Translations under genes and position numbers: made by a program
Shown: positions 1 to 64,000 of the stretch, piece after piece
Position numbering within the stretch: position 1 is the stretch's first letter
Layout: every line of letters begins with the position of its first letter
Notes under the pieces: model-generated
Seen by the model: only the letters and a program-made list of their open reading frames with translations
Told to the model about the DNA's origin: nothing
The model's database searches: none
Assembly (NCBI RefSeq): GCF_000264455.2
Contig: NC_017956.1
Coordinates: 913,501 to 977,500 of the forward strand
Source of the DNA: Tistrella mobilis KA081020-065
Lineage (GTDB): Bacteria; Pseudomonadota; Alphaproteobacteria; Tistrellales; Tistrellaceae
Direction: 5' to 3'
Length of the DNA stretch: 64,000 nt

Positions 1-2
1 GC

Positions 3-860
3 CTGGAGTTCTTCCCGCCCCGCGGCGCCCAGGCGGAGGCGCGGCTGTGGGAGACTGTCGCGCGGCTTGCCGCCTATGCGCCCGACTTCGTGTCGGTGAC
101 CTATGGCGCCGGCGGGTCCACCCGCGACAAGACGCGTGACACGGTGCTGCGCATGCGCCGGGACTACGGCCTTGCCGCCGCTGCTCATCTGACCTGCGTG
201 GATGCCTCACGCGCGGACGTCATGGCGGTGGCCGAGGGCTACATCGCCGACGGCATCGATCATGTGGTGGCGCTGCGCGGTGACCCGCCCCAGGGGGCCG
301 GGCCCTATGTTCCGCATCCGGACGGCTTCCCCTTCGCGGTGGATCTTGTGCGCGCCCTGGCCGATCTCGGCCGGTTCGAGATCAGCGTGGCGGCCTATCC
401 CGAGGTTCATCCCCAGGCACAAAGCGCCGGGGCCGATCTCGACAATCTGAAGGCCAAGCTGGATGCCGGCGCCACCCGCGCCATCACCCAGTATTTCTTC
501 GACCCGGCGGTGTTCCTGCGCTTCCGCGACCGCGCGGCGGCGGCCGGCATCACCAGACCCATCCTGCCCGGGCTGATGCCGGTGCTGGGCTTCCAGCAGA
601 TCAAGCGGTTCTCGGCCGCCTGCGGTGCCGGCATTCCGGACTGGATGGAACGGCTCTATGATGGCGCCGATGCCGACGAAGCCACCCATCAGGCGGTCTC
701 GGCCATGCTGCTCGCCGAACAGGCGCGGGTGCTGGCGGCCGAAGGCTGCGCGGATCTGCATTTCTACACCCTGAACAAGGCGGAGCTGACCATCAGCGCC
801 TGCCACCTGCTCGGCATCCGCCCGCGGGCGGAAGTGGCCGCCGCCCGCGCGGCCGGCTGA
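3..860 (+). CDS. metF: Methylenetetrahydrofolate reductase, 5'-truncated by the window edge
   Basis: Reduces 5,10-methylenetetrahydrofolate to 5-methyltetrahydrofolate with FAD and NADH, feeding the methionine synthase encoded next. The reading frame is open from base 3; it begins with LEFFPPR, the family's first beta strand (usually FEFFPPK), so only a short N-terminal piece lies outside the window. The SVTYGAGGS segment near base 100, the ALRGDPP segment near 275 and the ITQYFFD segment near 485 are the conserved flavin and folate contacts of the TIM barrel. The stop at 858-860 is followed 52 bases later by metH on the same strand, so the two are probably cotranscribed. Any riboswitch or promoter would lie upstream of the window. 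Confidence 0.95.
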   Translation: MEFFPPRGAQAEARLWETVARLAAYAPDFVSVTYGAGGSTRDKTRDTVLRMRRDYGLAAAAHLTCVDASRADVMAVAEGYIADGIDHVVALRGDPPQGAGPYVPHPDGFPFAVDLVRALADLGRFEISVAAYPEVHPQAQSAGADLDNLKAKLDAGATRAITQYFFDPAVFLRFRDRAAAAGITRPILPGLMPVLGFQQIKRFSAACGAGIPDWMERLYDGADADEATHQAVSAMLLAEQARVLAAEGCADLHFYTLNKAELTISACHLLGIRPRAEVAAARAAG

Positions 861-912
861 CCGCAGCCCTCACCACGTTATCCTGGCCCCCGAACAGCGC
901 GATCGAGGCAAG

Positions 913-3900
913 ATGTCACGGCTTCTCGACTTTCTCGGCTCCAACGTCCTGCTGCTCGATGGCGGCATGGGCAGCCAGCTTCAGGCGCGTGATCTCAGCG
1001 TCGACGGCGACTATTGGGGCAAGGAGAACTGCTCCGAAATCCTCAACCTCTCCCGCCCCGACATCATCCGCGACATCCATACCGCCTATTTCGAGGCAGG
1101 CGCGGATGCGGTGGAGACCAACACTTTCGGCGGCTCTCCGATCACGCTGGGGGAGTTCGACCTCACCGATCAGGCCTTCGAGATCAACGTGAAGGCCTGC
1201 GAGCTGGCGCATGAGGCGGCGGAGCGGTTCAGGGGCGACGGCCGTGAGCGCTTCGTGATCGGCTCGATCGGGCCGGGCACGCGGCTGCCTTCGCTCGGCC
1301 ATATCGACTACGACCGGATGGAGGCGGCGCTCACCATCCAGGCCCGCGGCCTGATCGCCGGCCGCGCCGATGCCTTCCTGATCGAAACCTGCCAGGACCC
1401 GTTGCAGATCAAGGCGGCGGTGAATGCGGTCAAGATCGCCCGGGCGGAAGCGGGCGTCGACCTGCCGATCATGGTTCAGGTGACGGTGGAAACCGTCGGC
1501 ACGCTGCTGGTTGGCACCGACATCGCGGCGGCGACCGCGATCGTCGATGCGCTCGACGTCGACGTCATGGGGCTGAACTGCGCCACCGGCCCGCAGGAAA
1601 TGCAGGAACACGTCCGCTACCTGTCGCAGACCTGGCGCAGGCGGATTTCGGTGCTGCCCAATGCCGGCCTGCCCGAATTGGTCGACGGCCGCACCCATTA
1701 TCCGCTGGGCGCGCGCGAACTGGCCCAGTGGCTGGAGCGGTTCATCGTCGAGGACGGCATCGACATCGTCGGCGGCTGCTGCGGCACCGGCCCCGACCAT
1801 ATCCGCGCGATCGACGAGATGCTGCGCCGTCGCGGCGGCGCCCGGCACCGCCCGGCGCCGGTGAAGCGCGAGGTCAACTGGATGCCGGGGGCGGCCTCGC
1901 TGTTCGGCTTCGTGCCCTATTTCCAGGAAAATGCCTATTTCTCCATCGGCGAGCGCTGCAACGCCAACGGCTCGAAGAAATTTCGCGAGATGCAGGATGC
2001 CGGCAACTGGGATGGTTGCGTCGGCATGGCGCGCGAGCAGGTGAAAGAGGGATCGAACGCGATCGATCTCTGCGCCGCCTTCACCGGTCGTAACGAGATC
2101 GCGGACATGACCGCGCTCACCACCGCCATGCGCGGTTCCGTCTCGGCACCGCTGGTGATCGATTCGACCGAACTCAACGTCATCGAGACCACGCTGAAGC
2201 TCTATGGCGGCAAGCCGATCATCAACTCGATCAATTTCGAGGACGGCGAAGAGCCGGCCCGCGCCCGGCTGGCGCTGGCGAAGAAGTTCGGCGCCGCCAT
2301 GGTGGCGCTGACCATCGATGAAGAGGGCATGGCCAAGACCGCCGATCGCAAGCTCGCGATCGCCGAGCGGCTTTATGCGCTTGCGGTCGACGAATACGGT
2401 CTGGCGCCCGAGGATCTGCTGTTCGACCCGCTGACCTTCACCATCGCCACCGGCAACGAGGACGACCGCAAGCTCGGCATCGAGACGCTTGAGGGCATCC
2501 GGCTGATCCGCGAGCGCTTCCCGCGCTGTCAGATCATCCTCGGCCTGTCGAACATCTCCTTCGGTCTGAAGGCCGCGGCGCGCCATGTGCTGAATTCGGT
2601 CTTCCTGGATTATGCGCTGAAGGCGGGGATGAGCGGGGCGATCGTGCATCTTTCCAAGCTGATGCCGCTGCACAAGATCGCCGAGGACGAGGTGAAGGTC
2701 GCCGAAGACTTGATCTTCGACCGTCGTGCCGAGGGTTATGACCCGCTGATCTCGTTCATGGCGCTGTTCGCCGACCGCAAGGCAGAGAGCCAGGCCACGA
2801 AAGTGCGGCCCGAGACGGTGGAAGAACGCCTGAAGCTGCGGATCATCGACGGCGACCGCGAGGGGCTGGGCGCGGATCTGGACGAGGCGATGGCGAAGAT
2901 GCCGCCGCTCGAGATCATCAACACCGTGCTGCTCGACGGCATGAAGGTGGTGGGCGAGCTGTTCGGCGCCGGCAAGATGCAGCTGCCCTTCGTGCTGCAA
3001 TCGGCCGAGACCATGAAGGCGGCGGTCGCCTGGCTGGAGCCGCATATGGAGAAGGTGGAGGGCGAGCAGAAGGCGACGATCGTGCTCGCCACCGTCAAGG
3101 GCGATGTCCACGACATCGGCAAGAACCTGGTCGACATCATCCTGACCAATAACGGCTATCGGGTGGTCAACCTCGGCATCAAGCAGCCGGTGGCCTCGAT
3201 CATCCAGGCGGCGCGCGAACATCGGGCCGATGTGGTCGGCATGTCCGGCCTGCTGGTCAAATCGACCGTGATCATGCGCGAGAATCTGGAAGAGATGACG
3301 CGCGAGGGGCTGGACGTGCCGGTGCTGCTTGGCGGTGCCGCGCTCACCCGCAAATATGTCGAGGAAGACTGCGTCGCCGCCTATGGCGCCGGCCGCGTCG
3401 CCTATGCCCGCGATGCCTTCGACGGGCTCAGCCTGATGAATGCAGTGGTCGACGGCCGTTTCGATGCGGTGCTCGACGAGGCGAAGCGCAAGCGCGAGGC
3501 CCGGCCGTCGAGCATCCGGGGGCCGAAGAAGCGGGCGTCGAGCGACGAGGACATCAAGGCGATGCTCGACCGGCCGGTCGATTTCGACGAGGTCCGTGTG
3601 CGCCGCTCGGAACTGCATGGCGGGATCGAGGTGCCGGAGCCGCCCTTCTGGGGCGCCCGGGTGATCGAGCATGTGCCGCTGAAATCGGTGGTGCCCTATC
3701 TGAACGAGACCATGCTGTTCCAGTTTCACTGGGGCTATAAGCGCGCCGGCCGCAAGCCGGCCGAGTTCGATGCTTATGTGAAGCAGGAGCTGTGGCCCAA
3801 GCTCGAAGCCCTGCTCAAGACCTGCGCCAGGGAGAAGATCCTGGATCCGCAGGCGGCCTACGGCTATTGGAAGGCGGCGGGCGAGGGCAATGATCTGGTG

Positions 3901-4422
3901 CTGTTCGAAACCGACGGCACCACCGAACTGGCCCGTTTCCGCCTGCCGCGGCAGGATCGCGAGGGCGGGCTCTGCGTCGCCGATTTCGTCCGCGACATCT
4001 CGGATCCGGTGCGCGACGTGATCGGCCTGCAGGTGGTGACCGTGGGCCAGAATGCCTCGGACGTCGCCCGCGACTGGTTCGCTGCCGACCGTTATCAGGA
4101 TTATCTCTACCTCCACGGGCTGGGGGTGGAGATCGCCGAGGCGATGGCGGAATACGTGCACAAGCGGATCCGCGCCGAGCTTGGCTATGCGGCCGAGGAT
4201 GCGCGCGAGATCGACCGGATGCTGAAACAGGGCTATCGCGGCTCCCGCTACAGCTTCGGCTATCCGGCCTGTCCGAACCTTGCAGATCAGCGGGTGCTGC
4301 TGGAGCTGCTGGGCGCCGATCGCATCGGCATCCAGATGGGCGACGAGGATCAGCTGCATCCCGAACAGTCGACCTCGGCCATCGTGCTGCTGCACCCGCA
4401 GGCGAAGTATTTCTCCGTCTGA
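913..4422 (+). CDS. metH: Cobalamin-dependent methionine synthase
   Basis: Transfers a methyl group from 5-methyltetrahydrofolate through cob(I)alamin to homocysteine. At 1169 residues it is near full family length and all four modules are present in order. The homocysteine domain spans about 1-310, with zinc ligands Cys223 (GLNCATG) and Cys289/Cys290 (GGCCGTGP). The pterin-binding barrel spans about 340-620. The cobalamin cap and Rossmann domain hold DVHDIG at 731-736, with His733 the expected cobalt ligand. The C-terminal reactivation domain that binds S-adenosylmethionine starts near 880 and includes RGSRYSFGYPAC. The start ATG has a GAGG-like ribosome site 6-10 bases upstream. It sits just after metF, its methyl donor enzyme, and ends at a strong hairpin terminator. 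The enzyme implies that the cell makes or imports B12. Confidence 0.97.
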   Translation: MSRLLDFLGSNVLLLDGGMGSQLQARDLSVDGDYWGKENCSEILNLSRPDIIRDIHTAYFEAGADAVETNTFGGSPITLGEFDLTDQAFEINVKACELAHEAAERFRGDGRERFVIGSIGPGTRLPSLGHIDYDRMEAALTIQARGLIAGRADAFLIETCQDPLQIKAAVNAVKIARAEAGVDLPIMVQVTVETVGTLLVGTDIAAATAIVDALDVDVMGLNCATGPQEMQEHVRYLSQTWRRRISVLPNAGLPELVDGRTHYPLGARELAQWLERFIVEDGIDIVGGCCGTGPDHIRAIDEMLRRRGGARHRPAPVKREVNWMPGAASLFGFVPYFQENAYFSIGERCNANGSKKFREMQDAGNWDGCVGMAREQVKEGSNAIDLCAAFTGRNEIADMTALTTAMRGSVSAPLVIDSTELNVIETTLKLYGGKPIINSINFEDGEEPARARLALAKKFGAAMVALTIDEEGMAKTADRKLAIAERLYALAVDEYGLAPEDLLFDPLTFTIATGNEDDRKLGIETLEGIRLIRERFPRCQIILGLSNISFGLKAAARHVLNSVFLDYALKAGMSGAIVHLSKLMPLHKIAEDEVKVAEDLIFDRRAEGYDPLISFMALFADRKAESQATKVRPETVEERLKLRIIDGDREGLGADLDEAMAKMPPLEIINTVLLDGMKVVGELFGAGKMQLPFVLQSAETMKAAVAWLEPHMEKVEGEQKATIVLATVKGDVHDIGKNLVDIILTNNGYRVVNLGIKQPVASIIQAAREHRADVVGMSGLLVKSTVIMRENLEEMTREGLDVPVLLGGAALTRKYVEEDCVAAYGAGRVAYARDAFDGLSLMNAVVDGRFDAVLDEAKRKREARPSSIRGPKKRASSDEDIKAMLDRPVDFDEVRVRRSELHGGIEVPEPPFWGARVIEHVPLKSVVPYLNETMLFQFHWGYKRAGRKPAEFDAYVKQELWPKLEALLKTCAREKILDPQAAYGYWKAAGEGNDLVLFETDGTTELARFRLPRQDREGGLCVADFVRDISDPVRDVIGLQVVTVGQNASDVARDWFAADRYQDYLYLHGLGVEIAEAMAEYVHKRIRAELGYAAEDAREIDRMLKQGYRGSRYSFGYPACPNLADQRVLLELLGADRIGIQMGDEDQLHPEQSTSAIVLLHPQAKYFSV

Positions 4423-4442
4423 CGGGGATCTGGCCACCCGAG

Positions 4443-4474
4443 GCCGGCCCCGGTTGCATCCGGGGCCGGCTTTC
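4443..4474 (+). terminator. Rho-independent terminator after metH
   Basis: A perfect 11-bp GC stem (GCCGGCCCCGG / CCGGGGCCGGC) with a 6-base loop begins 20 bases after the metH stop and is followed by TTT and a T-rich stretch. Confidence 0.85.
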
Positions 4475-4894
4475 CTTTTGTCCAGTTCTGCGCGTTATGG
4501 TTGATGATCTGCAGGATGGTTCCGTGACGATCGGCCGCAACCTCGCTGCGGCGATTGCATCGAACGTCATGAATCCACCGTTGAACCGCGCGCCCGTCCG
4601 GGTGATAAGGGAAGGAGGGGACCGGCATGGGATACCATCCCGCCGATCCGGGGGGCCCTGAAGCCGGCGGGTGATCATCTCCGCCGGTGGATGTCTGGAC
4701 AGGTTTGCCGGACCGTGGGTGCACTGCGGCATGTGCGGTGCCAGATGCAGTGGCGTATGGAACGGCGTTCCACGAAATCGCGGACTTGGCAAACAAAGTT
4801 ACCTGAGGCAAGAATAACTGCCTCATAATATTGCTGCACCGCAGCGTCGGCGGCGTCGGGGCGCCGCAGAGACAGAACGAGGGCCGGAGAGACC
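4475..4894. other. Non-coding gap between metH and pntAA
   Basis: No convincing gene is present. The last 100 bases hold an AT-richer patch with an inverted repeat at 4804-4825 and a CATAAT hexamer at 4824-4829 that could be the pntAA -10 box; I could not pair it with a good -35 box. The rest shows nothing I recognise. Confidence 0.5.
4804..4825. promoter_or_regulatory. Inverted repeat in the pntAA promoter region
   Basis: TGAGGCA and TGCCTCA form a perfect 7-bp inverted repeat separated by 8 bases, overlapping a CATAAT hexamer. It lies about 70 bases upstream of pntAA. The placement suits an operator for the transhydrogenase operon, but the regulator is unknown and chance is possible. Confidence 0.4.
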
Positions 4895-6034
4895 ATGAAG
4901 ATCGCAGTTCCGAGGGAGACCCGCGCGCACGAGAAGCGCGTCGCGGCGACCCCCGAAACGGTCAAAAAATATCGCGACCTGGGCTTTGAGGTCGTGGTGG
5001 AGGCGGGCGCCGGGCTGGGGGCCGCCATCACCGACGATGCGTTCAAGGCAGCAGGTGCCGAGATCGCCGCCGATGCCGCGGCGACGCTGGCCGGGGCCGA
5101 CCTTGTGCTGAAGGTGCAGGCACCCGACGAGGCCGAGACCGCGGCCCTGCCCGAGGGGGCGACCCTGGTCGCCATGCTGAGCCCCTACACCAATCGTGAT
5201 CTGGTGAAGCGGCTGGCGGCGGCCGGGGTGACCGCCTTCGCCATGGAGCTGGTGCCGCGCATCACCCGCGCCCAGTCGATGGACGTGCTCTCGTCGCAGA
5301 GCAACCTCGCGGGCTATCGGGCGGTGATCGACGCGGCTGCCGAGTTCGGCCGCGCAATGCCGATGATGATGACCGCAGCCGGCACCGTACCGCCGGCCCG
5401 CGTGCTGGTGCTGGGCGCCGGCGTCGCCGGCCTGCAGGCTATCGCGACCGCGCGGCGCCTGGGCGGTGTCGTCTCGGCCTTCGACGTGCGTCCGGCGGTG
5501 AAGGAACAGGTCGAAAGCCTGGGGGCGAGCTTCGTCGACGTGCCCAATGACGAGGCCGCCTCTGCCGAGACCAAGGGCGGCTATGCCCGCGAGATGAGCG
5601 ACGCCTACAAGGCCCGCCAGGCGCAGGTGCTGGCTGATCATGTGAAGAAAAACGACATGGTCATCACCACCGCCCAGATCCCCGGCAAACCCGCCCCGGT
5701 GCTGATCACCGAGGAGATGGTGACCTCGATGAAGCCGGGCTCGGTGATCGTCGATCTGGCGTCGGAAACCGGGGGCAATTGTGCGCTCACCCGCCATGGC
5801 GAGGTGGTCGAGACCCCGGGTGGCGTGCGCATCGTCGCCTTCCCGAACGTGCCGGCCCGGGTGGCGGTGAATGCCGCCCAGCTCTACGCCAAGAACCTGC
5901 TGACCTTCGTGACGCTGATGGTCGACAAGGAAACCAAGGCGCTGAAGGTCGACACGGCCGACGAGATCATCGCCGGCACGCTGCTGACCCAGGGCGGCGC
6001 CGTGGTGCATCCGAACTTCAAGGAGGCCGAGTGA
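4895..6034 (+). CDS. pntAA: NAD(P) transhydrogenase alpha subunit, NAD(H)-binding domain I
   Basis: Soluble cytoplasmic NAD(H)-binding component (dI) of the proton-translocating transhydrogenase, which reduces NADP+ with NADH at the expense of the proton gradient. It has 379 residues, like the separate PntAA chain of Rhodospirillum rubrum and unlike the fused E. coli PntA. The N-terminal alanine-dehydrogenase-like region starts MKIAVPRET, and the nucleotide-binding GAGVAG motif is at about 174-179. The C terminus contains [16 protein letters not shown], typical of the family. The stop overlaps the pntAB start by one base (TGATG), so translation is coupled. Confidence 0.96.
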
Positions 6035-6450
6035 TGAGCGCGCTCGACCAGCTTCAGTCTGCCGCCGATGCCAATCTCGAGGCGGCCAATGCCAGCCTCG
6101 ACGCCGCGCGTCAGGCGCAGACCGAAATCGCCCGCCTCGCCGCGGAAGGTGCCGCCGCCCATGGTGGCGTCGATCCGCTGGTGCTTGGCCTGACCGTCTT
6201 CGTGCTGGCGATCTTCGTCGGCTATTACGTGGTCTGGCGGGTGACGCCGGCGCTGCACACGCCGCTGATGGCGGTCACCAACGCCATCTCGGGCATTATC
6301 GTCGTCGGCGCGATCATCGCCGCCGGTCCCGCCACCTTCGGCTTCGCCACGGTGATGGGCTTCCTGGCGGTCACGCTCGCCTCGGTCAACATCTTCGGCG
6401 GCTTCGTGGTGACCAACCGCATGCTGCAGATGTTCAAGAAGAAGGGCTGA
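6034..6450 (+). CDS. pntAB: NAD(P) transhydrogenase alpha subunit, membrane part
   Basis: A 138-residue membrane subunit providing the first half of the proton channel (part of dII). The N-terminal 45 residues are polar and rich in Ala, Gln and Glu; three hydrophobic segments follow (about 45-65, 75-100 and 105-125), ending in a basic KKKG tail. I place the start at the ATG that overlaps the pntAA stop, because that gives the normal family length; the same frame stays open further upstream inside pntAA, which is an artefact. It belongs to the pntAA-pntAB-pntB operon. Confidence 0.93.
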
Positions 6451-6460
6451 GGGCGGAACC

Positions 6461-7864
6461 GTGAACGCAAACCTTTCCTCACTCCTTTATCTCGTCGCCG
6501 CCGTCTGCTTCATCATGGCGCTGAAGGGGCTGTCTTCGCCGGTCAGCGCCCGCAACGGCAACCGCATCGGCATTGCCGGCATGGCGCTGGCCGTGCTGGT
6601 CACCCTGTTCCAGCCGGGTGTCGAAAGCTACTGGCTGGTGGTGCTGGGCGTGATCATCGGCGGTGCTGCCGGCACCATCATCGCGCTGCGCATCCAGATG
6701 ACCGCGATGCCGCAGCTGGTCGCGGCCTTCCACAGCCTGGTGGGCCTCGCCGCGGTCTTCGTCGCCATCGCCGCCTATTACGCGCCCGAGGCCTATGGCA
6801 TCGGCACCGCCGGCAGCATCAAGGTGAACAGCCTGATCGAGCTGTCGCTGGGCTCGGCCATCGGTGCGATCACCTTCACCGGCTCGATCATCGCCTTCGG
6901 CAAGCTTCAGGGCATCTTCAAGTCGGCGCCGGTGCGCTTCCCGATGCAGCATCCGATCAATCTCGGTCTCGGCATCGCTGTGATCGCGCTGATCGTGGTG
7001 TTCTGCCTGACCGAGGCGCCAGCGGCCTTCTGGCTGCTCACCCTCATCGCGCTGGCGCTGGGTATCCTGCTGATCATCCCGATTGGCGGCGCCGACATGC
7101 CGGTCGTGGTCTCGATGCTGAACAGCTATTCGGGCTGGGCGGCGGCCGGCATCGGCTTCACCCTGGAAAACCACCTGCTGATCATCACCGGCGCGCTGGT
7201 GGGCTCGAGCGGCGCGATCCTGTCCTACATCATGTGCAAGGGCATGAACCGCTCGTTCTTCAACGTGATCCTGGGCGGCTTCGGCACCGATGGCAGCTCG
7301 GCTGCTGCCGGTGGCCCCGACCTGGGTGACCGCACCGTGAAGCAGGGCAGCGCCGAAGATGCCGCCTTCATCATGAAGAACGCCTCGTCGGTGATCATCG
7401 TCCCCGGCTATGGTATGGCGGTGGCCCAGGCGCAGCATGCGCTGAAGGAAATGGCCGACATGCTGGAGAAGGAAGGCGTGAAGGTCCGCTACGCCATCCA
7501 TCCGGTCGCGGGCCGCATGCCCGGCCATATGAACGTGCTGCTGGCCGAAGCCAATGTGCCCTATGACGCGGTGTTCGAGCTGGAAGACATCAACCGCGAC
7601 TTCGCCTCGACCGACGTGGCCTTCGTCATCGGCGCCAACGATGTGACCAACCCGGCGGCCAAGACCGACCCGGCAAGCCCGATCTACGGCATGCCGATCC
7701 TGGACGTCGAGCGCGCGGGCACGGTGCTGTTCATCAAGCGCAGCATGGCCTCGGGCTATGCCGGCGTCGAGAACGAGCTGTTCTTCCGCGACAACACCAT
7801 GATGCTCTTCGGCGACGCCAAGAAGATGACCGAGGAAATCGTGAAGGCGATCGAGCACGCCTGA
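6461..7864 (+). CDS. pntB: NAD(P) transhydrogenase beta subunit
   Basis: A 467-residue subunit with a membrane part (about nine hydrophobic segments in residues 1-265) that completes the proton channel, and a C-terminal NADP(H)-binding domain III from about 285. Characteristic dIII segments are [33 protein letters not shown] and [10 protein letters not shown]. The start is GTG, ten bases after pntAB. A strong terminator follows, so the operon ends here. Its product, NADPH, would serve the biosynthetic genes around it. Confidence 0.96.
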
Positions 7865-7911
7865 TCAGGCGCCGCCCGACCGCACCACGACGACGCATCA
7901 GACGACGAAAG

Positions 7912-7944
7912 ACGCGGCCTCCAGCGACGGAGGCCGCGTTTTTT
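7912..7944 (+). terminator. Rho-independent terminator after pntB
   Basis: A perfect 11-bp stem (ACGCGGCCTCC / GGAGGCCGCGT) with a 6-base loop is followed by a run of six T residues. Confidence 0.92.
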
Positions 7945-7983
7945 CGTAAACTGCAGAAAGACGCGCGGCTCAGGGGAGGTGAC

Positions 7984-8247
7984 ATGCGCATCGTCAGTCA
8001 GTGCGACTTCGCGGAGCGTCTTGAGGAGATCTGTGACGAGGTTGCAGATGGCGGGGAGCTGGTGCTTGTCCGTCGCTCCGATGGGCGAGAGCCGGTGGTC
8101 ATCCTGTCGCGTGGAAGCTGGGTTGGCCTCATCGAGACCCTTCATCTGCTCCGGTCCCCGCGAAATGCAGAACGCCTGCATCGTGGGATGGCAGATGCAA
8201 GGGCCGGTCGCATCTATGATCGGGATCTTGACGACGGAGCCGGTTGA
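7984..8247 (+). CDS. Phd/YefM-family antitoxin, no toxin beside it
   Basis: An 87-residue protein with the Phd/YefM fold: a short DNA-binding N-terminal half and the C-terminal LIETLHLLRSPRNAERL segment that in YefM binds the YoeB toxin. A GGGGAGGT ribosome site sits just before the ATG. In known systems the yoeB-type toxin follows directly or overlaps. Here only 31 bases remain before the convergent dioxygenase gene ends, so no toxin is present. It may be a relic, an orphan regulator, or a protector against a toxin encoded elsewhere. Family assignment is firm; function is inferred. Confidence 0.8.
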   Translation: MRIVSQCDFAERLEEICDEVADGGELVLVRRSDGREPVVILSRGSWVGLIETLHLLRSPRNAERLHRGMADARAGRIYDRDLDDGAG

Positions 8248-8278
8248 TCCGGACGGCGAAGGGCTCCGGCTCCTGCAC

Positions 8279-9202
8279 TTACGCCGGCATCAACACCGGC
8301 TCATCCCCCGCCACCGTGGCGCGGTACATTTCGCGGCGGGCGCCGTGATAGTCGCCGACCGGCAGGTGCAGCACCGACCGGTTGTCCCAGATGGTCAGGG
8401 TCCCCTGTTCCCAGCGCACCCGGCAGGTGAAGCGGTGGTCGACCGAGAGCTGGAACAGATAGCCGAGCAGGGCCTCTGCCTCGGCATCGGTGAAGCCGTC
8501 GAGGCCGATGGTGTAGGCCGGGCTGACATAGAGCGCGCGGGCACCGGTTTCGGGATGGGTGCGGATCACCGGGTGCAGGCGGGTGGCCATGGCGGTCTCG
8601 CTGACCACGATGTCCATATTGGGCAGCCGGTCGGCCACCGCCTCGCGGCTGGCGGGGCCATAGCCGCGCCGGGCGCTGTGTACCGCCTTCAGCGGTTCCA
8701 GCAGCCGGACCATGGCCGGGCTCAGCGCCTCGCAGGCGCGGATCTGGCTGGCGAACATGGTGTCGCCGCCCCAGTCGGGCACGTCATGACCGTAGAGCAG
8801 GGTGAAGGCCGGCGGCGTGTCGAGGAATGACCAGTCGCTGTGCCAGGCCTCGCCGAAGACATTGGGGTGCGCCTCGTCCGCCGTTTTCAGCAGGCGCAGA
8901 ACATTGGTGAAGCCGGGCAGGGGGCGCACGTAGGGATCCTGGCCGAAGGCGCCGAAACGCAGCGCCACCCGTTCCATGCCTGCCGGATCGAGGCTCTGGC
9001 CGCGAATGGCCAGCACCTGATGATGGACCAGGGCCGCACGCAGATCGGCAATGGCGGCGTCGGAGGCCGTGGCGACGTCGATGCCGGTGATTTCGGCACC
9101 CAGCGCACCGGTCAGGGGCCGGGCCGTGAAATGGGCCGACGGGCGGGGTGCATTGCTGCGGGCGGTCGGCGGCTTGGCGGAGAAGAACGGGTTGGCGGTC
9201 AT
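8279..9202 (-). CDS. TauD/TfdA-family 2-oxoglutarate dioxygenase
   Basis: A non-haem iron oxygenase of the taurine dioxygenase family, 307 residues. The iron ligands are visible: His121-x-Asp123 in AWHSDWSF and the distal His279 in WDNRSVLHL, with Arg289/Arg290 positioned for 2-oxoglutarate. I chose the ATG at 9202 because GGGAGG lies 12 bases upstream and the protein then starts where family members do. It is divergent from an AraC-type regulator gene, which probably controls it. The substrate cannot be read from sequence: no sulfonate transporter is adjacent, so taurine is not assumed. Confidence 0.9.
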   Translation of the reverse strand: MTANPFFSAKPPTARSNAPRPSAHFTARPLTGALGAEITGIDVATASDAAIADLRAALVHHQVLAIRGQSLDPAGMERVALRFGAFGQDPYVRPLPGFTNVLRLLKTADEAHPNVFGEAWHSDWSFLDTPPAFTLLYGHDVPDWGGDTMFASQIRACEALSPAMVRLLEPLKAVHSARRGYGPASREAVADRLPNMDIVVSETAMATRLHPVIRTHPETGARALYVSPAYTIGLDGFTDAEAEALLGYLFQLSVDHRFTCRVRWEQGTLTIWDNRSVLHLPVGDYHGARREMYRATVAGDEPVLMPA

Positions 9203-9351
9203 CGGGCATGTCCTCCCTTCGGGCGGCCGGTTCGTGATGCCGGCTTCGATAGATCGAGAGTGCCGCCGCAAGGGCCGGGCGGCTATGGCGGAGCCGGCCG
9301 GATTCTTGATAAAATCGGCCAGATCGACCGCTGAAGACGAGGAGGGGGACG

Positions 9352-10416
9352 ATGGTCCATGCCGGCGACCGGCGCGATCCGGTGGGCGTGGTCAACATCC
9401 TGGAGATGGCCCGCGGGCGCGGGCTCGATCCCGCTGCACTCGCGGTCGCGGGCGGGCTGGATGCTTTGCGGCCGGCCGATGCCCCGGTGCTGGCCTGGCA
9501 GGAACTGGCGGTGATCGAAGCGGTGCTGCGCGCCCTGCCGGACCAGGATCCGGCCCTGCTGGGGCTGGAAACCGGGCTGTGCTATCGCGTCTCCGCCTTC
9601 GGCCTGTTCGGCTGGGCGATGCTGACCCGCGCGGTCTTTGCCGATGCCCTGGCACTCTGGGCGCGGCTGCCGACGCTCGGCCTGTCATTCAGTGCGATCA
9701 CCGCCCGATATCCGCCGGGGGAGGCGATCGTCTTCACCCTCGACGATCACGGCCTGGTCTCTCTGCCGCGTGCGGTGCATCGCTTTCTGGTGGCGCGCGG
9801 GCTGGTCTCGACCGCCGTGCTCACCGCCGATCTGCTGGCGGCCCCGGTGATGCCGATGGCGGCAGGGATCGACATTCCGCCACCGTCGGAGGTTCAGGAC
9901 CGGGACCGTTTCCACGAGGTTCTGGGGCCGCATCTCGTCTTCGGCGGGGGCGGCGGGCATCGGCTGGTCTATCATGCAGCCCTGGCCGGTCGGCCGCTGC
10001 CCTTTGCCCATCCGGTGGCCACGCGCACGGCGGAACGGGCCTTTCTGGCCGAGGCGGCAAGGCGCGGCGTCGGCGGCCCGATGGCGGCACTCGACGTGCT
10101 GCTGCGCGACGAGGCCGGGCCGCCGGCCGATCTGGTTCAGGCCGCGCGGCGGCTGGCGATGTCGGAGCGGTCGTTGCGCAGGCGGCTGGCCGCGGCCGGA
10201 ACCAGCTTCCGGCAACGGCGGGATGCAGCACTGGCCGAACGCGCCCGGCGACTGCTGGTCGAGGGGGTGGCGGTCGAACGGGTGGCGATAGCGCTGGGTT
10301 ATGCCGATGCCGCCGCCTTCACCCGCGCCTTCCGGCGCTGGACCGGAGAGACGCCGGGGCGCTTTGCCCGGTCTCAGCCGCGCCGGTCGGCGATGACGGC
10401 ATCCTCGACGACATAA
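9352..10416 (+). CDS. AraC-family transcriptional regulator
   Basis: 354 residues with an N-terminal ligand-sensing domain of the Arabinose_bd type (about 20-205) and a C-terminal double helix-turn-helix from about 250. The second helix-turn-helix holds VAIALGYADAAAFTRAFRRW and is followed by TGETPGRFAR, the AraC signature. A GAGGAGGGGG ribosome site precedes the ATG. It is transcribed away from the dioxygenase gene across a 149-base shared promoter region, suggesting it regulates that gene and itself. Its last 43 bases overlap the convergent Dabb gene. Confidence 0.9.
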   Translation: MVHAGDRRDPVGVVNILEMARGRGLDPAALAVAGGLDALRPADAPVLAWQELAVIEAVLRALPDQDPALLGLETGLCYRVSAFGLFGWAMLTRAVFADALALWARLPTLGLSFSAITARYPPGEAIVFTLDDHGLVSLPRAVHRFLVARGLVSTAVLTADLLAAPVMPMAAGIDIPPPSEVQDRDRFHEVLGPHLVFGGGGGHRLVYHAALAGRPLPFAHPVATRTAERAFLAEAARRGVGGPMAALDVLLRDEAGPPADLVQAARRLAMSERSLRRRLAAAGTSFRQRRDAALAERARRLLVEGVAVERVAIALGYADAAAFTRAFRRWTGETPGRFARSQPRRSAMTASSTT

Positions 10417-10688
10417 TCGGCCACGACGCGCAGATCGCGCAGATGGCGGACGCGGGCGATCGATTCGGCATAAAGCGGGTCGGCCTTATAGGCGGCGAGG
10501 GCCGCCTCGTCGTCGAACTCGGCATAGACGATCAGGTCGACATCCGACGACAGCGCATCGCGCTTGGTATTCGTGCCGACCTCGAAGCGGCGGGCATGGG
10601 GAATGCCGCCCAGGATCGCGAGGCCGTCGCGCACCGCAGCGAGATCGGCCGGGGTCTTGGCGCTGAACATCACGATATGCCGGATCAT
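10374..10688 (-). CDS. Dabb (stress-responsive A/B barrel) domain protein
   Basis: A 104-residue single-domain protein starting MIRHIVMFSAK, with the family's dimeric ferredoxin-like barrel pattern (HIVMF near the start, RFEVGTN, DLIVYAEFDDEAALAAY, HP-like DPLYAESI and VRHLRDLRVVADY). Members are small cytoplasmic proteins of mostly unknown role. A GGAAG ribosome site precedes the ATG. Its 3' end overlaps the end of the convergent AraC gene by 43 bases, which is unusual for two real genes, but both proteins are clearly family members. Confidence 0.88.
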   Translation of the reverse strand: MIRHIVMFSAKTPADLAAVRDGLAILGGIPHARRFEVGTNTKRDALSSDVDLIVYAEFDDEAALAAYKADPLYAESIARVRHLRDLRVVADYVVEDAVIADRRG

Positions 10689-10773
10689 CGGGCTTCCTTC
10701 ACGACCGGGGGGAGGGAGGGCGGCGCGGCAGGGCGCCGGCGGAAGCTAGACCCGTCACCGGAATCCGGGCAAC

Positions 10774-10802
10774 AAAAAACCGCCGCTCGCGGGGAGGGCG
10801 GT
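10774..10802 (-). terminator. Terminator of rpsU
   Basis: Read on the minus strand, a 6-bp core stem (ACCGCC/GGCGGT, with further weak pairing inside) is followed by six T residues. It lies 89 bases beyond the rpsU stop. Confidence 0.75.
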
Positions 10803-10890
10803 CTTTCGTAACGGCAGGTATGTCATGCCGTGGGCCGGTTCGGCTTCAGGGCATGCATCCGGTCGTCGGGGCGCGGAACGCGCCTGCTGC

Positions 10891-11097
10891 TCAGAGCAGG
10901 CCCTCGCGCTGCGCACGCTTCATCGCGAGCTTGCGGGCGCGACGAACGGCCTCCGCATCCTCACGGGCGCGCTTCTCCGACGGCTTTTCATAATGCCGAC
11001 GCATCTTCATCTCGCGGAAGATGCCTTCACGCTGCATCTTCTTCTTCAGCGCGCGAAGCGCCTGGTCGACATTGTTGTCGCGAACGATGACCTGCAC
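10891..11097 (-). CDS. rpsU: 30S ribosomal protein S21
   Basis: A 68-residue basic protein, [19 protein letters not shown] at the N terminus and a lysine/arginine-rich C-terminal tail, matching bacterial S21 in length and sequence. The start must be the GTG at 11097, because S21 proteins begin directly at (M)QVIVRDNNV; the frame is open much further upstream, but that region is non-coding. S21 helps the small subunit select mRNA starts. The upstream neighbour on the other strand is tenA, with a COQ9 homologue beyond it. Confidence 0.96.
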
Positions 11098-11409
11098 CAA
11101 GTCTACACCCGTCTTGTCAGTCGATTGAAACCCGGTCCGGACGTCCTCCGTCCGGGCCCGTCGCGACGCACCGCGACAGATCACGACCACCGAAACCCTC
11201 GGCGACCATCGGCCGCCTTTGGTACCGGGGCGACGGATGAAAGTCAAACCGATTCGACCGTTGCGAAACGAAAGCCGGCACGAGTGGCCTCCCAGCCTCT
11301 CGTCCCGAGATCCCGACGGCGTGCGTGTTTGTTCGAAACCGAGTATAGGGGAAGGGGCCCACGCCGGCAAGGGCGTGTGGCCGGATCAGAAGACCCAGGG
11401 AGATGCCAG
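11098..11409. other. Shared upstream region of rpsU and tenA
   Basis: About 310 bases without a gene between two divergent starts. Visible features are a small hairpin at 11360-11377 (CACGCC/GGCGTG) just upstream of tenA. I looked for a thiamine-pyrophosphate riboswitch ahead of tenA and saw no THI-box consensus. Confidence 0.5.
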
Positions 11410-12081
11410 ATGTCCGCCAGCCCCGCCGAGGCGCGTTTCAGCCTCAGCCTGCGTGCCGCCGCCGAGCCCGACTGGAGCGCGGTCACCGGCCACCGCTTCA
11501 CCGACGAGCTGATCGCCGGCACGCTGGATGATGCGGTGCTCGCCCGCTATCTGGTTCAGGATCACCGGTTCATCGACGCATTCGTGGCCCTGCTGGGAGC
11601 GGCCATCGCCTCGGCCGACCGCTTCGAGGCGCGGATCCCGCTCTGCCGCTTCGCCGCCATGGTGACCAGCGACGAGAACGACTATTTCCTCCGGGCCTTC
11701 AAGGCATTGGGCGTGGACGAGGCGATGCGGGCGGACCTGCCCGACCATCCCGCGACCGCCACCTTCAAGGCGCTGATGGCCGAGGCGCGGCTGACGGCCG
11801 ACTATGCCTGCTGCCTGGCGGTGCTGGTGGTGGCGGAATGGAGCTATCTCTCCTGGGCCGAGCGAGCCGGGGGCCGCCTGCCGCCACGTTTCGAGCACGC
11901 CGAATGGATCACACTCCACGATAATCCGTTCTTCCGGGAGTTCGTGGGCTGGCTGGTCTCGGAGCTCGACCGGGTGGGGGCCATGCTGGATGATGCGGCC
12001 CGGGCGCGGGTCGAAGATCTGTTCCGGCGCGCAGTGGCGGCGGAGCGCGCCTTCTTCGACGCGGCCTATGCGGCGGCATGA
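11410..12081 (+). CDS. tenA: TenA-family protein (thiaminase II type)
   Basis: A 223-residue all-helical TenA/THI-4 family protein; characterised members hydrolyse aminopyrimidine breakdown products of thiamine for salvage. The segment YACCLAVLVVAEWSYLSWAE carries the cysteine pair at the position of the catalytic cysteine and the following acidic and aromatic residues of the active site. The ATG at 11410 has AGGGAG upstream; longer in-frame extensions cross the rpsU region and are not credible. It lies between rpsU and COQ9 rather than in a thi operon; the only other thiamine gene in the window is thiE near 59 kb. Function is inferred from family. Confidence 0.88.
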   Translation: MSASPAEARFSLSLRAAAEPDWSAVTGHRFTDELIAGTLDDAVLARYLVQDHRFIDAFVALLGAAIASADRFEARIPLCRFAAMVTSDENDYFLRAFKALGVDEAMRADLPDHPATATFKALMAEARLTADYACCLAVLVVAEWSYLSWAERAGGRLPPRFEHAEWITLHDNPFFREFVGWLVSELDRVGAMLDDAARARVEDLFRRAVAAERAFFDAAYAAA

Positions 12082-12163
12082 CCCGTTGACGGCGTAGCCT
12101 TGCGACGCTAGCTGATCTGGCATGGTGCCGCGACGACCATGCCGATCCTGAGGGAGACGGAAG

Positions 12164-12937
12164 ATGACCGCAGACGACGGACATACCCGCGACCAGACGG
12201 GCGCTGACGACGAGGCCGGGGTTCTGCCGCCCTCAGATACCGAAACCGGCGGTGCCGATGCGCCTGAAGCCGGCGTGCCGCAGCTTCTGCGCGATCGCGA
12301 CGCGGTGTTGGAACAGGCACTGCCCGATGTGCCCTTCGACGGCTGGACGGACGACCTGGTCCGCCGCGCCGGCCAGGCCGCCGGCTTCGACGCCGCTGCC
12401 ACCCGCCGGCTGTTCCCGCGCGGGCGGATCGATCTGATCGTGCATTTCTGCGACTATGCCGACCGGCGGATGGCGGCGGAGCTGGAGCGGATCGATCTGC
12501 CGTCGCTGCCGATCCGCAGCCGGATCACCACCGCGGTTCTGGTGCGGCTGGAGCAGAACCTGCCCCATCGCGAGGCGATCCGGACCGCGCTCGGCCTGCT
12601 CGCCCTGCCGCAGAATGCCGCCCTCGGCCTGAAGACGCTCTATCGCACGGTCGATGCGATGTGGTGGGCGGCGGGCGACACCGCGACGGATTTCAGCTTC
12701 TACACCAAGCGCGCAACCCTGGCCGCGGTCTACAGCTCGACGCTGGCGGTCTGGCTGGACGACAAAAGCGAGGGCTTCGCCGATACCCGCGCCTTCCTGG
12801 ACCGGCGGATCGCCGATGTGATGCGCATCCAGAAGGTCCGCGGCCGGGTGGAAAAGATGCTGCCCGATCCGCGCCGCTTCCTGCCCGGCGGCAGCCGCTT
12901 CGCCGGCCGCAATTCCCTGCGCATGCGGGGGCGCTGA
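12164..12937 (+). CDS. COQ9-family ubiquinone biosynthesis protein
   Basis: 257 residues. After about 45 disordered acidic residues, the all-helical COQ9 domain runs to the end, including FPRGRIDLIVHFCDYADRRM, WWAAGDTATDFSFYTKRATL and the VYSSTLAVWLDD segment, which are family landmarks. COQ9 binds lipids and assists hydroxylation steps of ubiquinone synthesis. Bacterial members were first named for being transcribed divergently from rpsU, and this arrangement holds here except that tenA is interposed. ATG start with GGGAGACGGAAG just upstream. Confidence 0.93.
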   Translation: MTADDGHTRDQTGADDEAGVLPPSDTETGGADAPEAGVPQLLRDRDAVLEQALPDVPFDGWTDDLVRRAGQAAGFDAAATRRLFPRGRIDLIVHFCDYADRRMAAELERIDLPSLPIRSRITTAVLVRLEQNLPHREAIRTALGLLALPQNAALGLKTLYRTVDAMWWAAGDTATDFSFYTKRATLAAVYSSTLAVWLDDKSEGFADTRAFLDRRIADVMRIQKVRGRVEKMLPDPRRFLPGGSRFAGRNSLRMRGR

Positions 12938-12953
12938 GCCCCTGCCCGACGTA

Positions 12954-14069
12954 TCAGCTGTTGCTGCGCGCGGTGCCGAGCCGGGTGACATGGCCCATCT
13001 TGCGGCCCGGCTTGGCCTCGCTCTTGCCGTAGAGATGCAGCTTGGCGCGCGGCTCGGCCAGGATGTCGCGCCAGCGGTCGATATCGTCGCCCAGCAGGTT
13101 TTCCATTTCGGCATCGACCAGCCGCGCGGGGTCGCCCAGCGGCAGATCGGCGACCGCGCGGATGAATTGCTCGAACTGGCTGGTCGCGGCGGCGTCGAAC
13201 GACCAGTGCCCCGAATTATGCGGCCGCGGCGCCATCTCGTTGACCAGTACCCGGCCATCGCGGGTGACGAACATCTCCACCGCCAGCAGCCCCTCCAGGC
13301 CGAAGGCCTCGGCCAGCGCCAGCGCGATGCGTTCGGCCTCGGCGGCGATGGCGGCCGGCACCCGCGCCGGCACCCGGCTCAGATGCAGGATGCCGTTGCG
13401 GTGCTCGTTCTCGGCCGGCTCGAAGCAGCGCACCTCGCCTGCGGGCGTGCGGGCGACGATCACCGAGATCTCGCAGCCGAAATCGACCATCCCTTCGAGG
13501 ATGGCCGGCCGACTGCCGATCGTCGCGAAGGCGGCTTCGGCCGCGGCGCGGATGTCGCCCTCGGCCGCGATGCGGGCCTGACCCTTGCCGTCATAGCCGA
13601 GCGTGCGGGTCTTCAGGATCGCCGGCCGGCCCAGCCTCTCGATCGCGGCCACCAGCCCGTCGACATCGTCCACCCGGGCATAGGGCGCCGTACCGATGCC
13701 CAGCCGGTTGACGAAATCCTTCTCGGACAGGCGGTCCTGGGTGGTCTCCAGCACCGTCCAGGCCGGACGCACCGGGCGCTTCGCCGCCAGCCCCGCGACG
13801 CTTGCCGCTGGCACGTTCTCGAATTCGAAGGTCACCACATCCACTGCGGCCGCGAAGGCGTCGAGGGCGGCCGCGTCGTCCCAGGCCGCGCGGGTCCAGG
13901 CATCGGCCACCTCGGCTGCCGGGCTTTCCGCTTCGGGGGCATAGACATGGACCTTGTAGCCCATCCGCGCGGCCGCGATCGCAGCCATCCGGCCAAGCTG
14001 TCCGCCGCCCATGATGCCGATCACCGAACCGGGGGCGAGCGGGGCGGGGGTGGTGGTGCGATCGGTCAT
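12954..14069 (-). CDS. purK: 5-(carboxyamino)imidazole ribonucleotide synthase
   Basis: An ATP-grasp enzyme that carboxylates aminoimidazole ribonucleotide with ATP and bicarbonate in de novo purine synthesis. 371 residues, normal length. The N-terminal GIMGGGQLGRM motif (about 18-28) is the family's nucleotide-fold signature; KTRTLGYDGKGQ (about 150-161) and VNEMAPRPHNSGHWS near 275 are ATP-grasp active-site segments. It follows purE by 41 bases on the same strand, so the two successive pathway steps are made together. Confidence 0.96.
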   Translation of the reverse strand: MTDRTTTPAPLAPGSVIGIMGGGQLGRMAAIAAARMGYKVHVYAPEAESPAAEVADAWTRAAWDDAAALDAFAAAVDVVTFEFENVPAASVAGLAAKRPVRPAWTVLETTQDRLSEKDFVNRLGIGTAPYARVDDVDGLVAAIERLGRPAILKTRTLGYDGKGQARIAAEGDIRAAAEAAFATIGSRPAILEGMVDFGCEISVIVARTPAGEVRCFEPAENEHRNGILHLSRVPARVPAAIAAEAERIALALAEAFGLEGLLAVEMFVTRDGRVLVNEMAPRPHNSGHWSFDAAATSQFEQFIRAVADLPLGDPARLVDAEMENLLGDDIDRWRDILAEPRAKLHLYGKSEAKPGRKMGHVTRLGTARSNS

Positions 14070-14110
14070 CGGGGTCGTCCGTACAGGGTGAGGGAAGATG
14101 AGAAGGCGGC

Positions 14111-14635
14111 TCAGGCCTGGTCGTCGACCGGTTCCAGCGCCACGCCGTCGGTCTGCTCGGCGCGGAAGGCTTCCAGCGCCTCCAGCACGGCGGCATCGTG
14201 GTTGGCGACCACGGCGGCGGCGAGCAGGGCGGCATTCTTGGCGCCCGCCTCGCCGATCGCCAGCGTGCCGACGGGGATGCCGGCCGGCATCTGCACGATC
14301 GACAGCAGGCTGTCCATGCCGTTAAGCGCCTTGCTCTGCACCGGCACGCCGAAGACCGGCACGCTGGTCTGGGCGGCGATCATGCCCGGCAGATGGGCGG
14401 CGCCGCCGGCACCGGCGATGATGACCTGCAGGCCCCGGCCGCGCGCGGCGGCAGCGTAATCGGCCATGCGCTGCGGCGTGCGATGGGCCGAGACGATGCG
14501 CACCTCGTGCGGGATGCCGAAACGTTCCAGCAGCACCGCGGCATGGCGCATGGTGGCCCAGTCGGATTGGCTGCCCATCACGATGCCGACCAGGGGCGCG
14601 GTGGTGGCGGGTGTTCCGGCGGGCGTTCCGGTCAT
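14111..14635 (-). CDS. purE: N5-carboxyaminoimidazole ribonucleotide mutase
   Basis: A 174-residue class I PurE that moves the carboxylate made by PurK onto carbon 4 of the imidazole ring. [35 protein letters not shown] and [21 protein letters not shown] are the classic octameric PurE segments. I start at the ATG at 14635, which has AAGGA upstream; the frame remains open for about 2.7 kb further, antisense to real genes, and that extension is spurious. Confidence 0.96.
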
Positions 14636-14818
14636 GAAGCCTGGTCCTTCTGTCTCTGGCGGATCGGGCCGGCGCGGCTGCCGGACCTTCAGGAGGGATC
14701 GGGGGCCGCGGATCATACAAACACCGCCCGGCCGTGTATACTCGCGCCGACGCATAAGCCCAGCGCGCCGCCCTCCCCAGCACGCTCTCTCCCAAGACAT
14801 TGCCGGAAGATGCGCATC

Positions 14819-15406
14819 ATGCCCAGCCCCGTGCCTGCACCCTCCACGCCGCAGACCCCCCTCGGCCGCCATGCCCATGCGGTCTATGGCCGGCCGTCGG
14901 CGCGGGAGGTCTGCCTTGAGGCCCAGGACGGCCATGGCGCCGATGTGGTGCTGATCCTGGCCTTCCACCATGCCGCTGCGACCGGCCGCCGGCTGGACGC
15001 GCATGGCATTGCGGCGCTGGATGCCGCAGCCGCCGGTTGGCGGGCCGAGGTGGTGCGGCCGCTGCGCGCCCTGCGCCGTCGGCTGCGCGGCGATGCCCCG
15101 GTCATGGCCGGCATGGCGGCGGATCGTGCCCGGGCGATCGGCGACGGCCTGCTCGCCCAGGAGATCGCGGCAGAGACCGCCATGCTCGATGCCCTGGCGC
15201 CGGTGTTGGACGGCCTCGCCCGGCCGCTCGGCGCGGGGGAAGACGGCCGCACCGCCTTTGCCCGCATGCTGAATCTGTATGGGGTGCTGCTGGTGGCCCT
15301 GCCCGACGGCTGGACCCGGGTGCGGGACGGGCTGGTGGCCAGCATGGGGCCCGCCATTCCGCGGGGGGAGAGCATTCCGCGGGAGGAGGCCGGCGACCGC
15401 GCTTGA
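14819..15406 (+). CDS. TIGR02444-family protein (DUF2390)
   Basis: A 195-residue helical protein of unknown role. The [28 protein letters not shown] segment, split around residues 20-48, and the [16 protein letters not shown] segment near 76 identify the TIGR02444 family found in proteobacteria. Two in-frame ATG codons occur; I favour 14819 because GGAAG lies nine bases upstream of it, while the earlier ATG at 14810 touches that sequence. It is divergent from purE. No motif indicates catalysis. Confidence 0.75.
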
Positions 15407-15508
15407 TCCCGGACCGGGCCGGCCCATCTTCTTCCACTTCCGGGCGTTCTGCCTGCCGCTCGTGCCTGCCGCATCCCCGCCTCCCGTGCTGACGAGGATC
15501 GCCCCGAG

Positions 15509-17239
15509 GTGAGACAGCCCCCCACAAGCTTCGCAGCCGGCCTTGCCCGCCTGCTGCTGGTCTGGATCCTGGCCGGCCTGCTGGTCAACATGCCGGCGCG
15601 CTTCGATGCCTGGTTCACGCCGGCCCATTTCCGCCTGTCGGTCGAGGTGGCGGCGGTCATCCTGCTCGCCCTGGCCCTGCCGGGGGGCTTTCCCGTCAGC
15701 CGCGGCAGCAACCTGGCCCGCAGCCCGGCACAGGCCGAACGCTGGCTGCCGGGTTTCCTGCTCCGGCTGGCGGCGGCCGGTCTGGCGGCGCTGGTGCTGC
15801 TGAGGGGCGCCGATCTGGTCGCCCATGCCGCCGCGGGCCGGCCGCTCGATCTCGGTCGCGATCTCTATCTGATGCCGGCGCTCTGGGATGTGCTGGCGGG
15901 TGATCCGGCGCGGCTCGCCGTCGTGCTCGGCTTCTGGATCCTGCCGGCGGTGGCGGTCTATCTGCTGGCGCGGCGCGGCCAGATCCTGGCCCGGCGCCAT
16001 CTGACCGGCGGCCGTCGCCCCGCGATGACCGTCGCGGTGCTGGGCGGCATGCTGGCGCTGGGCCAGGTGGTCGGGGCCGCCAGCCAGACCGGCGGGCCGG
16101 TGGGGGCGGGGGCGCTGCGGCTCGCCGCCTTCCAGGCCGATGCGTTGAAGGCACGGGCCCGGATCGAGGCGGAGCTTGCCGCGGCGGTGGCGGATGATCC
16201 CGCAGCTCACCTGCCGGGGCCGGCCCTGTTTCCGCGGCTGAGCGGCCGCGACGTGAACCTGTTCTTCATGGAAAGCTATGGCTGGTCGGCCCATCACGAT
16301 CCGCGGATCCGCTATGCGGTGGGCCGGCGGCTGGCGGATCTGGGGCACAGGCTCGATGCCGCGGGCTTCCGGGTGGTGAGCGGCTGGCTGGACAGCCCCG
16401 TCGTCGGCGGCCAGTCCTGGCTGGCCCATGGCACGCTGCTTTCGGGCCTGACGCTCGACCGGCAGCGGGCCTATGACTATGCGCTCTCGGCCGGGCGCAC
16501 GACGCTGGTCGACCTGTTCGGCCGTGCCGGCTGGCGGACGGTGGCGCTGATGCCGGCCATCCGCGAAACCTGGCCCGAGGCGGCCGCCTTCGGCTATGAC
16601 CGGGTGATGGATGCGGTGGCACTCGACTATCGCGGCCCGGCTTTCGGCTGGCCGACGGTGCCGGATCAGTATGCGCTGGACCGCTATGCCGCCGAGGAGC
16701 AGGCACCCGTGGATCGGCCGCCGCTCTTCCTCGAATTCGCCATGATCACCAGCCATCACCCCTGGGGGCCGCTGCCGCCGCTGCTCGACGACTGGTCGAT
16801 GGCGGGCGCCGCCGGCGGGCAGATCTTCGAGACAGCTGCCCCGCCCGAGGGCCAGCCCTTTGCCCGCGACACGGCCGTCTGGGCGGAACGCTATGCCAAT
16901 GCGCTGGACTACACCCTGGCCCTGGTCGGCCGCTGGGCCGTGGAGCGCATGCCGGAAAACGCCCTGCTGATCGTGGTCGGCGATCACCAGCCGCCGCTGG
17001 TCACCCCGGCGGATGCCCCGCACAGCGTGCCGATCCATGTGATCGCCCGCGATGCCGGCCTGATCCGCGCCTTCCAGGCCGAGGGGCTGACCCCCGGTCT
17101 GACGCTTGCCGCCGATGCGCCGGTCCGGCCGATGGCGGCCTGGCGCGACCTGATGATCCGCGCCACCCGCGATGCCGCGCCGCCCGTCGCGGGCTTGCCT
17201 TCCGTCGCGCCCGGAGATAGCTTCGAAAATCGAAGCTAA
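15509..17239 (+). CDS. LTA-synthase-like membrane protein, alkaline-phosphatase superfamily
   Basis: 576 residues. The first half has about five hydrophobic segments (around 8-25, 42-62, 85-108, 125-160 and 175-200); the second half is a periplasmic sulfatase/phosphoglycerol-transferase fold. NLFFMESYG (about 249-257) carries the first metal ligand, [14 protein letters not shown] (about 300) the probable Ser nucleophile region, and VVGDHQPPL (about 490) the Asp-His metal pair. Such enzymes transfer phosphoglycerol or phosphoethanolamine head groups to envelope glycans or lipids. Start is GTG with GAGGATC upstream. The stop codon lies in a palindrome described separately. Confidence 0.85.
17219..17237. 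promoter_or_regulatory. Perfect 19-base palindrome, candidate operator
   Basis: AGCTTCGA-AAA-TCGAAGCT is a perfect 8-bp inverted repeat with a 3-base centre. It overlaps the stop of the membrane protein gene and ends 57 bases before the nitronate monooxygenase start. There is no T run, so it is not a normal terminator. An HxlR-type regulator is encoded two genes on and could bind it; that link is inference. Confidence 0.45.
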
Positions 17240-17294
17240 ATGACACGGGGGCCATCGAAGGCCCCGGTCCTGAACGGGAAGGCAGGAACGCCTC

Positions 17295-18272
17295 ATGAAG
17301 ACGCGCATCACGGAACTGCTGGGCATCCGGCATCCGATCATCCAGGGCGGCATGCATTATGTGGGCTTCGCCGAGCTTGCGGCCGCGGTGTCGAATGCCG
17401 GTGCGCTCGGCATCATCACCGGCCTGACCCAGAAGACGCCCGAGCTTCTGGCGCGCGAGATCGCGCGGGCCCGCGAGATGACCGACCAGCCCTTCGGCGT
17501 GAACCTGACCTTCCTGCCGACCTTCCAGGCGCCGCCCTATCCGGAATACATCCAGGCGATCGTCGAGGGCGGTGTGAAGATCGTCGAGACGGCCGGCCGC
17601 AGCCCCGAGGCCTATATGCCGGCGCTGAAGGCGGCGGGGATCAAGGTGATCCATAAATGCACCTCGGTCCGCCATGCGCTGAAGGCCGAGAAGATCGGCT
17701 GCGATGCGGTCAGCGTCGACGGTTTCGAATGCGGCGGTCATCCGGGGGAGGACGACATCCCCAACATGATCCTGCTGCCACGGGCGGCGGAAGAGCTGAC
17801 CATCCCCTTCGTCGCCTCGGGCGGCATGGCCGATGCGCGCAGTCTGGTCGCGGCGCTGGCTCTGGGTGCCGACGGCATGAACATGGGCACCCGCTTCATC
17901 GCGACCAAAGAGGCGCCGGTCCACGAGAACGTCAAGCAGGCGATCGTGGCCGCGACCGAACTCGATACCCGCCTGGTCATGCGCCCGCTGCGCAATACCG
18001 AGCGCGTGCTGGCCAATGCCGCGGTCGACCGGCTGGTCGAGATCGAGCGCGAAAAGGGGGCCGACCTCAAGATCGACGACATCCACGATCTGGTGGCCGG
18101 CGTCTATCCGCGGGTGATGATCGAGGGCGAGATGGATGCCGGCGCCTGGAGCTGCGGCATGGTCGCCGGCCTGATCCACGACGTGCCGAGCTGTCAGGAG
18201 CTGATCGACCGGATCATGTCCGAGGCGGAAGGCCTGATCAATCAGCGCCTCGCCGGCATGATCGCCGGCTGA
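17295..18272 (+). CDS. Nitronate monooxygenase (2-nitropropane dioxygenase family)
   Basis: A 325-residue FMN-dependent TIM-barrel enzyme that oxidises alkyl nitronates; related proteins reduce enoyl groups or act on other substrates. [14 protein letters not shown] at the N terminus and [13 protein letters not shown] near 145-157 carry the FMN and active-site histidine region; [12 protein letters not shown] and [11 protein letters not shown] bind the phosphate. The gene is followed 38 bases later by an HxlR-family regulator on the same strand. Such pairs usually answer a toxic small molecule. The natural substrate is not evident. Confidence 0.88.
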
Positions 18273-18310
18273 TATCCGGCCGGGAGGAGAGTACGCGGGA
18301 GGGGAGCACG

Positions 18311-18802
18311 GTGGCGCGGGAACCGCTCGATCGGATGAATTGCAGCATCGCCCATGCGCTCGACGTGGTGGGATCGATCGACGGTTTCCTGATCCTGCGC
18401 AACGCCTTCAACGGCATGCGCACCTTCGACGCCTTCCAGGACCATCTGGGCCTGTCGTCGAGCGTGCTCTCCACCCGACTGAAGCAGATGACCGAGGCGG
18501 GCATCCTGCGCAAGACCCCGTCGCCCACCGACGGCCGGTCCTATGAATACCGGCTGACCGAACAGGGGCTCGGCCTCTATCCGGTGATGGTGGCGCTGCT
18601 CCATTGGGGCGAGCGCTGGACCCCGGATCCCGGTGGCGAGCGCATGTTCCTGACCGAAACCGCCACCGGCCGCCCGGTGGCGCAGATGGCGGTCCGCTCC
18701 GAAGACGGCCGCCCCCTCCGCCCGCAGGAGATCACCGCCGTGGCGGGACCGGGGGCGGATGACAAGATCCGGCAGCTGGTGGGGTGGCGGCGGAGACCTT
18801 GA
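18311..18802 (+). CDS. HxlR-family winged-helix regulator
   Basis: 163 residues with a MarR-like winged helix at about 5-100 (the CSIAHALDVVGSIDGFLILR opening is HxlR-like, with cysteine at residue 11) and a C-terminal extension of about 55 residues. LSSSVLSTRLKQMTEAGIL is the recognition helix and RSYEYRLTEQGLGL the wing. GTG start chosen because GGGAGGGGAG lies just upstream. It probably regulates the nitronate monooxygenase gene with which it forms an operon; single cysteines in this family can sense electrophiles. Confidence 0.85.
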   Translation: MAREPLDRMNCSIAHALDVVGSIDGFLILRNAFNGMRTFDAFQDHLGLSSSVLSTRLKQMTEAGILRKTPSPTDGRSYEYRLTEQGLGLYPVMVALLHWGERWTPDPGGERMFLTETATGRPVAQMAVRSEDGRPLRPQEITAVAGPGADDKIRQLVGWRRRP

Positions 18803-18820
18803 CCGTTTCTCAGCGCTCCC

Positions 18821-18839
18821 TTACATTTCAACCATGTAA
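18821..18839. promoter_or_regulatory. Inverted repeat ahead of the Xre/RES operon
   Basis: TTACAT and ATGTAA form a perfect 6-bp inverted repeat with a 7-base spacer, ending 12 bases before the antitoxin ATG and just upstream of its GGAGG ribosome site. Antitoxins of this family repress their own operon by binding such repeats, so autoregulation is likely. Confidence 0.55.
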
Positions 18840-18851
18840 TGGAGGCACGCG

Positions 18852-19319
18852 ATGAAGAATTACGCCTCAGAGTTGCATGTGCGAGATAATCGCGGGCGTG
18901 TTCCCACCCATCTGTCTGAACGTCCGGCATCGATTGCCGGCCTTCTTCATGACATAGGGAAGTTCGACTCGGCTTTCCAGAGAGATTTGAGGCGACGTTT
19001 GATCGCCACCCAAAAGATTGCGCGTGTTTTGGGCGTTCCGATGCCGGATGTCGTGGACATGCTTGGCGTGGATAAGGACAGCCTGTTGCAGCGACGGGGA
19101 CCGCGCCACACCGTAGCGGCCAGGCGTCTCAAGGAAATGCTGGAGATCCTCCAGCGTGTCGAAGCCTGGGCCGGAGGCCCACGTGCCGCCCTTTCGTGGT
19201 ATCGCGCCTATCCCATTCCGGCTCTGGGAAATCGTACCGCCGAGTCTCTGGTCAAGACAGGCGGGGCGAGCGCCGTCCGCGACTATCTCGATCATGTCGC
19301 TCTGGGCGGTTATGCGTGA
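18852..19319 (+). CDS. Xre/MbcA/ParS-type antitoxin of a RES toxin pair
   Basis: 155 residues. The N-terminal part resembles the Xre helical DNA-binding domain; the C-terminal DUF2384 toxin-binding domain is recognised by ALSWYRAYPIPALGNRTAESLV and the terminal VRDYLDHVALGGYA. It neutralises the RES toxin encoded next, whose GTG start overlaps this stop by four bases (GTGA). The codons look less GC-biased than in the flanking genes, which suits an acquired cassette. Confidence 0.9.
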   Translation: MKNYASELHVRDNRGRVPTHLSERPASIAGLLHDIGKFDSAFQRDLRRRLIATQKIARVLGVPMPDVVDMLGVDKDSLLQRRGPRHTVAARRLKEMLEILQRVEAWAGGPRAALSWYRAYPIPALGNRTAESLVKTGGASAVRDYLDHVALGGYA

Positions 19320-19834
19320 GGTTCGCCGGCGTCTGCTATCGGGCTCACGATCCGAAATGGGCGTTCAGGCCACTTTCGGGTGACGGTGCGGCGGTTCGGG
19401 GCGGCCGGTTCAATCCGCCAGGCGTGCCCGCGCTCTACCTGTCGCTCAGGATCGAAACCACTCTCCTTGAAGTGTCCGCAGGCCTGCCTGAGCGGATGTC
19501 TCCGTGCACGTTGTGCGTTTACGACGTCGATTGTGAACCCGTCGTCGATCTGCGGACTGCAAAAGACTGGCAGAACGCCGGGATTGATTCGCAGGACATG
19601 GCGTGCGCGTGGCTCATGCTGGCTCTGGCCGGCAAAGAACCTCCGACCTGGAGACTGGCGCGGCGGCTGATCGGGGCCGGAGCTGCAGGCGTCCTGGTCC
19701 CGAGTTTCGCGACGGGTGCCGCTGCGGACGACCAGAACCTTGTTCTGTGGCGGTGGGGGGCCGATCTGCCGCATCGGGTCGTGGTGTACGACCCCGAAGG
19801 CCGTCTGCCCTCGGATCAATCCTCCTGGCCCTGA
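19316..19834 (+). CDS. RES-domain toxin
   Basis: A 172-residue RES-domain protein; characterised members degrade or ADP-ribosylate using NAD+ and so arrest growth. The three conserved polar positions that give the name are visible: Arg in CYRAHDP, Glu in ETTLLEVS and Ser in LVPSFATG, plus the GGRFNPPG motif near residue 30. GTG start within the antitoxin stop gives coupled translation. It is full length with no obvious damage, so this is a complete type II pair. Its last 19 bases overlap the convergent ubiX gene. Confidence 0.92.
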   Translation: MRFAGVCYRAHDPKWAFRPLSGDGAAVRGGRFNPPGVPALYLSLRIETTLLEVSAGLPERMSPCTLCVYDVDCEPVVDLRTAKDWQNAGIDSQDMACAWLMLALAGKEPPTWRLARRLIGAGAAGVLVPSFATGAAADDQNLVLWRWGADLPHRVVVYDPEGRLPSDQSSWP

Positions 19835-20469
19835 GGCGGCGTCTCCCCCCACCGCTTCAGCCCCGGCGTGTCGATGTCGAAGAGGTCCAGCACCCGGCCG
19901 AGGGTGTGGTCGATCATCGCCTGCAGGCTGTCGGGCTTTGCATAGAAGGCCGGGACCGGCGGGGCGATGATGGCGCCGGCTTCCGCGGCCTGGGTCATGG
20001 CGCGCAGATGGCCCAGATGCAGCGGGGTTTCGCGGACCATCAGCACCAGCCGGCGGCGTTCCTTCAGCACCACATCGGCGGCACGGGTCAGCAGGCCGGT
20101 GGTGTTGCCATAGGCGATTTCCGACAGGCTGCGGATCGAGCAGGGGGCGACCACCATGCCCAGCGTGCGGAACGAGCCGCTGGAGATCGCAGCACCCACA
20201 TCGCGCGGATCATGGACCGTGTGGGCCAGGGCCTTCACCTCGGCGATGCGCAGAGCGGTTTCATAGGCGACCGTCATCTCGGCCGCCTTGCTCATCACCA
20301 GATGGCTCTCGATCCCGGCCGATTTCAGCAACTGCAACAGGCGGATACCGTAGACGACGCCCGAGGCGCCCGAGATGCCGACGATCAGACGGCGGGGCCC
20401 GGGGCGGCCCATGCCATTCATTGCCGTCATCGAACCGTCATCGGGGGGGTTGAAGCCGTCCGTCGTCAT
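19816..20469 (-). CDS. ubiX: Flavin prenyltransferase
   Basis: Makes prenylated FMN, the cofactor of the UbiD decarboxylase in ubiquinone synthesis. Recognised by LIVGISGASGVVYGIRLLQL near the N terminus, SSGSFRTLGMVVAPCSI (FMN contact) and LVLMVRETPLHLGHLRAM. The start is uncertain: the ATG at 20469 has GTGGA close upstream, while ATG 20430 gives a shorter protein that still contains the whole domain. No ubiD is adjacent; the other ubiquinone gene here is COQ9. Confidence 0.93.
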   Translation of the reverse strand: MTTDGFNPPDDGSMTAMNGMGRPGPRRLIVGISGASGVVYGIRLLQLLKSAGIESHLVMSKAAEMTVAYETALRIAEVKALAHTVHDPRDVGAAISSGSFRTLGMVVAPCSIRSLSEIAYGNTTGLLTRAADVVLKERRRLVLMVRETPLHLGHLRAMTQAAEAGAIIAPPVPAFYAKPDSLQAMIDHTLGRVLDLFDIDTPGLKRWGETPPQGQED

Positions 20470-20575
20470 ATCCACGTAACTTTCTGAGGGGTCGCCCTGT
20501 GTAAGGGATCGGGCCGTGCCACGGGACGTGGCCGCCTGTCCCGGTCCAAGATGGTATTGCGCAACGGAGGTGTCC

Positions 20576-20743
20576 ATGAGCGTTCAGGCGCGTGTCGAAG
20601 CCTTGAAGCAGAAGCATGCCGCTCTCGACGAGGCGTTGCACAGTGAATACATCCGCCCGAAGCCCGACGACCACGCGATCGCCGAGCTGAAGCGCAGCAA
20701 GCTGAAAGTCAAGGAAGAGATCTCGCGGCTGGAGATCAACTGA
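20576..20743 (+). CDS. YdcH-family protein (DUF465)
   Basis: A 55-residue helical-hairpin protein: RVEALKQKHAALDEALHSEY, a short IRPKPDDHAI turn, then LKRSKLKVKEEISRLE. These small coiled-coil proteins are common in proteobacteria and their role is unknown. CGGAGG lies seven bases before the ATG. It is divergent from ubiX and convergent with the acyl-CoA synthetase gene. Confidence 0.9.
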   Translation: MSVQARVEALKQKHAALDEALHSEYIRPKPDDHAIAELKRSKLKVKEEISRLEIN

Positions 20744-20864
20744 CCGGTAGACCTGCCTGTCCGAGGCCGTAGTGCCCGCCGGCGGGATGCCGGCCTGCAC
20801 TGCGGCAATCAGGCCGCGGCCGCCCAGCGCCGATACGGCCGATGAAGACCCCCGCGATCCCGCG

Positions 20865-20900
20865 AAACCCCTGCCGCCCGGATAGGACGGCAGGGGTTTT
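20865..20900. terminator. Bidirectional terminator
   Basis: A 9-bp stem (CCCCTGCCG/CGGCAGGGG) flanked by AAA and TTTT, 11-base loop, lying between two convergent genes; it should work in both directions. Confidence 0.88.
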
Positions 20901-20927
20901 CGTATGTCCGGGCCGGCTGTCGGCGCC

Positions 20928-22565
20928 TTACAGCCCTCGCGCGCGTTCGCGCAGCACGAATTTCTGCACCTTGCCGGTCGAGGTCTTGGGCAGGTCGGTG
21001 AAGACGAAGGTCTTGGGCAGCTTGAAGCGGGCCAGGTGCTTTGCACAGTGCTCGCGGATCTCGGTCTCGGTGACCGTGGAGCCCGGCTTCAGGGTGATGA
21101 AGGCGCAGGGCGTCTCGCCCCATTTCTCGTCGGGCCGGGCCACGACCGCGGCTTCCATCACCGCCGGATGGCTGTAGAGCACCTCTTCCACCTCGATCGA
21201 GGAGATGTTCTCGCCGCCAGAGATGATGATGTCCTTCGAGCGGTCCTTGAGTTCGATATAGCCGTCGGGGTGCATCACCCCCAGATCGCCGGAATGGAAC
21301 CAGCCGCCGGCGAAAGCCTTGTCGGTGGCCGACTTGTTCTTGAGGTAGCCCTTCATGGTGATGTTGCCGCGCATCATCACCTCGCCCATCGTCTGCCCGT
21401 CGGCCGGTACCGGTTCCAGCGTTTCCGGATCGGCGACCGTCAGCCCCTGCTGCAGGGCGTAGCGCACGCCCTGGCGGGCCTTGATCCGGGCGCGTTCCTC
21501 CAGCGGCTTCGCATCCCATTCGGGCTTCCATTCGCAGACCACCACCGGGCCGTAGACCTCGGTCAGGCCATAGACATGGGTGATCTCGAAGCCCATCGCC
21601 TCCATGCCCGCGATCACCGACGAAGGCGGGGCGGAGGCCGCGGTCATCATCTGGATCTTGTGGTCGAAATTCCGCTTCACCTCGGCGGGCGCATTGACCA
21701 GCAGCCCGAGCACGGTGGGCGCGCCGCAGAGATGGGTGACGCCATGGGTCTCGATCGCATCGAAGATCGCCTTGGCTTCAACCCGGCGCAGGCAGACCTG
21801 GGTGCCGGCGGCGGCGACCATGGTGTAGGGGAAGCACCAGCCCGAGCAGTGGAACATCGGCAGGGTCCAGAGATAGACCGAACCCTTGGGCAGATCCCAG
21901 GTCAGGATGTTGTTGACCCCGTTCATCCAGGCGCCGCGATGGCTGTAGACCACGCCCTTGGGATCGCCCGTGGTGCCCGAGGTGTAGCCCAGCGAAATCG
22001 ACTGCCATTCGTCGGCCGGCATCTCCCAGGCATAGTCGGGGTCGCCTTCAGCCAGCAGCGCCTCGTATTCGATCTCACCCAGGAAATCGCCATGGGTGAT
22101 CGCCGGGTCGTCGATGTCGATCACCAGTGGCTTGTCGTCCAGAAGCTCCAGCGTGGCTTTGATCACGCCGCTGAATTCACGGTCGGTGAACAGGACCTTG
22201 GTTTCGGCATGCTTCAGGATGAAGGCGAGTGCCTCCGGATCGAGCCGGATGTTCAGCTCGTTCAGCACCGCCCCGGTCATCGGCACGCCGTAATGGGCTT
22301 CCAGCATGGCGGGGGTGTTGGGCGCCATGATCGAGACCGTGTCGCCATAGCCGATACCGCGCGCCGCCAGCGCCGAGGCCAGGCGCCGGCAGCGGGCATA
22401 GAGTTCGCGATAGGTCCAGCGCTGATCGCCATGGATCACCGCCACCCGGTCGGGATGGACGTCGGCCGTGCGCTCCAGCAGCGAGAGCGGGGTCAGCGGC
22501 TGATAGTTCGCCGGGTTGCGATCGAGGTTGGTGTCGTATTTCGACGGGGTGCTCTCGGCCGACAT
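20928..22565 (-). CDS. AMP-forming acyl-CoA synthetase
   Basis: 545 residues of the ANL superfamily, resembling medium/long-chain acyl-CoA ligases and the methylmercaptopropionate-CoA ligase group. SLGYTSGTTGDPKGVVYSH (near 190-205) is the phosphate-binding loop, HVYGLTEVYGP the adenine motif, WFHSGDLGVMHPDGYIELKDR the hinge region, and PKTSTGKVQKFVLR holds the C-terminal catalytic lysine. The acyl chain cannot be specified from sequence. It lies 91 bases downstream of the acetyl-CoA synthetase-like gene in the same direction, with a weak hairpin between them. Confidence 0.92.
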   Translation of the reverse strand: MSAESTPSKYDTNLDRNPANYQPLTPLSLLERTADVHPDRVAVIHGDQRWTYRELYARCRRLASALAARGIGYGDTVSIMAPNTPAMLEAHYGVPMTGAVLNELNIRLDPEALAFILKHAETKVLFTDREFSGVIKATLELLDDKPLVIDIDDPAITHGDFLGEIEYEALLAEGDPDYAWEMPADEWQSISLGYTSGTTGDPKGVVYSHRGAWMNGVNNILTWDLPKGSVYLWTLPMFHCSGWCFPYTMVAAAGTQVCLRRVEAKAIFDAIETHGVTHLCGAPTVLGLLVNAPAEVKRNFDHKIQMMTAASAPPSSVIAGMEAMGFEITHVYGLTEVYGPVVVCEWKPEWDAKPLEERARIKARQGVRYALQQGLTVADPETLEPVPADGQTMGEVMMRGNITMKGYLKNKSATDKAFAGGWFHSGDLGVMHPDGYIELKDRSKDIIISGGENISSIEVEEVLYSHPAVMEAAVVARPDEKWGETPCAFITLKPGSTVTETEIREHCAKHLARFKLPKTFVFTDLPKTSTGKVQKFVLRERARGL

Positions 22566-22600
22566 GGGGCGGTCTCTCCGGATGGTCCTGAAAACCTGAA

Positions 22601-22629
22601 GGCGCGACCACCCGAAAGGCAGTCGCGCC
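22601..22629 (-). terminator. Possible weak terminator after the acetate-CoA ligase gene
   Basis: An 8-bp stem (GGCGCGAC/GTCGCGCC) with a 13-base loop; the following minus-strand bases are only partly T-rich, so termination may be incomplete. Confidence 0.4.
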
Positions 22630-22656
22630 CGGATCGCTATAATTCCGCAGAGCGGA

Positions 22657-24573
22657 TCATTCGTCGAGGGTCGAGGTGTCGCCCTCGGGCAGGCCCAGTT
22701 CGCGGGCCTTGAGCAGGCGCCGCATGATCTTGCCCGACCGGGTCTTGGGCAGCTTGTCGACGATCACCAGTTCCGAAGGCTGGGCGATCGGGCCCAGATC
22801 CTCGCGGACATGGGCGACCAGCTTCGCCACCAGGGCCTGATCGCCGGTCTCGCCGGCGCGCACCACTACGAAGGCCTTGATCTTCTCGCCCTTCAGATCA
22901 TCGGGCAGGCCGACGACGGCGGCCTCGGCGACAGCCGGATGGCCGACCAGAGAGCTTTCGACATCGGCGGTGCCGATGCGGTGGCCGGCGACATTGATCA
23001 CGTCGTCGGACCGGCCGAGCAGGGCGATATAGCCTTCGTCGTCCCGCACCGCCAGATCGCCGGTGACATAGCCGCCAAGACGCTCCGACCAATAGCTGGC
23101 ATAGCGCTTGGGATCGCCCCAGACCGTGCGCAGCATGTAGGGCAGGGGCTTCTCCACCACGAACAGCCCGCCCTGGCCGTTGGGAACGTCCGCCCCGGTC
23201 TCGGGGTCGACGATGCGGGCGAGCAGCGTGGGCATGGCGATGCCGGCGCGGCCCGGGCGGCTGGCCATGGCCGGGTAGGTGCCGAGCATCGGGCTCGCCA
23301 CCTCGGTCTGGAAGAAGTTGTCGACGCAATGCGCGAAGGGCTCGCCGTCATCCGACAGGATCTCGCGCTGCGCCCAGGACCAGGCCTCGGGGTTCAGCGG
23401 CTCACCCGCACAGGCCATGACCTTCAGGCTGCGGCGGGAGTACTTTTTCACGAAATCGCTGCCGAACCGCATCCACATCCGCACCGCCGTGGGTGCCGTG
23501 AACATCTCGGTCACGCCGAAGCGGTCGACCACGTCCCAGGTGACGCCGGCATCCGGGTAGTCGGGCGTGCCTTCGCGGATGATCTGATGGCAACCGACCA
23601 GCATCGGGCCATAGGCGATGTAGGAATGGCCGACGATCCAGCCGATATCCGACAGCGACCACCAGACCGAGTCCTGCGTCACGCCGAAGAAGGTGCGGAT
23701 CAGCGTGTCGCAGCCGACCATGTAGCCGCCATGGACATGGACCACGCCCTTGGGCGCACCGGTCGTGCCCGAGGTGTAGAGGATGAAGAGGGGATCCTCC
23801 GCCTCCATCTCCTCGGCCTCGATGAAATCGGGCTGATGAGCGATCAGGGCCGCGAAATCGACCTCGCCGGCCGAGGCCTCGCGACCCGTGCGCGAGAGCA
23901 CCACCACATGATCCAGCTTCGGCGCATCGTCGCCCGCAAGCGCGCGGTCGACGATGCCCTTCAGGTCGACGATCTTGCCCCGCCGCCAGGTGGCGTCGGA
24001 AACCAGCACCACTTTCGCGCCGCTGTCCTGGATGCGCTTCTTCAGCGCACCTTCGCCCATGCCGGCATAGACCATGGAATGCACCGCGCCGATGCGCGCG
24101 CAGGCATGCATCGAGAACACGCCTTCCGGGGTCAGCGGCATGTAGATGACCACCCGGTCGCCGCGGGCGACGCCCAGGCTTTTCAGCCCGTTGGCGATGC
24201 GGCAGACCTCGGCCAGCGCCTCGGCATAGGTGAAGCTGCGTTCCTCGCCGTTTTCCGAGACGAAGGTCATGGCATTCGCATCGCCGCGCCCCGCCTGCAC
24301 ATGGCGGTCCAGGCAGTTGATCGAGATGTTGGTGCGCCCACCGGTGAACCACTGATGGTCCGGCATCTCGAAGCGGCAGACCTCGTCCCAGGGCTTCGTC
24401 CAGGTCAGGCTCTCTGCCCGCTCCGCCCAATAGGCCAGCGGGTCGGCATTGGCGGCGGCGACATAGGCCTTGGGATCCTTGACCGTCGCGGCCTCGACGA
24501 CACGCGCCGGCGGATCGAAGCGTTCGGTGACGGTCAGCAGCGCGGCGATCTTGGCGGCGGCCTGATCGGACAT
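22657..24573 (-). CDS. Acetyl-CoA synthetase-like AMP-forming ligase
   Basis: 638 residues, the length of Acs/PrpE enzymes that activate acetate or propionate through an acyl-adenylate. The N-terminal ACS domain includes WFTGGRTNISINCLDRH; LFILYTSGTTGAPKGVVH (about 260-277) is the P-loop; WSLSDIGWIVGHSYIAYGP follows; PKTRSGKIMRRLLK carries Lys615, the residue acetylated by Pat in model Acs. The adenine motif reads FFQTEVASP where classic Acs has WWQTETG, so the substrate may not be acetate. AGGGGG precedes the ATG. Confidence 0.9.
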   Translation of the reverse strand: MSDQAAAKIAALLTVTERFDPPARVVEAATVKDPKAYVAAANADPLAYWAERAESLTWTKPWDEVCRFEMPDHQWFTGGRTNISINCLDRHVQAGRGDANAMTFVSENGEERSFTYAEALAEVCRIANGLKSLGVARGDRVVIYMPLTPEGVFSMHACARIGAVHSMVYAGMGEGALKKRIQDSGAKVVLVSDATWRRGKIVDLKGIVDRALAGDDAPKLDHVVVLSRTGREASAGEVDFAALIAHQPDFIEAEEMEAEDPLFILYTSGTTGAPKGVVHVHGGYMVGCDTLIRTFFGVTQDSVWWSLSDIGWIVGHSYIAYGPMLVGCHQIIREGTPDYPDAGVTWDVVDRFGVTEMFTAPTAVRMWMRFGSDFVKKYSRRSLKVMACAGEPLNPEAWSWAQREILSDDGEPFAHCVDNFFQTEVASPMLGTYPAMASRPGRAGIAMPTLLARIVDPETGADVPNGQGGLFVVEKPLPYMLRTVWGDPKRYASYWSERLGGYVTGDLAVRDDEGYIALLGRSDDVINVAGHRIGTADVESSLVGHPAVAEAAVVGLPDDLKGEKIKAFVVVRAGETGDQALVAKLVAHVREDLGPIAQPSELVIVDKLPKTRSGKIMRRLLKARELGLPEGDTSTLDE

Positions 24574-25117
24574 GGTCGTTTCCCCCTGGCTGCGGACGGC
24601 TTGCGCCTGGATGCAATAATTATCGGGATGCCCGGGCCATCGTCCGCGTAATTTCCCACCGGGTCCCGTTGAAAGAGTTGATCGGGTAAAACATGGTTCA
24701 AGTCAAGGGTGTGGACCCCCTCCGATGGTCGGGGGGCCGGCCGCCCCTGCAGACATGCGTCCGCAGGAGGGGCCGGATCACAGCATTCATACATCACATA
24801 TCTTGAAATTAAATTATAACGAATAAGCCAAAGAAAAAATCTACTTGCGTGTTCGCCCATAGAACGACATGATCATTCTGTCGCGGCCATCTCCTTCGTC
24901 CCCGCCGCGGCTCGTTTCCGGGAGTTAGCCGGCCGATCAGCGGTTGATCGGCCGGCCTTTTTTGTGTGATGCGGCGGGCCCCGAGGGCAAGTTCGGCTTT
25001 GCCTTGCCCGAAGATGGACGGGGGTATGGGATCGCGGCCGACATTGAGATGATGACGAAGCTTGCCTGCCGCGGCTAAATGCCGCGCAGTTTCATCTCTC
25101 GCGGAGCCTCCCGCCCC
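24574..25117. other. Long non-coding region with AT-rich island
   Basis: About 540 bases without a credible gene. An AT-rich patch at 24783-24845 contrasts with its surroundings and holds a perfect TATAAT on the minus strand (24818 down to 24813), facing the ligase gene, but without a clear -35 box. GC-rich imperfect inverted repeats lie at 24737-24776. A strong plus-strand terminator sits at 24928-24963 with no gene in front of it. Confidence 0.55.
24928..24963 (+). terminator. Strong terminator without an upstream gene
   Basis: A perfect 12-bp stem (GCCGGCCGATCA/TGATCGGCCGGC), 5-base loop, followed by C and six T residues. The nearest plus-strand gene starts after it, so it must end a leader transcript, a small RNA, or transcription entering from the acyl-CoA region. 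Confidence 0.85.
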
Positions 25118-26383
25118 ATGTCCGCCGCCTCTCCATTGCCGCGTCAGCCCGGTTTCGGCCTGGCTGCCTGGACCGTCGTGATCATCGGCTTCCTGTCTCT
25201 CGGCCTCGCCTTCTCGACCCGCGCGGCGCTGGGCCTCGCCATGCCGGTCTGGGAACAGGCGGAAGGCTGGAGCCGGACCGAGGTGTCCAATGCCGGCGCG
25301 CTCGCCCTGGTGGTCATGGCCCTGCTGGCGCCGACCGCCGGCCTTCTGACCGACAGCCATGGCCCCCGCCGCCTGCTGGGTGCCGGGCTGGTGATGGTGG
25401 CCGCCGCGGCCGGGCTGATCTCGCTGGCCGACGGGCCGGTGATGCTGATCCTGGCCTTTTCGGTGGTGGGCGGCATCGGCTTTGGCGCGGTGGCGACCCA
25501 TGTGGTGGCGACCGCCGTGGCGCTGATGGTGCCGGCCGCCCGTCGCGGCTTCGCCACCGGCATTGCGACCGCCGGCGCCACGGCCGGGCAGCTTGCCCTG
25601 GTGCCGATCCTGTCGGTCTGGATGACGGCGGATGACTGGCGCACCGGCTTCATCGGCCTCGCCCTTGCGGCCGGCGTGGCGGCCGTGGCCGCCCTCGTGC
25701 TGCTGCCCCGCGCCCGTGCCGCGGCGGCGGTCCCGGGGGGGGCGGCACCGGCTGCCGAGCCCATGGGCCGACGGATCGGCTTCCTGGCCACCAACCCGGT
25801 CTTTCACGCGCTGTTCTGGAGCTTTTTCATCTGCGGCATCACCACCTCGGGCGTGATCGAGGTGCATCTGATGCCCTATGCCGCGCTTTGCGGCTTTCCG
25901 CCGCTGCCCTCGGCCACGGCCTATGGCGTGCTTTGCGCGGTCAATCTGGGCGGCATGATCCTGGCGGGCCATCTGGGGGACCGGATCGATCGCGGCCGGC
26001 TGCTGGCGGTGATCTATGCCGGCCGGGCGGCGGCGCTGGTGCTGCTGGTATTCATCGGCGACGATTACGGCCTGCTGCTGATCTTCGCGGTGCTGTTCGG
26101 TCTGTTCGACTATTCGACCGTGGCCCCCACGGCCGGGCTGGTCGCCGACCGCCTGGGGCTGCACCGGATGGGGCTGGCCATGGGGCTGCTTTCGGCCGGC
26201 CATTCGCTCGGCGCCGCGCTCGGTGCCTGGGCGGGCGGGCGCATCTTCGCCGCAACCGGCGACTATGCCGGGCTCTGGTATGGGGCTGCCGCCCTGTCGG
26301 GTGTGGCTGTGCTGATCGTGCTCACCCTTGCGCGGCCACGCGGCCGGGATCTGCGCCCGGGGCGCGCGGCGCTGCCGGCCTGA
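25118..26383 (+). CDS. Major facilitator superfamily transporter
   Basis: A 421-residue inner-membrane protein with about twelve hydrophobic segments in two halves of six. The loop after segment 2 has TDSHGPRRLLG and the matching second-half loop has GHLGDRIDRGRLL, the duplicated MFS signature. ATG at 25118 is preferred to 25079 because GGAG lies upstream and the earlier one has no ribosome site. Substrate unknown; there are no pathway genes adjacent. Confidence 0.9.
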   Translation: MSAASPLPRQPGFGLAAWTVVIIGFLSLGLAFSTRAALGLAMPVWEQAEGWSRTEVSNAGALALVVMALLAPTAGLLTDSHGPRRLLGAGLVMVAAAAGLISLADGPVMLILAFSVVGGIGFGAVATHVVATAVALMVPAARRGFATGIATAGATAGQLALVPILSVWMTADDWRTGFIGLALAAGVAAVAALVLLPRARAAAAVPGGAAPAAEPMGRRIGFLATNPVFHALFWSFFICGITTSGVIEVHLMPYAALCGFPPLPSATAYGVLCAVNLGGMILAGHLGDRIDRGRLLAVIYAGRAAALVLLVFIGDDYGLLLIFAVLFGLFDYSTVAPTAGLVADRLGLHRMGLAMGLLSAGHSLGAALGAWAGGRIFAATGDYAGLWYGAAALSGVAVLIVLTLARPRGRDLRPGRAALPA

Positions 26384-26468
26384 CGCGTGGTCACCTGCCC
26401 TCGATTTCGTGTCACGCAGCTTCCCCGCCGCCCTGTCCGGCGACTATGCTGGGGCCGACGGGAACGCG

Positions 26469-28592
26469 ATGACAGGCGAGATGACCAGACCGAACGATGT
26501 GACGCCCATCAGGCCGACGCCGGATCAGGCGGCGGCGCTCGACGCGATCGAGGGCTTCCTGCGGGATGACGGGCTGGATGCCTTCATCCTGCGGGGCGGG
26601 GCCGGCACCGGCAAGACGGCGCTGATCGCGGCCCTGGTCGGCCGTCTGTCGGCGCGGAACCTGTCTCCGGCCCTCGTCGCCCCCACGGGGCGGGCGGCAC
26701 GGATCCTTACCCATAAGGTCGGCCGGATGGCCGGTGGTGAGGCGGCCACGGTGGTGACCATCCACCGCGCGATCTATGCCCTCGACCGGATCGAGGTGAA
26801 CGAGGAGGCCGTCTCCGAGACCGATCCCGGCCTCAGGATGATCTTTCCGCTGCGGGGCGAGGAGGCGGTCGCCCCGCTGATCGTGGTCGACGAGGCCTCG
26901 ATGGTCGGCGATCGCGAGATGCAGGGCGATCTGCTGCGCTTCGGTTCAGGCCGGTTGCTGGCGGATCTGATTGCCTTCTGCCGCATGCGGCGCCCGGGGC
27001 GCGCGGGGGACCGGCTGGCGAAACTGCTCTTCGTCGGCGACCCCGCCCAGCTGCCGCCGGTGGGGGAGGAAACCTCGCCGGCGCTCGATGCCGGTTATCT
27101 GGCCGTGACCTTCGGGCTGAAGGTCGCCGGCTTCGACCTCGCGACGGTGCTGCGCCAGGCCGAGGGCAGCGCCATCCTGGACCGCGCGACCCGGATCCGC
27201 GAGGCGCTGGCGGCCGGGCGGTTCGACACCCTCTCGCTCAGGCCCGATGCCACAGATATCGTGGAGGTGGATGCCGCCGGTGCCGTCGGGCTGATCGTCG
27301 ACGGCATCCGCGCGCGCGACCAGGTGGTGGCCGTGGTTGCCTCCAACGCCACCGCGCTCGACTATAATCGCAGTGTTCGCGAACGGCTGTGGGGGGATGC
27401 CGCCCTGCCGGTGCAGCCGGGCGACACGCTGCTGGTCAACCGCAATTCGCGCCGCTATGGCCTCAGCAATGGCGATGTGGTGAAGGTGCTCTCGGTCGAC
27501 CAGCCGGCCGAGACCGTGCCGGTGCCGCTGGCCGGCGGCCATCTCGTCACCCTGCGCTTCCGGCATGCGGTGGTGGCGCATCGCGAGGGCGACGGCACCG
27601 TCGTCCGCACCCGCTGCCTGCTGCTCGAAAACCTGCTCGACCAGCCGGGGCGCGATCTGACCCCGCTGGAACAGCGGGCCCTGCTGGTCCATTTCCGCAT
27701 CCGCCATCCGGAGCTGTCTCCGAAATCTGCGGCCTTCCGGCAGGCGATCGTCGAAGACCCCTATGTCAACGCGCTCCTGGTCAAATACGGCTATGCCATG
27801 ACCTGCCACAAGGCGCAGGGCGGGGAGTGGCAGACGGTGCTGGTCCATTTCGCCCCCGGCCGTGGCCAGCGCAACCCGGCCTTCTTCCGCTGGGCCTATA
27901 CCGCCGTCACCCGGGCGGTGGGCCGGTTGATCCTGGTCAACCCGCCCGATTTCAGCCCGGCGGATATCTGGGCGCCCGATCCGGTACCGGCGGCCACGGT
28001 GGACAACCCGGCGGAGGATCCGCGGGCGGATCCCGACTGGCATCGACTGTCCTTTCCCGCGGCCGCCGCCCCGCTGATGCAGGTCCACCGCCGGCTGCGC
28101 GCCCTCTGGGCGGCCCGGGGCATCACGATCGAAGACCTGCGGCATCTTCAATATTGCGAGCGCTACACCCTGGCCCGCGAGGGCCGGCGGGTCATGGTGC
28201 AGTATCATTACAACGGAAAGTTCCGGCCCGGCCGGGCCGGCATGGCGCCGGGTGGCGGGGATGCGGCCCTGGCAGAGGAGGCGCTTGCGGCCTTCCAAGG
28301 CTCTGCCGACGGCGCGGCTGAAGCGGAACAGCCGGCCTTCATCCGGGATTTCCTCGTCGAGCTGGATGCGGCGCTGGCGGGGACCTCCATCCAGCGTACC
28401 GGCCAGACGCCGATGCCCTATCGCTTGCGCATCGGTCTCGCCGACCGGACCCGCACGGGCGAGGTCGATGTCATCCACGATGCCCGCCAGAACTGGACGG
28501 CGGTTCAGGAAGTGGGCGGCCCGGGTGCGACCGGCGGGCTTTGCGATGAACTGCGCCGCTTGATGACCGACCGGATCGGACGCGGCGGATGA
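26469..28592 (+). CDS. RecD/Pif1-like SF1B helicase with C-terminal extension
   Basis: 707 residues. Superfamily 1B motifs occur in order: Walker A GGAGTGKT (43-50), Walker B VVDEAS (139-144), motif III GDPAQLPPVG (190-199), and the UvrD_C_2-type region MTCHKAQGGEW (444-454) with AYTAVTRA following. From about 515 an extra region of roughly 190 residues continues, with YCERYTLAREGRRVMVQYHYN in its middle; I do not recognise a catalytic motif in it. It is not RecD of RecBCD, since recB and recC are absent. The stop overlaps the next gene's start (ATGA), so the pair is translationally coupled. ATG at 26481 is an alternative start. Confidence 0.85.
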   Translation: MTGEMTRPNDVTPIRPTPDQAAALDAIEGFLRDDGLDAFILRGGAGTGKTALIAALVGRLSARNLSPALVAPTGRAARILTHKVGRMAGGEAATVVTIHRAIYALDRIEVNEEAVSETDPGLRMIFPLRGEEAVAPLIVVDEASMVGDREMQGDLLRFGSGRLLADLIAFCRMRRPGRAGDRLAKLLFVGDPAQLPPVGEETSPALDAGYLAVTFGLKVAGFDLATVLRQAEGSAILDRATRIREALAAGRFDTLSLRPDATDIVEVDAAGAVGLIVDGIRARDQVVAVVASNATALDYNRSVRERLWGDAALPVQPGDTLLVNRNSRRYGLSNGDVVKVLSVDQPAETVPVPLAGGHLVTLRFRHAVVAHREGDGTVVRTRCLLLENLLDQPGRDLTPLEQRALLVHFRIRHPELSPKSAAFRQAIVEDPYVNALLVKYGYAMTCHKAQGGEWQTVLVHFAPGRGQRNPAFFRWAYTAVTRAVGRLILVNPPDFSPADIWAPDPVPAATVDNPAEDPRADPDWHRLSFPAAAAPLMQVHRRLRALWAARGITIEDLRHLQYCERYTLAREGRRVMVQYHYNGKFRPGRAGMAPGGGDAALAEEALAAFQGSADGAAEAEQPAFIRDFLVELDAALAGTSIQRTGQTPMPYRLRIGLADRTRTGEVDVIHDARQNWTAVQEVGGPGATGGLCDELRRLMTDRIGRGG

Positions 28593-30007
28593 GCGCGCGG
28601 GAGATTTTTGCCCTGCGCCGGCAGGGCCGACATGCCGAGGCGCTGGATCTGGCGCGCCGCGCCCATGCCGGGGCGGGCGAGGGCGCCCCCGACATCTGGC
28701 TGCTGCGGGCCTATGCCTGGGTGCTCTACGACCGGATCCGACAGGCGGTGGATGCGCACGAAGCCGGGCGTCTCTCCCCCACGGCGCTTCATGCGGAGAT
28801 TTCGCCGGCCTTGCGCGAATTCTCACGCATGGCCGATCCGCTCCGGCGCGACAGCGCCTTTTCGCAGGTCCTGCGTCTGGCCGGCAAGGTTTCGGGCGTC
28901 TGGCCCGACTTCCTGGCCTTCGCCCACTGGGCCGGCATCGACGATTTCACCTGGGACGACCACAAGCCCTTCGTCGACGAGACCGGCCGCAAGCTCGATG
29001 ATCTGCGCACCCGCTTCGTCCGGGCGGTCTGTCGTGCCACGGTGGCGAAGGCCGGCGCCGAAGGCCCGGAGGCGGCATCCGTGGCCTGGGGGCGGGAGGT
29101 GCTGGACCGGGCGCTGGAGGGCGCACCCGACGATCAATGGTTGAATTATTACCGCAGCAGGTTGCACCTCGCCGATGGCGAGACCGCACCGGCGAGCCGC
29201 CGCCTGATCCCGGTGCTGCGCCGTCAGGGGCGGGCGGCCTGGGTCTGGGGTCTGCTGGGCGAGATCCTGGAAGAGGCAGGTGCGCGGGGCGATGCCCTGA
29301 TCTGCCTGATCCATGCCACCCGCCTCGCCCGCGAGGAACAGGAGCTGGGCCAGCTGCGCATCCGCCTGGCCCGGCTTCTGGCCCTCGACAGTCGCTTCGA
29401 CGAGGCGGCGGAACAGCTGCGCCAGGCGATGCGGTATCGCGAGCAGCACGGTTATCGCATCCCGCCGGACCTGGCGGCCCTCTGCGCGGCCAACTGGTTC
29501 GCCGCCGCGGTGCCGCGTGCGCCGGCCCCGGTCGATGCCGAAGCCGAGGCGCTGCTGCGCGGGCTGGAACGGGCAAATCTCGGCTACAGCCCGGGCGTGA
29601 TCGACCATGTCAACACGGCCAAGGCGTTGAGCTATGTGGCGACCGGTGCGACCAGCGGTTTCGTTCTGCCCCATGGCCGGTTTCCGGCGATCAGGACGCT
29701 GCCGCCGGGCACGGTGGTGGAGGTGGGCCATGCCGCGGCCGACGGGCCGGCGATCGACTGGCGCCCCTCTGCGGCCGACACGCTGCCGGGCTTGTGCGAG
29801 CGCTTCACCGGTGTGCTGGACCGCCAGGAGGATCAGGCCTTCGCCTTTCTGCGCGGCCCCGGGGGCGATGTCTTCGTACCGCCCGATCTTGCTGCCGGGA
29901 TCGCGGTCGGCAGCTGGCCGGGCCGGAACTGCCTTGCGATCCGGCGCACCGACAAAAAGGGCCGCACCGGCTGGCGGGCCGTGCGGCTGTCGGAGCCCGA
30001 CGCATAA
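28589..30007 (+). CDS. TPR-like protein with C-terminal cold-shock/OB-like repeats
   Basis: 472 residues, no signal peptide or membrane segment. Residues 1-330 are almost wholly helical with TPR-like spacing (for example GRHAEALDLARRAH at the start and DSRFDEAAEQLRQAMRY near 270). The end has two beta-rich stretches: about 345-380 (SYVATGATSGFVLPHGRFP) and about 406-465 (FTGVLDRQEDQAFAFLRGPG followed by DVFVPP), which have the pattern of nucleic-acid-binding cold-shock/OB folds. I know no characterised homologue. The four-base overlap with the helicase gene implies a joint complex on nucleic acid. Confidence 0.75.
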   Translation: MSAREIFALRRQGRHAEALDLARRAHAGAGEGAPDIWLLRAYAWVLYDRIRQAVDAHEAGRLSPTALHAEISPALREFSRMADPLRRDSAFSQVLRLAGKVSGVWPDFLAFAHWAGIDDFTWDDHKPFVDETGRKLDDLRTRFVRAVCRATVAKAGAEGPEAASVAWGREVLDRALEGAPDDQWLNYYRSRLHLADGETAPASRRLIPVLRRQGRAAWVWGLLGEILEEAGARGDALICLIHATRLAREEQELGQLRIRLARLLALDSRFDEAAEQLRQAMRYREQHGYRIPPDLAALCAANWFAAAVPRAPAPVDAEAEALLRGLERANLGYSPGVIDHVNTAKALSYVATGATSGFVLPHGRFPAIRTLPPGTVVEVGHAAADGPAIDWRPSAADTLPGLCERFTGVLDRQEDQAFAFLRGPGGDVFVPPDLAAGIAVGSWPGRNCLAIRRTDKKGRTGWRAVRLSEPDA

Positions 30008-30026
30008 ACCGGATCGGCCACAAACG

Positions 30027-30060
30027 AGACGGGCGGCACCCGTGAAGGTGCCGCCCGTCT
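30027..30060. terminator. Hairpin between convergent genes
   Basis: A perfect 14-bp stem (AGACGGGCGGCACC/GGTGCCGCCCGTCT) with a 6-base loop lies between the TPR gene and the convergent trcR-like gene. T runs are short on both sides, but the position suits a two-way terminator. Confidence 0.7.
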
Positions 30061-30082
30061 GAAAAGCCCGGCCGTCGACGGC

Positions 30083-30676
30083 TCAATAGTCGTCGTTGTA
30101 GCCGTGATCGTCATCCTCGTCGAACTGCATCGGTTCGGGGATCTGCTCGTTGGGGTCGCGGTTCAGCCGGCGGATGGCCAACTCGCGGTTCAGGTCGGTC
30201 TGGGTGCACAGGCCCAGCAGCACGGGATCGCGCGGCTTGATGTTGGGGCTGTTCCAGTGGGTCCGGTTGCGGACCGCGTTCACCGTCTGCTTGGTCGTGC
30301 CCAGCAGCTTGCAGACCTGGGCATCGTCGAGCTCGGGATGGTTCTTGAGCAGGAAGGCGATCGCGTCGGGCCGCTCCTGGCGCTTGGCCACGGGGGTGTA
30401 GCGCGGGCCCTTGGTCCGGCGCATCAGCGGCACGGTCGGCTCGCGCAGCTTCAGCCGCGCCGCCGGGTTGCGCTCGCAGCGCGTCACCTCTTCCGGGGTG
30501 AGCTGACCGTTCTTGATCGGATCCTGACCGACGATGCCGGTCGCGACGTCACCATCGGCGATGCCCTGAACCTCCAGCGGGTGAAGGCTGCAGAACTCGG
30601 CGATCTGGTCGAAGGTGAGGGCGGTGTTCTCGACCAGCCAGACGGCGGTGGCCTTCGGCATCAGGGGACCAGCCAT
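30083..30676 (-). CDS. DUF1013 protein, TrcR-type cell-cycle regulator
   Basis: 197 residues matching the alphaproteobacterial DUF1013 family, annotated as the cell-cycle transcriptional regulator TrcR. Key segments are MPKATAVWLVENTALTFDQI (helix near the N terminus), CSLHPLEVQGIADGDVA, DAIAFLLKNHPELDDAQVCK and LLGTTKQTVNAVRNRTHWN (helix-turn-helix-like), with an acidic tail. GAGGAG lies seven bases before the ATG. It marks the host as an alphaproteobacterium. A 178-base spacer upstream should hold its promoter. Confidence 0.9.
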   Translation of the reverse strand: MAGPLMPKATAVWLVENTALTFDQIAEFCSLHPLEVQGIADGDVATGIVGQDPIKNGQLTPEEVTRCERNPAARLKLREPTVPLMRRTKGPRYTPVAKRQERPDAIAFLLKNHPELDDAQVCKLLGTTKQTVNAVRNRTHWNSPNIKPRDPVLLGLCTQTDLNRELAIRRLNRDPNEQIPEPMQFDEDDDHGYNDDY

Positions 30677-30788
30677 GTCGCTCCTCGTTCGAACTGTTCA
30701 GGCTACCGCCTGGCAGGCACCCGCTGGGGGCTCGGGGATGGGCCCCCGGCGGCGGTCGTGCCGATGACTATAGCGAAGCCCCGGCTTT

Positions 30789-30827
30789 AAACGAAAGCCG
30801 CGCGACAGGCAAGCACCGTCGCGCGGC
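30789..30827 (-). terminator. Terminator after the quinone oxidoreductase gene
   Basis: A perfect 10-bp stem (GCCGCGCGAC/GTCGCGCGGC) with an 11-base loop is followed on the minus strand by TTTCGTTT. Confidence 0.75.
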
Positions 30828-30854
30828 CATTTTGTGTGACCCGTGGCCCGGGGG

Positions 30855-31880
30855 TCAGAGATCGGCCACCTTCAGCACGATCTTGCCGACATGGGTGCTG
30901 CCGTCCAGCCGGGCATGCGCCTCGGCCGCCCGGTCGAAGGGCACCACGCTGTCGATCACCGGGCCGACCCGGCCGGCTTCGATCAGCGGCCAGACCTTTT
31001 CCGCCAGCGCATCGGCGATCGCCGCCTTCTCGGCCACCGGCCGGGCCCTGAGGGTCGATCCGGTGACCGTCAGCCGCTTCATCATGATCGGCCGCAGGTC
31101 GACCTCGGTCTTCGGCCCCTGCAGGAAGGCGATATAGACCAGCCGGCCGTCGCGGCGCAGCAGTTGCAGGTTGCGGCCGAGATAGGGGCCGCCGACCATG
31201 TCCAGGACCACGTCGACGCCGGGATCGCCGACGGTCGCAGCCTCGACCGCTTCCTTGAAATCGGCCGTGCGATAATTGATCGCAAGCGTCGCCCCCAGCT
31301 CTTCGCAGGCCCGGCACTTGTCGTCGGACCCCGCCGTGGCATAGACCTCGGCGCCGAGTGCCGCCGCCAGCTGAATGGCGGTGGTGCCGATGCCGCTGGA
31401 TCCGCCATGGACCAGCAGACGTTCGCCCGCTTTCAGCGCGCCGCGTTCGAACACATTGGTCCAGACGGTGAAATAGGTCTCGGGCAGGGCAGCCGCCTTC
31501 ACAAGATCCAGCCCCGCCGGCACCGGCAGGCACTGTTCCTGGGGGGCCGCCACATATTCCGCATAGCCGCCGCCGGTGACCAGCGCGCAGACCCGGTCAC
31601 CCGGTTTCACCCGGGTGACGCCGTCGCCGGCCGCCACCACCACGCCCGCCACCTCCAGGCCCGGAATGTCCGAGGCGCCGGGCGGCGGGGGGTAGTTGCC
31701 CTGGCGCTGCAGCGAATCCGGTTTGTTGACGCCGGCGGCGGCAACCCGGATCAGCACCTCGCCATGGCCCGGCTGCGGGACGGGGCGCGTGCAGGGCTTC
31801 AGCACCTCGGGACCACCGGGGGCGGTGATCTCGATCGCGGTCATCGTGTCGGGTAGCGCGGTCTGGGGCAGGGCGGTCAT
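30855..31880 (-). CDS. NAD(P)H-quinone oxidoreductase, zinc-independent MDR family
   Basis: 341 residues of the PIG3/QOR branch of medium-chain dehydrogenases. AAGVNKPDSLQRQGNYPPPP near residue 50 is the family's substrate-domain signature; LVHGGSSGIGTTAIQLA (about 145-161) is the NADPH-binding loop. The cysteine pairs of zinc ADHs are lacking, which fits reduction of quinones or reactive carbonyls. ATG at 31880 with GGAGACG upstream; a second ATG about 12 codons inside is possible. It stands alone between trcR and the MBL pair. Confidence 0.9.
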   Translation of the reverse strand: MTALPQTALPDTMTAIEITAPGGPEVLKPCTRPVPQPGHGEVLIRVAAAGVNKPDSLQRQGNYPPPPGASDIPGLEVAGVVVAAGDGVTRVKPGDRVCALVTGGGYAEYVAAPQEQCLPVPAGLDLVKAAALPETYFTVWTNVFERGALKAGERLLVHGGSSGIGTTAIQLAAALGAEVYATAGSDDKCRACEELGATLAINYRTADFKEAVEAATVGDPGVDVVLDMVGGPYLGRNLQLLRRDGRLVYIAFLQGPKTEVDLRPIMMKRLTVTGSTLRARPVAEKAAIADALAEKVWPLIEAGRVGPVIDSVVPFDRAAEAHARLDGSTHVGKIVLKVADL

Positions 31881-32035
31881 GCAGGGCGTCTCCGGTCTTG
31901 TCCTGCGGTGGCGGGGCACCACCGCGGCCCCGGTCGGGCGGGGAACGGCTGTCGGGAATGATCATTCCGGTTCGCGGCCGAGCATGGACCCAAAGCCGGC
32001 CGGATGGAAGGGGGGAGGATGGGCAGGGCGGAGGC

Positions 32036-32845
32036 TCAGGGCTCCAGCACCATGCCCTCACGCGCGACCACCGTGCCCGGCCGCCGTTCGGCCACCTCGG
32101 CGGCGATGCGGTCCATCTGGTCGTCGTCATGGGCCGGGTCGTGGTGAAAGACGACATAGGTCTTCACGCCCGCCGCCTCGGCCAGACGCATGCCGGCCGA
32201 CCAGGTGGAATGGCCCCAGCCGACCCGGCTCGGATATTCCTCGTCGGTGAACATGGCGTCGTAGACCATGATGTCGGCGCCGGCCACCAGCTCGGCGATG
32301 CGCGGATCGACGCCCTCGGCCGGATGCTCGGTATCGGTGATGTAGCAGATGGAGCGGCCGTCGAATTCGACCCGATAGCCCACCGCCCGCTGCGGATGGT
32401 TCAGCAGGGCGGTGCGGATCCGGATCCCCGGATGCGGCTCCAGCACGTCGCCGGGAACGAAATCACGGAAGCTCATATCCGCCTTCATGATCTCGACCGG
32501 GACCGGAAAGACCGGGTCGCTCATCAGCGCGCACAGCAGGTCGCGCAGATTGCGCTCCGGATGCAGGTGCCCGGCCCACATCCGATAGGTATTGCGCGGA
32601 TCGAAGGCAGTGGAGAAGAACGGAAACCCGCAGATATGGTCGAAATGGGTGTGGGTCAGGAACAGGTCCGCATCCACGGGAACCCGGGTTCTCAATTCGT
32701 CGTCCAGGACGCGCAGTCCCGTGCCGGCATCGAAGATCAGGCGTCTGTCTCCGCATCGCATCTCCAGACACGACGTGTTGCCGCCATAGCGTACCGTCGA
32801 CGGGCCGGGGCAGGCGATGCTGCCGCGCACGCCCCAGAACTTCAC
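32036..32845 (-). CDS. MBL-fold metal-dependent hydrolase, copy A
   Basis: About 269 residues of a beta-lactamase-fold protein (phosphodiesterase-like branch). FWGVRGSIACPGPSTVRYGGNTSC opens the domain in two runs; THTHFDHICGFPFF holds the metal-binding HxHxDH, YITDTEH the bridging aspartate and FHHDPAHDDD the final histidine. The start is uncertain: the frame is open to an ATG at 33121, but the GTG at 32845 has AGGA eight bases upstream and matches where the paralogue begins. The paralogue is divergent, starting at 33164. Role unknown; relatives hydrolyse cyclic or linear phosphodiesters. Confidence 0.8.
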   Translation of the reverse strand: MKFWGVRGSIACPGPSTVRYGGNTSCLEMRCGDRRLIFDAGTGLRVLDDELRTRVPVDADLFLTHTHFDHICGFPFFSTAFDPRNTYRMWAGHLHPERNLRDLLCALMSDPVFPVPVEIMKADMSFRDFVPGDVLEPHPGIRIRTALLNHPQRAVGYRVEFDGRSICYITDTEHPAEGVDPRIAELVAGADIMVYDAMFTDEEYPSRVGWGHSTWSAGMRLAEAAGVKTYVVFHHDPAHDDDQMDRIAAEVAERRPGTVVAREGMVLEP

Positions 32846-33163
32846 CCAGAATTCCTGTGTCTTTGCCAATCCCTTACCCGCCGTTTCGAGCGGCCTCTCC
32901 TGTCCGACCCCGCGTGCTCTACAGGTATATGGTGACAGGGATGCGACGACGCCCCCTGCGGTTCCGGCATGGCCGGCCCGCATCGGTGCCTCTCCGGCGG
33001 TCCCTGTCCGTTCGGCCACCGCTCTCCCGGCGGTGATCCGTGCGTCTCCCGAACGGCAGTTTGCCTGCTTCGGTGGCGTGATGCAAACCGCGCACATCTT
33101 GCCCGGAACGCCGCCGCACACTACGGTTCTGAAGACGACAGGCCGATCACCACGAACAGGCGC
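32846..33163. other. Region between the two divergent MBL genes
   Basis: About 320 bases that hold the promoters of both paralogues if copy A starts at the GTG. A TATAT patch near 32927 is the only AT-rich spot. If copy A instead starts at 33121, most of this stretch is coding; its arginine/alanine/glycine-rich translation argues against that. Confidence 0.4.
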
Positions 33164-34018
33164 ATGATGACCTTTTCAGTCGCCTTCTGGGGGGTACGCG
33201 GCAGCATCGCCTGCCCCACACCCCGTCATATGCGCTATGGCGGCAACACGTCATGCGTGGCGGTGACCTGTGGGGACCGCCAGCTGATCTTCGATGCCGG
33301 CACCGGCATCCGCGAGCTGGGGCACCACATGAATCTTGCGGGCGTGCGCACGGCTACGCTGCTGCTGTCGCACACCCATTGGGACCACATCGTGGGCTTC
33401 CCCTTCTTCTCGCCCGCCTTCCGCCGCGGCAACCGGTTCGAAGTGCTGGCCGGCCATCTGATCGCGTCGGGCGGCATCCGGCGGGTCATCGACCGCCAGA
33501 TGCAGGCCCCGACCTTTCCGGTGCCGCTGGAGGCGATGAACGCCGAAATGACCTTCGACGATTTCGCCGCCGGCGATACGCTGATGCTGGGCCCCGACAT
33601 CCGGGTCCGGACCCTGCCGCTCAACCACCCCGACGGTGCTACCGGTTATCGCATCGACCATGCCGGCCGGTCTGTAGCCTACATCACCGATACCGAACAT
33701 CGCCCCGACGGGCCGGACCAGAACGTGCTGGCGCTGATGGACGGGGTGGACCTCGCCATCTATGACAGCACCTATACCGACGACGAATACCCGGCCAAGG
33801 CCGGCTGGGGGCATTCCACCTGGCAGGAAGGGGTGCGCCTCGCCCGGATGGCCGGGGCGCGCCGGCTCGCCATTTTCCATCACGACCCGGATCACGAGGA
33901 TGATTTCATGGACCGGGTGGGGGCGGCGGCCGCGGTGATGTGGCCCGGCGCGTTCGTCGCCCGCGAGGGCCTGGTGGTCGATCTGCTGACCGACAGTTTC
34001 CACGATCTGCCGCGCTGA
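33164..34018 (+). CDS. MBL-fold metal-dependent hydrolase, copy B
   Basis: 284 residues, starting MMTFSVAFWGVRGSIACPTP. The metal motif SHTHWDHIVGFPFF, the TDTEH aspartate region and FHHDPDHEDDFMD near the C terminus match copy A almost position by position, so the two arose by duplication and inversion. Two consecutive ATG codons are available at 33164 and 33167. No signal peptide: a cytoplasmic enzyme. A GC-rich hairpin (34024-34055, 13 of 14 paired) follows without a T run. Confidence 0.88.
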   Translation: MMTFSVAFWGVRGSIACPTPRHMRYGGNTSCVAVTCGDRQLIFDAGTGIRELGHHMNLAGVRTATLLLSHTHWDHIVGFPFFSPAFRRGNRFEVLAGHLIASGGIRRVIDRQMQAPTFPVPLEAMNAEMTFDDFAAGDTLMLGPDIRVRTLPLNHPDGATGYRIDHAGRSVAYITDTEHRPDGPDQNVLALMDGVDLAIYDSTYTDDEYPAKAGWGHSTWQEGVRLARMAGARRLAIFHHDPDHEDDFMDRVGAAAAVMWPGAFVAREGLVVDLLTDSFHDLPR

Positions 34019-34064
34019 CGATCACGCCCCGCCCGGCCCAAGCCGGACGGGGCGTCGTCGTCAC

Positions 34065-34119
34065 TGCGAAGTGAAGATGGGGCGGCACCCTGCGAAGTTA
34101 AGAAGATGGGGCGGCGCCC
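34065..34119. repeat. Imperfect tandem repeat, two copies
   Basis: A 26-base unit at 34065-34090 (TGCGAAGTGAAGATGGGGCG then GCACCC) recurs at 34091-34119 as 29 bases with TTAAGA inserted material near the middle. It lies in the gap after the second MBL gene. No function seen. Confidence 0.7.
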
Positions 34120-34256
34120 TGCGCCGGGCCGCACCGGCACCGCCCCGAGTGGCACGGGCAGGCGGGGAGACAGGAGGGAGCACCCGCCCATGCCGCGTCG
34201 CCGTCATGCCTGCTGCCTCGTCGCATGACGGCCACGAAAGCCTCGGCCGCCTTCGC

Positions 34257-35246
34257 TCAGCGAATGGCGACCGGGTTGATGATCGCCTGCACCGCGCCGG
34301 TGTAGCGGGGCTGGCCCAGCACGAACATGAACTCGTAGGCCTTGTCCTTCGCGAGTTCGGCCGTGTTCATGTTTTCGAGGATATAGACGCCGTTCTGGGG
34401 CAGCAGGATCTGGTGCACCTCGAACACGCCGGCACCTTCCTCGAAGGGAATGGCTTCCAGCGCCCAGCTGTCGGCGCCGATCGCGACCACGCCCTTTTCG
34501 GCCAGGTAGCGCGCGCCCTCGCGGCCGAGCCCGGGCTCGCCGCTGGAATAGCGCTTGTCGTCCTTGCCGATCAGGCTGATCCAGCCGGTGTTGAACAGCA
34601 CCACATCGCCCTTGCGGATTTCGACGCCCTGTTTCTTCGCGACCTCGTCGATCTCGGCCTTGTTGAAGGCGGTGCCTTCCTTGACGATGTCGGTCCCGTA
34701 ATGGGCGGCCATGTCCAGCAGCACGCCGCGGGTGGTGATCGGCGGCACCTTTTCGATGCCGAGCTTGGTGAGCCCGGTCATCGCGGCGAAGTCCTTGGCC
34801 TGATGGCCGTTGTAATAGGTGCCGTCGATGCCGATATGGCCAAGCCCGTCGATCTGGCTGCCGATGCCCAGCCAGCCTTCGATGATGTCGTCGTTGTAGG
34901 TGGTCTTGGTCGGCCCCAGGCTGCCGCCCTGGGTCTGGCCCGGCTGGACGACATAGATCTTGAAGCCGCGCGGCGCATAGGCCGGCGTCTTGGAATTGGT
35001 CTCGATACCCAGCGGATAGGTCTTGCCGGTCTTGATCAGCTGGGCCGCCTCGAGAACCTTCTCGGGGCTGAGATTGTTGGCGGCGCCGATCTCGTCATCC
35101 GGGCCCCATTTGGACTTGGTCCAGTCGTCGGCGGCCAGTGCGGCGCCGGCGATCAGACAGCCCATGGCCGTGGCTGCGGCGGTGCGCGCAAGGCGCCGGC
35201 CGTGCCGGCGGACGGACGCACCCGTCCCCTGACGGTTCGTGGTCAT
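34257..35246 (-). CDS. Secreted cyclase-family (kynurenine-formamidase-like) protein
   Basis: 329 residues with a signal peptide: a basic start including RRHGRRLART, a hydrophobic stretch and an ALA-ADD cleavage site near residue 38, so the product is periplasmic. The rest is the cyclase fold; SQIDGLGHIGIDGTYYNGH is the metal region, deviating from the usual HxGTHxD form, and RGVLLDMAAHYG, VVLFNTGW and SWALEAIP follow. GGGAGGAG precedes the ATG. Relatives hydrolyse amides or dehydrate cyclic substrates; this one's substrate is unknown. Confidence 0.85.
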   Translation of the reverse strand: MTTNRQGTGASVRRHGRRLARTAAATAMGCLIAGAALAADDWTKSKWGPDDEIGAANNLSPEKVLEAAQLIKTGKTYPLGIETNSKTPAYAPRGFKIYVVQPGQTQGGSLGPTKTTYNDDIIEGWLGIGSQIDGLGHIGIDGTYYNGHQAKDFAAMTGLTKLGIEKVPPITTRGVLLDMAAHYGTDIVKEGTAFNKAEIDEVAKKQGVEIRKGDVVLFNTGWISLIGKDDKRYSSGEPGLGREGARYLAEKGVVAIGADSWALEAIPFEEGAGVFEVHQILLPQNGVYILENMNTAELAKDKAYEFMFVLGQPRYTGAVQAIINPVAIR

Positions 35247-35724
35247 ACCTGGTCTTCTCCTCCCTTCGCGGTCCGGCAGGTCGGGCCGGGCCGCTGCCTG
35301 ACGTGGCCGGCCGCTCCGTTGGGCAGAAGTGGCAGCCGGTCCACCTGCAGCCCCCGCCATCGTCATCGTGGCGGGGTGCATGCCGTCGGGACGTGTCGTT
35401 CAGTCCCGGAGATAGCTCCGGATGCCGTCCCTTTGCTTAGATGGTTAACTGAATGTTATCGTCACGCAAGCTGATTATAAATTGGATGCGTTGTAAGAAA
35501 TCTTACGCATACTTTCTTGATATTTCGGTCACTTTAAACATGGTTTGAGAAAGGTCGGACTGCGACAGTATGCGTGTGACCATGTTGCGATGCAGCAGGC
35601 GGAGCGGGCCTTGATGCTGGCGGCGGCGGGGCGGGCGGGGCTAGACTGCCACGGCGCTGCGGGATCCTCCGGAAGGGCTTCCGGGGGCGGGCGGCGCCGT
35701 CAAGTTCAGAGGAGCCGTTTCGTC
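35247..35724. other. AT-rich intergenic region with hairpin
   Basis: About 480 bases between divergent genes. The stretch 35437-35550 is markedly AT-rich and should hold both promoters. Within it, 35487-35509 forms a stem (TGCGT..TAAGA / TCTTACGCA, 9 bp with a two-base bulge and AA loop) that may be an operator. A near-palindrome AAACATGGTTT lies at about 35537-35547. Confidence 0.5.
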
Positions 35725-36504
35725 ATGAATCTCAAGGGTAAGACCGCGCTCGTCACCGGGTCGACCAGCGGTATCGGGCTGGCCATCGCCCGCGCGCTGG
35801 CCGCGGCCGGCGCCGATCTGGTCCTGAACGGTTTCGGCGACGCAGCGCAGATCGAGGCGCTGGTGGCCGAGATCCAGGCCGAGGCCGGGGTGAAGGTCGT
35901 CTATGACGGCGCCGATATGAGCAAGCCCGCCGAGATCGAGGCCCTGTTCGCCAATGCGGCCCCGAACGGGATCGACATTCTGGTCAACAATGCCGGCATC
36001 CAGCATGTGGCGAAGATCGAGGATTTCCCGGTCGAGCAGTGGGACCGGATCATCGCCATCAACCTGTCCTCCGCCTTCCACACCAGCCGGCTGGCACTGC
36101 CGGGCATGAAGGCCAAGGGCTGGGGCCGGATCCTGAACATCGCGTCCGCTCATGGTCTGGTCGCCTCGGCCGAGAAGTCGGCCTATGTGGCGGCCAAGCA
36201 CGGCATCGTCGGCCTGACCAAGGTCACCGCGCTTGAGACCGCCGAGACCGGCGTCACCTGCAATGCGATCTGCCCGGGCTGGGTGCGTACGCCGCTGGTC
36301 GAGCGCCAGATCGAGGCCAAGTCCAAGGAGCACGGCATTTCGATCGAGGAAGCCAGCCGCGACCTGCTGGCCGAGAAGCAGCCGACCCTGCGCTTCACCA
36401 CCCCGGAACAGCTGGGTGGCGTGGCGGTCTTCCTGTGCAGTGCCGCTGCCGACAACATCACCGGCATCTCGCTGCCGGTCGATGGTGCCTGGACCGCCCG
36501 CTGA
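35725..36504 (+). CDS. bdhA: 3-Hydroxybutyrate dehydrogenase
   Basis: A 259-residue short-chain dehydrogenase interconverting 3-hydroxybutyrate and acetoacetate with NAD. TGSTSGIGLAIA (about 13-24) binds NAD; NNAG, the catalytic serine in NIASAHGLVAS and YVAAKHG give the Ser-Tyr-Lys set. GWVRTPLVERQI and the final GISLPVDGAWTAR are typical of bacterial BdhA and suggest a role in poly-hydroxybutyrate turnover. AGAGG lies upstream of the ATG. An alpha/beta hydrolase gene follows 49 bases later. Confidence 0.88.
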   Translation: MNLKGKTALVTGSTSGIGLAIARALAAAGADLVLNGFGDAAQIEALVAEIQAEAGVKVVYDGADMSKPAEIEALFANAAPNGIDILVNNAGIQHVAKIEDFPVEQWDRIIAINLSSAFHTSRLALPGMKAKGWGRILNIASAHGLVASAEKSAYVAAKHGIVGLTKVTALETAETGVTCNAICPGWVRTPLVERQIEAKSKEHGISIEEASRDLLAEKQPTLRFTTPEQLGGVAVFLCSAAADNITGISLPVDGAWTAR

Positions 36505-36553
36505 TCCCGTCTTCATCATCACCAACAAGAACCAGCCGAGGAAACGCCCCCCG

Positions 36554-37375
36554 ATGACCGAGAGCCCTTCCGCCACCGATCCGCGCGTCTACATGGTGCA
36601 CGGCCAGCCGGCCACCGCCCGGGTGAAGGGCGATCCGGCCGCCGGTGCTGCACCGGTGCTGGTGCTGCTGCATGGCGCCGGTCTCGACCGCCGCTTCTGG
36701 CGCCCGGTTTTCGACGATGCCGCGATCACCACCCCGGTGATCGCCTTCGACCTGCCGGGCCGCCAGGGCAGCGAGGGGACGGCCTTCACCCGCATCTCCG
36801 ACAGTGCCGCCTGGATCGCGGCGGCACTGAAGGCGGCGGGCGTGCGCCGCGCCGTGCTGGTCGGCCACAGCATGGGCACCGTGATCGCGATGGAGACGGC
36901 GCTGCTGCTCCGCGGCGATGACGCGGTGACGGTTGACCGCCTGGTTCTTCTGGCGCCGGCCGACGTGATGGCGGTGAACGATGCGCTGCTGCAGCAGACC
37001 CTGAACGACCCGGCTGCCGCCCAGGCGATGATGGATAAATGGTCCTACGGCATCCCCGACGGCCCGCATTGCGCCGAGGCTCGCGCCAATGCCGCCGATG
37101 CGCCGGCGGGCGTGCTCCATGCCGACCTCACCGCCTGCAACGCCTTCGGCAGCGCGCTCGACCTTGCCGCCGCAATCGCGGTGCCGGTCGATGTTGTGGT
37201 GGGCGAGGCCGACAAGATGACGCGGGCAAAGCAGGGCCGCGCCCTCGCCGCCGCCTTCCGCCATGCCGAGGTCACCGGTCTCGACGGCGTCGGCCACATG
37301 ATGCTGCACGAAAAGCCCGAACCGGTGCTGGCCGTGCTCCGCCGTGCGGTGGGGGTGATCAGCCCGGTGGTCTGA
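36554..37375 (+). CDS. Alpha/beta hydrolase
   Basis: 273 residues. LVLLHGAGLDRRFWRP is the oxyanion strand, VGHSMGT carries the nucleophile Ser106, VVVGEADKMT the acid and GVGHMMLHEKPE the catalytic histidine. It lies in the same direction just after bdhA, so it could release or process a hydroxyalkanoate-type ester, but that is inference from position only. GAGGA 11 bases before the ATG. Confidence 0.88.
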   Translation: MTESPSATDPRVYMVHGQPATARVKGDPAAGAAPVLVLLHGAGLDRRFWRPVFDDAAITTPVIAFDLPGRQGSEGTAFTRISDSAAWIAAALKAAGVRRAVLVGHSMGTVIAMETALLLRGDDAVTVDRLVLLAPADVMAVNDALLQQTLNDPAAAQAMMDKWSYGIPDGPHCAEARANAADAPAGVLHADLTACNAFGSALDLAAAIAVPVDVVVGEADKMTRAKQGRALAAAFRHAEVTGLDGVGHMMLHEKPEPVLAVLRRAVGVISPVV

Positions 37376-37391
37376 AGCGGCAGCCGGAACT

Positions 37392-37409
37392 TTCAGTTAT
37401 TTCAGTTAT
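37392..37409. repeat. Tandem 9-base repeat ahead of the antitoxin gene
   Basis: TTCAGTTAT occurs twice directly in tandem, 53 bases upstream of the excisionase-like gene, in a locally AT-rich spot. It could be a binding site for that protein. Confidence 0.4.
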
Positions 37410-37461
37410 TGACGCGAGGCCTGTCCCTCCCACCTTCTCAACGAAGGGAGGGACCCGCCTC

Positions 37462-37905
37462 ATGACGACACGTGTTCTGCACTATGCCGGTCTCCCGGCC
37501 CGGGAGCGCGAGGGCGCGGATACATTGCCGTCCCTTGTCGGTGCGGATCAGGTCGAACTTCGCGTCCGGCAGGATGGGCGCGAGCACGTGCTGATATTGC
37601 CCGAGGGGGCCGTGCGTGCCGTAAGCACCTTGCTGACCTCGCTTATCGAAGGCGATCGGGTCGCCGTTCTGGCGGAGGATCAGGAACTCATGCCTGCCGA
37701 AGCGGCAGAGATCCTCGGCATGTCACGACCGATGGTCGTTCTGCGGATGGACCGGGGCGATTTGCCCTTCCGCATGGTCGGCAGTCACCGACGCGTGCGT
37801 CTGGCCGATGTCCTCAAGCTCCAGGCAGCAGGCGAGGCACGCCAGAAGGCCCTTGATGCGCTGGCGGCGGACACCGAAGACCTGATCTGCCATCATGAGC
37901 TATAG
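37462..37905 (+). CDS. Excisionase-like antitoxin without its toxin
   Basis: 147 residues. The C-terminal half has the MerR/excisionase-like helix-turn-helix: LMPAEAAEILGMSRPMVVLR, then GDLPFRMVGSHRRVRLADVL. Proteins of this type are the antitoxins of PIN-domain toxins whose gene normally starts inside the antitoxin stop with ATGxxxTA. Here an ATGAGCTATAGG is still present at 37895, but the frame encodes no PIN domain and runs into the end of the convergent rutR-like gene. AAGGGAGG precedes the ATG. The toxin was probably lost. Confidence 0.75.
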   Translation: MTTRVLHYAGLPAREREGADTLPSLVGADQVELRVRQDGREHVLILPEGAVRAVSTLLTSLIEGDRVAVLAEDQELMPAEAAEILGMSRPMVVLRMDRGDLPFRMVGSHRRVRLADVLKLQAAGEARQKALDALAADTEDLICHHEL

Positions 37906-38574
37906 GCCGCCCGTACCGCTGTTCGCCCGCGGCCGCAGCCCGTCGAGCAGAAGCCGGGTGAGGGCGTCGGCGGTGGTGGTGGCGAAGGCGGGGTCGTCGA
38001 GGGTGTGGCCCGAGACCGCTTCGACCTGGACCGCGAAATCGGCATAGTGCTGGGTGGTCGCCCAGATCGCGAAGATCAGATGGTGCGGGTCGACCGGGGC
38101 CAGGCGGCCGGCGGCGATCCAGCCCCGGATGATGTGGCTCTTCTCGTCGACCAGATCGCGCAGCGCGCCCTCGAGCAGGGGTTTGAGCAGCGGCGCGCCG
38201 CGCAGCATCTCCATGGCGAAGAGCCTGGACGCCGCGGGGTCGCGGCGCGACCAGTCGAGCTTTTCGGCGATATAGCCGCGGATCGCGGCCACCGGGTCGT
38301 CCTCGACATCCATGTCGCGCAGCGGCACCAGCCAGCGGTCGAGCACCCGGTCGAGTGCTGCCGTATAAAGCCGTTCCTTGGTCGGAAAATAGTAGAGCAG
38401 GTTGGTTTTCGACATGCCCGCCTCGCGGGCGATGGCCTCGATCCGTGCCCCGTCGAGCCCGACGCGCGAGAACACCGCCACTGCCGCGGTCAGGATGCGG
38501 TCGATCCGCTCGTCCGAGGCACGGTGGCGGCGGGGGCGGTGGTCGGGGTTGCCCGGCGGGATCAGGCCATCCAT
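37900..38574 (-). CDS. rutR: RutR-type TetR-family regulator
   Basis: 224 residues. The N-terminal helix-turn-helix is IEAIAREAGMSKTNLLYYFPTK (in two overlapping parts, about 40-61); the C-terminal domain includes LFAMEMLRGAPLL, GWIAAGRLAPVDPHHLIF and AIWATTQHYADFAVQVEA, the RutR pattern. RutR binds uracil or thymine and controls pyrimidine use and purine breakdown. It is the last gene of a nucleoside-type ABC importer operon (5 bases or less from the permease), and a RutR-like operator precedes the operon. Start ATG 38574; longer frame is antisense noise. Confidence 0.88.
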   Translation of the reverse strand: MDGLIPPGNPDHRPRRHRASDERIDRILTAAVAVFSRVGLDGARIEAIAREAGMSKTNLLYYFPTKERLYTAALDRVLDRWLVPLRDMDVEDDPVAAIRGYIAEKLDWSRRDPAASRLFAMEMLRGAPLLKPLLEGALRDLVDEKSHIIRGWIAAGRLAPVDPHHLIFAIWATTQHYADFAVQVEAVSGHTLDDPAFATTTADALTRLLLDGLRPRANSGTGGL

Positions 38575-38578
38575 GGGG

Positions 38579-39523
38579 TCAGCGGCTCTCCCGTCGATAG
38601 AAGCTGCCCGAGGCCTGGGGCGGACGGCTGCGGCCGACCAGCCCGACCAGGGTGAGGATGGCCGCCAGATAGGGCAGCACCACGAAGAGCTGATAGGGCA
38701 CGTCGCCATTGGCGAATTGCAGCCGGAGCTGAATGGCATCCGACAGGCCGAAGAGCAGGCAGGCGAGGGCGGCGCCCACCGGCGACCAGCGCCCCAGGAT
38801 CACCGCGGCGACGGCGATGAAGCCCTTGCCCGCGGTCATGCCCTCGGTGAACAGGAAAACCTGGGAGAGCACCAGCACCGCGCCGCCCAGCCCCGCCAGC
38901 ATGCCGCAGACGACGACCGCGCCCAGCCGGTAGAGGCGGACCGGCAGCCCGGCGACATCGGCGGCGCGCGGGTTCTCGCCCATCGCCTTCAGCCTGAGGC
39001 CGATACCGGTGCGGGCGAGGATCAGGGCGGCGAGCGGCACGGCCAGGATGGCGGCCCAGGTCATCGGATCGGTCGAGAACAGGGCCTTGCCGACAATGGG
39101 GATGTCGGCAAGCCCGGGAATGCTGACGTCGCCGAAGCCCGGCACGCGGTTTTCGGCCGCGCGGCCGGAGGCGCTCAGCCGGTGCAGGAAGGCGGCGAGG
39201 CCGAGCCCGGCCAGATTGGCACCGATGCCGGCGACGATCTGGTTGGCGCCGGCATAGATGGTGGCGATCCCGAAGGCGGCCCCCAGCATGCCGCCCGCAA
39301 ATGCCCCGGTCACCACGCCCCAGCCGGCGGAGCCGCCGGCGATGGCGCCCCAGGCGGCCCCGAAGGCACCCAGGATCATCGAACCTTCCAGGCTGATGTT
39401 CACGACGCCGGCGCGTTCGGAAAACACGCCCCCCAGCGCCGCGAAGACCAGTGGCACCGACAGGCGCAGCATCGTGGCGAAGAGGTCGCCCAGAGCGGTG
39501 GGATCGGTCAGCATGTCGATCAT
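38579..39523 (-). CDS. ABC importer permease 2 (nucleoside/BMP type)
   Basis: 314 residues, about eight to nine hydrophobic segments, of the BPD_transp_2 family. ALGGVFSERAGVVNISLEGSM near residue 30 and RAVMEN-like KAMGENPRAADVAGLPV near 165 are the landmark cytoplasmic loops. It pairs with the preceding permease gene, overlapping it by four bases (ATGA), and is followed by rutR. Homologous systems (YufQ/NupQ) import nucleosides. Confidence 0.93.
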   Translation of the reverse strand: MIDMLTDPTALGDLFATMLRLSVPLVFAALGGVFSERAGVVNISLEGSMILGAFGAAWGAIAGGSAGWGVVTGAFAGGMLGAAFGIATIYAGANQIVAGIGANLAGLGLAAFLHRLSASGRAAENRVPGFGDVSIPGLADIPIVGKALFSTDPMTWAAILAVPLAALILARTGIGLRLKAMGENPRAADVAGLPVRLYRLGAVVVCGMLAGLGGAVLVLSQVFLFTEGMTAGKGFIAVAAVILGRWSPVGAALACLLFGLSDAIQLRLQFANGDVPYQLFVVLPYLAAILTLVGLVGRSRPPQASGSFYRRESR

Positions 39524-40604
39524 GATGCGGCTCCGCTGCCCGCTGTGGTGCCTGCAGGTCGGCGTCTGCGGGCAAGCAGCCGGTCGAAGGCGCCATAGCG
39601 CTGAAGGGCGAGGCCCGAGGCTGCGAAGAGCACGATCAGCCCCTGAACGATGGTGACGGCGGTGGCGTCCAGACCGGCGCTTTTCAGCGTGGTGACGGCC
39701 GTGCGCAGCAGCGCCATGAAGGCGGCCGAGATGATCGACCAGACCGGATCGCCGGCGGCCAGGAAGGCGACCACCAGCCCGTCATAGCCATAGCCGGCGG
39801 CGAAATTGGCATAGAGCCGGTGCTTGAGGCCGATCACCTCGAAGGCACCCGCCAGCCCGGCCGCGGCGCCGCCCAGCGCGAAGGCGATGACGGTGGTGCG
39901 GCCGACGGCGATGCCGGCATAGGTGGCGGCCCCGGGCGATTTGCCCGCCACCTCTACCCCATAGCCCCAGGCGGTGCGACCCAGGGCGAACCGGGCGAGC
40001 ACGGCGACCAGCAGACCCACGATCACCCCCAGATGGGCCTCGGTATCCGCCATCAGCAGCGGCAGGAAGCTCGCTTCGGGAATTTCCGGCGAATAGGGAT
40101 AGGGGGCACCCGGCGCCTTCAGCGGCCCGCTTGCGGCATAGCTGACCAGGTTGAGCGCCACATAGTTCATGAGCAGCGTGGTCACCACCTCGTCGATGCC
40201 GCGCCGGGCCTTGAGCACGCCGGCGATCCCGGCCCAGAGCGCCCCGCCTGCGGCACCCGCCAGGCTGGCGGCCAGCACCGCCACCGACATCGGCACACCC
40301 TCGGGCAGATTCAGCGCCACCACGGTTGCGAACAGGCCGCCCATATAGATCTGGCCCTCGGCGCCGACATTGTAGAGCCCGGCCCTGAGCGGGATGGCCA
40401 CCGCAATGCCGGCCAGCAGCAGCGGCGACATCCGCGACAGCAGGTCGGAGAGGCCCCAATAGTCGAGCAGCACCCGGTCGACGATCTCGTGGCCCAGGTG
40501 AACCGGATCGCCACCGGTGGTTGCGACCAGAACGGCGCCCACGGCAAGGGCGAGCACCACCGCACCGACCGGCACTGCGGCACCGCTGAGGAGGCGGGAG
40601 GGCG

Positions 40605-40608
<4 letters not shown>
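39520..40608 (-). CDS. ABC importer permease 1 (nucleoside/BMP type)
   Basis: 362 residues with about ten hydrophobic segments. IPLRAGLYNVGAEGQIYMGG near 75-94 is the first conserved loop; ARRGIDEVVTTLLMNYVAL and GKSPGAATYAGIAVGRT follow. It overlaps the ATPase gene upstream and permease 2 downstream by four bases each, so the three membrane components are made in a fixed ratio. Confidence 0.93.
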
Positions 40609-42161
<1,553 letters not shown>

Positions 42162-42220
42162 GGGTCAGGTATCCGGGGTGGTTGGCGGGGGAGGGGAGAC
42201 GAGGTGGGAGAGGCTGGTGG

Positions 42221-43201
42221 TCAGATCTGCTTGCGGCCCGCAGCCAGATCGGCGATGAGCGCCTCGACCTCGGCCTTCACCTCGGCGGGCACGGCCTCGT
42301 GGAAGCTGCCGAAACGGGCGGCATCGGAGGTGGCGAGACCGTAGACATATTCCTTGCCACCGGCCTTGCCGGCCCTGGCGTCTTCGAGGAAATGCACCAG
42401 CGCTGCATTCACATCCATGATCACCGACTGGATCACGGTGTCGGGCCAGTCGACGATGGCGTCGTAATAGATGCCGAAGGCCTTCACGCCGGCTTCCTTC
42501 GCCGCGGTCAGCGCCCCGTTCGATGCCAGATCCATGGTCGGGAACAGGACGTCCGCGCCCTGCGAGATCTGTGCGGAAGCCGCCTCCTTGCCCTTCGCCA
42601 CGTCGTTCCAGTCGCCCATATAGGTGACCAGGACCTTGGTACCCGGCTTGCCGGCCTCCGCACCCTTGGTGTAGCCCTCGACCAGTTCGGTCGAGAACTT
42701 GATCTCGGTGGCGCCCAGCCAGCCGATGGTGCCGGTCTTCGACACTTTGGCGGCCATATAGCCCAGCACATAGCCGAGCTGGCGGTAGTCGAAATTGATC
42801 GTCGCGACATTGCCGCCGGCGGTCGCACCCGACGAGACCACGAACAGCGTGTCCTTGAACTGCTTGGCCAGCCGGTCGGCCGGGTCCTGGAACTCGCCGC
42901 CATGGCCGATGACGATGCCATAGCCGCGGCGGGCGAAATCGCGCATCGCCGACATCTGGTCGGGTTCGGCGACGCCTTCGGCATAGGCGACGTCGATGCC
43001 CATGGTCTCTTTGGCCTTCATCAGCCCGTCATAGGCGCTCTGATTCCAGGCCTGGTCGCGGATGCTGCCGGGCAGCACGGCCGCGACGCGCAGCGCCTCG
43101 TCGGCGGCATGGGCGCGGGGGGCCATGGTGAGCGAGGTGGCGGCGATCAGGGCGGCGAAGCCGGCGATGCCGAGCCGGCGGGCGAAGCGCGAAAGAGACA
43201 T
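42221..43201 (-). CDS. BMP-family substrate-binding protein
   Basis: 326 residues, periplasmic, with a signal peptide (basic start, hydrophobic core, cleavage near APRAHA-ADE at about 32). LPGSIRDQAWNQSAYDGLM holds the aspartate/asparagine residues that contact the ribose and base in PnrA-type proteins; GHGGEFQDPADRLA, YVLGYMAAKVSKTGTIG and FPTMDLASNGAL are further pocket segments. The family binds purine and pyrimidine nucleosides. First gene of the importer operon; its promoter region is shared with the oxygenase gene and contains the RutR-like site. Confidence 0.93.
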   Translation of the reverse strand: MSLSRFARRLGIAGFAALIAATSLTMAPRAHAADEALRVAAVLPGSIRDQAWNQSAYDGLMKAKETMGIDVAYAEGVAEPDQMSAMRDFARRGYGIVIGHGGEFQDPADRLAKQFKDTLFVVSSGATAGGNVATINFDYRQLGYVLGYMAAKVSKTGTIGWLGATEIKFSTELVEGYTKGAEAGKPGTKVLVTYMGDWNDVAKGKEAASAQISQGADVLFPTMDLASNGALTAAKEAGVKAFGIYYDAIVDWPDTVIQSVIMDVNAALVHFLEDARAGKAGGKEYVYGLATSDAARFGSFHEAVPAEVKAEVEALIADLAAGRKQI

Positions 43202-43356
43202 CCGGGTGCGGTCCTCGGAACAGGGTCAGGGGTGTCCGCTCCGTCTTAGCAATCCCCGTGCCGCATGCTGCCGGCCCCGGAATGCGGGGCGCTCCGGTCG
43301 GCCACATCACATGGTGTGCACAATTTCCGCACAGGCACTCGGGTGCTGTCTAAATT

Positions 43357-43372
43357 TTGACCATCCGGTCGG
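43357..43372. promoter_or_regulatory. RutR-like operator
   Basis: TTGACCA-TC-CGGTCGG matches the known RutR consensus TTGACCAnnTGGTCAA in all seven bases of the left half and four of seven in the right. It lies between the divergent BMP and oxygenase genes, 156 and 114 bases from their starts, in an operon that encodes a RutR-type protein. A TGTGCACA palindrome lies nearby at 43315-43322. Confidence 0.6.
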
Positions 43373-43485
43373 GATTTGCCGGCAAGAGGGCGTGCGGTGG
43401 CGTGGCCCCGCTGGCTGGTCCGCTTCTTGCTGAGCCGTCAGCGGACCATCTCCCCCACCGACATGCCGAACGGAGACGACAGATC

Positions 43486-44541
43486 ATGGCCGTGGTTCAG
43501 ACCGGCAACGGGCCGCGCGAACTTGTCGACAGCGGGCTCGATGCCCGCAGCCTCGCCTTCACCGAAATTCCGGTGATCGATTTCGGGGCGCTGGTCGACC
43601 CTGCTTCCACCCAGGCCGAGCGTATGGCGGTGGGCGATGCGGTGCGCGATGCCTGCACGCGGGTCGGCTTCTTCTATGTCCGCAATCATGGTGTCGATCC
43701 GGCGGTCATCTCCGGTACCTACGGGGCCGCGCGCGACTTCTTCGCCCTGCCGATGGACGAGAAGATGCGCATCCATATCCGCAAATCCACCAACCATCGC
43801 GGCTATGTGCCGCTGCTGGAAGAGAACACCGACCCGACCGCGAAAGGCGACCTGCACGAGGCCTTCGACATGGCGCTGGAAGTGCCGGCCGATGATGCCG
43901 ACGTGCTGGCCGGCAAGACCATGTACGGCCCCAATGTGTGGCCGGAGCTGGACGGGTTCCGCCCGGCGATGGAGGGGTATTACGAGGCGGTCTATCAGCT
44001 CGGCCGGCGGATCTTCCGCGGCTTCGCCCTGGCGTTGGGCCTGCCCGAGGATCATTTCGAGCCGCTGATCCGCAAGCCGATGGCGCAGCTGCGCGTGGTT
44101 CACTACCCGCCGCAGCAGGGGCCGATCGACGAGCGCCAGATCGGCATCGGCGCCCATTCGGATTACGAGTGCTTCACCATCCTGAACCAGATGGAGGGGG
44201 TATCGGCCCTGCAGGTGCTGAACGGTGCGGGCGAGTGGATCGAGGCGCCGCCGATTCCGGGCACCTTCATCATCAATGTCGGTGACCAGATGGCGCGTTG
44301 GACCAATGACGTCTTCGCCTCGACCATCCACCGCGCCATCAACCGCTCCGGTCGCGAGCGCTATTCGATTCCGTTCTTTTTCGGCCCCGATTACGACACG
44401 CCGATCGAGGTGCTGGACACCTGCACCACCCCGGAGCGCCCGGCGCGCTATCCCACCGTCACCTCGGGCGACTACATCCTGTCGCGTTTTGACGAAACCT
44501 TCGCCTATCGCAAGGCGGGCGAGCCTGAACCTGCCGGATGA
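43486..44541 (+). CDS. Isopenicillin-N-synthase-family 2-oxoglutarate oxygenase
   Basis: 351 residues, cytoplasmic. Iron ligands His224-x-Asp226 (GAHSDYECF) and His282 (STIHRAINRS), with Arg292-x-Ser294 for 2-oxoglutarate. The N-terminal DIOX_N region contains IPVIDFGAL and GFFYVRNHGV. Related oxygenases include fungal thymine 7-hydroxylase. Divergent from a nucleoside importer and next to a RutR-like site, it may oxidise a nucleobase or nucleoside after uptake; that is inference. CGGAGACGAC precedes the ATG. Confidence 0.88.
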   Translation: MAVVQTGNGPRELVDSGLDARSLAFTEIPVIDFGALVDPASTQAERMAVGDAVRDACTRVGFFYVRNHGVDPAVISGTYGAARDFFALPMDEKMRIHIRKSTNHRGYVPLLEENTDPTAKGDLHEAFDMALEVPADDADVLAGKTMYGPNVWPELDGFRPAMEGYYEAVYQLGRRIFRGFALALGLPEDHFEPLIRKPMAQLRVVHYPPQQGPIDERQIGIGAHSDYECFTILNQMEGVSALQVLNGAGEWIEAPPIPGTFIINVGDQMARWTNDVFASTIHRAINRSGRERYSIPFFFGPDYDTPIEVLDTCTTPERPARYPTVTSGDYILSRFDETFAYRKAGEPEPAG

Positions 44542-44592
44542 GGATCTGGGACGCCTGCGAGGGTGTCCCACATTCCCCCGGCGAAGGCCGAA

Positions 44593-45999
44593 CTACAAAC
44601 CTCTTCGCCGCATGAGGAACAGGATCGTTTCGACCAGCAGGGCCGCGAGCATCGTGGCCCCCATCACCGGGAAGATGACCGCCGGCACCGCCATCAGCGC
44701 CGCCGCCTGGGCCTGGCTGCGTCCCTCAGTCTGTCGTGGCGCCCCGAACCGGCCTTTGGGGCGGCGCTTCCACCACATCACCGGGGCGGCCAGACACATG
44801 ACGATCAGAGCGAGGCAGGCGAGCAGCAGTCCCAGCCGGTTCAGCGCTCCCCATTCCTGGCCCATATGGACGTTGACGCCCCATTCGGTGGCGCGGGCGA
44901 CCGGGCCGTAATCGGCGTAAGAGGCATCGATCAGCGTTTCGCCGGTCCAGCGGTTCAGATGGATGATCCGCTGGTGCGCAAGGTCATGCGGGAAGACCAT
45001 GGCGGTATAGACCCCGTCGGGCGCCTGGGGCAGGGCGAGCTTGTAGCCGGGGGCGATGCCCAGGGTCTCGACGATCATGCGGGCACGGTCGATGCCGATA
45101 TCGGGCACGGCACTGCCCGTGGCGGGGGAGCGGGGCAGGGGGGCATCCTCCAGGGTCCAGGCCGTCTCCCCCAGCACCGAGGTCGGCACGGGGCTGGTCG
45201 GCACCGCTTGCCAGACCCCGAGTGGATAGCCGAGCCCGGCATCGGTCGCGGCCGATCGCATGGCCGGCCCCCAGACCTGACTCCAGGTCATGCCCGAGAC
45301 CGCCAGGAACAGGATCACCGGTGCCACCAGGATGCCGGTAACGGCATGCAGGTCGCGCCAGAAGACCCTCCCCGCCGGCCCGGGACGCCCGCGGGAGGCC
45401 GTGCGGATGCGCAGGATGCCGCCCGGCTGCTTCCCCTCGGGCCTGCGTCCCCGCGGCCACCACAGCCAGATCCCGGTCAGGATCAGCGACACCGTCCAGC
45501 CGCCGGCAATCTCGATCAGCAGATTGGGCACCGGCCCTGCGATGATCAGGCTGTGCAGCCGGCGCACCACCATCATCGGGGCGGCGAGATCGGCACGGTT
45601 GCCCAGGACCTCGGCGCTGCGCGGGTCCAGGAACACGGTGAGCGCAGTGCCGTCGGCCGTCTTCATGCCAACACCGGCGCTGCGGTCGGCGGCGGCGGGG
45701 GCCAGATACGAGACCGGACGGGCCTCCGGCATGGCGGCCCGGGCAGCTGCGATCAGATCCGAGGGCGGCAGGGTCGTCTCGCCCGGTGCCACCGGCCGGT
45801 CCAGCACCAGCATATGGCCGTCGATCAGCCGGTCGAAGGTGTCCTTGTAGAGATAGATCGCCCCGGTCGAGGCCAGCAGCAGCAGGAAGGGCAGGGTCAG
45901 CAGCCCGGCGAAGAAATGCCAGCGCCAGAGCGCGCGATAGAGCGTGCCGGCAAGGCTTGCCGGCCGCGCCGCCGTGGCGGCGGGGGTCGTGACGGTCAT
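44593..45999 (-). CDS. PepSY-domain inner-membrane protein
   Basis: 468 residues with the PepSY_TM (PiuB-like) layout: a first membrane segment near 25-50 after LWRWHFFAGLL, segments near 185, 235 and 400-425, and two periplasmic PepSY regions. WRDLHAVTGILVAPVILFL and WWPRGRR are typical. Such proteins accompany iron-siderophore or copper uptake and can act in ferric-siderophore reduction. The DUF2946 gene upstream supports that setting, although no TonB receptor lies in the window. Confidence 0.88.
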   Translation of the reverse strand: MTVTTPAATAARPASLAGTLYRALWRWHFFAGLLTLPFLLLLASTGAIYLYKDTFDRLIDGHMLVLDRPVAPGETTLPPSDLIAAARAAMPEARPVSYLAPAAADRSAGVGMKTADGTALTVFLDPRSAEVLGNRADLAAPMMVVRRLHSLIIAGPVPNLLIEIAGGWTVSLILTGIWLWWPRGRRPEGKQPGGILRIRTASRGRPGPAGRVFWRDLHAVTGILVAPVILFLAVSGMTWSQVWGPAMRSAATDAGLGYPLGVWQAVPTSPVPTSVLGETAWTLEDAPLPRSPATGSAVPDIGIDRARMIVETLGIAPGYKLALPQAPDGVYTAMVFPHDLAHQRIIHLNRWTGETLIDASYADYGPVARATEWGVNVHMGQEWGALNRLGLLLACLALIVMCLAAPVMWWKRRPKGRFGAPRQTEGRSQAQAAALMAVPAVIFPVMGATMLAALLVETILFLMRRRGL

Positions 46000-46035
46000 G
46001 AGTCGGTATCCGGTCCGGTCCGTGGGATCCTGTGA

Positions 46036-46437
46036 TCAGGCGGAGAGCGGACCGAGAGGTGGCGCATGGGCGCCGAGCGGCGGGCCGGCCCGGGCCGGCA
46101 CCGGTGCCACGGCAGCCAGGGCCGGCGGATGGTCGATCGCCGGCAGGGCCATGGGCAGGGCGAGGCCTGCCGGCGCCGGTGGCAGATCCGGCACGACCAC
46201 CATGGCGAAATCGCAGACAGATCCGCGCCGGTCGTCGGCGCTGCCGTCGGTCGGGCCGTCGGCGGGTGGATCGAAACGCAGCCCCAGACAGGTGACCAGA
46301 TCGAAGCGGCCTTCGGCTGCGGCCGAAAGATCGGGCATCACGCCTGCCGGCAACAGCGCACGCAGCAGCAGCGCCAGGGCAAGAGCCCAGGCGGCGAGCG
46401 GGTGGCGGTGATGCAGAGGGCGGCGGTTTCTGGTCAT
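46036..46437 (-). CDS. DUF2946-like small exported protein
   Basis: 133 residues: an N-terminal hydrophobic segment (about 15-33), a CLGLRFDP segment, a second cysteine in SVCDFAM and a proline/alanine-rich tail. The two cysteines and the tail are typical of DUF2946, whose genes sit beside PepSY and TonB-receptor genes in metal uptake clusters. 36 bases separate it from the PepSY gene downstream, so they form an operon. Function unknown. Confidence 0.65.
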   Translation of the reverse strand: MTRNRRPLHHRHPLAAWALALALLLRALLPAGVMPDLSAAAEGRFDLVTCLGLRFDPPADGPTDGSADDRRGSVCDFAMVVVPDLPPAPAGLALPMALPAIDHPPALAAVAPVPARAGPPLGAHAPPLGPLSA

Positions 46438-46495
46438 CCGGCCAGCATGCCCGGCGGGCGCCGGTTCTGCACCTGCGACGGAATGTCGCGGGGCG

Positions 46496-46987
46496 TCAGT
46501 GCTCAGGGTAGATGAAGGCCGATACGCCGATCAGCAGATCGTCATAGCGGCGGATCCAGGCCATCTTGGGCAGCACCCGGCCGCTCGCCTCGTGGGCATA
46601 GCTGTACCGGGACCAGCCCTGGCCTTCGGGGGAGCGGGCAATGCGGATCCATTCCTCGATGAAGCGGTTACCGTCGCCGTCGCTGATCCGGCGGAGATTG
46701 ATGCCGGTCTGTCCGGGCCGGCGGGCATGCGCCCGGCAGGTGCCGTTCAGGTCGTAGACGAAGACATAGAGGTCGCGGTCATCGAATTCGAGCGGCCCGC
46801 GATTTACCTCGGCCAGTCCCACCGCCCGGCCATGGGCCTCGAAATAGGCGACCGCCCGGTCGGCCATGGCGCGGGCCTCTTCCGCGGTCTGCCCGGCCTC
46901 TCCCGGCAGCAATGCCGGGCCGGCTGCCGCAATGCCTGGCACGGCCAGCCCGGCCGCCAGAATGCCCGCTTTCCATCCACGTCGCAT
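46496..46987 (-). CDS. Periplasmic single-Cache-domain protein
   Basis: 163 residues with a clear signal peptide (MRRGWKAGILAAGLAVPGIA, then AAG) and one Cache domain: AVAYFEAHGRAVGLAEVNR, DLYVFVYDLNGTCRAHARRP, IRIARSPEGQGWSRYSYAHE. It resembles the sensing module of chemoreceptors but has no signalling domain, so it is a free periplasmic binding protein. The ATG at 46987 has GGGAGG upstream; a longer frame is open to 47080. Ligand unknown. Confidence 0.82.
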   Translation of the reverse strand: MRRGWKAGILAAGLAVPGIAAAGPALLPGEAGQTAEEARAMADRAVAYFEAHGRAVGLAEVNRGPLEFDDRDLYVFVYDLNGTCRAHARRPGQTGINLRRISDGDGNRFIEEWIRIARSPEGQGWSRYSYAHEASGRVLPKMAWIRRYDDLLIGVSAFIYPEH

Positions 46988-47035
46988 GTCTGCCTCCCGA
47001 TCATAAACGTTCAGGTAGAATATCGGAGGCGCCTT

Positions 47036-47073
47036 CAAACGAAAAGGCCGCCGCCGGTTGCCCGGCGGCGGCC
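47036..47073 (-). terminator. Terminator of the proVWX operon
   Basis: A perfect 12-bp stem (GGCCGCCGCCGG/CCGGCGGCGGCC) with a 4-base loop is followed on the minus strand by TTTTCGTTT. Confidence 0.9.
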
Positions 47074-47098
47074 CTGTCATGGGGGTGATCCTGCGGGA

Positions 47099-47983
47099 TC
47101 AGCCCTTGATCTCGCCGGTGACCCAATAGTTCACGCGGGCGGGATGGTCTTCGATGTACTTGGCGACCGCATCCTCGTAGGAGGTCTTCTCGGCCTCGGC
47201 CATCACCGCCTGCAGCTCTTCCAGCGGCAGCGAGAAGCGGGTCAGGAAGGCGAAGAGTTCCGGATGCTCACGATCCAGGCCCATGCGCGCGATGGCGTGG
47301 ACACGCTCCGAACCGCCCAGGGCGCCCTCGGGATCCTCCAGATAGCGCAGGTCATAGGCGCCGAACATCCAGTGCGGGCTCCAGCCGGTGACCACGATCC
47401 ACTCGTTGCGCTTGATCGCGCGGTCGAGCGCTGCGGTCATCGCCGCACCCGAGGCCGAGACCAGTTCGTAATCAAGGCCATAGGTCTTGATCGCCTCGTC
47501 CGACAGGCGCATCAGCCCGGCGCCGGGGTCGATGCCCTGGATCTTGTTGTCCAGCTTCTCGGCCACCTCGGGCTTCTTCAGGTCGGCGATGGTCTTGACC
47601 TGATCCTCGGGGATGTAGTTGGGCACGACCCAGCCGAGCTTGGCACCGGTATACATCGGGCCGAGGTCGATCACCTTGCCGGCGACCTTCTCGTAGTAAT
47701 CGGCATGGGTGTCGGGCAGCCAGGCCATCATCATCAGGTCCAGATCGCCCTTCTCGACGCCCTGATACTGGGGCGCGATATCGGCGAGCGTCAGCTCGAC
47801 GTCATAGCCGAGGCGGTCTTCCATGACCTTGGCCGCCATCTTGGTGACCGTCTCGGCATCCGACCAGGCGGTCCAGCCGATGTTGATCTTCTTCTCCTCG
47901 GCGGCCATGGCGGAGGTGGCCATCGTGCCGACCAGGGCGGTGGCGGCGAGGGCCGTGAGGGCACGCTTCGGGATGAAGCTCAT
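47099..47983 (-). CDS. proX: Glycine betaine/proline ABC importer, substrate-binding protein
   Basis: 294 residues with a signal peptide cleaved near SAMA-AEE (about 28). GWTAWSDAETVTKMAA, MMMAWLPDTHADYYE and VVTGWSPHWMFGAYDLRYL supply the aromatic residues expected to cage a quaternary ammonium group (OpuAC fold). It follows proW by about 100 bases, which may allow higher expression of the binding protein. Compatible-solute uptake under osmotic stress is the expected role. Confidence 0.92.
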   Translation of the reverse strand: MSFIPKRALTALAATALVGTMATSAMAAEEKKINIGWTAWSDAETVTKMAAKVMEDRLGYDVELTLADIAPQYQGVEKGDLDLMMMAWLPDTHADYYEKVAGKVIDLGPMYTGAKLGWVVPNYIPEDQVKTIADLKKPEVAEKLDNKIQGIDPGAGLMRLSDEAIKTYGLDYELVSASGAAMTAALDRAIKRNEWIVVTGWSPHWMFGAYDLRYLEDPEGALGGSERVHAIARMGLDREHPELFAFLTRFSLPLEELQAVMAEAEKTSYEDAVAKYIEDHPARVNYWVTGEIKG

Positions 47984-48080
47984 GTCGATCTCCTCAAGGG
48001 AATGGTTTCGGGTGCAGGTGACTTCAGAAAGGCGTTGGTGGGTGGCGGGGACTGGCCGTGACGGGGACTGGCCGGCGGCG

Positions 48081-48925
<845 letters not shown>

Positions 48926-48926
<1 letters not shown>

Positions 48927-50212
48927 CACGCGGCCTCCCCGCTGCCGGTTGCCGAGGCGGCATCGACCGCCGTCTGGTCGTCGCTGCCGCGATCGAGCGC
49001 ATTCAGCAGCGCCCGGCGGCTGACGACACCGCGATAGACGCCTTCGGCGTCGATCACCGGTACCGGATAGGGGGCGGCGGCCACGGGGCCCAGGATGTCC
49101 GACAATGCGGCATCGGCGGGCACCGTCACCGGATCGCGCAGATAGGCGGCCCGGATCACGGCCTCGTGGTCGACGGGCTTGTCGCCATGCTTGCGGTCGC
49201 GCTCCGCGATCGCGGCTTCCAGGCTCTCGACCGAGATGACGCCGCGGAAATGTCGGCGACGGTCGTGGACCACGGCGAAGTCGCGCTCGGCACGGCGGAT
49301 ACGTTCAAGCGCCGCGCGCAGATGACTTTCCTGAAGATTGACGACCGTCAGGCCTTCGCGGCGGGCCACATCGGCGGCGGTATAGACCTGGGCCACGTCG
49401 ACGCCGCGGAAGAAGGCGCGGACATAGTCGTCGGCCGGGTCGCGCAGGATCTCGTCGGGCGTGCCGACCTGGATCATCCGGCCGCCTTCCATGATCGCGA
49501 TCCGGTCGCCGATGCGCATCGCCTCGTCCAGATCATGGCTGATGAAGACGATGGTCCGGCTTTCCTCTTCCTGGAGGCGGATCAGCTCGTCCTGCATCTC
49601 GCTGCGGATCAGCGGGTCGAGGGCCGAGAACGCCTCGTCCATCAGCAGGACGGTCGGGTTCTGGGCCAGGGCCCGGGCAAGGCCGACACGCTGCTGCTGG
49701 CCGCCGGACAGCTCGTTCGGATAGCGGTCGGCCAGATGGCCGAGGCCGACTTTCTCGAGCGCGGCACGGGCGCGGTCGCGGCGCTCCGACACCTTCATCC
49801 CGGCGACATCCAGCCCGAAGGCGGCGTTGTCGAGCGCGGTCAGATGCGGCATCAGTGCGAAACTCTGGAACACCATGGCGATATCCCGGCGGCGCAGGTC
49901 GCGCAGCGTCCTGGTATCCATGGCGGTCACGTCGACCCCGTCGATCAGGACCTTGCCGTCGGTCGGGTCGATCAGCCGGTTCAGCATCCGCACCAATGTG
50001 CTCTTGCCCGAACCGGACAGCCCCATGATCACGAAGATCTCGCCCGCGCGGACCGTGAAGTCCACCTCGCGGACCGCCACGGTATTCCCGGTGGCTTCGT
50101 GAATGGCGGCGGAACTTTCTCCCTTGGCGATGCGTTTCAGCGCCTGAGAGGGGTGGGGCCCGAAAACCTTGGTCAGCCCCTGGACGACGATCTTTTCGCT
50201 GTTGTCGCTCAT
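48926..50212 (-). CDS. proV: Glycine betaine/proline ABC importer, ATPase with CBS domains
   Basis: 428 residues. Walker A GLSGSGKST, signature LSGGQQQRVGLARAL and Walker B LLMDEAFSALDPL are intact; two CBS domains at about 290-425 would sense ionic strength or nucleotide, as in OpuA. Start chosen at MSDNSEK with CGGAGC upstream. First gene of the operon; the promoter must lie in the gap that follows upstream. Confidence 0.93.
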
Positions 50213-50692
50213 GCTCCGTCGATCTGATCGGGCGGGCCCACCGGGCTTGAGGTGGGGGCGGCGCCGATGCCGGGCATCACGGAAGACACCAGACAAAAAA
50301 GGCCCCGGACAGTCGAGCGGAACCGCCTGACCATCGGGTGACAATCGCATCAGAGATGCGCATAGCCGTTCGTAACGGGCCTATGGGCGCCGACCACGAG
50401 TATCCAGACGACGCGTATGCCGTTTGGACGGATGGGCCGCCGGTTATGTCCGGACTGACTTCATGTCATGCCCGGAAATCTATGCGTGATCTGTGTGTAT
50501 CACATTGGGGCCGGTTTGAAAACCCATGGGGTTCCACAAAGTCTGTGGGTGATCACGATGCTCACGTAAAACGAGCGTGGTGGTCTGAAATATGCCGTCG
50601 GGCGTGGGGGCGTCCCAGCCTTGCCGCTGCCCGGCGACGGGGCCATTATCAAGGTGTGTATCGCTCCTGCTTCACGTCCGGGGATCCGACAC
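50213..50692. other. Region upstream of proV and of the CopG antitoxin
   Basis: About 480 bases without a credible gene. On the minus strand a T6 run at 50301-50296 follows a GC-rich stretch, but I see no stem long enough for a terminator. The middle (50460-50600) is more AT-rich than the flanks and should contain the two promoters. Short translations here have no recognisable features. Confidence 0.45.
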
Positions 50693-50923
50693 ATGGCTGT
50701 CCTGAAGGTGCGCCTGCCCGATGCGGCAGAAGACTGGGTTCGCGAGCAACTTGGCCGCGGGCGGTTTGGTGATGTCGACAGCTACATCGCTGATCTGATC
50801 GCACGCGATCGCGACACCGAGCGCAGCCGGGATGCCCTTGTGGCGGCCCTGATCGAGGGCGAGGAGAGCGGAACGTCCGATCAATCACTTGGCGACATCC
50901 TTCACGAGATCCGTGGATCTTGA
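50693..50923 (+). CDS. CopG/ParD-family antitoxin, toxin absent
   Basis: 76 residues: MAVLKVRLPDAAEDWVREQL gives the ribbon of a ribbon-helix-helix DNA-binding domain, then SYIADLIARDRD and a C-terminal acidic tail that would wrap the toxin. In ParDE pairs a RelE/ParE-fold toxin follows at once. Here 39 bases later a strong terminator begins and no toxin frame exists. It may be a remnant or an orphan repressor. No strong ribosome site is visible before the ATG. Confidence 0.78.
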   Translation: MAVLKVRLPDAAEDWVREQLGRGRFGDVDSYIADLIARDRDTERSRDALVAALIEGEESGTSDQSLGDILHEIRGS

Positions 50924-50962
50924 GCTGCCGCCCGATCGACAGACGCCGGAGCCCGAACGCAA

Positions 50963-50990
50963 AAAGCCCCCGCCGGTGGCGGGGGCTTTC
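50963..50990. terminator. Bidirectional terminator between the antitoxin and hsp20
   Basis: A 12-bp stem (AAAGCCCCCGCC/GGCGGGGGCTTT) with a 3-base loop; A and T runs flank both arms, so it serves both converging genes. Confidence 0.9.
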
Positions 50991-51104
50991 TGGCAGGCGA
51001 GGGCGGGGGCCGTTGGGCGCGGCTCCCGCCTTTTGATGTGTCGGTGTCAGGGGGGCGGGGCGTTATGCCCCGGCGCCTTGCCGATATTCAGGCCCTACCG
51101 ATGA

Positions 51105-51545
51105 TCACGCGTTGCCGGCGGCACCGATGGCGATGCGCTTCGGCTGACGCTCCTCGGGGAGCTTGCGGATCAGCGACACGGTCAGCACGCCGGCGGCGAG
51201 ATCGGCCGCGGCCACCTCGACATGCTCGGCCAGGGTGAAGCGGCGCTCGAACGAGGCGGGGGCGAAGCCACGGCTCAGATAGGTGACGCCCTCTTCAGCC
51301 GCCTCGGCCGGCTTGGTGCCCTTCACGGTGAGCACGCGGTTGTCGACGGTGATCTCGATCTCGTTCTCGGCAAAGCCCGGGACGGCGAGTTCGATGCGGA
51401 AGGTGTCTTCGCCGGTACGGGCGATGTTCACGCCGTCGGTGCGGCCGTCGGCCAGACGGTCGACCAGATCGAACAGCGGCGCGCGGAAGGGATCGAAGCC
51501 GCGGGTGGCACGGAACGCGGGGGCAAACTGCAGGAGACCAGCCAT
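51105..51545 (-). CDS. Small heat-shock protein, Hsp20/IbpA type
   Basis: 146 residues: an N-terminal arm (FAPAFRATRGFDPFRAPLFD), the alpha-crystallin domain (GEDTFRIELAVPGFAENEIE, LTVKGTK, SRGFAPASFERRFTLAEHV, DLAAGVLTVSL) and a short C-terminal extension with IAIG in place of the usual IxI. It holds unfolding proteins for DnaK/ClpB. An RpoH-type promoter and a ROSE-like thermometer precede it, giving both transcriptional and translational heat control. Confidence 0.93.
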   Translation of the reverse strand: MAGLLQFAPAFRATRGFDPFRAPLFDLVDRLADGRTDGVNIARTGEDTFRIELAVPGFAENEIEITVDNRVLTVKGTKPAEAAEEGVTYLSRGFAPASFERRFTLAEHVEVAAADLAAGVLTVSLIRKLPEERQPKRIAIGAAGNA

Positions 51546-51553
51546 GGGTCACA

Positions 51554-51572
51554 TCCTCCGATAGACGAGCAA
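51554..51572 (-). promoter_or_regulatory. ROSE-like RNA thermometer at the hsp20 ribosome site
   Basis: In the mRNA, UUGCU (51572-51568) stands ten bases before AGGA of the ribosome site (51557-51554), the pairing that defines ROSE elements, where U(U/C)GCU masks the site until heated. The untranslated leader from the predicted promoter is about 130 bases, within the ROSE range. Upstream hairpins were not folded. Confidence 0.45.
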
Positions 51573-51681
51573 TGTGTGGATCGACCGACGCCGCTGCATC
51601 CGTTCATGCGCCCGCTTCGGGGCCGCACAGGGTGGTGGTCGGTCGGTGCCGGTCCGACGCTTCGGCCCCGGCACGACCATG

Positions 51682-51709
51682 ATGTAGGAAGGCCCGAAGC
51701 CCGTTCAAG
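51682..51709 (-). promoter_or_regulatory. RpoH (sigma-32) promoter of hsp20
   Basis: On the minus strand CTTG (51709-51706), a 17-base spacer, then CCTACAT (51688-51682). The alphaproteobacterial RpoH consensus is CTTG-N17/18-CYTATnT, so only one base of the -10 element differs. Confidence 0.7.
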
Positions 51710-51717
51710 AGGGGGGC

Positions 51718-51727
51718 AGCCACCTCA
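51718..51727. repeat. Target-site duplication, left copy
   Basis: AGCCACCTCA directly abuts the left end of the insertion sequence and is repeated exactly at 52969-52978 beyond the right end. Confidence 0.9.
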
Positions 51728-52968
51728 CAGGGCAATCGGGTGAAACAGTGCGTGACAGGACGGAAAAAGTCTGAATCTCTCGTTGTCGACGTTGCTGGCT
51801 TGGGAGGGATGGATGGAACCGTGTGGGGCCTTGGGCGAAGCGATTGGGTTTCTTGAGCATTTTGAGGAGCTTCCGGACGGGCGGCAAGCTGGCAAGATTG
51901 TGTATCCGCTTGATGAGGTGCTGCTCCTGAGCCTTCTGGCGGTGCTGGCGGGAGCGGAGACCTTCACGGACATCGCGCGCTTTGGCCAAAAGAAGCTCGA
52001 TCTGCTGCGGCGCTTCCGGCCATTCGCGGATGGCACGCCGCCGCACGACACGCTGGGTGACATCTTCGCGTCGCTGGACGCGGAGAGCTTTCAGCGGTGC
52101 TTCGTGTCGTGGGTGGCGTCGGTTACCGGGACGCCTGAGGGCGTGATCGCCATTGATGGCAAGACCGTGCGGCGTTCGGGCGGGAAGAAGGACGCGAAGG
52201 CGCCCATCCACATGGTCTCGGCCTTCGCCGCCCGGCAGCGTCTGGTGCTGGGTCAGGTCAAGGTGGACGAGAAGTCGAACGAGATCGTGGCCATTCCCAA
52301 GCTATTGGACCTGCTGGCGATCGAAGGGGCCATCGTGACCATCGACGCCATGGGATGCCAGCGCGACATTGCGGCCAGGATCACCGACAAGAAGGCCGAT
52401 TACGTGTTGGCCCTCAAAGGCAATCAAGGATCGCTGCGCGAGGACGTCGCCCTGTTCGTCGCCGAACAGCAGGCCAAGGGCTTCCAGGATACGACCATCA
52501 GCCAGCACGAGACCGTCGACGGCGATCATGGCCGGATCGAAACCCGCAAGACCACCGTCATCCATGATGTCGCCTGGCTCCGGGCGCGACATGACTGGCC
52601 CGGCCTCAAAAGCATCGTCGTCGTGGAAAGCACGCGACGGATCGGCGACAAAATCGACAGCGAAACCCGGCTCTACATCACATCATTGGCGCTCATCGCC
52701 GCTCTCGTCGGGCCGATCATCAGAAGTCATTGGGCCATCGAGAATAGTCTCCACTGGGTCATGGATATGGTCTTCCGTGATGACGAATGCCGGGTGCGTA
52801 CCCAAAACGCCCCAGCCAACTTCACAACCCTGAAGCACATGGCACATAACCTGCTGCGACAAGCACCGGGAAAGGACTCCCTACGCCTCCGACGCAAGGT
52901 CGCCGCCTGGGACGACGACTTCCTCGCAAGCCTCATCGCAGTTTAAAAACTTTCACCCGATTCCCCTG
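51728..52968 (+). mobile_element. ISAs1-family insertion sequence, intact
   Basis: 1241 bases bounded by 18-base terminal inverted repeats that differ at one base: CAGGGCAATCGGGTGAAA at the left and the complement of CAGGGGAATCGGGTGAAA at the right (52951-52968). It carries one transposase gene and is flanked by perfect 10-bp direct repeats. Intact ends, an open transposase and an unmutated duplication point to a recent insertion. Confidence 0.93.
51813..52946 (+). CDS. ISAs1-family DDE transposase
   Basis: 377 residues. The DDE triad is visible: Asp115 in IAIDGKTVRRS, Asp178 in VTIDAMGCQRDIA and Glu310 in HWAIENSLHWVMD. The N-terminal segment LPDGRQAGKIVYPLDEVLLL is the family's DDE_Tnp_1-associated domain. 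I take the ATG at 51813, which follows GGGAGG, rather than the TTG ten codons earlier. No frameshift or stop. Confidence 0.95.
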   Translation: MEPCGALGEAIGFLEHFEELPDGRQAGKIVYPLDEVLLLSLLAVLAGAETFTDIARFGQKKLDLLRRFRPFADGTPPHDTLGDIFASLDAESFQRCFVSWVASVTGTPEGVIAIDGKTVRRSGGKKDAKAPIHMVSAFAARQRLVLGQVKVDEKSNEIVAIPKLLDLLAIEGAIVTIDAMGCQRDIAARITDKKADYVLALKGNQGSLREDVALFVAEQQAKGFQDTTISQHETVDGDHGRIETRKTTVIHDVAWLRARHDWPGLKSIVVVESTRRIGDKIDSETRLYITSLALIAALVGPIIRSHWAIENSLHWVMDMVFRDDECRVRTQNAPANFTTLKHMAHNLLRQAPGKDSLRLRRKVAAWDDDFLASLIAV

Positions 52969-52978
52969 AGCCACCTCA
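52969..52978. repeat. Target-site duplication, right copy
   Basis: AGCCACCTCA, identical to 51718-51727, immediately after the right inverted repeat. Confidence 0.9.
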
Positions 52979-53034
52979 GGCCGGTCGAATCCTGACCCCC
53001 GCCCCGCCCTCCATCCGAAAACCTGCCCCCTCAA

Positions 53035-53088
53035 CGCTGAAACCCGGCATCCGAGCCCCTGGACGGGGACGAATGCCGGGTTTCAGCG
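53035..53088 (-). terminator. Long hairpin after rpmE
   Basis: A perfect 16-bp inverted repeat (CGCTGAAACCCGGCAT/ATGCCGGGTTTCAGCG) with a 22-base loop that can itself pair (CCCC/GGGG). It begins 41 bases beyond the rpmE stop. The T run on the minus strand is poor, so termination may rely on the stem. Confidence 0.65.
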
Positions 53089-53128
53089 AGGACGCTCCGG
53101 AGGGCGGCGCTGGCCGCCCGGCGGTCGT

Positions 53129-53350
53129 TCAGATGCCGAAGTTCGCGAAACGCTTCTTGAACTTCGCGACCTGGCCGGCCTTCTCGGACAGGCGGACGGT
53201 GCCGCCGGTCCACACCGGGTGGGTCTTGATGTCGACGTCAAGCTGCAGCGTGTCGCCGGGCTTGCCATAGGTCGAACGGGTCTGGAAGGTGGTGCCGTCG
53301 GTCATCACCACGGTGATCTCGTGGTAATCCGGATGGATGCCCTGCTTCAT
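53129..53350 (-). CDS. rpmE: 50S ribosomal protein L31, cysteine-free form
   Basis: 73 residues: [42 protein letters not shown] and a basic tail [13 protein letters not shown]. The zinc-binding cysteines of the long C+ form are absent, so it works without zinc. GAGGAGG lies nine bases before the ATG; the open frame further upstream is not used. Confidence 0.95.
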
Positions 53351-53443
53351 GGCGATGCCTCCTCGCGGAAAATTCGAGGCTGCGACATACCATGGACAGG
53401 GCAACCCGTCCAGCCGAATAACGCCGGGCCTGGCGGAATCGCC

Positions 53444-54718
53444 TCACTTGTTGGTCAGCTTCAGCTCGATCCGGCGGTTGCGGCGATAGGCCTCCTGGGT
53501 CTCGGCGGTATCGATCGGATGAAACTCGCCATAGCCGGCCGCCGACAGCCGCCAGGGCGGCACACCCTGCGAGATCAGGAACTTGACCACCGAAATCGCC
53601 CGCGCCGCCGACAGTTCCCAGTTGGAGGCGAAGGCGGGGGTGGAGATCGGCCGGATGTCGGTATGGCCGTCGACCTGCAGCACCCAGTTGATGTCTTCCG
53701 GAATTTCGCCGGCGATCTGGTTGAGCGCGTCCGCCAGCCGGGCGAGCTGGGCGCGGCCCGGGCCGGTGACATCGGCAGAGCCGCTGTCGAACAGAACTTC
53801 CGACTGGAAGACGAAGCGGTCGCCGACGATCTGGATGTCGTCGCGCCCGCCCAGCACTTCGCGCAGCCGGCCGAAGAATTCCGAGCGGTAGCGGGCCAGT
53901 TCCTCGACCTTGGCGGCGAGCGCCTGGTTCAGCTGCTGGCCCAGATCGGCGATGGTCGCCTGCTGTTCCTCGCTGCGCTTGCGGCTTTCGTCCAGCAGCC
54001 CGGCAAGCCGGGCCAGTTCCTGGTTCAGCCGCTCCAGCTGTGCGGCCATGTCGGCGACCCGGGCCTCGGCGGCATCCGCGCGCTGTTTCTGCCGGTCGGC
54101 GCGATCCAGTGCCGCATCGACGCTGGAGGCCTGGGCCTCGATCGCCGATTTCGCGTCGGCCAGCTGGTCGCCGGCGCTCTGCAGCGCCAGCGCGCGCTGA
54201 TCCGCCGTCTGCTCGCTTGCCACCAGCCGCTCGTCCAGGATGCGCAGCCGTTCTTCCAGCTCCGCCACCCGGTCGTTCAGGCTGCGTTTGTCGCTCTCGG
54301 CGCTTTCCAGCGCGGTTGCGATCCGCGCCCGCTCGGCCTCGGTGGCCTGCTGGGTCTGGGCTGCCTCGTTCAGCGCCTGTTCAAGGGCGGTGATCCGCTG
54401 GTCGGCCTCGGACACCCGCGCCGCCAGGCTGTCGCGCTCGGCGGTGGACCGTTCGAGGTCGCTGGAGACCCGGTCGAGCGTGGTGCGCAATTCATCCGCA
54501 CCGGCCTTTTCCAGGTTCAGAAGCGCCGTGATCTCGTTGAGCTGCCGCGTCAACTGGTCCAGCTTCTCCTCGCGGCCCGACAGGGCCTGGCTCAGATAGA
54601 ACTGGGCCAGCATGAAGACCACGAGCAGGAAGATGATGACCAGCAGCAGCGACGACAAAGCGTCGACGAAGCCGGGCCAGATGTCGCTGCCGCCCTGTTT
54701 GCGGCGATAACGGCGCAT
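53444..54718 (-). CDS. MotB-like OmpA-domain stator protein
   Basis: 424 residues. A basic N terminus, then one membrane segment (about 20-42) that starts with WPGFVDALSS, where the aspartate corresponds to the proton-binding Asp of MotB. Residues 45-280 form a long Ala/Glu/Arg-rich coiled coil. The C-terminal OmpA-like domain (about 300-424) holds VLQVDGHTDIRPI and RRIELKLTNK for peptidoglycan binding. Paired with the MotA-like gene upstream; no flagellar genes are nearby. Confidence 0.88.
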   Translation of the reverse strand: MRRYRRKQGGSDIWPGFVDALSSLLLVIIFLLVVFMLAQFYLSQALSGREEKLDQLTRQLNEITALLNLEKAGADELRTTLDRVSSDLERSTAERDSLAARVSEADQRITALEQALNEAAQTQQATEAERARIATALESAESDKRSLNDRVAELEERLRILDERLVASEQTADQRALALQSAGDQLADAKSAIEAQASSVDAALDRADRQKQRADAAEARVADMAAQLERLNQELARLAGLLDESRKRSEEQQATIADLGQQLNQALAAKVEELARYRSEFFGRLREVLGGRDDIQIVGDRFVFQSEVLFDSGSADVTGPGRAQLARLADALNQIAGEIPEDINWVLQVDGHTDIRPISTPAFASNWELSAARAISVVKFLISQGVPPWRLSAAGYGEFHPIDTAETQEAYRRNRRIELKLTNK

Positions 54719-54792
54719 GAGCGTCGATCCTTGGAAGGCTGGCGGGGCATCGGGTGGGATGCCGGCAGGGGCTGACGAAGAGGGCGCCCGGC

Positions 54793-55968
54793 TCAGCGCC
54801 GGGCGTCGTCCTCGGCGGCAAGGGCCGCGATGGTGCGGGCAAGCAGGCGGACCTCGGACCGGATGTCCTCCACCGCCTGCTGCCGGCCCTGGGGAATGTC
54901 TTCGACCATCCGCGAGAGCAGGATGTCGACATTGCGCAGATGCGCGCGGCTGGCCTCGTCGAAGCCGTCATCGCGGTTCTGGGCATCCACCAGGGCGGAA
55001 AGCAGGGGTTTCAGATCCTTCTGCTGTTCGGCCATCTTCACCAGCACGGTCTGTTCGACGCGCATCTGATCGGTGAGGGTGGCGAGCCGTTCGGTCAGGG
55101 CCTTCAGGTTCTCGTCGCCCTGACGGCGGGCCTCTTCAGAGCGCTGCAGGGTGCGCTTCAGATCCGACAGGTTCTCGGCGGTCTGTTCGACCAGCGCCGC
55201 CAGATAGGCCCCGGCACCGGGCGCCCCCTCGATCTCGATCGCACCGGCACCGCCGCCGAGCTTGGTGAGGCGCGAGAACCATTCCTCGACCTCGTTGAAG
55301 AACCGGCCCTGAGCCTGGCCGGCCTGAAGGTCCAGGAAGCCCAGAACCAGAGAGCTGGCAAGGCCGAAGAGCGAGGACGAGAAGGCCGTGCCCATGCCGG
55401 CGAGCGGTGCCTCCAGCCCGGCCTTCAGGTCGTCGAACAGCCGCCCGACATCGCCCGTGCCGACCGAGAGGTCGCCGATCACCGCGGCGACGGAGGTAAT
55501 GGTCTGGATCAGCCCCCAGAAGGTGCCGAGCAGACCGAGGAAGATCAGCAGGCCGATGATGTAGCGGCTGATTTCGCGGCTTTCATCCAGCCGCGAGCCC
55601 AGGCTGTCGAGCAGCGAGCGGCTGGCGAGCGGCGACAGCTTCGCGTCCTCGCGGGTCTGCGACATCATGCCGGCGATCGGCGCCAGCAGGTCGGGGGTGG
55701 GCGTTGCCGCCATGCCCGGCCGGTTCTGGCGGAAGCCCTCCAGCCAGGCGACCTCGCCGTTCAGCCGCCAGACATTGCGCAGCGTGTAGGCGCAGCCCAG
55801 CACCGCGGTGCCGATGATCAGCGCGTTCAGGACCGGGTTGGTCATGAACGCGTCGATCAGGGTGGGTCCGAGCAGGGCGGCCACGGCCAGCGCCAGGACG
55901 AGGAAGATGATCATCCGCACCAGATAGCGCTGGGGGCGGGTCAGGGTGTCGGTCGTCGGGCGGGCCAT
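54793..55968 (-). CDS. MotA/ExbB-like proton-channel protein
   Basis: 391 residues. Membrane segments at about 20-38, 45-62, 136-160 and 195-215; the SRYIIGLLIFLGLLGTFWGL stretch and GMGTAFSSSLFGLASSLVLG are the MotA/TolQ/ExbB core around the proton pathway. A coiled-coil tail of about 140 residues extends into the cytoplasm. The ATG at 55968 has AAGGG nine bases upstream. With the MotB-like partner it should form a 5:2 rotary or force-generating complex; what it moves is unknown. Confidence 0.87.
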   Translation of the reverse strand: MARPTTDTLTRPQRYLVRMIIFLVLALAVAALLGPTLIDAFMTNPVLNALIIGTAVLGCAYTLRNVWRLNGEVAWLEGFRQNRPGMAATPTPDLLAPIAGMMSQTREDAKLSPLASRSLLDSLGSRLDESREISRYIIGLLIFLGLLGTFWGLIQTITSVAAVIGDLSVGTGDVGRLFDDLKAGLEAPLAGMGTAFSSSLFGLASSLVLGFLDLQAGQAQGRFFNEVEEWFSRLTKLGGGAGAIEIEGAPGAGAYLAALVEQTAENLSDLKRTLQRSEEARRQGDENLKALTERLATLTDQMRVEQTVLVKMAEQQKDLKPLLSALVDAQNRDDGFDEASRAHLRNVDILLSRMVEDIPQGRQQAVEDIRSEVRLLARTIAALAAEDDARR

Positions 55969-56086
55969 GCGGATCAACCCTTGCTCTTCGATCGGTGTCT
56001 GGCATGCGGCCGGGCGATGCCGACCTGCGGGCAGGGGAATATGTGGTGGGGGAACGGCGGCGGCCGGCCCGGAACGCCAACACCGC

Positions 56087-56611
56087 TCATCCCGCCCCCC
56101 GGATGTCGAGATCGACCCGGTCGGCCGGGCCGTCGGTGGCGGCGCCGTGAACCTTCAACTCGATACGTGTCGGCCCGATCCCGGCGCCCGACAGGATCTC
56201 GCGCACCGCCAGCGCCCGGTCGAGCGCCAGCCGCCGGGCGGCATGGGGCGGCGCATCGGCGGCGGCGGTCGCATAGGCATCGACCAGCACGCGCGTCCGG
56301 TCGGGCAGGCCGCGGGCGAAATCTTCGACCGCGCGCCGCCCGGAGGTCGGGATGTCGGCGCTGCCGGTCTCGAAGGGAATGGAAAGGGGGGCCTGCGATA
56401 CGGCCTGCTGGGCCGCCGCGGTGGTGGCCGTTCCGGCCGCCAGCGGCAGCAGGGCGGCCAGACCGGTCATGACGGCGACCAGTGTGCGGCGGGCCACGGT
56501 GCGGCGGATCCGGCGGCAGCGGTGGGCGGGCGCGACACGAACGCCCCGGCCATGGGGCCGGGGGGTGCTGCGCTGCCGGGCGGTGGATGTCGGCGTCGAC
56601 GCGGGCGTCAT
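56087..56611 (-). CDS. Small exported OmpA-like protein
   Basis: 174 residues. An arginine-rich leader of about 40 residues precedes a hydrophobic stretch (VAVMTGLAALLPLAAG) with a TTAAAQQ cleavage site; the mature part is a shortened OmpA-type fold, IPFETGSADIPTSGRRAVED to RALAVREILSGAGI. The canonical peptidoglycan-binding NxxLSxxRA is replaced by RRLALDRA. The start may be further inside, since the leader is unusually long. It lies between suhB and the MotA-like gene and may assist that complex. Confidence 0.65.
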   Translation of the reverse strand: MTPASTPTSTARQRSTPRPHGRGVRVAPAHRCRRIRRTVARRTLVAVMTGLAALLPLAAGTATTAAAQQAVSQAPLSIPFETGSADIPTSGRRAVEDFARGLPDRTRVLVDAYATAAADAPPHAARRLALDRALAVREILSGAGIGPTRIELKVHGAATDGPADRVDLDIRGAG

Positions 56612-56771
56612 GGCATCCTGATGGCTGATCGCCTGCGGCCGTCATGCGGCCGCACGGCAGGACCGGCCGGTGCACCGGGGTGCGCCGACCCGTCCAACCA
56701 TAGCCCACCCGCCGAAGCAGCGGCAAGCCCGGCGGGTATGACTGCGCCCCGCCGTCGCAGGATCGCCGGTC

Positions 56772-57614
56772 TTACGCCTTGGCCGGCGCCTCGCCCGGGC
56801 GGCGCGGCCGCTTGGCCAGCATCGTGCTCAGCACCTTGTGGGTCTGGCCGTGGACGGTGGTATTGCCGGCGATGATATGGCCGCTGGTCAGCATGCCGTC
56901 GCCGCCGGTCAGGTCGCTGACGAAACCGCCTGCCTCGCGGACCAGGATCACGCCGGCCGCCATGTCCCAGGGCTGCAGGTCCAGCTCGAAGAAGGCATCG
57001 AAGCGGCCGGCCGCGACATAGGCGAGGTCGAGCGCCGCCGAGCCGAAGCGGCGGATGCCGCCGGTGTTCTTCATCATGCCGGCCAGCATCTTCAGGTATT
57101 CGGTGTGGTTGGGCTTGTCGGCGCGCGGAATGCCGGTGGCGACCACGCAGTCGATCAGCTGCCGCCGGGCAGCGACGCGGATGCGGCGGTCGTTGACGAA
57201 GGTGCCATAGCCCTTTTCGGCCGAGAACATCTCGTCGCGCAGCGGATCATAGGTCACGCCGGCGATGATCTCGCCCTCGCGTTCCAGCGCCACGGTTACG
57301 GCGAAATGCGGGATGCCGTGCAGGAAGTTGTGGGTCCCGTCCAGCGGATCGATGATCCAGCGATGCGACGGGCCGTCGCCCGAGCCCTTCACCTCGCCGC
57401 CTTCCTCCATCAGGAAGCCGAAATCGGGGCGGGCCTTGGCGAGTTCGGCGCGCAGCACCTTCTCGGACTTCAGGTCGGCGCTGGACACGAAATCGGCCGG
57501 CCCCTTGCGGGACACCTGGAGGTTCTCGACCTCGCCGAAATCGCGGATCAGGCCGCGGGCGGCCTTCTGGGCGGCACCGATCATGACATTGAGGATGGGG
57601 GAACGGATGGCCAT
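56772..57614 (-). CDS. suhB: Inositol-1-monophosphatase
   Basis: 280 residues of the lithium-sensitive phosphatase family. EEGGE (about 73), IDPLDGTHNFLHGIP (about 91-105) and WDMAAGVILVREAGG (about 218-232) are the three metal-binding motifs. SuhB also associates with the NusA/RNA polymerase complex in model bacteria. ATG at 57614, with GGGAG nine bases upstream, is preferred to the TTG three codons earlier. Neighbour of efp. Confidence 0.93.
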   Translation of the reverse strand: MAIRSPILNVMIGAAQKAARGLIRDFGEVENLQVSRKGPADFVSSADLKSEKVLRAELAKARPDFGFLMEEGGEVKGSGDGPSHRWIIDPLDGTHNFLHGIPHFAVTVALEREGEIIAGVTYDPLRDEMFSAEKGYGTFVNDRRIRVAARRQLIDCVVATGIPRADKPNHTEYLKMLAGMMKNTGGIRRFGSAALDLAYVAAGRFDAFFELDLQPWDMAAGVILVREAGGFVSDLTGGDGMLTSGHIIAGNTTVHGQTHKVLSTMLAKRPRRPGEAPAKA

Positions 57615-57700
57615 CGGTGGCAACTCCCGGGCACGAGGTCGTCGGACGAACAGAAAGAACGGGGCAGGGGGCCGCGCGGGCGCCGTCGTCCAAGGACGAA

Positions 57701-57736
57701 GCGCCCCCGCCGGCGTGGAACCGCCTGCGGGGGCGC
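57701..57736 (-). terminator. Probable terminator after efp
   Basis: A perfect 10-bp stem (GCGCCCCCGC/GCGGGGGCGC) with a 16-base loop lies 46 bases past the efp stop; TTCGTCCTT follows on the minus strand. Confidence 0.5.
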
Positions 57737-57781
57737 ATCATGCCCGAACGGGGCGCGGGACGGAACTGCGGATGCCGCAGG

Positions 57782-58348
57782 TCAGTCCTTCGCGCGCTCC
57801 AGATAGGTCTGGTCGGCGGTCATCACCACCACGCGGGTGCCGGTCTCGATATGCGGCGGCACCATGATGCGCACGCCGTTCTCCAGCAGGGCCGGCTTGT
57901 AGGACGCTGCGGCGGTCTGGCCCTTCACGGTCGGCTCGGTCTCGGTGACCTCGAGGATGACCGACTCAGGCAGTTCCACCGACAGCGGCTCTTCCTCGTA
58001 GGACGAGACGGTGACGGTCATGCCGTCCTGCAGGAAGACCGCGGCGTCGCCGGCCAGATCCCGGGGCACGTTGATCTGCTCGTAGGTCTCCTGATCCATC
58101 AGGGTGAGCATGTCGCCGTCGGCGTAGAGGTACTGGTATTCCTTCTCGTCCAGCCGCACGCGCTCCACCGCTTCCGAGGCGCGGAAGCGCTCGTTCAGCT
58201 TGGTGCCGGTGCGGATGTCCTTCAGCTCCACCTGCAGATACGCACCACCCTTGCCGGGCTGGGTGTGCATGGTGCGACGGGCGACCCAGAGCCGGTTCTG
58301 ATGCTCGATGATCATGCCCGGGCGGATGGCGTTGCCGTTGATCTTCAT
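57782..58348 (-). CDS. efp: Translation elongation factor P
   Basis: 188 residues, three beta barrels. The tip loop [15 protein letters not shown] carries Lys33, the residue lysylated by EpmA in bacteria with the lysine form. EF-P relieves ribosome stalling at consecutive prolines. [12 protein letters not shown] is the standard N terminus, so the start at 58348 is secure. No epmA or epmB is in the window. Confidence 0.96.
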
Positions 58349-58501
58349 GGCCTGCGGTCCTTCGTTTCCGGCCCCGCTCAGCCGCCGGACAGGCTGCCGG
58401 GGCGGGGGGCTCGGGACGGGTCTTCGGGATGGCGCTGGTCGAACGGGGGCGATGATAAGGGGCGCCGCCATCCCGTGAAATCGCCGCCGCCCCGGGTCTC
58501 G

Positions 58502-58570
58502 GGGGCTGACGGAACGCCGCGGGTCCGCGCGGCCGCTGCCGCGGAGAGGAACCCTCGGGCCGTCAGCCCC
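58502..58570. repeat. Paired 11-base arms around the thiE stop
   Basis: GGGGCTGACGG (58502-58512) and CCGTCAGCCCC (58560-58570) are exact complements 47 bases apart, with further GC pairing possible between. The thiE stop codon lies in the right arm. It could end or stabilise the thiE message. Confidence 0.5.
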
Positions 58571-59231
58571 GGTCGGGGACGGGGCCTTCGTCTTCGAGGG
58601 CCCGCGCAATCTCGCGGTTGAAGTCGGCGACCGCCTGGGCGGGGCCGGCCTCGTAATTCCACACCCCGGCGGTGACCGCCAGGAAATCGGCACCGGCACG
58701 GACCAGGGGCGCGCAGTTCGCAACCGTGATGCCGCCGATGGCGACGCAGGGCACTTCCATCAGCTCCTGCCACCAGTCCAGCAGATCCAGCCCGGCGGTC
58801 GCCGGCGGCGTCTTGGTGGTGGAGGGGAAGAAGGCGCCGAAGGCGACGTAATCCGCCCCCTCTTCGGCCGCGACCATGGCGCGGTGCCGCGAGGCATAGG
58901 CGGAAATACCCAGGATGGCGTTGGGCCCCAGGATCTTGCGGGCCTTGGCCTGATCCATGTCGTCCTGACCGATATGGGCGCCGTCGGCCCCCATTTCGGC
59001 GGCGATGTCGGGCCGGTCGTTGACCAGCACGGCGACACCGCGCGGCTGGGCCACCGGCAGCAGCCGCTCCACCGCGCGCCGGACGTCGTCGTCGGCCGCA
59101 TCCTTCAGACGGATCTGCAGGCAGGCGACGTCACCGCCGTCGAGCGCGCGGGCAAGCGTATCCGCGAACGCCGCCGGCACGAAGGCCGGCGGCGTCAGCA
59201 GATAGAGGCGGCAATCGCGGGACGCGCTCAC
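58563..59231 (-). CDS. thiE: Thiamine phosphate synthase
   Basis: 222 residues; joins hydroxymethylpyrimidine diphosphate and thiazole phosphate to thiamine phosphate. [58 protein letters not shown] and [11 protein letters not shown] are the family barrel motifs. The start is GTG and overlaps the aldolase stop by four bases (GTGA), an unusual coupling of thiamine synthesis to glycolysis. Confidence 0.93.
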
Positions 59232-60148
59232 GCCTTGCCCTGATAGATCTTGATGATCTGGTCGAGCAGGGCGAGGGCCTCCTCACGCGGGCGCTGGAAG
59301 GTGTTGCGGCCGATGATCGAGCCGTTGGCACCACCGTCGCGCAGCTGCCGGATCTCGTCCATCAGCTCGTCGGTGCCCTTGGCGTTACCGCCCGAGAACA
59401 CCACGATGCGGCGGCCGGCGAACGAGGCCTGCATGACGTGCGAGATGCGCTCCGCCAGCGTCGAGCGGGCGATGTCGAACTTCTCGTAGACCTTCTTGGC
59501 CTCGTCCTGCTCCAGATCGGCGGTCGGCGGCTTCACCTTGATGATGTTCGCGCCGAGCAGGGCCGCATGATGGGCGGCGTAGGCGCAGACGTCGAGGGCG
59601 GTCTCGCCCTTCTTCGACAGCATGCCGCCGCGCGGATACGACCAGACGACCACGGCGACGCCCTTCGACTTCGCCTCGAGGGTCAGCTCGCGCAGCTCCT
59701 CGATCATCTCGAACTGGTATTCCGAGCCCGGATAGATGGTGAAGCCGATGGCTGCGCAGCCGAGACGCAGGGCGTCGTCGACGGTCGCGGTCACGGCCTG
59801 GTCCTTCTCGGTCGCCAGGCTGTTGGAGCTGTTGACCTTCAGGATGGTCGGGATCGCACCGGCAAAGGTGTCGGCACCGGCTTCCAGCATGCCGAGCGGC
59901 GCGGCATAGGCCGACAGGCCGGCATCGATCGCCAGCTGGTAGTGGTAGTGGGGGTCGTAGGCCGGCGGATTCGGGGCGAAGCTGCGCGCGGGACCGTGCT
60001 CGAAGCCCTGGTCGACCGGCAGGATGACCAGACGGCCGGTGCCGCCCAGACGGCCTTCCATCAGGATGCGGGCGAGGTTCGCCTTCACACCCGGGTTCTC
60101 GCCTTCGTAATTGGCGAGGATCCGCTTCACGCGCTGAGTGATCTTCAT
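59228..60148 (-). CDS. fbaB: Class I fructose-bisphosphate aldolase, DhnA type
   Basis: 306 residues of the archaeal/FbaB-like class I aldolase family. [39 protein letters not shown] and [12 protein letters not shown] (Schiff-base lysine region) are the landmarks, and [14 protein letters not shown] is the phosphate loop. It cleaves fructose 1,6-bisphosphate to triose phosphates. Start ATG 60148 in [11 protein letters not shown]. About 200 bases upstream separate it from the small hypothetical gene and should hold its promoter. Confidence 0.94.
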
Positions 60149-60353
60149 CCGGTCGTCGTTCCCTGGCTGATGCGCCGGTGGCCGTCGGGACGGCCACCTT
60201 TGCTGTAAACTCCTGGTCCGGCGCTGAAAAGCAGTACCGGCCGCGGGGTATGCCCGTCCGATGCGCCTTGTAACCGAGACGTGCGTGATTTGCAATCACC
60301 CGACCACGGTGGGGGGCGCGACAACTTCGTGTCAGCGGCCTCGACAGGGCGTC

Positions 60354-60722
60354 TCAGAGAGGGTCTCGGGGCGTTCGTACCCTGGTTTCGGGGGCGGCGG
60401 CGGCGCAGAGCGTCGTGAACACCGCCGGTGAGGTCTCGATCACCGGATCGGCCAGCCCCGAGGCCGCCAGCATATGGGCGCGTGCGGCATCGCTGCCGCA
60501 GTCGACCACCAGCCGGCAACCGGCGGTTTCAGGGCGCGCGGCCAGCGCCGCGGCCAGTTCCCGGATCCAGCCGATCCCGCCTGCGGCCATCAGGCCGGGC
60601 GGGGTGGTCACCACGGCGGGCACCGCCCGTCGCCCGTCCCTGATCGCATCGGCGAGGGCAGTGATGTCGGCGAGGGCCGCCACCGCCGCCACGCGATCAT
60701 CCCCGCCTGCACCGACCGTCAT
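60354..60722 (-). CDS. Conserved-looking hypothetical protein after pgk
   Basis: 122 residues, rich in Ala, with alternating beta/alpha character: ADITALADAIRDGRRAVPAV, VTTPPGLMAAGGIGWIRELA, CRLVVDCGSDAARAHMLAASG and a C-terminal VRTPRDPL. It resembles a half Rossmann fold; I do not recognise the family. It starts three bases after the pgk stop, so it is almost certainly translated with pgk. Strong third-position G/C supports coding. Confidence 0.7.
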   Translation of the reverse strand: MTVGAGGDDRVAAVAALADITALADAIRDGRRAVPAVVTTPPGLMAAGGIGWIRELAAALAARPETAGCRLVVDCGSDAARAHMLAASGLADPVIETSPAVFTTLCAAAAPETRVRTPRDPL

Positions 60723-60725
60723 CGG

Positions 60726-61922
60726 TCAACGGGAAAGCGCTGCCACGCCGGGCAGTTCCTTGCCCTCGCAATATTCGAGGAAGGCGCCGCCGGCGGTGGA
60801 GACATAGGTGAGCGCGTCGACCACCCCGGCATGGGCGAGCGCCGCGACCGTATCGCCGCCGCCTGCGATCGAGGCCAGCGTGCCGCCGCTGGTCAGCTTT
60901 TCGACCGCCTTCGCGACCGCCACCGTCGCGGCGTCGAAGGGCTGGATCTCGAAGGCGCCGAAGGGGCCGTTCCAGAGCAGGGTCTTCGAGCCGGCGAGGC
61001 AGGCTTCGATCTCGGCGACGGTCTTGGGGCCCACATCCAGGATCATCTCGTCGGCCGCCACCTCGGCCACATCGACGGTGCGGTTGTCGGCCCCGGCCTT
61101 GAACTCGCGCGCCACCACGGCATCCACCGGCAGCACGACCTTGCAGCCGGCGGCCTCGGCCTTGGCCAGGATGCCACGCGCGGTCTCGGCCAGGTCCGCC
61201 TCGCAGAGCGACTTGCCGACCGCGATGCCCTGGGCATGCAGGAAGGTGTTGGCCATGCCGCCGCCGATGATCACCGCATCGACCCGCGCGACCAGATTGT
61301 TGAGCAGATCGATCTTGGTCGAGACCTTGGCGCCGCCGACGATCGCGGCCACCGGGCGCTGCGGCTCGGCAAGGGCCGCGCCCAGCGCCTCAAGCTCCGC
61401 CTGCATCGACAGGCCGGCGGCGGTGGGCAGACGCTCGGCCAGACCCACGGTCGAGGCATGGGCGCGATGGGCGCAGGAGAAGGCGTCGGAGATGAACACC
61501 TGGCCCAGGCTCGCCAGCGCATCGGCGAAACCGGCCTCGTTCTTCTCTTCCCCGGCATGGAAGCGCAGGTTTTCGAGCAGCGCCACCTCGCCATCGCCAA
61601 GTCGGCCCACCACGGCCGCGGCGGTGTCGCCGATGCAATCCTCGGCGAAGGCCACCGGACGGCCGATCGCGGCGGCGAGCGGGGCCGCCACCGGCTTCAG
61701 CGACATCGACGGCACGACCTTGCCCTTGGGCCGGTCGAAATGCGAGAGAACCACCACCCGGGCGCCGCGTTCGGCCAGCGCGCGCACCGTCGGGGCCTGG
61801 CGCTCGATGCGGGTCGCGTCGGTGACGACACCGTCCTTCATCGGCACGTTCAGGTCCAGGCGGACAAGGACGACCTTGCCGGCGACGTCGATCTGGTCGA
61901 GGGTCTTGAAGCTGGCGGGCAT
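60726..61922 (-). CDS. pgk: Phosphoglycerate kinase
   Basis: 398 residues; transfers phosphate between 1,3-bisphosphoglycerate and [23 protein letters not shown] and SHFDRPKGK bind the triose, [10 protein letters not shown] lies at the hinge and [14 protein letters not shown] with GGGDTVAAL binds nucleotide. Second step after Gap in the same operon direction; a hairpin terminator lies between gap and pgk, so pgk may also have its own promoter. Confidence 0.97.
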
Positions 61923-61983
61923 GGGGGAGCGTTCCGTTCTCGCGAGGGAAGGGCCGTATGAGAGGCGATCTGACGACGATCTA

Positions 61984-62019
61984 AAGAAACGGGCCCCGCG
62001 CATCGCTGCGCGGGGCCCG
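61984..62019 (-). terminator. Terminator between gap and pgk
   Basis: A perfect 13-bp stem (CGGGCCCCGCGCA/TGCGCGGGGCCCG) with a 4-base loop and, on the minus strand, a trailing TTTCTTT. It would reduce read-through from gap into pgk. Confidence 0.88.
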
Positions 62020-62031
62020 CATCGGACAAGA

Positions 62032-63036
62032 TCAGAGCTTGCCGAGCGCCACGGCCGTATCGGCCATGCGGTTCGAGAAGCCCCACTCGTTGTCATACCA
62101 CGACAGAACACGCACCAGCGTGCCGTCGATCACCGCGGTCTGGGTGGTGTCGAAGCTCGACGAATGCGGGTCGTGGTTGAAGTCGATCGACACCAGCGGT
62201 TCGCTGACCACGCCCAGAACGCCCTTCATCGGGCCCTCGGCGGCGGCGCGCATCGCGGCATTGACCTCGTCGACCGAGGTCGCGCGCTTGGCGACGACGG
62301 TCAGGTCGATCATCGACACGTTCGGGGTCGGCACGCGCACGGCGACGCCGTCCAGCTTGCCCTTCAGTTCAGGCAGCACCAGGCCGACCGCACGGGCGGC
62401 ACCGGTCGAAGTCGGGATGATCGACTGCGCGGCGGCACGGGCGCGGCGCAGATCCTTGTGGGCCACGTCCAGAACCGGCTGGTCGCCGGTATAGGCGTGG
62501 ACCGTGGTCATGTAGCCATGCTCGATGCCGATGGTGTCGTTCAGCACCTTGGCGACCGGGGCCAGGCAGTTGGTGGTGCAGGACGCGTTCGACACCACGG
62601 TGTGCTCAGGCGTAAGCCCGGCCTCGTTCACGCCGAACACCACGGTGTAATCGGCATTGTCCGCCGGGGCCGAGACCAGCACCTTGCGGGCGCCGGCTTC
62701 CAGGTGCTTGGCGGCGGCATCACGCTTGGTGAAGATGCCGGTGCACTCCAGCGCCACGTCGACCTTCAGCTCGCCCCAGGGCAGCTTGGCCGGGTCGCGT
62801 TCCGAAGTCACCTTGATCGGGCCGGTGCCGACGTCGATGGTGTCGCCCTCGACCTTGACCTCGCCGTTGAAACGGCCATGGACCGAGTCGTACTTGAACA
62901 GATGGGCGTTGGTCTCGGCAGGCGCGAGATCGTTGATCCCGACGACCTGGATGTCGGTCCGGCCCGACTCGACGATCGCACGCAGAACGCCACGGCCGAT
63001 GCGGCCGAAGCCGTTGATCGCCACCCGAATGGTCAT
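62032..63036 (-). CDS. gap: Glyceraldehyde-3-phosphate dehydrogenase
   Basis: 334 residues. [14 protein letters not shown] binds NAD(P), ASCTTNC contains the catalytic Cys153, and [13 protein letters not shown] is the C-terminal signature. Residues 32-36 read VGINDL; an acidic Asp36 at the end of beta 2 favours NAD. CGGAGGAAGG precedes the ATG. Lies 130 bases after tkt in the same direction. Confidence 0.97.
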
Positions 63037-63166
63037 GCCTTCCTCCGAACTGTCTTCGACGTTGGGAAGCCGACCGCCATGGCGGCTCCCCTGGGGGGTT
63101 GTTACGGTCGCTGCGGCACCGCGGGCCGGCCAGCCCCTGAACGGGGGGCCGGACCCGGATCCATGA

Positions 63167-64000
63167 TCAGACGCGCGCGAGTGCTGCGTCGACCACAGCC
63201 TCGGCGGTGATGCCGAAGTGACGGTAGAGTTCGGGCGCCGGCGCGCTGGCACCGAAGCCGGTCATGCCGATCACGGCACCCTTGGGGCCGGTCCAGCGTT
63301 CCCAGCCGAAGCCGATGCCGGCCTCGATCGCGATGCGGACGACGTCGCCGCCCAGCACCCGGGCCTGATAATCGGCCGGCTGGGCTGCGAACAGCTCCCA
63401 GCAGGGCATCGAGACCACGCGGGTCGGCACGCCTTTGGCTTCCAGTACCTCGGCCGCGGCGACCGCGATCTCGACTTCCGAACCGGTGGCGAGCAGCACG
63501 GCCTTAGGGGCGGCCGATGCTTCGCGCAGGATATAGGCACCCTTGGCCGAAAGGTTCTCGGCCGATGCCTCGAGGCGCAGCTGCTTCAGGTTCTGGCGGC
63601 TGAGCGCCAGCACCGACGGGCCGTTGGTCCGCTCCAGCGCCGCCGCCCAGCATTCCGCCGTCTCAACCACGTCGGCCGGACGCATCACCGCCACATTCGG
63701 CATCATGCGCAGGCTCATCAGATGCTCGACCGGCTGATGGGTCGGGCCGTCCTCACCCAGGCCGATCGAGTCGTGGGTCATGACATAGATGACCCGCTGC
63801 TCCATCAGTGCCGACAGACGGATAGCCGGCCGGCAATAATCGGTGAAGACCAGGAAGGTTCCGCCATAGGGGATCACGCCGCCATGCAGCGCCATGCCGT
63901 TCATGGCGGCGGCCATGCCGTGCTCGCGGATGCCCCAGAAGACATAGCGGCCGTCGAACTCGCCCGGCGCCACCGGCTTCATGCCCTTGGTGCGGGTGTT
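63167..64000 (-). CDS. tkt: Transketolase, C-terminal part (gene continues past the window)
   Basis: The frame is open to base 64000, giving the last 278 residues of a protein of about 660. The pyrimidine-binding domain ([59 protein letters not shown]) and the transketolase C domain ([17 protein letters not shown] to [16 protein letters not shown]) are both clear. It links the pentose phosphate pathway to the glycolytic genes downstream. The thiamine diphosphate-binding N-terminal domain lies outside. Confidence 0.95.

Follow-up and report, generated by a model that had tools for sequence, protein, structure and literature searches.

Do a helicase gene and the gene that overlaps its end form a nucleic-acid system of their own, and has that system been described before? 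These questions are raised by a locus of Tistrella mobilis KA081020-065, which lies within a stretch of 64,000 nucleotides (NC_017956.1, positions 913,501 to 977,500; hereafter the window, whose numbering is used throughout). A sequence-only reading had taken the two genes for a candidate undescribed two-component system that senses or unwinds nucleic acid, possibly in defence or stress repair.

The helicase, its tail and its partner

The first gene (positions 26469 to 28592, forward strand) encodes a RecD-like SF1B helicase of 707 aa with a C-terminal TBP-like tail, as judged from the open reading frame, Pfam, PADLOC and motifs. An alternative possible start is the ATG at 26481. The SF1B motif set is complete (GGAGTGKT, DEAS, GDPAQLPPVG, VLRQ, TCHKAQGGEW and YTAVTRA), with the Walker A motif GGAGTGKT at 26595 to 26618 of the forward strand, and in a motif comparison these motifs were kept in relatives, distant ones included. 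The complete helicase and the partner that overlaps it by ATGA had been reported from the sequence before; both reading frames and every motif were confirmed in place.

The C-terminal approximately 190 residues of the helicase had been left unassigned. They now resolve into two TBP-TOTE repeats (Pfam PF22721, whole-protein E=1.9e-33), both above cut-off and both on the forward strand, the first at 28071 to 28286 (E=7.6e-18) and the second at 28335 to 28565 (E=8.4e-15). The AlphaFold model of the tail (mean pLDDT 87) has four strands and a helix in the same order in both repeats. The best solved structure found by Foldseek is RnlA (E=1.5e-4), but the global TM is low (0.31), and a profile search of the PDB with the tail sequence gave no significant match, either to a TBP or to an RnlA chain. 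The predicted resemblance to RnlA is a structural lead only. Pfam found no nuclease or HEPN domain in either protein of the pair.

The partner (28589 to 30007, forward strand) is a TPR and S1/CSD protein of 472 aa, supported by the open reading frame, Pfam, PADLOC and a structure model. Its helical TPR region is a DUF7017 domain (29135 to 29518, forward strand; Pfam E=8.4e-22), and TPR folds are its top structural and profile matches. An OB domain, S1CSD-TOTE-2, follows at 29798 to 29989 of the forward strand and is above cut-off (E=2.7e-15 in Pfam, E=7.9e-16 in a scan of 398 genomes). Between the two is a weak S1CSD-TOTE-1-like OB stretch (29594 to 29725, forward strand), which is below cut-off at E=0.17 and beta-rich in the model. 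The partner model (pLDDT 93.6) consists of a helical array and then two beta-rich units, with predicted strands at residues 332-393 and 403-468. A TPR-like protein ending in two beta-rich stretches of cold-shock/OB pattern had been expected, and this description agrees with both the domains and the model strands.

The stop of the helicase gene and the start of the partner gene share ATGA at 28589 to 28592 of the forward strand. A four-base overlap, either ATGA or GTGA, is present in 12 of the 17 related loci checked from proteobacteria and proteobacterial plasmids. A perfect 13-bp inverted repeat with a 6-base loop (30028 to 30059) separates the partner gene from a convergent, presumably DUF1013-like gene and, from its sequence, is a probable terminator. 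A promoter scan gave nothing above chance.

Both proteins have full-length matches in PADLOC-DB. The helicase matches PDC-M16A (E=2.6e-285, profile positions 4-686 of 691) and the partner matches PDC-M16B (E=1.2e-207, profile positions 1-469 of 471). PDC denotes "Phage Defense Candidate" (PMC12429752). TOTE, for TPR, OB, TBP and Effector, is a family of conflict systems from the work of Aravind, Iyer and Burroughs in 2022, as cited in PMC12458937. The TPR component is present in the pair as DUF7017, the OB component as S1CSD-TOTE-2 and the TBP-like domain as the two PF22721 repeats. As for the effector, the RecD-like helicase is the sole enzyme at the locus. The pair almost certainly belongs to the TOTE / PDC-M16 family. 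Because both proteins match the PDC-M16 profiles over their full length and their domains bear Pfam TOTE names, the pair is already catalogued; read from its sequence, it is a TOTE conflict system reduced to two genes and recorded by computation, and hence not a new system. The proposal of a two-component nucleic-acid system therefore loses the word "undescribed". A literature search turned up no experiment that reports PDC-M16 or TOTE as active against phage, no paper naming PDC-M16 and none for DUF7017. The condition named earlier as refuting, that the tail and the partner match a fully characterised system, thus holds only by half, the family being catalogued, as far as found, by computation alone.

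Distribution and chromosomal setting of the pair

Relatives were gathered from 84,980 prokaryote genomes in a single scan, which yielded 43 loci. A partner-like gene adjoins nearly every helicase homologue among them that bears the TBP tail and whose contig covers the neighbouring gene, and this adjacency is conserved across phyla. The helicase and partner had been expected to separate in other genomes if they did not belong together; they did not separate. One Balneolaceae locus has the partner on the other side of the TBP helicase, in divergent orientation. Homologues of 461-501 aa that carry no TBP tail have no adjoining partner. A single-sequence search missed the partner at three Bacteroidales loci (L030, L034 and L032), in the first two of which a gene of fitting length stands at the expected place.

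The reverse test used a sample of 398 Pseudomonadota genomes, independent of the larger scan and including the window genome. TBP-TOTE occurs in five of them (approximately 1%), the window genome among these. The four strong S1CSD-TOTE-2 matches fall in four of the five TBP-TOTE genomes, each 1.2-2.0 kb from TBP-TOTE. Their E values are at most 5.7e-17 in three genomes and 7.9e-16 in the window, and the next match anywhere in the 398 genomes is at 1.8e-6. The fifth genome, in which no strong match was found, is a draft of about 730 contigs. The divergence of the two proteins is also correlated (mirror r=0.89, reached in 0 of 5000 permutations), a value to which shared ancestry contributes. The idea of two components acting together, likely in defence, stands on this correlation, on the adjacency across phyla and on the relatives found in defence loci.

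Selection on both genes was compared with the sister species. The dN/dS ratios are 0.20 for the helicase and 0.15 for the partner, so both genes are maintained by purifying selection. The dN values (0.069 and 0.053, respectively) rank near the top when eleven local genes are compared.

The setting of the pair in the window is plain. Its ten neighbours are metabolic genes and one small gene that matches no family, which we take to be DUF1013/TrcR-like. PADLOC found no match in any of the ten, in agreement with the earlier view that no nuclease or known defence partner is adjacent. Neither a tRNA gene nor an Rfam match was found in the window, and 16 kb around the pair is collinear with the sister species, the one other genus member compared. 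On these grounds a defence-island or mobile-element setting was rejected. Further along, two divergent genes of metallo-beta-lactamase fold (32036-32935 on the reverse strand and 33167-34018 on the forward strand) share about 66% DNA identity and, by their sequences, are apparently an inverted duplication.

This setting speaks for another explanation, in which a pair of TOTE defence descent has been domesticated in the genus for chromosomal maintenance, such as R-loop removal or the repair of stalled forks. The pair stands alone among metabolic genes, it is collinear in both genus members compared and its purifying selection is clear. However, its spread is patchy and defence-like: nearly all other alphaproteobacterial families sampled are without it, as are all but approximately 1% of the Pseudomonadota, and its dN is high relative to the neighbouring genes. 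We consider domestication unlikely, if the strongest of the alternatives.

Defence loci of other genomes and a proposed function

The flanking genes of the relatives were chosen by eye and are not a random sample. In Herbaspirillum, Pseudoxanthomonas and Stenotrophomonas (L006, L007 and L008, at about 5000-20000) brxC directly precedes the pair and pglX follows it, the gene preceding the helicase in L007 being called brxC solely by its clustering with those of L006 and L008. The Herbaspirillum locus has brxA and brxB upstream and an extra UvrD-like helicase gene between the pair and pglX. We know of no BREX arrangement of this kind in the literature. In Pantoea the genes ahead of the pair encode a ZorD-like SNF2 protein, one resembling restriction enzymes and an McrBC component. 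In two Chromatiaceae loci (L018, L023) the genes ahead of it encode a protein with a weak receiver domain and a conflict-type histidine kinase to which a reverse transcriptase is fused. A Bacteroidales operon, seen at L025, L026, L028, L030, L031, L034 and L046, is composed of a reverse transcriptase, HisKin-conflict, two family-less genes, the pair and a downstream WYL gene. The genes of approximately 215 aa and approximately 550-587 aa in the reverse-transcriptase operons have no Pfam match. In Rhodothermus the pair is plasmid-borne among CRISPR and CARF genes. Flank clustering found no third gene conserved family-wide beside the proteobacterial pair, only clade-specific operons.

Some plasmid copies carry an N-terminal DUF4145 domain with the common motif R-x2-G-N-x-A-A-H (L050:5203-9563, L052:7422-12160 and L053:7347-12037). 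These are on plasmids of Klebsiella (pBJYY8-1KPC), Leisingera and Pseudomonas. DUF4145 is a member of the HEPN superfamily, and by 2013 a RecD-type helicase with a fused HEPN domain had already been listed (PMC3710099).

Several other relatives were observed. A Rhodanobacter copy (L012:6870-9901) is adjoined by a 714 aa protein with AriA/OLD-like PADLOC matches and by a family-less 310 aa gene. On an E. coli plasmid (NZ_CP074002.1, about 11995-15099) the helicase gene is interrupted by ISVsa5. An unannotated phage scaffold from human gut (faecal) material (L054:5123-9296) has a NusG-like gene and then a divergent pair of helicase-TBP and TPR-CSD genes, the latter a weak relative. A helicase relative 55% identical is on an IMG/VR viral contig (L082:3403-5469).

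These settings could mean that the pair is an accessory module, which needs another defence system elsewhere in the genome, for example BREX or restriction, and supplies it with unwound or recognised nucleic acid. The insertion between brxC and pglX, the place within reverse-transcriptase operons and the nearness to McrBC genes point that way. However, many loci, the window included, have no adjacent partner system, and the plasmid forms consist of the pair and a fused HEPN domain only. Such dependence appears improbable to us, rather more so than domestication. A broader idea can be offered tentatively: the RecD-TBP and TPR-CSD pair may be a portable cassette for nucleic-acid recognition that is used by mechanistically unrelated defence systems (BREX, reverse transcriptase/histidine kinase/WYL, McrBC) and that also works alone with the helicase as effector.

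Taken overall, the best explanation is that the pair is a TOTE defence module that senses and unwinds nucleic acid. We regard this reading as probable, with its substrate and effector step as we infer them here, and a defence role in general as a little more probable still. Against the defence reading stand the ten neighbours, which include no defence gene, the collinear locus, which is unlike a recently acquired island, and the lack of an effector nuclease.

The properties of the domains suggest how such a module might operate. RecD-family SF1B motors translocate in the 5' to 3' direction, single strands are the ligands of S1/CSD domains, and TBP-like domains grip double helices. We therefore propose that the complex would recognise abnormal nucleic acid of an invader and that the motor would remodel it. 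Recognition of single strands and of a duplex, for example an RNA/DNA hybrid, would fall to the OB domains together with the TBP clamp. The TPR array would act as the scaffold of the complex and may also be a docking site for additional factors. The ATP-driven motor would then unwind or strip the recognised structure, and replication or transcription of the invader would be blocked. The isolated TBP-like domain of RNase H3 bound RNA/DNA hybrid and not dsDNA or dsRNA (PMC4132731). By analogy, recognition of RNA/DNA hybrids by the complex is conceivable, if less likely than not. No second effector is adjacent in the window genome, and therefore the effector must be either the helicase or a factor from another locus.

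The window copy is the barest version of the module: a single motor, a single TBP clamp and a single TPR-OB partner, without a nuclease and in a plain chromosomal setting. It is therefore a clean substrate for questions about core recognition and about the helicase as effector. The more interesting lead is the recurrence of the cassette in BREX and reverse-transcriptase operons.

Comparison with known systems

The RecD and RecD2 SF1B helicases have the same motor fold and motif set as the window helicase, which differs in its TBP tail and in having neither RecB nor RecC. That it is an ordinary repair helicase of this type with an unrelated TPR neighbour can be dismissed as very remote, since both models match the motor core but score far under their curated cut-offs (RecD2 93.4 against 500 bits, RecD 66.7 against 310 bits), and the TBP tail and the conserved adjacency of the partner contradict it; identity with RecBCD or RecD2 was rejected on the same scores. 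RnlA, the RNase LS toxin, is the best solved-structure match of the tail; however, the window protein has no RNase domain and, as noted, the global similarity is low.

TALON, as described in PMC12458937, has TPR-CSD and TBP components in common with the window pair. It differs in its YprA-family helicase and its NERD nuclease, neither of which was seen at the locus. The window helicase is of RecD/UvrD_C_2 type, and the ten flanking genes lack any PADLOC match.

The closer relatives share more. The plasmid pairs of Klebsiella, Leisingera and Pseudomonas veronii, HEPN(DUF4145)-RecD-TBP with TPR-CSD, have the same helicase, TBP tail, partner and four-base overlap, and differ in the extra N-terminal DUF4145/HEPN domain, which the window protein lacks by Pfam. 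TOTE systems likewise have a TPR protein with S1/CSD OB domains and a TBP-like domain, in the window fused to the helicase, whereas at the window locus neither an effector gene of its own nor a domain of RNase H type is present. PDC-M16 (A and B) is matched over the full length of both proteins and in the identical two-gene order. Nothing in the sequence sets the window copy apart from it; the difference lies in the setting, outside any defence island.
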